Origin: a virus
Direction: 5' to 3' (one strand)
Length of the DNA stretch: 30,612 nt
Virus record (IMG/VR): IMGVR_UViG_3300044615_000882
Location: 1-30,612 of that record
Shown here: positions 1 through 30,612 of the stretch, piece after piece
How the letters are laid out: every line of letters starts with the position of its first letter
Position numbering within the stretch: position 1 is the stretch's first letter
The notes under the pieces: generated by a model
Databases searched by the model: none
Told to the model about the DNA's origin: nothing
Seen by the model: the letters and a program-made list of their open reading frames with translations, nothing else
Translations under genes and position numbers: made by a program

Positions 1-23
1 GCTTTTGTTTGGGATAACCTCTA

Positions 24-464
24 ATGACCACACCAACCAGAGAGCAGGTAGTGCGGTGGCTTGAAATGGCTGGTATACCCCAGTGCGTTTCTCCAATTGA
101 CCGCGCCACTCAGATTATGGCGGCAACTAAAATAGTTACCATAGCCCGAGCCGACCTCGAAGCCACCATATCAGAGCTTACCGCCGAGGTAGGTTTCTGG
201 ATCAATAGCCGAAACGAGCTGCAGCAAGCAGACGACGCGATTATCGCAGATCAGGCGAAGGAAATTGAGCGGCTTCAAGAACACTCAACATATGTCGATA
301 GGCAGAATTTACAGTTAGGGCGAGAGCTTGCCGAACTAACTGCGCAGCGCGACGAGGCGATGGCGGCGCTTGAGAGTATCGCAGCATGCCCAGGTGACAA
401 CCGACTATCTACAGCAATTCAATGGGCAAAGGCAGCAATCGCCAAGTGCAAGGAGGGGAAATGA
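24..464 (+). CDS. Hypothetical coiled-coil phage protein
   Basis: A 146-residue protein that I do not recognise. The N-terminal 60 residues look like a small helical domain. Residues about 45-118 are rich in Glu, Gln, Ala and Leu with heptad-like spacing (for example AELTAQRDEAMAALESIA), which suggests a coiled coil. There is no signal peptide or membrane segment. The start is preceded by a GGATAACC stretch that can serve as a weak ribosome site. Its TGA stop overlaps the ATG of the next gene (ATGA at 461-464), so the two are probably translationally coupled. It belongs to a short three-gene plus-strand operon that ends at the hairpin near 756. Similar small proteins are common in phage accessory operons; no function is assigned. 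Confidence 0.75.
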   Translation: MTTPTREQVVRWLEMAGIPQCVSPIDRATQIMAATKIVTIARADLEATISELTAEVGFWINSRNELQQADDAIIADQAKEIERLQEHSTYVDRQNLQLGRELAELTAQRDEAMAALESIAACPGDNRLSTAIQWAKAAIAKCKEGK

Positions 465-634
465 ATGAACCCACCATCCAGGTGCCGGTATCCGTGTTCC
501 TTGACCTGGCTCGGGTCTACAAGGAGGAACCCCAGGAGCTGGTGAACAAGCAGTCCTATCTCTCTGTGTACCTTCTGGAAAAGAAAGCCTACCGGAAGTA
601 CCAGGAATACCGAAAGTACCTAAAAGGGCAGTAA
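461..634 (+). CDS. Small hypothetical phage protein (57 aa)
   Basis: The protein begins MNEPTIQVPVSVFLDL and is basic and Tyr/Lys-rich at its C-terminus (AYRKYQEYRKYLKGQ). I chose the ATG at 461 over the upstream ATG at 422 because a strong AAGGAGGGGAA ribosome site lies just before 461 and the ATGA overlap with the preceding stop is typical of coupled phage genes. Starting at 422 would add 13 residues translated from the preceding gene's coding region. It is probably cytoplasmic and helical. I do not recognise a family, and the function is unknown. Confidence 0.7.
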   Translation: MNEPTIQVPVSVFLDLARVYKEEPQELVNKQSYLSVYLLEKKAYRKYQEYRKYLKGQ

Positions 635-738
635 TGAAATTCTGGAAACGACTTGTCTGTTTTTTCAAAGGACACAAGCATGCCAAACCTGTTCCGTTTT
701 ACTGCGAACGGTGCGGTTGTTACTGGTTCAACCTGTAA
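634..738 (+). CDS. Tiny Cys-rich protein (34 aa), third gene of the operon
   Basis: An ATG at 634 overlaps the TAA stop of the preceding gene (TAATG), opening a 34-codon frame that ends at TAA 736-738. The product is basic at the N-terminus (MKFWKRLVCFFKGHKHAK) and ends in a C-x2-C motif (YCERCGCYWFNL). With the upstream His residues this could bind a zinc ion. The frame ends 17 bases before the terminator stem, which fits a last gene in an operon. It has no clear ribosome site of its own, so expression would depend on coupling. Such proteins are easily missed by gene finders; I am moderately sure it is real and do not know its role. Confidence 0.5.
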   Translation: MKFWKRLVCFFKGHKHAKPVPFYCERCGCYWFNL

Positions 739-755
739 CGCCCCCTTCCCCAACA

Positions 756-780
756 AAAAGCCAGCGCGAAGCTGGCTTTT
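756..780 (+). terminator. Intrinsic terminator after the first small operon
   Basis: A perfect 10-bp stem AAAAGCCAGC / GCTGGCTTTT closes a 5-base loop (GCGAA) and runs into CTCTTTTC. It lies directly after the 34-aa gene and before the excisionase-like gene, so it should end the leftmost plus-strand transcript. Confidence 0.85.
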
Positions 781-795
781 CTCTTTTCTACGACC

Positions 796-1038
796 ATGAA
801 ACAAGAAACCAATCCCATCGAACGTACCTCAATGTTCTGGGCCAGCAACGACGATTCCTGGCATACCACTGAAACCGTCGCCGCTGTCACTGAACTGTCC
901 ACTAGCACCCTGTTGAACTGGCGTGCTCAAGGTCAAGGTCCAATCTTCTTCAAATCTGGCAAGCTGGTTTTCTACCGGAAGAAGGATATCGTTACCTGGT
1001 TCAAATCTTTCCAACCATCTCAATCTCTAGCCGCGTAA
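796..1038 (+). CDS. Excisionase-like helix-turn-helix protein
   Basis: An 80-residue protein whose middle section (about 22-70) has the pattern of the small MerR/AlpA-type winged-helix family: TTETVAAVTELSTSTLLNWR is the HTH, followed by GPIFFKSGKLVFYRKKDIVTWF, the usual wing and final helix. In phages, proteins of this size and fold act as excisionases (recombination directionality factors) or small regulators. It is convergent with the integrase and overlaps its 3' end by 38 bp, an arrangement that supports a role in integration/excision. No clear ribosome site precedes the ATG at 796; an in-frame ATG at 832 is an alternative start that still keeps the HTH. Function as Xis is inferred from fold and position only. 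Confidence 0.75.
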   Translation: MKQETNPIERTSMFWASNDDSWHTTETVAAVTELSTSTLLNWRAQGQGPIFFKSGKLVFYRKKDIVTWFKSFQPSQSLAA

Positions 1039-2131
1039 GCACGGTACGCAATGTTTGGATCTCAATCTGAATGTAATCGTCCGTTACATCCTCACGCGCC
1101 CGGTGATTCATCAGGCGTTTGATGGTGTACTTGGATGGTGCCGGGTCCAATGTATTCAAGTGAGACACAAAGGTACGGCGTAAGTCATGCACCGTGATTT
1201 CCTCTCCTAACTTGGCTAGGGATTTACGAACATCGACAATGTGCCCTTCTCTCGACTTACTCGATTGAAAGACATACTCCGAGCCATCCAGCAATGGCTT
1301 GATGCGTGCCCAAAGGTACGGTCCCATGGGCACAATATGCTCATCCGAGTTCTTGGTATCTTCTTCACGAAGCACCACACACTTGTCCTGGATCTGGGTT
1401 TGCTTGAGCGTCAGAACTTCATTCTTACGTAAGCCAAGAAACAGCAGCATCAATACCACCCCCTTCATCCAACCATCCAGGAGTTCAGCCTGTTCAATCC
1501 AGGCAGCCACACCAAACTTCTTGATGAAGCCCTTCCGCTTCTTCTCAGGATTCCAGAGATTCTTTCGGGACAGGACATTTACCGGATTCGGTACGATGTC
1601 CCCGAAGTTCATGGAAGCCCGGAGGAAGCGGAGAGCGTTGTTGGCACACACCGGACCACGATCCTTGGTGATCTTGGCGTGGACAGTCACCACAAACTCC
1701 TCAGTTACCTGTTTGATTGGCTTGTTGTGCCAGTTTTCCCAGACTACATCCCGTAGCCACTGATACCCTTCTGTAGTCTTCTGCTTGATTTGTTTCCCTT
1801 GCCCTGATGTTCGGGTGTCCAGGTAGACATTCATTACGTCCAGGAGGCTACGGGTAATCTTCTTGGCGGGGGCATCACCTTTGGACATGCCCAGCAGGAT
1901 CGTTCTGGCTTCCTCTCGGGCAGCATCTGGAAAGACCACACCATGCCGCCCAATCTTGCGACGGAAACGTTCACCGTTGGCTGTACCATCCACGAAGTAG
2001 GTCTTGACGCCCTTCTGGGTGACATAGACTCCGAAGCCGGGCAGCTTCAGATCGTAGTGGAGTTCTTGGGTTTTACCCTCGGGGGCGGGAGGCAATGCCT
2101 CTACCGCTGCCTTGGTGAAATTGAACTTCAT
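1001..2131 (-). CDS. int: Tyrosine-recombinase integrase
   Basis: A 376-residue integrase of the P4/Bacteriophage-integrase type. The N-terminus (MKFNFTKAAVEALPPAPEGK and GFGVYVTQKGVKTYFVDG) is the DUF4102-like arm-binding domain. A SAM-like core-binding domain follows near 95-190. The C-terminal catalytic domain shows the Arg of LGLRKNEVLTL, the HxxR of TVHDLRRTF, a later conserved His (LMNHRAR) and the nucleophile Tyr in DDYIQIE. The ATG at 2131 has a strong AGGAGG ribosome site. It would catalyse site-specific recombination between the adjacent attP core (2207-2251) and a host tRNA gene. Length and motifs are complete, with no sign of decay. Confidence 0.97.
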   Translation of the reverse strand: MKFNFTKAAVEALPPAPEGKTQELHYDLKLPGFGVYVTQKGVKTYFVDGTANGERFRRKIGRHGVVFPDAAREEARTILLGMSKGDAPAKKITRSLLDVMNVYLDTRTSGQGKQIKQKTTEGYQWLRDVVWENWHNKPIKQVTEEFVVTVHAKITKDRGPVCANNALRFLRASMNFGDIVPNPVNVLSRKNLWNPEKKRKGFIKKFGVAAWIEQAELLDGWMKGVVLMLLFLGLRKNEVLTLKQTQIQDKCVVLREEDTKNSDEHIVPMGPYLWARIKPLLDGSEYVFQSSKSREGHIVDVRKSLAKLGEEITVHDLRRTFVSHLNTLDPAPSKYTIKRLMNHRAREDVTDDYIQIEIQTLRTVLTRLEIEMVGKI

Positions 2132-2143
2132 GATTCCTCCTGG

Positions 2144-2159
2144 TATAAATCCGGTATAA
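2144..2159. repeat. Arm-type integrase site candidate, copy 1
   Basis: The 16-base sequence TATAAATCCGGTATAA occurs here, between int and the attachment core, and again unchanged at 2352-2367 on the other side of the core. Direct repeats flanking an attP core are the usual form of integrase arm-binding sites. This copy also sits just upstream of the int ribosome site, so integrase or excisionase binding here could repress int. Confidence 0.7.
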
Positions 2160-2206
2160 CTTCAAAATCCAGATCAGGGAAGAGTCACGTAAGTCATTGA
2201 ATTTAT

Positions 2207-2251
2207 TGGTCGGGGCGGTGGGATTCGAACTCACGACCCTCTGCTCCCAAA
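2207..2251 (-). other. attP: attP core: 3' half of a tRNA-Pro(UGG)-like gene
   Basis: Read on the minus strand, these 45 bases run from the anticodon loop (TTTGGGA, anticodon TGG) through GCAG, the T-loop TTCGAAT and an acceptor 3' strand CGCCCCG to discriminator A and CCA. The 5' half of a tRNA is absent: upstream bases do not pair with the acceptor strand or the anticodon stem. A tRNA 3' half beside an integrase gene is the classical signature of an attachment core that restores the host tRNA on integration. The T stem has one A-C mismatch. Because lysis and tail genes lie on the far side, I read this as attP and not as an attL/attR junction. Host tRNA identity is inferred from the anticodon loop only. 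Confidence 0.8.
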
Positions 2252-2351
2252 TCTGATAGGCGGGCGTACACTACGCTACCGGACGCCACTTGGCAAGAAA
2301 CCAGAATCCCGTAGACCCCTTCAGAATACCTCTTGCTACCGCAGAGTTTGC

Positions 2352-2367
2352 TATAAATCCGGTATAA
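2352..2367. repeat. Arm-type integrase site candidate, copy 2
   Basis: A second exact copy of TATAAATCCGGTATAA, about 100 bp beyond the attachment core. A partial inverted copy (TTTATACCGG, 2385-2394) follows 18 bases later, forming an inverted pair with bases 2359-2368. Together with copy 1 this gives the P and P' arms expected around an integrase core. Confidence 0.7.
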
Positions 2368-2414
2368 ATTTTATGCCTCGTGCATTTATACCGGAAGGTG
2401 CCATAAATATTTGA

Positions 2415-2454
2415 TTACAAAAGAAAAGGGAGAGGTGGCCCAGACCTCTCCCTT
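2415..2454 (-). terminator. Leftward terminator of the lysis/tail block
   Basis: A perfect 11-bp stem AAGGGAGAGGT / ACCTCTCCCTT (2426-2436 and 2444-2454, 7-base loop) is followed on the minus strand by TTTTCTTTT. It should stop transcription coming from the lysozyme gene before it reaches the attachment site. Between it and the lysozyme gene (2455-2576) I see no gene, only an 8-bp inverted repeat, CCTTTCCT / AGGAAAGG, at 2464-2471 and 2504-2511. Confidence 0.85.
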
Positions 2455-2576
2455 CCCAAATAGCCTTTCCTGAACAGTCGGTGAGGAGTGGCACCAGCTG
2501 CTTAGGAAAGGGTACTGCCCCAACACATCGCGGACGAAGTGTACACCCATGAAATAGGGTACACAAGGGTTGATTA

Positions 2577-3005
2577 CTACTTGAGCAGTAGTGCTTCTGC
2601 CTTTCTTCGTAGAACCAAACCCGGGAGCTTCTTGCCCCCTCCCCAGACCCACTTCTGTAGTTCCTCGGCCACCCTATCCCAATCGCCAGCATTCACCTTG
2701 CGGCGTAGCGTCGAGGACTTGTACCGAGTAGTTCCCAGGTTGAAACAGAAGTCTGCAATAGCAGCGTGTTTGTTCTCATCAAACCAGAGCACTGGAGACA
2801 GATTGGCAGATGCTTCAGTAAATACTACCGCATCCTGATGGAGCATCACTTCAGCCACTGCTTCACTGATCGGTGCCATTCCCATGTGTACTTCCTTGCC
2901 GGTATGACCGTAGGCAATGGTGGGTACTCCTGCAGGACACAGGTAGGGCTTCAAACGAAGCCCTTCAAACTTCCGAATCAGTGTAAGGAGTACCCCGGGG
3001 ATCAC
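2577..3005 (-). CDS. Endolysin, T4-type lysozyme (GH24)
   Basis: A 142-residue muramidase of glycoside hydrolase family 24 that would cleave the glycan chains of peptidoglycan at the end of infection. The catalytic Glu is E14 in IRKFEGLRLKPY; the Thr of the family triad is T29 in PAGVPTIAYGHT. The position that is Asp20 in T4 lysozyme aligns with C23 here, giving the E-C-T triad known in some phage lysozymes. There is no signal or SAR anchor at the N-terminus, so it needs a holin to reach the cell wall. It starts at GTG, with GTGA overlapping the stop of the upstream membrane protein, and is the last gene of the lysis cassette. Confidence 0.95.
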   Translation of the reverse strand: MIPGVLLTLIRKFEGLRLKPYLCPAGVPTIAYGHTGKEVHMGMAPISEAVAEVMLHQDAVVFTEASANLSPVLWFDENKHAAIADFCFNLGTTRYKSSTLRRKVNAGDWDRVAEELQKWVWGGGKKLPGLVLRRKAEALLLK

Positions 3006-3484
3006 TTCAATCCACCGTACTTCAAAGATCGATCCACGAACCAGAAGCCAATGATGCTGCCAGAGATGGCTTTTTCATCCTTGCCCCAGATACCGAGTAG
3101 GGATTCTGCTGCCTTACCCTCTCGTTCGTAGATCACCCAGAACTGCGCGATCATCGATCCGGTATAGAGAACGATCACCCACCAGAAGGTGATCAGCGGA
3201 CGCATCAGCGAGTTGATGCCATCCACAACCGGGATGCCGGTCATCTGGCTTTGTGCGTTCACTGCTGCAATCATTGCTTGCATATCTGCCAAACCAAGAC
3301 TCTTGTTGGCTTCAATCTCAGCCAGTTTCTGGCCGGAAGTAGCTTTCAGGGTATCGGCTTCCAGTTGCTTGTCGAACATCGACAGTTCGTGTTTGCGCTC
3401 GTCCTTGCGATCCACCCACTTCAGGACTTCCGGAGCCAAGCGAAAAAGACCACCAAACAAGGTGCCCATCAAAGTTTCGATCAT
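3002..3484 (-). CDS. Holin-like protein of the GTA_holin_3TM type
   Basis: A 160-residue protein. It has an amphipathic N-terminus (MIETLMGTLFGGLFRLAPEV), a charged helical stretch at about 25-85 that probably forms a coiled coil, then a hydrophobic hairpin (LITFWWVIVLYTGSMIAQFWVIY, about 95-117) and a second hydrophobic stretch near 140-150 (SGSIIGFWFVDRSL). This layout matches the family of three-segment holins next to phage and gene-transfer-agent lysozymes. It overlaps the lysozyme gene by four bases, which supports a joint role in lysis. A ribosome site (AGGACT) precedes its ATG. Family assignment is by pattern; holin activity is inferred. Confidence 0.75.
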   Translation of the reverse strand: MIETLMGTLFGGLFRLAPEVLKWVDRKDERKHELSMFDKQLEADTLKATSGQKLAEIEANKSLGLADMQAMIAAVNAQSQMTGIPVVDGINSLMRPLITFWWVIVLYTGSMIAQFWVIYEREGKAAESLLGIWGKDEKAISGSIIGFWFVDRSLKYGGLK

Positions 3485-3492
3485 GGTGAGTC

Positions 3493-3618
3493 CTATCGTA
3501 CGTCGGTAGATCGACGTGTCTGGGTGATCATGTGGTTATGGCGTATGTGTACGGTTTGCCAGGCCCCATACAACGCCACCAACACACACAGCAGGATGAG
3601 AACGATATCTGCGAACAT
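3493..3618 (-). CDS. Small single-pass membrane protein (41 aa) in the lysis cassette
   Basis: A 41-codon frame with a strong GGAGGTAAAC ribosome site before its ATG. The product starts MFADIVLILLCVLVALYGAW, a clear N-terminal membrane helix, and continues with a short hydrophilic tail containing His and Arg (QTVHIRHNHMITQTRRSTDVR). It fills the space between the two larger holin-like genes and reads in the same direction. Size and topology would fit an antiholin, pinholin-like or inner-membrane spanin fragment, but nothing in the sequence decides between these. Confidence 0.7.
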   Translation of the reverse strand: MFADIVLILLCVLVALYGAWQTVHIRHNHMITQTRRSTDVR

Positions 3619-3620
3619 GT

Positions 3621-3926
3621 TTACCTCCGCGTATCAATGACACGTTGAAAGGCCCGTTCCAGGCCAGAGGTTCCCAGACTGGCCAAAGCCGCTGCGACAC
3701 CGATCTGTCCCACCATTGGAAGCTCAGGCACCCAGACCAGGATGATCCCGGCAGCCATGGCCAGACCCCCGGTACTCAAAGCACGCCCAATCAACAGGCG
3801 TAAAGTGACCCGCTCATTACTGCCGAGCAGCTGACCCATGCCAATAGCAATGCCCACCAACGAAAAAAGAAAGGAACTGGCAAGTTGATCGTGCCAGTGC
3901 TGCAAGACTCCAGTCAGTCTGTCCAT
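3621..3926 (-). CDS. LydA-like holin
   Basis: A 101-residue protein starting MDRLTGVLQHWHDQL. I chose the ATG at 3926 because an AGGA element precedes it; an in-frame ATG at 3965 has no ribosome site and adds 13 residues with no family-like features. Three hydrophobic segments are visible: about 17-34 (SSFLFSLVGIAIGMGQLL), 48-66 (GRALSTGGLAMAAGIILVW) and 72-86 (MVGQIGVAAALASLG), ending in a basic tail. This resembles holins of the P1 LydA kind. It is followed by the 41-aa membrane protein. Holin function is likely from topology and neighbourhood. Confidence 0.75.
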   Translation of the reverse strand: MDRLTGVLQHWHDQLASSFLFSLVGIAIGMGQLLGSNERVTLRLLIGRALSTGGLAMAAGIILVWVPELPMVGQIGVAAALASLGTSGLERAFQRVIDTRR

Positions 3927-4042
3927 CGTGAATTGATTCCTATGAAAGTGGGCGATTGACGACACATGCTTGATTTCAACCAGTCAGCACATTGGTAGGC
4001 ATCCCACCCATTCAGGTGATCAATCCAGACATGCAGCTTCAG
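3914..4042 (-). CDS. Possible small protein with a non-ATG start (42 aa)
   Basis: An open frame with no ATG near its 5' end translates to LKLHVWIDHLNGWDAY and continues QCADWLKSSMCRQSP. The tryptophan- and aspartate-rich composition looks like real protein. A CTG at 4042 lies three bases after a CCAGGAG ribosome site, so CTG initiation is possible. It would fill the otherwise empty gap between the 95-aa membrane protein and the LydA-like holin, overlapping the holin start by 13 bases. I do not recognise a family. Treat as a candidate only. Confidence 0.35.
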   Translation of the reverse strand: MKLHVWIDHLNGWDAYQCADWLKSSMCRQSPTFIGINSRWTD

Positions 4043-4058
4043 GTACTCCTGGAGGGAA

Positions 4059-4346
4059 TTACCCTCGATACGGCGAAACGATGGCTAGGGGTAAAACGGC
4101 AATAACCGGGAAGAGGAAATCCAGTTTTGAATCCAGGGACCACTTCCAGATGGCAAAACCAGCAAAAGGATTCAGGGAAGTGACGGCACCACCACAGGCA
4201 AGTTTCTTTTCAAACTGAGCATGTTCTCGGCCCAGGAAAAAGGCTGCACCAAATGCAGCCCCCGCCCACCAATTACCTGTGAGAATACCAATGCAAAATT
4301 GCATCAGCAGTGCGTATCCAGCATGTTCAAAATTGGTTTGATTCAT
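4059..4346 (-). CDS. Small membrane protein upstream of the lysis genes (95 aa)
   Basis: A hydrophobic protein beginning MNQTNFEHAGYALLMQFCIG, with membrane segments at about 10-40 (WWAGAAFGAAFFLGREHA near the end) and 72-90 (LDFLFPVIAVLPLAIV). The central NPFAGFAIWKWS section links them. The pattern is typical of phage proteins often found beside holins, but the function is not established here. It has no good ribosome site; its ATG lies 6 bases after the 3' arm of a 12-bp inverted repeat (4352-4393), so translation may depend on RNA structure. It is transcribed with the tail-fibre block upstream unless the repeat stops the polymerase. Confidence 0.75.
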   Translation of the reverse strand: MNQTNFEHAGYALLMQFCIGILTGNWWAGAAFGAAFFLGREHAQFEKKLACGGAVTSLNPFAGFAIWKWSLDSKLDFLFPVIAVLPLAIVSPYRG

Positions 4347-4351
4347 GATTA

Positions 4352-4393
4352 TTTATAATCCACTCAATTTGTTTAAAGTGGGTGGATTATAAA
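4352..4393 (-). repeat. 12-bp inverted repeat between tail-fibre and lysis genes
   Basis: TTTATAATCCAC (4352-4363) and GTGGATTATAAA (4382-4393) are perfectly complementary with an 18-base AT-rich spacer. It fills almost all of the space between the DUF4376 stop and the next start. It lacks a T-tract, so it is not a standard terminator; it could be an attenuating or translation-controlling hairpin, or an operator. Confidence 0.7.
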
Positions 4394-4954
4394 TCACCAT
4401 GTCACTGCATTTATCTCTTCCAAAGTATTTGCAGCATCAATTTGTGCTTTCAGTTCCAGTGCTCTTTGGTGAATTGCATTCCCAGCTGAAACCAATAGCA
4501 CTGGTAATTGGAGTAGTTGTGCCTTTGATAATGTTATCTGGCTATTATCTGCACAGGTCCAGTTAATAGTGAAATCATCTGGGAGCATCATTGCAGCCTG
4601 AGAAGCAAAGATAATATTCGTGCGGGATGCCTCATCGCTATCAAAGGTCTTTCCAAATGCCTCAAACCCTGAATTACGGGCTGCGTCCCTTGCCTTGTTA
4701 ATACGATCCCTGGCGACTTGTTTTGCTGCATCAATACTGGCTTGGGACACTTCCCATGTGAAAGTTTCTCCTTTCCATATATGAAACTCACTGGGTGCAG
4801 GGGGGGCAGTCAAAAACATCCCCTCATAATAATGGGTAGCCCCTTGGGGGATCTCCGTTACAGGGATATACCCGAATTGGGCGTAGTCTGGGGAGGTTGA
4901 AACCACCCGATCAACAATCTTGTTAAACGCATCGGTTTTGATGTAACTATTCAC
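4394..4954 (-). CDS. DUF4376 tail-fibre assembly-type protein
   Basis: A 186-residue protein. The C-terminal two thirds match the DUF4376 pattern: RINKARDAARNSGFEAFGKT, then FDSDEASRTNIIFASQAA, FTINWTCADN and a closing helical NAIHQRALELKAQIDAA. Proteins with this domain sit directly after phage tail-fibre genes and are thought to help fold or attach fibres. Here the GTG start overlaps the tail-fibre stop (GTGA) and a GGGAG ribosome site lies seven bases upstream, so the two are coupled. The N-terminal 60 residues are variable in the family. Assembly role is inferred from family and position. Confidence 0.88.
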   Translation of the reverse strand: MNSYIKTDAFNKIVDRVVSTSPDYAQFGYIPVTEIPQGATHYYEGMFLTAPPAPSEFHIWKGETFTWEVSQASIDAAKQVARDRINKARDAARNSGFEAFGKTFDSDEASRTNIIFASQAAMMLPDDFTINWTCADNSQITLSKAQLLQLPVLLVSAGNAIHQRALELKAQIDAANTLEEINAVTW

Positions 4955-7900
4955 TTTTTAACTCCCAGTGCGTAAATGTACCCCCCACGATTTTCAATAC
5001 TTCCTCCTGCCACACGAACAAACATAGTATGTGCCCCAGCGGCAAGATTTAATGCGTGCGCTATCCCAAAACTTCTTTGAGCAGAGTATTCATCAAAAGT
5101 AAGTGATCGTTTGAGGCTCCCATCTACGTATAACTTTACTGATGAAACCCCCCCAGTCATGAATATTGCGTAGTCAATCTGAGTTGTAATAAGCACAGAT
5201 GCTGCATGAGATAAGGTAAGCGTGTATGTGGGTGAATTGTAGGAACTGACGTATCCACTATCCGTGGTCCAGGTACCTAACACCACATCAGTAATTGCAG
5301 AATCAGCAATTTTTCCAGTGCCCACTGTCAGGTTTTCAATATGAGCTGCCTGGACAACCAGATTCCCAATTTGTGCACTCCCAATGGCCGCATTACCAAT
5401 CTTAGCTGATGTAATTGCAGCATCTGCAATCTGAGCAGTTTGAATGGCTGCATTGGCAATATAGGTGCTGGCATTGGCTGGAGTAATCTGACCAGAAATA
5501 TCTACCCCAAAGGTTGCCCCTACGGTGGCGCTCTGAACCCACGCCCCTGCTACCTTCTGGTACAGCACCTTCGTGTCCGTCGAATAGTAGAAATCACCAT
5601 TCGCCCCCGCTGGACGAGAAGCAAACACCCCAGAGGACACGATGTTTACGGTCGCCCCAGTAGCAATACCTGAGAGCTTGGTGGCTTCCGTGCTATTGAC
5701 CTGGGACAAGGAGGTAGCCACATTACCGGAAGCCACCCAGGCACCGGATACGCGAGTCTTTATTGTGACCGGGGCATTGGTATCCACCCATACATCACCA
5801 TCAGTAGGTGAGGAGGGGGCAGTGGTCGCCGCTGTGATCGTGTTCTTGGTGGCATTGTCGGCAGGCTTGCCAGTACCAGTCACCCCAGACCAGGAGGCTA
5901 CCTTGCCTGCTTCCTCGGCAATCTTGTTCAGCAACACCTGGCGAGCCGCATACATCGCCTGCCAGTTGCTACGGAAAGTCGCGCCCACAATCGTGGTCGT
6001 GGTGCCCAACGAGGCATCATTGATCCATGAAGGTGGCGTAGAGGTGCTCAAGGTGTACGCCGCCCCATTATTCAGGTAGGTGCCAAGCGTTTGCACGGCA
6101 GTGTTGTAGGCCGTGTTCGCAGTCGCTGCAGCAGCGTACAAGCCTGCATTGGTATTGATCCCGGCCTTCTCGTTGATGACCACACCCCACTCACGGCGCA
6201 CATCATGCTTCTCGGAAGGGGTCAGCTTGGCATCGCTGGCAATGTCGGTCAGCAGAGCGTTGGCTGTATTGGCATTGGTAGATGCAGTGTTGGCAGTGGC
6301 TTGTGCCGTCGCTGCGTTCGTTGTTGCCGTATTCGCCTGTGTTTGGGCAGCATCTGCCAATGCCTTGGCGTTGGCCGCGATCTTGTTCAGCACAACCTGA
6401 CGCGCAACGTAGACGTCATTGAACTTGCTGCGGAAAGTTGCACCAACAATAGTGGTATTTCCAGTCAGCGTGCTCCACAAAACCGGCGAAGTTAACGTAG
6501 CAAGGTACGTGGTTAGTGCTGAAATAGCTGTGTCGTAGGTCGTCTTTTCAGTAGTGATCCCATAGGCAGTTGCCTGAGTATCAATCCCGGCTTGCTCGGC
6601 CACGATAACGTCGCGTTGAGCAATAATACTAGGCTTCTCCCCAGGCGTTAAAAGGCTGTCCGAGGCTATATCAGTCAGCGCAGCCAGCGCGGTCGTTGCA
6701 TTTGTGGCTGCGGTGTTGGCCGTTGAAAGTGCCGTTGAAGCATTCGATTCAACCGTCTGAGCCAGGGTGTCGCCAACATAGGTGCCAGCAGGAGCGCCCA
6801 CAGTCGCCCCAGGAGAAACATTCGCGTTGTAATCCTCAATATACGGATCATTGGGCGCACCTGCACTCCACAATTGCCATTGATACCAGTGGTTGCCGGT
6901 ATTGACGGTATTTCCATTGACGAAGACCCGCACGTACCGAGCAAAGTCATTGATTCGGTCGATAGTGGGTAGGCGCGCACCAATTGGTCGCCAGTTATTG
7001 ATCGGCCCCCGGCTTTGAATATAGGCGCTGACGGCACCAGCTGCTGATCCGTCCCCTACAATCCAGCGCCACGTCGCCGCGTCGTCTGAAATCGCAATGG
7101 CGTAGCTGTACGTCCGACTGTCTTGCGCGTAAAAATATTGAAAACTCGATTCGATGAACTTTGTAGAACCAAAGTCCGCTTGAATCCATGCGGCGTTACT
7201 TGCAGCCGTTGTATAAGCACTACCGATTGCCAGCGCAGAATCGGCAAGAACATCCTTAATATTTGTCGAGCCACTATTGATGATGGTGGTTGTGGGCGTA
7301 CTCGCCAGATCGGTGCCTGAGAAGGGGGACGCAACCACACTACCAATCGCTCCCCAATCCACAGCAGATAGCGGACCAAAGCGGATATTGGTGAGCTTGC
7401 CCATTGTGCCATTGAATGAGGAATCAAAGTACAACCGCAGGTTGGGCGGGGCTGATATTGTGCGTAGAATCTCTCCGTTTTTCGTGTAGCGTACATTCAC
7501 GCCATCATAAATGACCGCAAGAATATCTGACGCAACGTAGGTGCTGAAAACACCTTTATGTACGCCACCCTCATAAATAGCAACCTGTCCATCATTTCGG
7601 ATGTACCAGGCGTAGTCGATGGATGTATAAGAGGCATCAGTCAGTGGATCGGTGTTAAGACCGAACATGATCGCCTTGTTAGCTTGCGCTGGAGTGGCCG
7701 ACGCATATGCTCCGCCAGTGTAGCCATCAGCACTGTAAACCTCGCCATCCCAAACGTTGGTAGCACTGGAGCGCTCTGCGGTATTCCCTGTGACAGTACA
7801 ATTTGCCCCAGCTTTCAGCACAAGATCGGCAGTGGCGTTGAGCGCCCCCGTGTATCCCAGCCCACCGATAGTGACCTGGCCACCGCCACCCCCTGAGAGT

Positions 7901-10407
7901 GAGCCGTTTTCCGCAATTGATACGTTGCTATTCAGCCATCCAGAGCTTGGTACGATATTCCCAGCTACCAAAGGCGAACCAGCAGCAAGAATCACGTTAC
8001 CGGAGGCGTCCTTGATGCTCAGGCCACGGGAGTCGATCTTGTCAGCAGTGACGCTATTGGCAACAAGGGCAGTTCCTGCCACCGTTCCTGTTACCAGCAA
8101 GTTGCCGTCAATGGCTACAGTAATGGTAAGCCAAGCAGTACCATTCCAGAATCTGGTTTGCGAGAAGCCCGTCCCGTACTGGGTAACCACATCATTCAAG
8201 ACAGGGCCACCATCCACAGACGCAGTGGTAGTGGCCAGCGTGCTGGACCAGACAGTTTGACCACTGACGTAGAAGGAACGAGAACCACGAACACCATTCG
8301 TCCCTGGAGTGCCCTGCGGCCCTTGTGGGCCTTGAATCAATGCCCAGGTGTAATCCCCTGCAGTTGTGCTTTCCGTAGCAGTCGTCTTGTTGGGGGCAAT
8401 ACCGATGTAGGTTTTGCCTGTAGGAGAGTCGGACATCCCTGCTCCAGCAGCCGAATCAGCATACTTGATCCAGGTGTAGGTAGCCTGCCCATTGGCACCT
8501 GCCGGGCCTTGGATGCCTTGATCTCCTTGGATCAACGCCCAGGCGTAGTCTGCATACGTCGAGGACTCGGTAGGCGTGGTCTTGTTGTACGCCACCCCAA
8601 GATACTTCTTCCCAGACGGGAAATCCGACATGCCAGTAGTTGGGGTGTCTGCGTATTTGATCCAGGTGTAGTAGGTAATCCCATCTGCACCAGGCGTACC
8701 AGCAATGCCTTGGATACCCTGGTTGCCCGGGGCACCTGTTTCCCCCTTGATTTTAACAGCACCCGCATACGTCCAGGTAGCCCCTCCATCCGTGGAGGTA
8801 CCAGTTCGCATGTAATAATCATTGGTGCTTGGTGTGTCGTGCCAGTTAGTAACACCATCCACACTGAATTGGGCCTTGGTGCCTGCACCAAGCTCACCTA
8901 CTTTTTCCGGTGTTGTCCATCCCGCTTGCTGAGGAGATAGGGCATCGGAAGTGAATAACCGTGTACTCATCCAGACAGGCAAAGTACCTGCCGGAATACC
9001 ATCCGACCAGCCAGCAGGCGTAAGGGAAATGTAGCTCCCTCCAGTTGGCGTGGTAGGACGGTTCACCGAACGTTGGAAACAGATACTCTTGACCTGAGTT
9101 TGAGCCAGTTGGGTTGCAACTTCTTCAGCCGTGCGATTGCCGATGTACACCTGACCATTCAGGGAGATGATCGGCGTACCTCCAGAGGTATCGATGATGA
9201 ACGGCTTGATATTTGCAGTGGATTTACCCACAGCGAAGTTGTCAACGTCGAAGAGGGCATCTACGGTCTGCCCATCGTTGTACAGGCCGAATCCTCCCAC
9301 GACCCCATTCACATCCACCTTAGCGGTGTACATGGCCTTGAAGCCATCGTTGAGGTCCTGTTGAGCCAGGAACGCCTGCTCAAGTCCTGCATACCCATCT
9401 GGGCCTGCAACCACCACCGATTTCACTGCTGAGGCTAAAGGAAGCCCGACAACCCACTCCACCTGACGCGAAGCATTCGCTGGGAGGGCATTCCACGCAG
9501 TTACCCCGTTTTTGTCGATAATTCGTTTTCGATTGATGGCGTACTCAGGAAAGTCTTCTGCCGGATAAGCCAAGGCAGGATAGACATCCAACACGCCATC
9601 ACCATCGTAGATGGCCTTGGTCGAGCTAAGGACGGAGTAGCCGACCTTCGTGGTTTCGACTTCGCGGATCGTCGCATTCACACCGTCTACTGTAGTAAAC
9701 AGGGTTTGAATGTCAGCAGCCATTGCACCATCAGCACTGATGCGAGCGATCTGCTCGTCAACAATCGCGGCAGCGTTGCCGTCCAGTCCGACTGCCAGCG
9801 CGTTTACTGAGTCTACTAGAGCAGAATCAGCAGAACTCCGTTCTGTGATTTCGGATTGTACAAGCGTAATCGCTCCGCCCACATCAGCTTGAACAGCAGC
9901 CAACACATTGGCGAATGCCTGGTTCTCGCTCAGACGATTCTGAACTTCAGCAGCGATATTTACTGAATTAACATCGATCAGATCCAGGTGATCCCGCAGT
10001 TCTCCTGCCAGGAAACTACTATCGATCTTGCCACTGAGGCGGGCAGCCAACTCATAGAAACCATTAATTGGAGCTGCTGAAGCCGGACCAATCACATCCA
10101 GTTCAGTGCCATTAATGGTTACGATTTGAATCCAGTAAAAATACGTCTGGAAATCGCTAACTGGAATCCTATCCAGATATGAATCTCCTCCCTCTGTCTT
10201 AATGTGAACAGCATTAACAAAGAGTCCTGTGGTACCACGGAAGATTTTAATGAAACTCACCGCATACGCATTCGTAAGCGGCAGGGTCCAACTTAATTGA
10301 ATCCCGTCTGCAACCCCAAAGGCAGAGAGAATGGCATTGTTATCTGGATCGCCAGGAAGTGGCCCTGCCCATCCACCAGTTCCACATACAGCGCCGTCGC
10401 AAGCCAT
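4951..10407 (-). CDS. Long modular tail fibre / receptor-binding protein
   Basis: An 1818-residue fibre. I chose the ATG at 10407 (MACDGAVCGTGG) because AAGGGGATATT precedes it; an upstream in-frame start at 10458 has no support. In order: an N-terminal fibronectin-like section; alpha-helical segments (130-300); a J-like DUF1983 section (about 387-425, FAVGKSTANIKPF then GQVYIGNRT); two about 65-residue repeats beginning YTWIKYAD and separated by collagen-like Gly-x-y runs (about 554-575, 627-640, 690-702); a lectin-like region; a discoidin-like domain (about 1040-1180); two Ala/Thr-rich helical repeats each starting LTDIASD and ending near RQVLLNKIA (about 1240-1340 and 1385-1500); and a C-terminal beta-rich tip. 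It probably recognises the host surface. The multiple sugar-binding-like modules and repeats suggest recombination-driven growth. Confidence 0.93.
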   Translation of the reverse strand: MACDGAVCGTGGWAGPLPGDPDNNAILSAFGVADGIQLSWTLPLTNAYAVSFIKIFRGTTGLFVNAVHIKTEGGDSYLDRIPVSDFQTYFYWIQIVTINGTELDVIGPASAAPINGFYELAARLSGKIDSSFLAGELRDHLDLIDVNSVNIAAEVQNRLSENQAFANVLAAVQADVGGAITLVQSEITERSSADSALVDSVNALAVGLDGNAAAIVDEQIARISADGAMAADIQTLFTTVDGVNATIREVETTKVGYSVLSSTKAIYDGDGVLDVYPALAYPAEDFPEYAINRKRIIDKNGVTAWNALPANASRQVEWVVGLPLASAVKSVVVAGPDGYAGLEQAFLAQQDLNDGFKAMYTAKVDVNGVVGGFGLYNDGQTVDALFDVDNFAVGKSTANIKPFIIDTSGGTPIISLNGQVYIGNRTAEEVATQLAQTQVKSICFQRSVNRPTTPTGGSYISLTPAGWSDGIPAGTLPVWMSTRLFTSDALSPQQAGWTTPEKVGELGAGTKAQFSVDGVTNWHDTPSTNDYYMRTGTSTDGGATWTYAGAVKIKGETGAPGNQGIQGIAGTPGADGITYYTWIKYADTPTTGMSDFPSGKKYLGVAYNKTTPTESSTYADYAWALIQGDQGIQGPAGANGQATYTWIKYADSAAGAGMSDSPTGKTYIGIAPNKTTATESTTAGDYTWALIQGPQGPQGTPGTNGVRGSRSFYVSGQTVWSSTLATTTASVDGGPVLNDVVTQYGTGFSQTRFWNGTAWLTITVAIDGNLLVTGTVAGTALVANSVTADKIDSRGLSIKDASGNVILAAGSPLVAGNIVPSSGWLNSNVSIAENGSLSGGGGGQVTIGGLGYTGALNATADLVLKAGANCTVTGNTAERSSATNVWDGEVYSADGYTGGAYASATPAQANKAIMFGLNTDPLTDASYTSIDYAWYIRNDGQVAIYEGGVHKGVFSTYVASDILAVIYDGVNVRYTKNGEILRTISAPPNLRLYFDSSFNGTMGKLTNIRFGPLSAVDWGAIGSVVASPFSGTDLASTPTTTIINSGSTNIKDVLADSALAIGSAYTTAASNAAWIQADFGSTKFIESSFQYFYAQDSRTYSYAIAISDDAATWRWIVGDGSAAGAVSAYIQSRGPINNWRPIGARLPTIDRINDFARYVRVFVNGNTVNTGNHWYQWQLWSAGAPNDPYIEDYNANVSPGATVGAPAGTYVGDTLAQTVESNASTALSTANTAATNATTALAALTDIASDSLLTPGEKPSIIAQRDVIVAEQAGIDTQATAYGITTEKTTYDTAISALTTYLATLTSPVLWSTLTGNTTIVGATFRSKFNDVYVARQVVLNKIAANAKALADAAQTQANTATTNAATAQATANTASTNANTANALLTDIASDAKLTPSEKHDVRREWGVVINEKAGINTNAGLYAAAATANTAYNTAVQTLGTYLNNGAAYTLSTSTPPSWINDASLGTTTTIVGATFRSNWQAMYAARQVLLNKIAEEAGKVASWSGVTGTGKPADNATKNTITAATTAPSSPTDGDVWVDTNAPVTIKTRVSGAWVASGNVATSLSQVNSTEATKLSGIATGATVNIVSSGVFASRPAGANGDFYYSTDTKVLYQKVAGAWVQSATVGATFGVDISGQITPANASTYIANAAIQTAQIADAAITSAKIGNAAIGSAQIGNLVVQAAHIENLTVGTGKIADSAITDVVLGTWTTDSGYVSSYNSPTYTLTLSHAASVLITTQIDYAIFMTGGVSSVKLYVDGSLKRSLTFDEYSAQRSFGIAHALNLAAGAHTMFVRVAGGSIENRGGYIYALGVKK

Positions 10408-10457
10408 AATATCCCCTTCATTTAGATAACCCCGAAGTTTATACAGAAAGGAAAACA

Positions 10458-11330
10458 ATGCCTATAGCAGCAAAGATTATCGAGGACAGTATTAGCCAAG
10501 AAGGTAAACGGTTAACTACTCTTCAACTGATTTACTCCCGATTCATTCACTCCGAGTTAATGACTCATCGGGTATTCAGCCGAAATGCGAGTTCCTCTCG
10601 CGCTATCCCGGTTAGCAAAATGTTGGCCATGGTGCGGGAGGAACCCGCCATGCCCATTCACTGGGGCAAAAATCAACCGGGGATGCAAGCCAAGGAGGAG
10701 TTGTCTGTGGGGGATTGCTACCGTGCGGAGGCTCTTTGGAGAGAAGCAGCCATTTGCGCCTCTTCTGTAGCTGAACGTATGATGGATCTTGGCCTTCACA
10801 AACAGGCTGCAAACCGCATCCTTGAGCCATTCCAGCATATCCAGGTAGTCCTGACTGCTACGGAATGGAGCAACTGGGATGAGCTGCGTGACCATGACGA
10901 TGCCGACCCGAACATTCATCAACTGGCTCGCCAGGTGAAGCTGGCACGGGAATCCTCCGAACCGAAACTCCTTCTCCCTGATGAATGGCATTTGCCTTAT
11001 GTCAGTGAATCGGAACGCAATGACGGGTATTTCCGGGATAAACCGGAATTGCTCCGGAAAATCAGTGCAGCCCGTTGCTGCCGTGTTTCTTATTTGAAAC
11101 ACGATGGCTCGGTAGCCAATGTCCAGGAAGACCTGGATTTGTGTGATCGACTGGCTGGCTCACGCCCTATTCACGCTTCCCCATTCGAACACCAGGCCAC
11201 TCCAATGAGGAAAGGCGAGGGTTTTGCCCAGGAAGGGGTTTCTCATATCGACCGTTATGGCGATGCCTGGTCCGGTAATTTCAATAGCTGGATTCAATAT
11301 CGAAAGGTAATCGAACACCAATTCAAATAA
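10458..11330 (+). CDS. thyX: Flavin-dependent thymidylate synthase
   Basis: A 290-residue ThyX that makes dTMP from dUMP using methylene-tetrahydrofolate, FAD and NADPH. The ThyX motif is visible at 36-48 as T-H-R-V-F-S-R-N-A-S-S-S-R (family form RHRxxS then Arg). A second conserved stretch, LTATEWSNWDELR, near 130-145 and a C-terminal IHASPFEHQA also fit the family. It is longer than many bacterial ThyX proteins (about 220-250). A GAAAGGAAAAC ribosome site precedes the ATG. It heads the plus-strand nucleotide/replication block and is divergent from the tail fibre across about 50 bases, which must hold both promoters or parts of them. Confidence 0.95.
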   Translation: MPIAAKIIEDSISQEGKRLTTLQLIYSRFIHSELMTHRVFSRNASSSRAIPVSKMLAMVREEPAMPIHWGKNQPGMQAKEELSVGDCYRAEALWREAAICASSVAERMMDLGLHKQAANRILEPFQHIQVVLTATEWSNWDELRDHDDADPNIHQLARQVKLARESSEPKLLLPDEWHLPYVSESERNDGYFRDKPELLRKISAARCCRVSYLKHDGSVANVQEDLDLCDRLAGSRPIHASPFEHQATPMRKGEGFAQEGVSHIDRYGDAWSGNFNSWIQYRKVIEHQFK

Positions 11331-11331
11331 A

Positions 11332-11348
11332 GACTATTTGAAATAGTC
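11332..11348 (+). promoter_or_regulatory. 7-bp hairpin with a 3-base loop, candidate virion-polymerase promoter
   Basis: GACTATT / AATAGTC form a perfect 7-bp stem around the loop TGA, two bases after the thyX stop. There is no T-tract after it, and a proper terminator follows 60 bases later, so it is not needed as a terminator. The geometry (short stem, three-base loop, purine in the middle) is what N4 virion RNA polymerase promoters use. Assignment is speculative and rests on geometry plus the presence of an N4-like polymerase in this window. Confidence 0.3.
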
Positions 11349-11409
11349 GAATCAATCTATTAAGCTGGATATTCCTTTAGCCCGAATACCCAGTATCAAA
11401 TAGAACCAT

Positions 11410-11450
11410 AGAGCCATTATTCCCATTCCTGGGGGATTTTGGCTCTTTTT
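11410..11450 (+). terminator. Intrinsic terminator before the RNR gene
   Basis: AGAGCCA (11410-11416) pairs with TGGCTCT (11440-11446), with an inner TCCC / GGGGA pairing, followed by a run of T (11446-11450). It should end the thyX transcript. Its position shows that the RNR frame cannot sensibly start at the TTG at 11439. Confidence 0.75.
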
Positions 11451-11480
11451 CGTCAACAGGAAATAAAGCACCAAACGACC

Positions 11481-13472
11481 ATGGACAAACAAGCACTATC
11501 AGATATTACGGTGTTCAATAAGTACGCCAAGTTTCTGCCGGAAGTGAAACGCCGGGAGAATTACTTGGAGATTTCTCACCGTAACCGGGACATGCACATT
11601 CGCAAATACCCGAAACTGAAGCAGGCCATTCGTGAGGTTTATTCGGACTTTGTGGACCAGAAGAAGGTATTGCCTTCCATGCGTTCCATGCAATTCGGTG
11701 GGCGTCCCATCGAACTGGCCGAGAACCGCATCTTCAACTGCGCCTACTTCCCCATCGAAAGCCCCAAGGCGTTCTCCGAACTCATGTTCCTGTTGCTCGG
11801 TGGTACCGGGGCAGGCTATTCGGTTCAGAAACGACACACCGAGCAACTCCCCAAGGTCAAAGCTCCGGAGTCGGATGGCGAATACAAGTTCCAGATCCAG
11901 GATTCCATCATTGGCTGGGCTGATGCCGTCAAGGTTGTCTCCAAGGCATTCCTGAATGCAGGCACCCTGCCGGTCTTTGATTACCGAGATATCCGGGATA
12001 AAGGCACCGATCTGATCACCACAGGAGGTAAGGCTCCGGGTCCGGAACCGCTGCAGCGTTGTCTGGAAGCCATGATTGCCATCTTCCGCAATGCCATCGG
12101 TCGTCGGCTGCGCCCGCTGGAAGTACACGACATTTGCTGCCACATTGCTGATTCCGTGCGTGCTGGTGGTATTCGGCGTGCAGCCATGATTGCCCTGTTC
12201 GACCGGGATGACCATGAAATGCTGACCTGCAAATCGCCGGTTCAGTTGAATGACTGGATGATCGTTGATCCGAATGAGCGCATCGTGCACTGGGTTGATA
12301 TGTACAAGGTGCCTCACGTTCAGTCTCTCAATGACTGGGAATTCAACTTACTGACGAAAACAGGTACCTTCCCCTGGGGCGTGGTTTATCCCTGTCGTGC
12401 CCGTGCCAACAACTCGGCAGTTCTGCCGCGAGGCGAAGTGACCGAAGCAGAGTTCACCGAACTGATGCGTGTTGTGGAAGCTAGTGGTTGTGGCGAACCG
12501 GGTATCTACTGGACTAACAATCCGGACTGGGGCACCAACCCCTGTTGCGAGATTGCCCTCCGTCCGTACCAGATGTGCAATCTCACCACCCTGAACGTCA
12601 GTGCCATCCATAGCCAATCTGATTTCAACATGGCGGCCGGTGCAGCAGCTTTCCTGGGTACGCTCCAGGCTGGTTATACCGATTTCCACTACCTGAATCC
12701 AAAATGGAAAAAGGCATGTGAAGACGATGCTTTGCTGGGTGTCTCGATGACCGGGATCGCTTCCGGAAATATCACTCACCTGAACAAAGCCGAGGCTGCA
12801 CGCTACGCCATGGATGTCAATGAAGCCATTGCCGAAGTCATTGGCATCAAGCCAGCTTCCCGGATCACCACCGTCAAGCCGGAAGGCACTTCCTCCCTGG
12901 TTCTTGGTACAGCTTCAGGTATCCATGCCTGGCATGGTGAGTACTACATTCGTCGTATGCGTGCAGGCAAGGATGAAGCCCTGGCCATCTACATGATGAA
13001 GGCAGTCCCGGAACTCGTGGAAGAAGACATCTACGACTCCAACCAGGTAGTTCTGAGCTTCCCGCAGAAGGCTCCAGAGGGTGCCACGACCCGTCATGAA
13101 ACCATGATGGATCTACTCAACCGGGTGAAGCTCATCTCGGAAGAGTGGGTAGGCATGGGTCACCGCAAGGGCGACAACCGCCACAACGTCAGCTGCACCA
13201 TCTCGGTCAAGGCCGATGAATGGGACATCCTGACCAAGTGGATGTGGAAGCACCGTGACAGCTACAACGGTATCTCCGTGTTGCCGTTCTTCGGTTCCTC
13301 CGACTACCCGCAAGCACCTTTCGAGGACATCACCAAGGAGCAATACGAAGCCATGATTCCGCTGCTCAAGAAGATCGATATCAGCCAAGTCGTTGAAGAA
13401 GACGGCAGTGCCATCGATCTGGCAGGTGAATTGGCCTGTGCAGGTGGTGCCTGCGAGATCACCTTCGGCTGA
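11481..13472 (+). CDS. nrdJ: Class II (adenosylcobalamin-dependent) ribonucleotide reductase
   Basis: A 663-residue monomeric class II reductase that would convert ribonucleotides to deoxyribonucleotides for phage DNA synthesis, using a B12 cofactor. Residue spacing follows the Lactobacillus leichmannii triphosphate reductase: C87 (FNCAYF), the N353-x-C355-x-E357 set in TNPCCEIAL, C366 eleven residues later (YQMCNLTTLN), and a C-terminal redox pair C653/C658 in CAGGAC just before the end. C355 would carry the thiyl radical; C87 and C366 would reduce the substrate. It is shorter than the L. leichmannii enzyme (about 740 residues). The ATG at 11481 is chosen because the frame's earlier TTG lies inside the upstream terminator; its ribosome site is weak. 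Confidence 0.95.
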   Translation: MDKQALSDITVFNKYAKFLPEVKRRENYLEISHRNRDMHIRKYPKLKQAIREVYSDFVDQKKVLPSMRSMQFGGRPIELAENRIFNCAYFPIESPKAFSELMFLLLGGTGAGYSVQKRHTEQLPKVKAPESDGEYKFQIQDSIIGWADAVKVVSKAFLNAGTLPVFDYRDIRDKGTDLITTGGKAPGPEPLQRCLEAMIAIFRNAIGRRLRPLEVHDICCHIADSVRAGGIRRAAMIALFDRDDHEMLTCKSPVQLNDWMIVDPNERIVHWVDMYKVPHVQSLNDWEFNLLTKTGTFPWGVVYPCRARANNSAVLPRGEVTEAEFTELMRVVEASGCGEPGIYWTNNPDWGTNPCCEIALRPYQMCNLTTLNVSAIHSQSDFNMAAGAAAFLGTLQAGYTDFHYLNPKWKKACEDDALLGVSMTGIASGNITHLNKAEAARYAMDVNEAIAEVIGIKPASRITTVKPEGTSSLVLGTASGIHAWHGEYYIRRMRAGKDEALAIYMMKAVPELVEEDIYDSNQVVLSFPQKAPEGATTRHETMMDLLNRVKLISEEWVGMGHRKGDNRHNVSCTISVKADEWDILTKWMWKHRDSYNGISVLPFFGSSDYPQAPFEDITKEQYEAMIPLLKKIDISQVVEEDGSAIDLAGELACAGGACEITFG

Positions 13473-13484
13473 TCGACACCTGTA

Positions 13485-13510
13485 AAGAGGCTCCCTCCGG
13501 GGAGCTTCTT
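13485..13510 (+). terminator. Probable terminator after the RNR gene
   Basis: AAGAGGCTCCC and GGGAGCTTCTT form an 11-bp stem with one G-T pair and a TCCG loop. The T-tract after it is short, so it may be a partial terminator or a processing site. Confidence 0.55.
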
Positions 13511-13549
13511 CGAATTATCAAGTAACCCTGCACCAAGGAAACGCCCACC

Positions 13550-13924
13550 ATGTTAGGTCTTTGCCGGTCCATCGGCTGCACGAATGCCACCCAATCCAAC
13601 CACGATTTCTGTGGTGAATGTCAAGCACACCTCTCTCCCATTACCAAACCTACGTTGACCAAGCTCGGCCAGCTTTCTGGTGAGCAGTCCATGTCCCAGA
13701 AGTACCCCAAGTATTACAAACCCGTAGGCGAACTCACTGAAGTCGATGTGTACGCCGTGCACAAACTTTTTGATGTGCAAGACCCCTCGGGAGCCATCCA
13801 TCACGCCAGTAAGAAGCTGCTGCTCTCTGGCGTGCGTACCGGAGGTAAATCACCCTACAAGGATATCCAGGAAGCACGGGATACCTTGACTCGTTGGCTC
13901 CAGCTCAACGACGACACCCAATAA
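13550..13924 (+). CDS. Small phage protein with N-terminal zinc-ribbon-like motif
   Basis: A 124-residue protein. The first 30 residues contain four Cys and a His (C5, C10, H18, C21, C24; LCRSIGCTNATQSNHDFCGE), arranged as two CxnC pairs that may bind zinc. From about residue 50 a second unit begins, MSQKYPKYYKPVGELTEVDV, with later KKLLLSGVR and KDIQEARDTLTRWL. This C-terminal unit resembles the DUF3310-like proteins common in phage nucleotide and replication blocks, but I am not certain of that family. An AAGGAAAC ribosome site supports the start at 13550; an internal ATG at 13691 would give only the second unit. Role unknown. Confidence 0.8.
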   Translation: MLGLCRSIGCTNATQSNHDFCGECQAHLSPITKPTLTKLGQLSGEQSMSQKYPKYYKPVGELTEVDVYAVHKLFDVQDPSGAIHHASKKLLLSGVRTGGKSPYKDIQEARDTLTRWLQLNDDTQ

Positions 13925-13941
13925 CCAATGAAAGGCAACCC

Positions 13942-14922
13942 ATGAGCAAATACGCCAATACCTCGGCAGTCCCGTTGTCGCTCGCCATTTTCCTGGCAAC
14001 CGACAACTACGACCACAACCCCGACAGCAACACCATCTCGGCCACTGCGCTGATCAAACCCGTTCGCCAGATCGTTCTGGGAGCACGGGTACCGGAAGAC
14101 ATGTCGCCGGTTGATCTGGTCAACATGGTTCCTTCGCGCATGGGCACTGCCATTCACGACGCCATCGAGCGTTCCTGGAGGGACAATTACAAGCCTGCCA
14201 TGGAAGCCCTGGGCTATCCGAAGCGTGTGATCGAGAAGATTCGTATCAACCCGAAGCCAGAAGAACTGACCAACGGGGCGATTCCGGTCTACATGGAACA
14301 GCGCGAACAGAAGCAAGTTGGCAAGTTTGTAATCACTGGCAAGTACGACTTCATTGGTGATGGTCGTGTGGAAGATTTCAAGTCCACATCAACCTACACT
14401 GCAATGAACAACACCAACGATGAGAAGTACATCTGGCAGGGCAGCATTTATCGTTGGCTCAACCCGACGATCATCACCAAGGATGAAATGGCCATCCAGT
14501 TCATCTTCACCGATTGGTCGAAGGCCAAGGCGATGCAGGATCAGAAGTATCCGCAGCATCGTATCCAGCAACGGATTCTGCCACTGAAGTCTATTCAGGA
14601 AACTGATGCCTTCGTCAAACGCAAGCTCAGCCAGATCGAACAGTATTGGGATGCTCCGGAAGATCAGATTCCGCTGTGTACCGATGTTGATCTGTGGCGT
14701 AGCGAGCCGGTGTTCAAGTACTACAAGAACCCCGAGAAGCGTGCTCGCAGCACCAAGAATTTCGACAACCGCCATGACGCCACGCTTCGCATGATCGAAG
14801 ACGGCAGTGTGGGCATTGTTGTCGAGCACCCTGGCCAGGTCACTGCCTGTAAGTACTGTGCAGCATTTGCCGTCTGTTCACAGAAGGATGCCCTGATTGC
14901 CTCGGGGGATATCGTTCTATGA
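13942..14922 (+). CDS. PD-(D/E)XK exonuclease (RecB/Cas4-like)
   Basis: A 326-residue nuclease. The family motifs are H72 (GTAIHDAIE), D136 (GKYDFIG), D145-x-K147 (VEDFKST) and Q166 (YIWQGSIY). A C-terminal CKYCAAFAVC has three Cys in the place where Cas4/AddB-type nucleases bind an Fe-S cluster, but a fourth Cys is not obvious. The ATG at 13942 follows AAAGGCAACCC; a frame extension upstream overlaps the previous gene and has no support. In this block, next to a Sak4-like ATPase, an SSB-like protein and a resolvase, it probably trims DNA ends for recombination-dependent replication. Its polarity cannot be told from sequence. Confidence 0.88.
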   Translation: MSKYANTSAVPLSLAIFLATDNYDHNPDSNTISATALIKPVRQIVLGARVPEDMSPVDLVNMVPSRMGTAIHDAIERSWRDNYKPAMEALGYPKRVIEKIRINPKPEELTNGAIPVYMEQREQKQVGKFVITGKYDFIGDGRVEDFKSTSTYTAMNNTNDEKYIWQGSIYRWLNPTIITKDEMAIQFIFTDWSKAKAMQDQKYPQHRIQQRILPLKSIQETDAFVKRKLSQIEQYWDAPEDQIPLCTDVDLWRSEPVFKYYKNPEKRARSTKNFDNRHDATLRMIEDGSVGIVVEHPGQVTACKYCAAFAVCSQKDALIASGDIVL

Positions 14923-15143
14923 GTTTTACGACCGACGTTTACCGGCGGGTATACGACGACAGGGAAGGCGCCTGTGTTGAGGTGCGTCCTTGTCCTGATA
15001 ACCCAACCGAATTTCTGGAAATCCATACCCCTGACGATAAAAGCAAGGAATTCTACGGAGACTTCCGTATTTCCTTTCCCAAAGAGATGGCTCGCCAGTT
15101 GGGGGCAGCGTTGATCGCAGGGGCATCCAACCTTCCTATTTGA
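14919..15143 (+). CDS. Small hypothetical phage protein (74 aa)
   Basis: A 74-residue protein (MSFTTDVYRRVYDDREG at the N-terminus, EMARQLGAALIAGASNLPI at the end). ATGA overlaps the stop of the exonuclease gene, indicating coupling. It looks like a small alpha/beta protein with an acidic middle (EIHTPDDKSKEFYGDF) and a closing helix. I do not recognise a family. Its position between the nuclease and the primase suggests an accessory replication role, which is inference only. Confidence 0.8.
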   Translation: MSFTTDVYRRVYDDREGACVEVRPCPDNPTEFLEIHTPDDKSKEFYGDFRISFPKEMARQLGAALIAGASNLPI

Positions 15144-15154
15144 AAGGAACTGAT

Positions 15155-17296
15155 GTGTTGTCATTAGACGAAATGCAGTATCACCCGACCTCAGAAAAGC
15201 TGGTGGAAACCATCTGCAATCGTACGCAGAGTCTGGAACCACTGTTCTTCCGAGTCCTAGTGGCGTACTACTTCGCCAATACTGCAGCGCACATGCGTTG
15301 CTGTATTGAAACCCCTGACATGGGGGATATCCCGGTCAATCTGTACGCACTGAACCTGGCTCCATCAGGTTTCGGTAAAGGCCGGTCCATCAACATTCTG
15401 GAAGAGGAAGTATTCAATCAGTTTCGTCGGCGCTTCATTGAGGAAACTCTCCCGCTGTTGGCTGAGATCAATCTGCCGAAACTCAGCCTGGCCAGAGCCA
15501 ATCGCAAGGGTACTGATCCGGATGAAGAGTTGGTCCGTGTTCAGAAGGAATTCGATAGCACGGGTCCGATGCTGTTCAGCTTCGCTGAAGCCACTGCCCC
15601 GGCAGTCAAGCAGATGCGTCACCACCTCTTGATGGTCAATGCCGGTGCATTGTCTCTGGAAGTGGATGAAATCGGTACCAACCTATCCAACAGTGCTGAA
15701 GTTCTCGCGCCATACCTGGAGCTGTTCGACAAGGGCAAGATCAAAACCAAGTTGGTCAAGTCCACTTCCGACAGTAAACGTCTGGAAGAGATCAGGGGCA
15801 CCACACCAGCCAACCTGATGATGTTCGGTACGCCGTCCAAGCTCTTTGACGGTGCAGCCACCGAGCAGATGCTGTACAGCTTCCTTGATACTGGATATGC
15901 CCGGCGCTGCTTCTTTGGCTACATCAAGGGTGTGACTCGGCAGACCGACCTCACTCCACAGGAAATCTTCGCCAGGAGTACATCCCAGAACAACAGCGCG
16001 TTCCTGGAACAACTGTCTGACCAGCTGGACAATCTTGCTGACATCATCAACGTCAACAAGAAGCTCAAGATCAAGGAAGCCACAAGCCTCCTCTTGATTG
16101 AGTACAAGTTGATGTGCGAGAAGGCTGCTGCCAAGCTGCCCGAGCACGAAGACATGAAGAAAGCGGAGCTGTCGCATCGTTACTTCAAGGTGCTGAAGCT
16201 GGCTGGGGCGTACGCCTTCATCGACGACTCGCCGGAAGTGACCGAAGCTCACGTTTACAGCGCCATCAAGCTGGCCGAGGAATCCGGTGCAGCCTTCCAG
16301 TCCATGCTGAATCGGGATCGTCCCTATGTGAAGCTCGCCAAGTACCTGGCAGGCGTCAAGCGGGATGTGACCCAAGCAGAACTGGTTGAGGATCTCCCCT
16401 TCTACAAGGGCGGTTCAGCTCAGAAGAACGAGCTGTTGACCCTGGCAATTGCCTACGGATACAAGAACAATATCGTCATCAAGAAGTCCTTTGCTGACGG
16501 GATTGAGTTCATCCGGGGTGAAACCCTCCAGGAAACCGATCTGGACAAGATGGTGGTCAGCTACAGCAGTGACATCACCACCGACTACCGGAATGAAACC
16601 GCCCCCTTCGATCAGCTGCACAAGCTGACCCAGGCTGCAGGAATGCACTGGGTTGCCCATCATCTCAATGGGGGTTATCGGAACGAGGAAAACTGTGTTC
16701 CTGGCTTCAACATGGTTGTCGTGGATGTCGATGGCACGGTCAGTCTGAGCACGGCCAAGCTGCTGCTCAAGGACTACAAGTACCTGATCTACACGACCAA
16801 GCGCCATACCGAAGTCGAGAATCGGTTCCGTATCATTCTGCCAATCAACTACACCCTCGAACTGGATGCCAAGGACTTCAAGGAATTCATGTCCAACATC
16901 TACGAGTGGTTGCCCTTCGAAGTCGATACCGCAACCGGCCAACGTGCCAGGAAGTGGATGTCTCACGCGGGGCACTACGAGTACAACGAAGGTGAAGTGC
17001 TCGATGCCCTGCCATTCATTCCGAAGACTTCCAAGAATGAGGAGCGTAAAGAACTCCTGCATTCCCAACAGTCGATGGACAACCTGGAACGCTGGGCGAT
17101 CAACAACATCGGGGATGGCAACCGCAACAACATGCTCCTGCGCTACGCCATGATTTTTGTGGATGCAGGCTTCGACTTCGAAGCAGTCCGTCAGAAGGTG
17201 ATCAGCCTGAACGACAAGATTGCCGACAAGCTCGATGAAGTCGAAATCATGAGCACGATCATGATTTCGGTAGGCAAGGCCATCGCCAAACGATAA
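15155..17296 (+). CDS. ATPase-primase fusion: N-terminal P-loop ATPase, C-terminal AEP-type primase
   Basis: A 713-residue protein with two units. Unit one has Walker A at about 67-76 (LAPSGFGKGRS, K75) and Walker B at D171-E172 (SLEVDEIG), like DUF3987-type phage helicases. Unit two, about 490-640, carries motifs of archaeo-eukaryotic primases: D524-x-D526 (VVVDVDG), H551 (TTKRHT), an Arg pair (NRFRIILP) and D591 (FEVDTATG). It would unwind DNA and lay primers. The usual phage order is primase first, then helicase; here it is reversed. I chose GTG at 15155 because AAGGA sits six bases upstream; the frame's earlier TTG at 15140 lies before that site. It is followed by tandem terminators. Confidence 0.85.
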   Translation: MLSLDEMQYHPTSEKLVETICNRTQSLEPLFFRVLVAYYFANTAAHMRCCIETPDMGDIPVNLYALNLAPSGFGKGRSINILEEEVFNQFRRRFIEETLPLLAEINLPKLSLARANRKGTDPDEELVRVQKEFDSTGPMLFSFAEATAPAVKQMRHHLLMVNAGALSLEVDEIGTNLSNSAEVLAPYLELFDKGKIKTKLVKSTSDSKRLEEIRGTTPANLMMFGTPSKLFDGAATEQMLYSFLDTGYARRCFFGYIKGVTRQTDLTPQEIFARSTSQNNSAFLEQLSDQLDNLADIINVNKKLKIKEATSLLLIEYKLMCEKAAAKLPEHEDMKKAELSHRYFKVLKLAGAYAFIDDSPEVTEAHVYSAIKLAEESGAAFQSMLNRDRPYVKLAKYLAGVKRDVTQAELVEDLPFYKGGSAQKNELLTLAIAYGYKNNIVIKKSFADGIEFIRGETLQETDLDKMVVSYSSDITTDYRNETAPFDQLHKLTQAAGMHWVAHHLNGGYRNEENCVPGFNMVVVDVDGTVSLSTAKLLLKDYKYLIYTTKRHTEVENRFRIILPINYTLELDAKDFKEFMSNIYEWLPFEVDTATGQRARKWMSHAGHYEYNEGEVLDALPFIPKTSKNEERKELLHSQQSMDNLERWAINNIGDGNRNNMLLRYAMIFVDAGFDFEAVRQKVISLNDKIADKLDEVEIMSTIMISVGKAIAKR

Positions 17297-17299
17297 CAG

Positions 17300-17357
17300 A
17301 AGCCCTCCGGGCTTTTCTACGATCAACCAAAAAGGTGGCCTTCGGGCTGCCTCCTTT
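17300..17357 (+). terminator. Tandem terminators after the primase gene
   Basis: First hairpin: AAGCCC / GGGCTT around a TCC loop, followed by TTTT (17300-17316). Second hairpin: AAAGGTGGC / GCCTCCTTT with one mismatch (17331-17339 and 17349-17357). The second ends 13 bases before the next gene's ATG and may also affect its translation. Confidence 0.8.
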
Positions 17358-17370
17358 ATCAGAGGAAACC

Positions 17371-18099
17371 ATGACTCAACCCGTCAATGACAACCTGGTT
17401 CTCATCGCAGGCAAATCCGCTACCGGAAAGTCAGCCTGCCTTGCTGGACTGAAAGGCCCCGAAGGCGTGCTGTACCTCAACTGTGAGGCAGGCAAGAAGC
17501 TCCCTTTCCGTGCCAAGTTCAAGCAGTACACCATTACCGATCCGCTTCAGGTGTACGAAGCCTTCGATGCTGCCGAGAACATGCCGGAAGTGCACACCAT
17601 CGTTATCGATACCGTGACCTACCTGCTCGATATGTACGAGTCGGTCTACGTCTACAACGCAGCCAATGGTCAAAAAGCCTGGGGCGACTTCGCTCAGTAC
17701 TACAAGACACTGATGCAGAACTACGTTGCCAAGAGCACCAAGAACGTCATTTTCCTGGCCCATACCGCCGACTCGCTGAACGAATCGGAAATGGTCATGG
17801 AAACCAAGGTGCCGGTCAAAGGTTCACTCAAGAACAACGGTATCGAGTCCTACTTCTCCTTGGTAATTTCCACCAAGAAAGTCCAGCTCAAGGCACTCAA
17901 GGATTACCAATCCAAGCTGCTCACCATCACCCCGGAAGAACAGGCACTTGGCTTCAAGTACGTCTTCCAAACCAAGCTCACCAAGGAAACGGTGGGTGAA
18001 CGTCTGCGTGGTCCTCTGGGAATGTTCGACACCCAGGAAACCTTCACGGACAACAACGCGCAGTTGGTCATGGACCGTCTGCACGAGTACTACCAGTAA
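17371..18099 (+). CDS. RecA-like AAA ATPase, Sak4 type
   Basis: A 242-residue ATPase. Walker A is GKSATGKS at 14-21 and Walker B is HTIVIDTVTYLLD near 70-85. A third conserved region, NVIFLAHTADS, matches the sensor strand of RecA/Sak4 proteins. Sak4-like proteins are single-strand annealing or RecA-like recombinases that work with a phage SSB, and an SSB-like gene follows directly. The start at 17371 has an AGAGGAAACC ribosome site; an earlier frame start overlaps the terminator hairpin. Probably involved in recombination and replication repair. Confidence 0.88.
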   Translation: MTQPVNDNLVLIAGKSATGKSACLAGLKGPEGVLYLNCEAGKKLPFRAKFKQYTITDPLQVYEAFDAAENMPEVHTIVIDTVTYLLDMYESVYVYNAANGQKAWGDFAQYYKTLMQNYVAKSTKNVIFLAHTADSLNESEMVMETKVPVKGSLKNNGIESYFSLVISTKKVQLKALKDYQSKLLTITPEEQALGFKYVFQTKLTKETVGERLRGPLGMFDTQETFTDNNAQLVMDRLHEYYQ

Positions 18100-18150
18100 C
18101 ACTCACCCCCAAAACACCCCGTTTCAAATTCAACTTAAAGGAAAACTCAC

Positions 18151-18897
18151 ATGAGCCTCCTCGCAAACCTCGCTTCCGATTCCTCCATTGCCGATGAAAA
18201 AGATTCCATCGGTGGTTCTGGTCCTGTCGATTCCGGCCTGTACGGCTGCACAATCGCCATGGCTTACATCAACAAGGCTTCCAGCGGTGCCTTGGGCCTG
18301 GCCCTGACCCTCAAGACCATTGACGGCAAGGACATCCGTCAAACCCTCTGGATGACCTCCGGTACGGCCAAGGGATGCAAGAACTACTACGAGAAGGACG
18401 GCGAGAAGCACTACCTGCCGGGCTTCACGCACGCCAACGCCCTGTGCCTGCTGACCGTAGGCAAGGAAATCTCCCAGCTCGATACCGAAACCAAGGTCAT
18501 CAACCTGTACTCGGCTGAAGCCAAGGCTGAAGTGCCGACCAAGGTTGAAGTGGTCATGGATCTGCTGAACCAGGAAATCATTGCTGGCATCATCAAGCAG
18601 ACCGTGGACAAGACCAAGAAGAACGAAGCCACGGGTGCCTACGAGGCAACCGGCGAAACCCGTGAAGAAAACGAGATCGACAAGTTCTTCCGTGCCAAGG
18701 ACCGTATGACCACGGCTGAAATCCGTGCTCAGGCTACCGAAGCTGTCTTCATCAACAGCTGGGACCAGAAGTGGACCGGCAAGACTAAGGATCGCGCCAA
18801 GGGTTCCGCAGCTGGCCTGCCGGGTGTGCCGAAGCTCGGAGGTGCACCGGCTGCAGCAGCAGGTACCAAGAAGCCGACCACCAGCCTGTTCGGTTAA
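18151..18897 (+). CDS. SSB-like single-stranded DNA-binding protein
   Basis: A 248-residue protein with a strong TTAAAGGAAAACTC ribosome site. The N-terminal half (about 20-130) is beta-rich with aromatic residues (LYGCTIAMAYINK, GKDIRQTLWMTSG), as in OB-fold phage SSB proteins. The middle is helical and charged; the last 40 residues are Ala/Gly/Pro-rich and end in KKPTTSLFG. Phage SSBs usually have a flexible tail ending in a short docking peptide, though normally acidic. Assignment rests on the Sak4 neighbour, tail form and overall look; I cannot point to a diagnostic motif. A small protein 1.6 kb downstream has a similar end (GSLFS). Confidence 0.65.
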   Translation: MSLLANLASDSSIADEKDSIGGSGPVDSGLYGCTIAMAYINKASSGALGLALTLKTIDGKDIRQTLWMTSGTAKGCKNYYEKDGEKHYLPGFTHANALCLLTVGKEISQLDTETKVINLYSAEAKAEVPTKVEVVMDLLNQEIIAGIIKQTVDKTKKNEATGAYEATGETREENEIDKFFRAKDRMTTAEIRAQATEAVFINSWDQKWTGKTKDRAKGSAAGLPGVPKLGGAPAAAAGTKKPTTSLFG

Positions 18898-18905
18898 TCG
18901 GTCAA

Positions 18906-19002
18906 TGGGGGATGAGTCGTAAGTCCGATCCCAGACGCTTATGGCCGTGTAGAGCGGTTGAGCGCACCACTGGGAGGCTGGCGTCCTAGGCATCCCCCAC
19001 CA
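18906..19002 (+). ncRNA. tRNA-like element with 8-9 bp acceptor stem and 3' ACCA
   Basis: GGGGGATG (18907-18914) pairs with CATCCCCC (18991-18998) and is followed directly by A-CCA, as at a tRNA 3' end; T18906 and A18999 could pair as well. Inside, GTCG/CGAT, TCCCAG/CTGGGA and GGCCG/CGGTT (7-base loop) can form arms. No proper T-loop (TTCRA) is present, so this is not a standard tRNA. It lies four bases before tRNA-Gly. It may be a degenerate or unusual tRNA, or a tRNA mimic. Confidence 0.45.
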
Positions 19003-19006
19003 ACAC

Positions 19007-19081
19007 GCGGGTATAGCTCAATAGGTAGAGCACCGGACTTCCACTCCGGTTACGGCGGTTCGATCCCGCCTACCCGCTCCA
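19007..19081 (+). tRNA. tRNA-Gly (anticodon UCC)
   Basis: A complete cloverleaf: acceptor GCGGGTA/TACCCGC (7 bp), D stem GCTC/GAGC, anticodon arm CCGGA-CTTCCAC-TCCGG with anticodon TCC, T arm GGCGG-TTCGATC-CCGCC, discriminator T and an encoded CCA. All stems are perfect. It lies in a 350-base gene-free stretch in the replication block that ends at a strong terminator. It would supply Gly GGA/GGG decoding. Confidence 0.97.
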
Positions 19082-19202
19082 GTACGTGCCAAGCCACTGT
19101 TGATGCCGTCCTAACGGATAAAGACTAGGAGCAAGGCGACGTTCGGGAAACCCCACCCAACAAGGGGTGACAGACGGGAAAGACCTCACGAACCCTCCTC
19201 TT
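19082..19202 (+). other. Gene-free stretch between tRNA-Gly and its terminator
   Basis: No coding frame with a ribosome site is seen. Short hairpins are possible (CCGT/ACGG near 19107-19118; ACCCC/GGGGT near 19150-19170). It lacks a T-loop, so it is not a second complete tRNA. It may be the transcript's trailer or a small structured RNA; I cannot assign it. Confidence 0.4.
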
Positions 19203-19233
19203 GGCCAGTCCCAGCAATGGGCTGGCCTTTTTT
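19203..19233 (+). terminator. Strong terminator after the tRNA region
   Basis: GGCCAG-T-CCC (19203-19212) pairs with GGG-CTGGCC (19219-19227), with one bulged T, followed by six T. It ends the SSB/tRNA transcript just before the Gp49-family gene. Confidence 0.9.
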
Positions 19234-19248
19234 ATTTGAAAGTGTTCT

Positions 19249-19593
19249 ATGAACGACCAAAACATCGAACAGGAAATCCAAGCCAAAGGTTTGAATGCTC
19301 CGCGTATCACGCCGGATCAGATCGATGCCCTGATGGCGCGGGTTCAACACACCGTCCATGTTCCGGAAGGCACGACCTCCACCTTTGTCCATGCGTACCT
19401 GGATGGGAAGTTTCATCTGGCGACTGGACACAGTGCCTGCGTTTCTCCGGAAAACTTCAATGCCGACACTGGTTTCCAGATTGCACTGGGCAAGGCTATG
19501 TCCGCTGCCAAGGACAAGTTGTGGGAACTGGAAGGTTACCGTTTGTACGCCTGCCTCCGTGACAACACCCAACCTCCTGGGGGAGCAGAATGA
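19249..19593 (+). CDS. Gp49-family phage protein (Phage_gp49_66)
   Basis: A 114-residue protein matching the Phage_gp49_66 pattern: PRITPDQIDALMARVQHT, then TSTFVHAYLDGKFHLATGHS with ACVSPENFN, and KLWELEGYRLYACL. The family is widespread in phages and its function is unknown. A TTGAAAGTGTTCT stretch with only a weak ribosome site precedes the ATG. Its stop overlaps the next gene (ATGA). Confidence 0.9.
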   Translation: MNDQNIEQEIQAKGLNAPRITPDQIDALMARVQHTVHVPEGTTSTFVHAYLDGKFHLATGHSACVSPENFNADTGFQIALGKAMSAAKDKLWELEGYRLYACLRDNTQPPGGAE

Positions 19594-19898
19594 GCGAAGA
19601 AGTCGCACACCAGGAAGTATCGAATCCCGATCTGCTTCAGGTCGAAGACCTGGATCATTTCATCGCGTTGCTCACCGACTGGCACAACCGTCAAACAGCT
19701 ATTGTGGCCCATCTGCAGCAAGTTCCGCAGGGTGTCACGATGTTGCTTGAACAGGGTGAAGGCGAAGAACCGCAGGAACGGACGATGGAAGGTGACTTCC
19801 TCGACGGCTTCCGGATTGGCCTGGGTATGGCACTGAACTACCTGGGCAAGCTGCCTTTCCTGGCCGAGTACCAAGATGCCCCTCCCGTCACCCACTAA
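19590..19898 (+). CDS. Hypothetical acidic phage protein (102 aa)
   Basis: A 102-residue acidic protein, MSEEVAHQEVSNPDLLQVED at the N-terminus, with a helical segment HFIALLTDWHNRQTAIVAHL and a second helix FRIGLGMALNYLGKL near the C-terminus. It is coupled to the Gp49 gene by ATGA and overlaps the resolvase gene by 23 bases. No family recognised; cytoplasmic. Function unknown. Confidence 0.8.
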   Translation: MSEEVAHQEVSNPDLLQVEDLDHFIALLTDWHNRQTAIVAHLQQVPQGVTMLLEQGEGEEPQERTMEGDFLDGFRIGLGMALNYLGKLPFLAEYQDAPPVTH

Positions 19899-20472
19899 AC
19901 CGGGAATCCGGGTAGTTGGTTTCGATCCTTCGTTGCGGAACTGGGGAATCTCCAAGGGTGTTCTCACTCCTGGTCTGGTTTCCCGGCTCCACATCGAAGA
20001 AGTGTCCGTCATCAACCCCGAACTTCCTACAGGGAAACAGGTTCGGCAGAACAGCCTAGACTTGGAATCAGCCAAGCAACTATGTGCTGCTGCCTTATCT
20101 GCCGCCAAGGGTGCACAAGCCATCTTTGTCGAAGTACCTGTAGGTAGTCAATCGGCACGCGCCATGGCTTCCTATGGTATCTGTGTCGGTGTCCTGGGGG
20201 CATTGCGTGCCACTGGTATTCCCTTCTTCGAAGTCACTCCCACCGAAGTCAAAATGGCCTCCGTAGGCAAGAAGACGGCGACCAAGAATGACATGATCCT
20301 TTGGGCTACCAAGAAACATCCGGAAGCCAACTGGCCTACCTACAAGCATAAAGGCGAAGAGGTCATTAGCGAAGCGAAAGCCGAGCACATGGCCGACGCC
20401 ACTGCTGCCATTTACGCAGGCTTGGCCTGCAACTCGTTTCAACAACTGCTGCCTTTCATGCAGCCCAACTAA
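19876..20472 (+). CDS. RuvC-like Holliday junction resolvase
   Basis: A 198-residue RNase H-fold nuclease. Catalytic acids are visible as D17 (VVGFDPSLRNWG), E86 (IFVEVPVGSQ) and D174 (HMADATAAIYAG), the RuvC order. It would resolve branched DNA in replication and recombination before packaging. The end of unit two (TPTEVKMASVGKKTATKNDM) is typical of the phage RuvC-like branch. Start is the ATG at 19876, overlapping the previous gene. Confidence 0.92.
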   Translation: MPLPSPTKPGIRVVGFDPSLRNWGISKGVLTPGLVSRLHIEEVSVINPELPTGKQVRQNSLDLESAKQLCAAALSAAKGAQAIFVEVPVGSQSARAMASYGICVGVLGALRATGIPFFEVTPTEVKMASVGKKTATKNDMILWATKKHPEANWPTYKHKGEEVISEAKAEHMADATAAIYAGLACNSFQQLLPFMQPN

Positions 20473-20484
20473 CGAAAGAAACCA

Positions 20485-20865
20485 ATGCAAATCAACCTCA
20501 AACAAGCTGAAATCGTCCAGGCCCTGCGCGCTTACGTGGTTGCCCAAGGCATCAACCTCACCGGCAAGGATGTCGATATTTCCTTCACCGCTGGTCGTCG
20601 TGAAAGCGGCATCTCTGCCGATATCACCATCGAAGATGCCGTGATCCCCGGCTACACCAATGCAGTCTCCGACGAAGCCCCGGAAGTCTCGGCCCATGTC
20701 GTGACCCTGGCTGTCGTTCCGACTGCATCGGAAGTGGTTGAAGCTGACGCTGCCACCGCCGAAGCCAAGGAAGTCCAGGCTGAAGCACCGGCAGTGGCAG
20801 CTGCCCCGGTAGTCGAAGAAGCTCAGGCTGCCGAACCCAAGGCACCCGGTAGCCTGTTCAGCTAA
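20485..20865 (+). CDS. Phage protein with Ala/Glu-rich tail ending in SLFS
   Basis: A 126-residue protein. The N-terminal 55 residues (MQINLKQAEIVQALRAYVVA, then DISFTAGRRESGISADITIED) form a compact helix-plus-strands unit seen in many phage proteins of unknown function. Residues 60-120 are a low-complexity Ala/Glu/Val tail, probably disordered and acidic. The end, EPKAPGSLFS, resembles the end of the SSB-like protein (KKPTTSLFG). An AACGAAAGAAACC leader precedes the ATG. It may bind DNA or a partner of the replication complex; this is inference. Confidence 0.8.
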   Translation: MQINLKQAEIVQALRAYVVAQGINLTGKDVDISFTAGRRESGISADITIEDAVIPGYTNAVSDEAPEVSAHVVTLAVVPTASEVVEADAATAEAKEVQAEAPAVAAAPVVEEAQAAEPKAPGSLFS

Positions 20866-20879
20866 ACCAACTCCAGGCC

Positions 20880-21062
20880 ATGCTGAGTATTCTCAAAGGA
20901 ATTGGATACGGTATCGTAGCCATTCTAGGAATCGGCCTGGCCCTCGGGATGGGGGCAGCGATTGCTGCCCTCAGCTCCATCATTGGCCTTGTGGTCACTG
21001 GTGGGGTTGCCCTTGTGATTATTGTTTTGGTCATTCGGGAAATCCTTGGAGCCAACGAGTAG
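20880..21062 (+). CDS. Small membrane protein (60 aa)
   Basis: A 60-residue hydrophobic protein with two likely membrane helices: GIGYGIVAILGIGLALGMGA and IGLVVTGGVALVIIVLVI, a glycine between them, and a charged end (REILGANE). The only ribosome site is a weak AGG. It is the last gene of the plus-strand block and lies before the convergent terminator. Function unknown; could be a superinfection or envelope-interaction protein. Confidence 0.65.
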   Translation: MLSILKGIGYGIVAILGIGLALGMGAAIAALSSIIGLVVTGGVALVIIVLVIREILGANE

Positions 21063-21074
21063 AGTTCCATCAAC

Positions 21075-21101
21075 GGAGGGCACCCACAAGTGCCCTCCTT
21101 T
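21075..21101 (+). terminator. Terminator between convergent blocks
   Basis: GGAGGGCAC / GTGCCCTCC is a perfect 9-bp stem with CCACAA loop followed by TTT. It ends the plus-strand block. The minus-strand giant gene stops at 21110 and would also run into the same stem, but without a T-tract on that side. Confidence 0.8.
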
Positions 21102-21109
21102 CATGGTCC

Positions 21110-24100
21110 TTATTTCACCAACTTGATCGTCGCCAGTTCATCCAGTACCCCAGGATACTCCAGCGCACCCAAGCTGAAGGGGTTGTTCCCCAGTTTGTGG
21201 GTGAAGCCGGAATCCGTCAGCATCGGTGCTGATGAGAAGAAGTGGTCCGTCACCAACAACGCCAGGGCACGCCCAGGATTTTCTGCGTACAGATGGGCAA
21301 TTACCTTCTGAATCCGCAGGTAGTACTTGGTGAACATCACAAAACCCATGTCGTTCATGTACTGCAGCTTGCGGTGTGACGGCAGATCGTAGTTCACGAA
21401 GGAATCTGAAGCCAATTGCAGTGCTTCATCCTTGCTCATTGGATTGTCCTTGCGGGACATCTTATGTGCATACAGCGCGTACCGGGCTACAAAGTCACTG
21501 AGCTGGGTAGCATGACGCAACGCCTTGTACATCTGAGTGTCCTTGGCCATGTACACCGTTTTGGCTGCACTCAACACATGCTTATTCAGCTTGCTGGAGT
21601 GATCATCCACGTAATGAACCAGCCGTGACTTGTACGAATACATATCGTCATCCGGAGAGACATCTTCCACGATGGACGGCATCAAGCCAGCATCGATCAG
21701 TTCCTTGACCGGGTTATGTTCCAGGGCATCCTTCAGACGAATGATTTCCCGTTCCATCTCCTGGCGGCTGGACTTGATATAGCCTGCTGCCAACTGGGTT
21801 TCCAGTTCGATCAGCGCTGCAGAGTCCTGACGGTAGTTGCTGACGCCCTTCAAGGCAATCCGATGATAGCGAGCCATATCCCTGATAGGCACACCATGCC
21901 AGTAGAGCAGCGAGATGTTGCTGCCGATATTGCCTAGCAACGTGCTCAGGTTCTTGATAACCAGAATCTCCTTGGCTTCCGCCACGATTTCCTGCCAGAT
22001 ATCCTCGGCACGACGCAGGTTGTACTCCGCTTTCTCACCCATCACATGAGTCATCAAGCCAACGAACATGGCATCTAGTGCGTTCTTGCGTTCCTTGTGG
22101 AAGGCATCCGTCACACTGGTTTTGCGGTACCCGAAGTTGATATCCATCAGGTCGCTACGCACCATCATGTATTCGGTGCCCCAGATTTCCTTGATGGCTT
22201 GCTTGGTATCTTCCGGTAGCATCCGGTAGATGTCCTGCAATTCCATATCTTCGCTGTCCGGGCCTACTTGGCGGTAGGACACGGAACGGGTGGCAAAGTC
22301 GGCCAGGTACTGTTCGCGGAGTGCCTCAACCGCCTTGCGGTTACTCTCCTTGGTGGATTCCTTGTCGTAAATGTTTCCGGCGAAGAATCCCAGCACCTTG
22401 TCGAAACGGCTATCCCGGTTCAACAGATCGTCCTTGTTCTCCTCCTGCATCAGGTAGCGGTAATCCGTCACCTCGCCCTGGGGATTGAGGATCGGTGCTG
22501 CGTAGTTCTCCTCGACCTTGGACGGATCGTAATTCGGGTCATAGCGGAATTCCCGTTGAATGGCTGCTCGTTTGTTGGTAGTCATCCTCCGGATGTCTTG
22601 CTTGTTGGCCTTCCACTCGTTCAGGTTCTGTACGTTGTCAGTCTTGCTGCGCGACCCCTTGGCCGTTTCTCCGGTGTAGGAGAAGATGGCCGAAAGCCAG
22701 GGACGCAAACCACCTCCGTCCCGTTTGTACACAAAGCGTTCCGTGTTCTTGTCCGGATCAAGCGGGTCCGATGAAACACGCTTGCCCTTGATGTATCCCT
22801 GGGCTTCCAGCTTGGCCCCTTCCTTTTCCGTGGCAACCACCACTTCCTTCTTCGGATCGTAGATTTCCGGGACGTAGCCCTTCATCATCAAGGCTTCCGA
22901 GCCTTCGAAGAGGCGTTCCTTGGACTGCTCCTGCAAAGACTTGTGCAGCTTGAGCACCATCTCGACCCCATTGCCATCCGTGCGTGCACCTTCGCTGGCC
23001 AACAGCCTACCCAGAGCATCCTTGTGTTTGTCCTCGGTATATTGGAAGGCGTACAACGAAACCAACTGATCAATGATCGGCGTGGCGGCTGCTGCATCGG
23101 ATGCAGTCACATAGCTTTCATTGCCTGTACCAAACAGGTGGGCAATGTTGGAAGCGTTCATCAGCAGGTGATGTCCCTTGACCTGACCCTTCACCATCTT
23201 GTAAGCCAGGTTCTTGGCGTAACGTTCATAGAAGCCACGGGCTTTCCGGAACGGTGCCAGCTGGCCTTCCAGACGCTTGATTTCCTGACTCAGTGCAGCC
23301 GGGGAACTGAGCAGGGCAGACACTTCCTCCATGGAGTGATGGGCCAGCAATGCCGAGATATCGGTACGCAGCAACCCTGCCGTGATGGCGTGCTTGTCTT
23401 CCTGGGCCAGATCCTTGCCCTTGTTGGCAAAGCTCTCCAGCGACACGTTGCCGGTATGGGTGATCAGGTCTTCCCGGATACCTTCACGCAGCTTGGCTTC
23501 ACGGATCAGCCGATGGAACATCTTGTTGCCATCATTCATGCCACGGATCTCGTTGACCATGCCCATCGCCAGGCCGAATCCCTTGTTCATCTGACGATCA
23601 CGGACTTCCTGGATGTGGTTCATGACCGCTTCCACACGATCCCCAGCTACGGTGCTGACCACTGCCCCTGCAGTACGCACGATGCTGTTCTTGCGATCAC
23701 GTACCCACTTCGACTGGCTGGCCTTTTCCACCTTGCTTTTCAGGTTGGCCGCCCCCTGCTTCATGGAGTTTTCCACGAAATCCAGGACGCTGGCCTTCTG
23801 CAGCATTGGCTCCTTCCGCTTGGCTTCGATTTCCACCAGCTGCTTGACCAGGGCATTCAGCTTTTCATCGGCTGCCTGACCGGCAAAGGTGTGGGTCAAC
23901 TTGCCGTTGAACCATTCCAGTACCTTCTGGAACAGGGATTCCAGACGATGAGCAAAGCTGCCCGAGGTTGCCAACGGGGAACGATCGGTACCCATTTTCA
24001 AGGCCGCATTCACTTCCGGATGGGCCAACCCCAATGCTGCAAATCGAGCAAGGTGGCGACTACGCCCACCTTGCCCCATATCCATCTTGAACAGGAAATC

Positions 24101-27100
24101 GCGGAGTGCTGGTGACAGCGAAGTGCTGTTTTCCAGCTTGGCTTTGGCTTCCTGGTACAGCTTGTTCAGCTCAACATAAACATCGTGTGCCGTACCTGTG
24201 TTGGCTTCCAGGGCACCCTGTACCGACGCTTCCACCTGCTCCAGGACAAAGGCCACCTGATCATTCATCGGAATGCCTGCTGCCAGGGCAGCACTACCAA
24301 ACGGTGCTGCACCCTTGTCCTTGGCTTGGTCCCAGAGTTCCTTCGGCGTGCTGGCCTGCTTGCTTTCCACCAATGCCTTGAAGGTGCCGAAAGGACCATG
24401 CAGCTTGGTGACGATACCCGACAGCAGACCACGCAAGTGCTCATCGAAAGTCAGGGAGATCGTCTGGTCATCCAGTGCCTCATACACCTCAACGGTAGAC
24501 AGATTCTGAATGGCTTCCATGGCAAAGGACTGCGCTTCCGCTGCTTTTCCGTTCTCCGGATTCTGGGCCTGTTCGAACAGTCCAGCGACATCCTGAATCA
24601 GGGAAGCCAGGCCGTTATCTACCAGTTGCCCTTCAGCATTCTTGACTGTCATGGGCAAACCAATGAACTTGGAAACAGCCTTGATGAATGCCATCATCAC
24701 CGACATAGCCTTGTGGGTCACCTTGGCCTTGGTCATCGGCACCTGAGCCAACACATCCTGCTGGAATCCAGCATCCGACATGCCCCAGGAAACCAGCTCA
24801 TGCACATCGAGCTTGAAGCCGTACTTGGCCTTCAGCTCCGGATTGGCATCGAGGTGTTCTTGCACCTTACCGACCAGGGATTCCAGTGACTTCACCAGCT
24901 CCTTGGCTTCCTTGGTATTCGGATGATTGATCGTCTTGGCCAGGGCAGCGTGGAGCAGTTCGTGCACAAGCAGATCCGGGGTCAAGCCAGAGGCTTTGAA
25001 TTCCGGGCTGAGCACGTAGACTGCGTGCTTCTCCCCGTTATATGCGAACCATCCCCGGGCGTTGAACTGCTTGCCCATCGCACCATCCTGGGTACGGGAA
25101 GAGATCATCTGGATAGGGAAGCCATCGCCCACCAACTTCATGGCCTTACGCAGCACCACTTGGTTTGCACGGCTCAGTTTGCCCATGATCAGCTTGGCAA
25201 CGTCACCAGGCTTCTGCAAAGGCTGATCTTCGAAGACATGGACGAGATCCATATCAGAATCAACACTGGACTTACCCAGCTCACCATACGGGGAATTGGC
25301 CGTGTTGGTCTTAACCCCCAGGACCACTTCATTGATCCGATCAATGGCGTTCCAGACACTGTGGGGAACGGTGTTCTTGCCCATTCCACCCAGCAATGCT
25401 TGAGCTTCGGCCCGATCAGCATCGGTTACTTCGTATTGACCACCTTCCAGAGCGTACTGATCCACGTACTGCAACTGGGCCATGGTTTCGTACTTGGTCT
25501 TGTCCGACTTGTAGGAGGTGTTGTACATATCCCCAGCCACAGAAATCAGCACCTGATGCAAGGGCATCGGCACTTTTTCCCCATCAATCCCTTCAGCTTG
25601 GTCATTCGCCATCTTCGTCAGACGGTTGCGAAGTTCCTGGATCACCGCTTCGGTGTTCTCCTTGGACTGCAGCAGGGTATCCATCCCCATCAGCGTATTC
25701 TTGAAAGCATCCCGCATCTCGGCAGCCGGGGAGTAATGCAACACTGCCTTCCAGGTGGCCTTGTTCAAGGCATGGGCAGTTTCAATGAATCCCTTCAAAC
25801 CAGTGCCATGCGCGTCATGGACGTTGAGTACCTGGCGACCCATCAAAGCCATGTGCGAAATAGCACTGTCCAGCGAGTGGATCATCATCGGTACCATCGC
25901 TACACCTGGCATTTCCCTAATGCGCTGATAGGCTGCGTTGGCCAACTGGAATCCACCTGCTGTTGTGTTCCCCTTTTCATCCACGGTATCCGGCAGGGCA
26001 GTCCCGAAACGGGAGGTGTTCTGATACATCCCTTCCTGAGAGAGTTTCCGGGACGACTTGGAAATATGCAGACCTGCGCCTTCACTGTTCTGGGACAGCT
26101 TGGCCATGTAGGTTAGTACTTCAGGGTTTAGCTTGGCAATTCGATCCTCGATCAACTTTTCTTGGTCAGCAGTCAAGTCGTGGAGGGCATCCCCTGCGTT
26201 TTCCACCATCTTCCCATCGATCTTCTTGGAACCAGCTTTAATGGCTCCGGAAGCAATCAACTCCTTGATGACGTTTTGACGAATGCCTTGATAGGCTGCG
26301 TCATACAAGCTGAAGGTGGCATTAGCCGTGGTGTTGATGGTGTCTCGGATATCCAGGAAAGCACTGAATTCTCTTTTCATGGTTTTCTTGACCGCTTCAC
26401 CCAGGTTCTTGTTGAACACCTCTTCCAGTGCCTTTTCCTGGCTCTCGGAGAATTCAAAATTCGCCAGGAACTCTTCCACACTGTTGTAAGGAATGGGTTC
26501 AGTCAGGATTTCCGCTTCCTGAAGCAAGTCATTCAGGTTATCCGCATAGGCGTTCAGCTCCTTCTGTCGATCCCCTGGGTTCTTCTCCTCCATCTTGGCG
26601 ATCTTCTCGAATCCAGCATACGAGGTGTCGATAAATTCACGGAACATCGAAGCCACGGCCCCTTTGACCGACGAGCCAAAGAGCATTGCAGTCAATGGCT
26701 TCTTGATGATGTTGCGCCCTGCCTTTTCCACCTTCTGGGTATCCTTGTTGTACAAGGTACCCGTGATCTTTTCGATCCAGGCAAAGGTAGCCATCTTGTC
26801 GGTTTGCTTGGTGATATTGGCAATCACGGCACTGATCGTGGATTCATACAGGTCGGTATTGGTGCCCGTACCACGCCACACGTTGTAGTTCTGAAAGCCA
26901 GAACCTTCCTGGAAGAACCCCCCTTTATTAAGGCGATTCAAGAGGGTCGTAGCATCAGCGGCTGCACCCAAGGCCAGATGCGACAGCATCGGCCCATTGG
27001 TAACACCATCCACCTCACCCATCATCTGGACTTCAAAGGTGAACGATTTACCTTCGCTATTGGTCTTTGCTTCCTGATAATTGGCCATGGCAATCAAGGC

Positions 27101-30100
27101 ATCCATGGAGTGCATCTTCTCGCCCCCTGCCTTTACGCCTACCACGATGGCTTTCTGTTGGGCAGCAGACATCTCGGCACCCGGTTGACGGGAAGCGATC
27201 AAGGCATCCACAGCAGCTTGCAGGATGACTGCGCGCTTCTGGGTATTGGAATCCTTGGATTCCGTGTTGAACAGCTCCTTGGCTGCAGTCAGGGAACGCG
27301 AGTTGTCCTGCTTGTCCGTCTTGACACCAAGACCTTCAGCAACACGCAGCATGAAGCTATCCAGATCCGTGCTGGATACATCGGTCTTCCAGTCCTTACG
27401 GGTCAGCATCCAACGATGGATCTTACTGGACTGCGGATTGATCACCCCATCGATACCCACCCGTTGTTGCTTCCAGATCGAGTGAGCCAGGTACAGGGGC
27501 TGCTTCAGCTTCAGAGGGCTGCCCCCCTCGTCCACGGAGTTCTCCAGGCTGCTGAAGTACGACACTGCAGCAGACAGCTCACGTATCAAGGCTTCGTTGC
27601 TAACCTCTACCGACTGGATCGAGAACTTGTGCATCGCGGATTCATCGATCTCGATGTAGCCTGCCATTTCCAGGAAGGCTTCTTCCCCCAATCCTTGCAG
27701 CAGGGTCCAGACATCCTCACGGACGTAGTTGGCCACACTGTTTTCGTGGACCACGATCTTCTTCAGTTCATCGGGGATCGCCTGATCAGTGTTGGCGGTT
27801 GTGGTTTGACTGACCTTGATCGGTTCCCAGGAAGGTTCCTTGACCTGTGCTTCCACACCAAACAGTTTGCCTAGAATGCCTTTTGTACCCACTGCATTGG
27901 ACGAGATTGCTTCAGCAACCGGGTTCAGCTTGCGATCCTTCAGCTTCTTCCCAGGACTGCGCACCATACGCAGGAAAGCCATGCTGCCCTGCTTGGAGGC
28001 ATCGTGCTTCTCCAGATGTTTCAAGCCATCAGAAATCACGGTACGTGGCACCACCGTGCGCTGCATGACCTTTTGATCCACCAGGAGCTTCATCACATGG
28101 GCACCCAAGTCAGCTTCCAGACGAGCCAGGAAATCCTGAGTGGCTTCGTTCTTGGCAGCCAAGCCAAGAGCTTGGGTGACACGCTGACCCATGGAGATGA
28201 TCACCGTCTTTTCTGGATTACCCAACGGAGCTACTGTATTGAGTAGCTTGTCTCCAATGGTGTCGTACTCGCCCAGGCCAAACATGGCCTTTACGCTTTC
28301 AGGGGAAGACATCTGAGGAGCCTTGGCATTCTCGGCCACGTACATGAATGCAGCAGCTGCAATCGCAGTCTTGATGTTCTCTTCCGTGTTGGCCTTGTCG
28401 TTTTCATCCAGGCTGATCAGGTACTGAATCGGATTGGTGTATTTCAGATCAGGATTGAACTGAATCTGCCCCGGCTTCTTGCCTTCAAAATCCTTTTCAA
28501 TACGAGCCAGTTCATCCTTCCGTGCCTTGGGATCACGGATCTGATTGGCATTCTTGATGGCCTTCTTGTATTCCTTACCAACAACCACCTGACCTTGAAC
28601 CAGGTTCTTCGTGATCACCGGAAGCCACTGCTTGGCAGTTACTTTGAAGTGATTCAGGAAGGTTTGCTGCACACCAATAGGCTCGGCACCGATGAAGGTA
28701 GCCAGCGCCTTATCGTCAATAGAGCCATCCAGCCAACCAGACAGGAAATCCCTGGCAGCAACCAGGGGGCGTTGAGTGCTCCCCTCTTTGCCTGCCTTCT
28801 GCACCAGATTGTGGGCAATCAGGTTGATGCTCTTGAATACTTCACTGAACTTCTTACCAGCGGTATCGGCTACTTCTTGGAAGACGGAGAGCTTTCCAGA
28901 CTCTCGATCTGCATTTTCTCCCGCTTCAGCTTGGCGATCATCCTCCCGGCCTCCACGATCTGCTTGCGCTTCCCCTTGGGAAACTTGAGTAGAGACTTCT
29001 TCAGTTTTTCGAGACTCGGTATGGTCGGCATTTTCAATTTCCTCCTGGGTGTATCCCACAATATCTGCCAGCTGTTGCATGGCTTCTGCTTCAGTAAGGC
29101 CCGCTGCAACGGCTTCTGCAAAAGCAGCCTCTGCCAGGATGGCTTCACGTTCTTCTGCCGCTTCCATGGCACTACGTTGTTCTTCCCAATGCTGCAAATC
29201 CGCGAGCACCTGTTCAATAGTGCGTTTACCGCGTGCAGTCTTGATTCCCTTTTCCTTGGCTTCCTGATTCACAGCCTTGCGGAAGGATCTCTCTTCCTCC
29301 TTGGCTTTACGTTCTTCGGATAGCGCAGCCTCTTCCTCAACCTGGGCAGCAGTACGCCCCGGAATACCATTCATGTGATCTTGTAGCATCGCTACCAGAT
29401 CCGCTTCGGTATTCAGTTGGGTGTATCCCGCTTCACGGAGATACTCGATCAACTGGCCTACATCTTGCCAACCATTTGCCCGTACAGCAGGACGAATACT
29501 CTTCAACTCCTTGGTCTTGTCACCAAGCAGATCCCGTGCAACTTTGGACGAGATGCCCTCACCTCCGGTGACCTGGAGGAGGGCACCAACAATGTTCTGG
29601 TAATCCTTGGGTTCAATACGCTGACGCGGCTTCCTGGCCTTCGTTGACGGTGCTTGCGAGTCTACGGTACTGTCTACATTAAACTGGTTTGAAGCTGTAT
29701 TGGACTCGATAACAACTGGTTCAACTGCAGTCTGCTCAGGCGCTGCCTGCGCTGTACTAGGGTTAACTGAGTTAACTGCTTCAGATGAACCAGACTGATT
29801 CAATGTAGTCTGCGCGACCGGAGGCACCGGAGTCTGCTGCTTCTGCGGCGTGAATCGCAAATCATAGACAGCCTTCAGTTGAGCACGCGATGCGTTCAAC
29901 GCACCCGACTCTGCCCGCAGATTGCCAATGAGCTTGCTGGACTTCGCACTGATGGTCAAACCACCTAGCTTGCGATTGGCTTGTTGTCCAGCCAGCGATA
30001 CATCCTGAGTGGGAGCCAGTTGCCACCCCTGCTTGGTCGGAACCACGTTGAACGATCCACGCTTACCCACCTTGTTGAACAAGGGGAGGAAGGTATCGAG

Positions 30101-30612
30101 CTTTTGCTGATGAGCATCGGCAAACTTGCTCAGCATGTGCAGGGCAGTCGCTGCCTTTTCCTCGTCACGGGATTTGACGGCAGCATCCATGCGTTGCTTG
30201 TAATCAGCAATGCCCAGCTGGTTCTTGGAAGGATCACCCTTCATCACTTCATTCTCGACAATGCCAAGAGTCTTCATGGCATTGTCGGCAATGCGCGATT
30301 CCGACACGCTACGCAGATAGGTACGCTGTTGGGCGCTCAGGCCATTGCTCTGGTTTGAAACCAGACGGTTCAGGTGATCATCGGAGAAACTGTCCGGATG
30401 AGACATGGCGAGGCTCACCACATGAGCCACAGCACCCTTGGCAGCGCCATCAATCTCAGGAGTGGAAGTATCCACTACCTTATCGGCAGTCTCTACCGCA
30501 GCCTCGATATCCGCTTCCTTGGGGGCGTTGAGTACTGCCATCTCATCCCGCAGCTTGGTGGATTCACCAATTTGACGATCCAGAGAAGCTAGCTGCGTCT
30601 TGAGGGACTTAA
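21110..30612 (-). CDS. Giant virion RNA polymerase-like protein (5' end outside the window)
   Basis: At least 3,167 residues; the frame is open through the window edge, so the ATG at 30541 is probably internal. Residues below are counted from it. Regions: helical N-terminus; low-complexity linker (about 225-305); Glu-rich coiled coil (about 390-540); a single-subunit, T7-type RNA polymerase region (about 700-1700) with a TxxGR-like Arg (R1027 in IWKQQRVGIDGV), motif A (GEVDGVTNG, D1178), motif B (RNIIKKPLTAMLFG: R1276, K1280, F1288) and motif C (NVHDAHGTG, D1576); HExxH (VHELLHA, H1860-H1864); then about 1,280 mostly helical residues. D-to-D spacing is 398, near the 392 I recall for N4 virion polymerase. 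No cysteine is present. It is probably packaged and injected to transcribe early phage genes. Motif B has Phe where T7 and N4 have Tyr. Confidence 0.9.
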   Translation of the reverse strand, partial: KSLKTQLASLDRQIGESTKLRDEMAVLNAPKEADIEAAVETADKVVDTSTPEIDGAAKGAVAHVVSLAMSHPDSFSDDHLNRLVSNQSNGLSAQQRTYLRSVSESRIADNAMKTLGIVENEVMKGDPSKNQLGIADYKQRMDAAVKSRDEEKAATALHMLSKFADAHQQKLDTFLPLFNKVGKRGSFNVVPTKQGWQLAPTQDVSLAGQQANRKLGGLTISAKSSKLIGNLRAESGALNASRAQLKAVYDLRFTPQKQQTPVPPVAQTTLNQSGSSEAVNSVNPSTAQAAPEQTAVEPVVIESNTASNQFNVDSTVDSQAPSTKARKPRQRIEPKDYQNIVGALLQVTGGEGISSKVARDLLGDKTKELKSIRPAVRANGWQDVGQLIEYLREAGYTQLNTEADLVAMLQDHMNGIPGRTAAQVEEEAALSEERKAKEEERSFRKAVNQEAKEKGIKTARGKRTIEQVLADLQHWEEQRSAMEAAEEREAILAEAAFAEAVAAGLTEAEAMQQLADIVGYTQEEIENADHTESRKTEEVSTQVSQGEAQADRGGREDDRQAEAGENADRESGKLSVFQEVADTAGKKFSEVFKSINLIAHNLVQKAGKEGSTQRPLVAARDFLSGWLDGSIDDKALATFIGAEPIGVQQTFLNHFKVTAKQWLPVITKNLVQGQVVVGKEYKKAIKNANQIRDPKARKDELARIEKDFEGKKPGQIQFNPDLKYTNPIQYLISLDENDKANTEENIKTAIAAAAFMYVAENAKAPQMSSPESVKAMFGLGEYDTIGDKLLNTVAPLGNPEKTVIISMGQRVTQALGLAAKNEATQDFLARLEADLGAHVMKLLVDQKVMQRTVVPRTVISDGLKHLEKHDASKQGSMAFLRMVRSPGKKLKDRKLNPVAEAISSNAVGTKGILGKLFGVEAQVKEPSWEPIKVSQTTTANTDQAIPDELKKIVVHENSVANYVREDVWTLLQGLGEEAFLEMAGYIEIDESAMHKFSIQSVEVSNEALIRELSAAVSYFSSLENSVDEGGSPLKLKQPLYLAHSIWKQQRVGIDGVINPQSSKIHRWMLTRKDWKTDVSSTDLDSFMLRVAEGLGVKTDKQDNSRSLTAAKELFNTESKDSNTQKRAVILQAAVDALIASRQPGAEMSAAQQKAIVVGVKAGGEKMHSMDALIAMANYQEAKTNSEGKSFTFEVQMMGEVDGVTNGPMLSHLALGAAADATTLLNRLNKGGFFQEGSGFQNYNVWRGTGTNTDLYESTISAVIANITKQTDKMATFAWIEKITGTLYNKDTQKVEKAGRNIIKKPLTAMLFGSSVKGAVASMFREFIDTSYAGFEKIAKMEEKNPGDRQKELNAYADNLNDLLQEAEILTEPIPYNSVEEFLANFEFSESQEKALEEVFNKNLGEAVKKTMKREFSAFLDIRDTINTTANATFSLYDAAYQGIRQNVIKELIASGAIKAGSKKIDGKMVENAGDALHDLTADQEKLIEDRIAKLNPEVLTYMAKLSQNSEGAGLHISKSSRKLSQEGMYQNTSRFGTALPDTVDEKGNTTAGGFQLANAAYQRIREMPGVAMVPMMIHSLDSAISHMALMGRQVLNVHDAHGTGLKGFIETAHALNKATWKAVLHYSPAAEMRDAFKNTLMGMDTLLQSKENTEAVIQELRNRLTKMANDQAEGIDGEKVPMPLHQVLISVAGDMYNTSYKSDKTKYETMAQLQYVDQYALEGGQYEVTDADRAEAQALLGGMGKNTVPHSVWNAIDRINEVVLGVKTNTANSPYGELGKSSVDSDMDLVHVFEDQPLQKPGDVAKLIMGKLSRANQVVLRKAMKLVGDGFPIQMISSRTQDGAMGKQFNARGWFAYNGEKHAVYVLSPEFKASGLTPDLLVHELLHAALAKTINHPNTKEAKELVKSLESLVGKVQEHLDANPELKAKYGFKLDVHELVSWGMSDAGFQQDVLAQVPMTKAKVTHKAMSVMMAFIKAVSKFIGLPMTVKNAEGQLVDNGLASLIQDVAGLFEQAQNPENGKAAEAQSFAMEAIQNLSTVEVYEALDDQTISLTFDEHLRGLLSGIVTKLHGPFGTFKALVESKQASTPKELWDQAKDKGAAPFGSAALAAGIPMNDQVAFVLEQVEASVQGALEANTGTAHDVYVELNKLYQEAKAKLENSTSLSPALRDFLFKMDMGQGGRSRHLARFAALGLAHPEVNAALKMGTDRSPLATSGSFAHRLESLFQKVLEWFNGKLTHTFAGQAADEKLNALVKQLVEIEAKRKEPMLQKASVLDFVENSMKQGAANLKSKVEKASQSKWVRDRKNSIVRTAGAVVSTVAGDRVEAVMNHIQEVRDRQMNKGFGLAMGMVNEIRGMNDGNKMFHRLIREAKLREGIREDLITHTGNVSLESFANKGKDLAQEDKHAITAGLLRTDISALLAHHSMEEVSALLSSPAALSQEIKRLEGQLAPFRKARGFYERYAKNLAYKMVKGQVKGHHLLMNASNIAHLFGTGNESYVTASDAAAATPIIDQLVSLYAFQYTEDKHKDALGRLLASEGARTDGNGVEMVLKLHKSLQEQSKERLFEGSEALMMKGYVPEIYDPKKEVVVATEKEGAKLEAQGYIKGKRVSSDPLDPDKNTERFVYKRDGGGLRPWLSAIFSYTGETAKGSRSKTDNVQNLNEWKANKQDIRRMTTNKRAAIQREFRYDPNYDPSKVEENYAAPILNPQGEVTDYRYLMQEENKDDLLNRDSRFDKVLGFFAGNIYDKESTKESNRKAVEALREQYLADFATRSVSYRQVGPDSEDMELQDIYRMLPEDTKQAIKEIWGTEYMMVRSDLMDINFGYRKTSVTDAFHKERKNALDAMFVGLMTHVMGEKAEYNLRRAEDIWQEIVAEAKEILVIKNLSTLLGNIGSNISLLYWHGVPIRDMARYHRIALKGVSNYRQDSAALIELETQLAAGYIKSSRQEMEREIIRLKDALEHNPVKELIDAGLMPSIVEDVSPDDDMYSYKSRLVHYVDDHSSKLNKHVLSAAKTVYMAKDTQMYKALRHATQLSDFVARYALYAHKMSRKDNPMSKDEALQLASDSFVNYDLPSHRKLQYMNDMGFVMFTKYYLRIQKVIAHLYAENPGRALALLVTDHFFSSAPMLTDSGFTHKLGNNPFSLGALEYPGVLDELATIKLVK

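Follow-up and report, generated by a model that had tools for sequence, protein, structure and literature searches.

A divergent N4-like virion RNA polymerase gene in an uncultured phage genome fragment, with phenylalanine in motif B

Results

Organization of the window and extent of the polymerase gene

The window, that is, the whole stretch of DNA analyzed, comprised 30,612 nucleotides (positions 1 to 30,612 of IMG/VR record IMGVR_UViG_3300044615_000882), and its features are listed in Table 1. The right end was occupied by a giant open reading frame (ORF) for a virion RNA polymerase (vRNAP), which ran on the minus strand from 30610 to 21110 and was open at the right edge of the window. The first-pass annotation had put the size of the protein above 3,100 residues, which held. 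The ATG at 30541, from which the residue numbers of that annotation run, had to be abandoned as the start, since the ORF continued on the contig IMGVR_UViG_3300044629_000853 (L005), which overlapped the window end by 6,160 bp with 0 mismatches. With the 5' part from L005, the gene encoded a giant protein of 3,723 residues with N- and C-terminal domains, a length that is a composite of two contigs and that was backed by an uninterrupted vRNAP ORF of 3,699 residues in a relative, IMG/VR 3300006033_000041 (L006). The vRNAPs of Schitoviridae range from 2,842 to 3,820 residues (PMC10654107). Residue numbers below are counted from the ATG at 30541 (add 580 for the full-length protein), and those of N4 are the published mini-vRNAP numbers (full-length minus 997). 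Long ORFs of 390, 397, and 570 amino acids lay antisense to the vRNAP gene (window 22943-27874, plus strand) and are probably by-products of codon bias.

Schitoviridae-type genes were found in the window (single-stranded DNA-binding protein, primase, and exonuclease) and on L005 (gp53- and gp54-like virion genes), and no portal, capsid, or terminase gene was seen in the fragment. Near the left end, the tRNA-Pro-like piece TTTGGGAGCAGAGGGTCGTGAGTTCGAATCCCACCGCCCCGACCA just upstream of the integrase gene is a candidate attP, for which a search of 369 genomes with at most 1 mismatch gave no match, leaving the phage without an assigned host. In window 2142-2400, around the start of the integrase gene and the tRNA-like sequence, TATAAATCCGGTATAA-centred repeats occurred twice in direct and once in inverted orientation; these are possibly recombinase arm sites. 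An integrase was also present on 18 of 36 related contigs, and lysogeny genes in N4-like viruses are already known (PMC10654107).

Table 1. Positions of the features in the window
Feature	Position	Strand	Basis or remark
Tyrosine integrase	1001-2131	-	PF00589, E 4.8e-11
tRNA-Pro 3'-half-like piece TTTGGGAGCAGAGGGTCGTGAGTTCGAATCCCACCGCCCCGACCA	about 2215-2285	-	
Tail-fibre-like protein	4951-10458	-	1,835 residues; collagen-like and F5/F8 type C-like stretches
ThyX-like and ribonucleotide reductase genes	10458-13472	+	between tail-fibre and replication genes
Exonuclease, DNA primase, and Sak4-like genes	13894..18099	+	N4/LUZ7 order, by gene-order comparison
N4-type single-stranded DNA-binding protein	18151..18897	+	phrog_743, E 1.3e-75
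tRNA-Gly (TCC) gene	19007-19081	+	
Giant vRNAP gene, 5' end beyond window edge	21110..30612	-	3166 residues; phrog_2206, 1820 bits
C-terminal region, similar to N4 vRNAP C2 subdomain	21251..23593	-	phmmer E 2.3e-66 to PDB 11fw
HELLH (HExxH) of C1 subdomain, residues 1860-1864	24950..24964	-	HExxH in 20/20 vRNAPs compared
Polymerase core, N4 mini-vRNAP counterpart	25322..28774	-	AF2 model, 1151 residues
Motif C LNVHDAHGTG; D1576 = N4 D951 (metal ligand)	25799..25828	-	alignment
IHSLDS; H1555 at T7 H784 position	25865..25882	-	alignment to T7
Motif B RNIIKKPLTAMLFGSS; R1276 = R666, K1280 = K670, F1288 = Y678 (T7 Y639)	26669..26716	-	alignment
Motif A MMGEVDGVTNGPM; D1178 = N4 D559 (metal ligand), E1176 = E557	26987..27025	-	alignment
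T/DxxGR-type motif IWKQQR; R1027 = N4 R424	27461..27478	-	alignment; R in 181/181

Family assignment and predicted structure

The vRNAP matched the PHROG family phrog_2206, 'virion RNA polymerase', over residues 28-3166, and the Pfam domain vRNAP_dom_2 above its cut-off. When the single sequence was compared with the PDB by phmmer, the C-terminal region was matched, including to full-length N4 gp50 (E 2.7e-62), whereas the core was not; the core was matched by profiles. A profile of the relatives detected N4 mini-vRNAP with an E of 2e-69, and the profile of the LUZ7 group matched that of the N4 group with an E of 6.9e-33. Searching with the core by tblastn returned 379 phage records, nearly all of which, among those fetched, belonged to Schitoviridae, and the best records, from litunaviruses, LUZ7, and 98PfluR60PP, were about 32-35% identical. 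The HExxH sequence lies in the region corresponding to the C1 subdomain described for N4 vRNAP (PMC12633501). A scan of a genome collection for vRNAP yielded only one distant provirus-like locus, a vRNAP-like region (L179 863-3553, about 25% identical) in a Marinobacterium litorale genome contig, which is a possible provirus.

The AF2 model of the core, folded with 73 relatives, was confident (pLDDT 92.2, pTM 0.91). In Foldseek, the top-ranked structure was N4 mini-vRNAP (3c46_B; E 2.6e-32, TM 0.71/0.74), followed by mitochondrial and T7 RNA polymerases. Comparison by VIA-align with the N4 structure 2po4 gave a Z score of 29.1 and an rmsd of 4.0 over 948 residues (model positions 1 to 1133), and with T7 RNA polymerase a Z score of about 20. 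The profile comparison and the fold prediction proposed in the first-pass annotation thus both turned out in its favor, with N4 mini-vRNAP as the best solved match. Its further condition, that D1178 and D1576 come together, was borne out indirectly, by this superposition on 2po4 and by the alignment of the two aspartates with N4 D559 and D951.

Catalytic motifs

All of the motifs read in that annotation (IWKQQR with R1027, EVDGVTNG with D1178, R1276/K1280/F1288, and HDAHGTG with D1576) were located at these residues on the minus strand. The spacing of motif B, R-x3-K-x7-[F/Y]-G, was also correct, and the distance between the two aspartates was 398 residues here versus 392 in N4 (951-559), as had been reported. 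In the window, the codons were at 27010-27008 (D1178), 25816-25814 (D1576), and 26716-26678 (R1276/K1280/F1288). In an alignment of 20 vRNAPs, all six named residues corresponded column for column to N4 R424, D559, R666, K670, Y678, and D951. The residue was the same at R424 in 181/181, at D559, R666, and K670 in 182/182 each, and at D951 in 180/180 of the 182 aligned relatives, counting only those with a letter at the column; these five columns were among only 14 invariant columns in a 74-sequence alignment. Motif A also retained a glycine, G1183, at the T7 G542 position. The segment at R1027 had been described as DWRGR-like, and this was right for the arginine, the counterpart of N4 R424, and wrong for the GR pair: the motif is degenerate, with QR instead of GR, and the Arg alone is conserved.

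As judged from the aligned sequences, this set of motifs is far beyond chance. The motifs had been chosen by eye without tools, which left room for a fortuitous resemblance within an unrelated large structural protein; that reading was refuted by the family, profile, and fold results, and its probability is negligible. In contrast to the catalytic residues, the promoter-contact residues of N4 (K114, R119, W129, D901, and R904) were not recognizably conserved in a sequence alignment that is weak in this part, which suggested that the promoter specificity probably differs from that of N4.

Absence of cysteine and ejection operon

There was no cysteine among the 3,723 residues of the vRNAP, where about 30 would be expected at the frequency of the other genes in the window; the chance of finding none was about 4e-14. 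All 20 vRNAPs of the reference alignment likewise had 0 cysteines, and 23 of 81 further long ORFs from IMG/VR had 1 to 3. Absence of cysteine is a strong trait of N4-like vRNAPs, not an absolute one. Cysteine-free N4-like vRNAPs have been reported, and the lack of cysteine was proposed to help entry (PMC2784036, PMC3715699). Directly upstream of the vRNAP gene, L005 encoded homologues of DEV gp73/N4 gp52 (phrog_2646) and DEV gp72/LUZ7 gp74 (phrog_6467), and the gp53- and gp54-like genes preceded both of these ejection-protein homologues. The same gene order is given for the ejection operon (PMC12633501, PMC10925440).

Because the family match, the profile match, the predicted fold, the operon context, and the absence of cysteine agreed, the N4-like identity proposed in the first pass was upheld: the ORF encodes an N4-like (Schitoviridae) vRNAP, a divergent newcomer in a known family. 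It is almost certainly a virion-packaged single-subunit polymerase of an N4-like phage related to LUZ7 and DEV, which most likely acts like N4 gp50. By analogy with N4 and LUZ7, we infer packaging and early transcription. The vRNAP would be packaged in the particle, would pass out through the tail together with two ejection proteins that form a channel, and would then refold in the cell, where it would recognize hairpin promoters in an early region that lies outside the window. Transcription of the early genes would use a two-metal mechanism at D1178 and D1576, the triphosphate would be bound by R1276 and K1280, and the ribose would be sensed by F1288 with H1555, a presumed division of roles.

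A giant protein in an ejection operon, of which the polymerase makes up only about a third, might instead be a catalytically dead relic, retained solely for a structural role in ejection as a gp16-like component of the injection channel, and DEV vRNAP has indeed been treated as a third ejection protein (PMC10925440). This is very improbable, because relaxed selection would not preserve the catalytic residues, every one of which was kept in relatives down to about 20% identity, with no stop or frameshift in the gene.

Phenylalanine in motif B and its histidine partner

Where T7 RNA polymerase has Tyr639 and N4 has Tyr678, the vRNAP of the window has F1288. On the present alignment, Tyr678 cannot be a defining feature of vRNAPs, because Phe was found in 95 of 182 relatives and is carried by an accepted member, LUZ7. 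The LUZ7 vRNAP was found in virions, and a supplementary legend guesses that the motif B Phe of LUZ7, LIT1, and PEV2 aids in dNTP discrimination (PMC3715699). The data for T7 Y639F, in which rATP/dATP discrimination fell from about 120-140-fold to 5-7-fold (PMC9836923), point in the opposite direction.

The HSxD motif was first spotted by eye and then tabulated. When all columns were scanned in the main Phe-rich clade, H1555 ranked top for association with Phe/Tyr: His was present in 52/52 Phe rows and in 4/10 Tyr rows, the remainder having Gln. H1555 in IHSLDS aligned with T7 H784 in VHSQDG. The equivalence with H784 relies on the HSxD motif and the local alignment, because hhalign with the single T7 sequence scored poorly overall (E 0.031), with sensible motif columns. 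In T7, Y639 and H784 are the pair altered in engineered enzymes (PMC11617373, PMC4551944). Among 122 sequences made non-redundant at 90% identity, many of which were common with the first set so that the check is only partly independent, the combinations were Phe/His in 59, Tyr/His in 20, Tyr/Gln in 26, Tyr/Ile in 16 ('Ile' being the alignment letter for the N4 segment IGTGDG), and Tyr/Thr in 1, with 0 cases of Phe without His. In the divergent vRNAPs L381, L247, and L248, which likewise carry the motif B Phe, His occupied the T7 H784 position in every case.

Parsimony on the larger tree gave 9 Phe/Tyr changes, 4 of them forced by supported branches. In the independent-pairs test, 2.1-2.7 of 4 supported pairs agreed and 0 disagreed, which was not significant, the pairs being too few. 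Since the direction of change differed between the two trees, no ancestral state is claimed. The apparent Phe/His coupling is thus a lead, without significance once ancestry is corrected for.

From these combinations we tentatively suggest, with slightly less than even confidence, an either-or rule by which N4-like vRNAPs would keep at least one of the paired 2'-OH sensors of T7 (Tyr639 and His784). N4 would then have kept the Tyr and lost the His, and this phage and its relatives would have kept the His and lost the Tyr hydroxyl; loss of both sensors was seen in none of the sampled vRNAPs. N4 Y678F is reportedly like T7 Y639F in its behavior. A competing view of this one step of the mechanism, which leaves the identity of the vRNAP untouched, is that its sugar choice is relaxed and that it is in effect dNTP-capable, since F1288 stands in place of the Tyr that, when mutated to Phe, cuts the rATP/dATP preference of T7 (PMC9836923); ribonucleotide reductase and a ThyX-like protein are also encoded in the window. 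However, H1555 accompanied Phe in all of the Phe enzymes, G1183 was kept, and T7 H784 hydrogen-bonds the 2'-OH (PMC11617373). T7 Y639F in turn retains its His and yet stays relaxed. We regard relaxed sugar choice as possible and rather doubtful.

Discussion

This analysis confirmed that an uncultured N4-like lineage encodes a packaged-type RNA polymerase, and it gave the full length of the enzyme. The part that might interest specialists is the Phe/His pattern, which makes something testable of a one-line remark in the literature (LUZ7 Y678F): the Tyr regarded as the principal check on ribose is missing from about half of the N4-like vRNAPs sampled, and all of those have the His partner. The pattern raises the question of how a transcribing enzyme without the motif B Tyr avoids dNTPs. 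If the either-or rule is true, the T7 change Y639F, engineered for the production of modified RNA, has a natural counterpart and Y639F/H784A has none. Natural Phe enzymes may serve for the synthesis of 2'-modified RNA.

Comparison with known systems

The nearest relative is L006, likewise uncultured, with 69% core identity and downstream genes in common, and no integrase was found on its 44.7-kb contig. Among characterized phages, the vRNAPs of the Pseudomonas phages LUZ7 (gp73) and DEV (gp71), both Migulavirinae, and of 98PfluR60PP have about 34% core identity to the window protein and share its motifs including the Phe in motif B, the His at the T7 H784 position, the lack of cysteine, and HExxH. 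LUZ7 and DEV have the same ejection operon; the window vRNAP is about 320 residues longer than that of LUZ7, and its gene differs from those of the LUZ7/DEV group in having integrase, ribonucleotide reductase, and ThyX-like genes among its neighbors. Escherichia phage N4 gp50 (PDB 2po4, 3c2p, and 9pnq) has the same domain plan, catalytic residues, C2 homology, HExxH, and lack of cysteine, although its core identity is only about 18%, and the motif B Phe and the IHSLDS of the window protein correspond in N4 to Tyr678 and Ile/Gly (IGTGDG), respectively. T7 RNA polymerase shares the catalytic fold, the motif spacing, and a His784 counterpart, whereas it is a single 883-residue enzyme, is not packaged, uses a duplex promoter, and has Tyr639.
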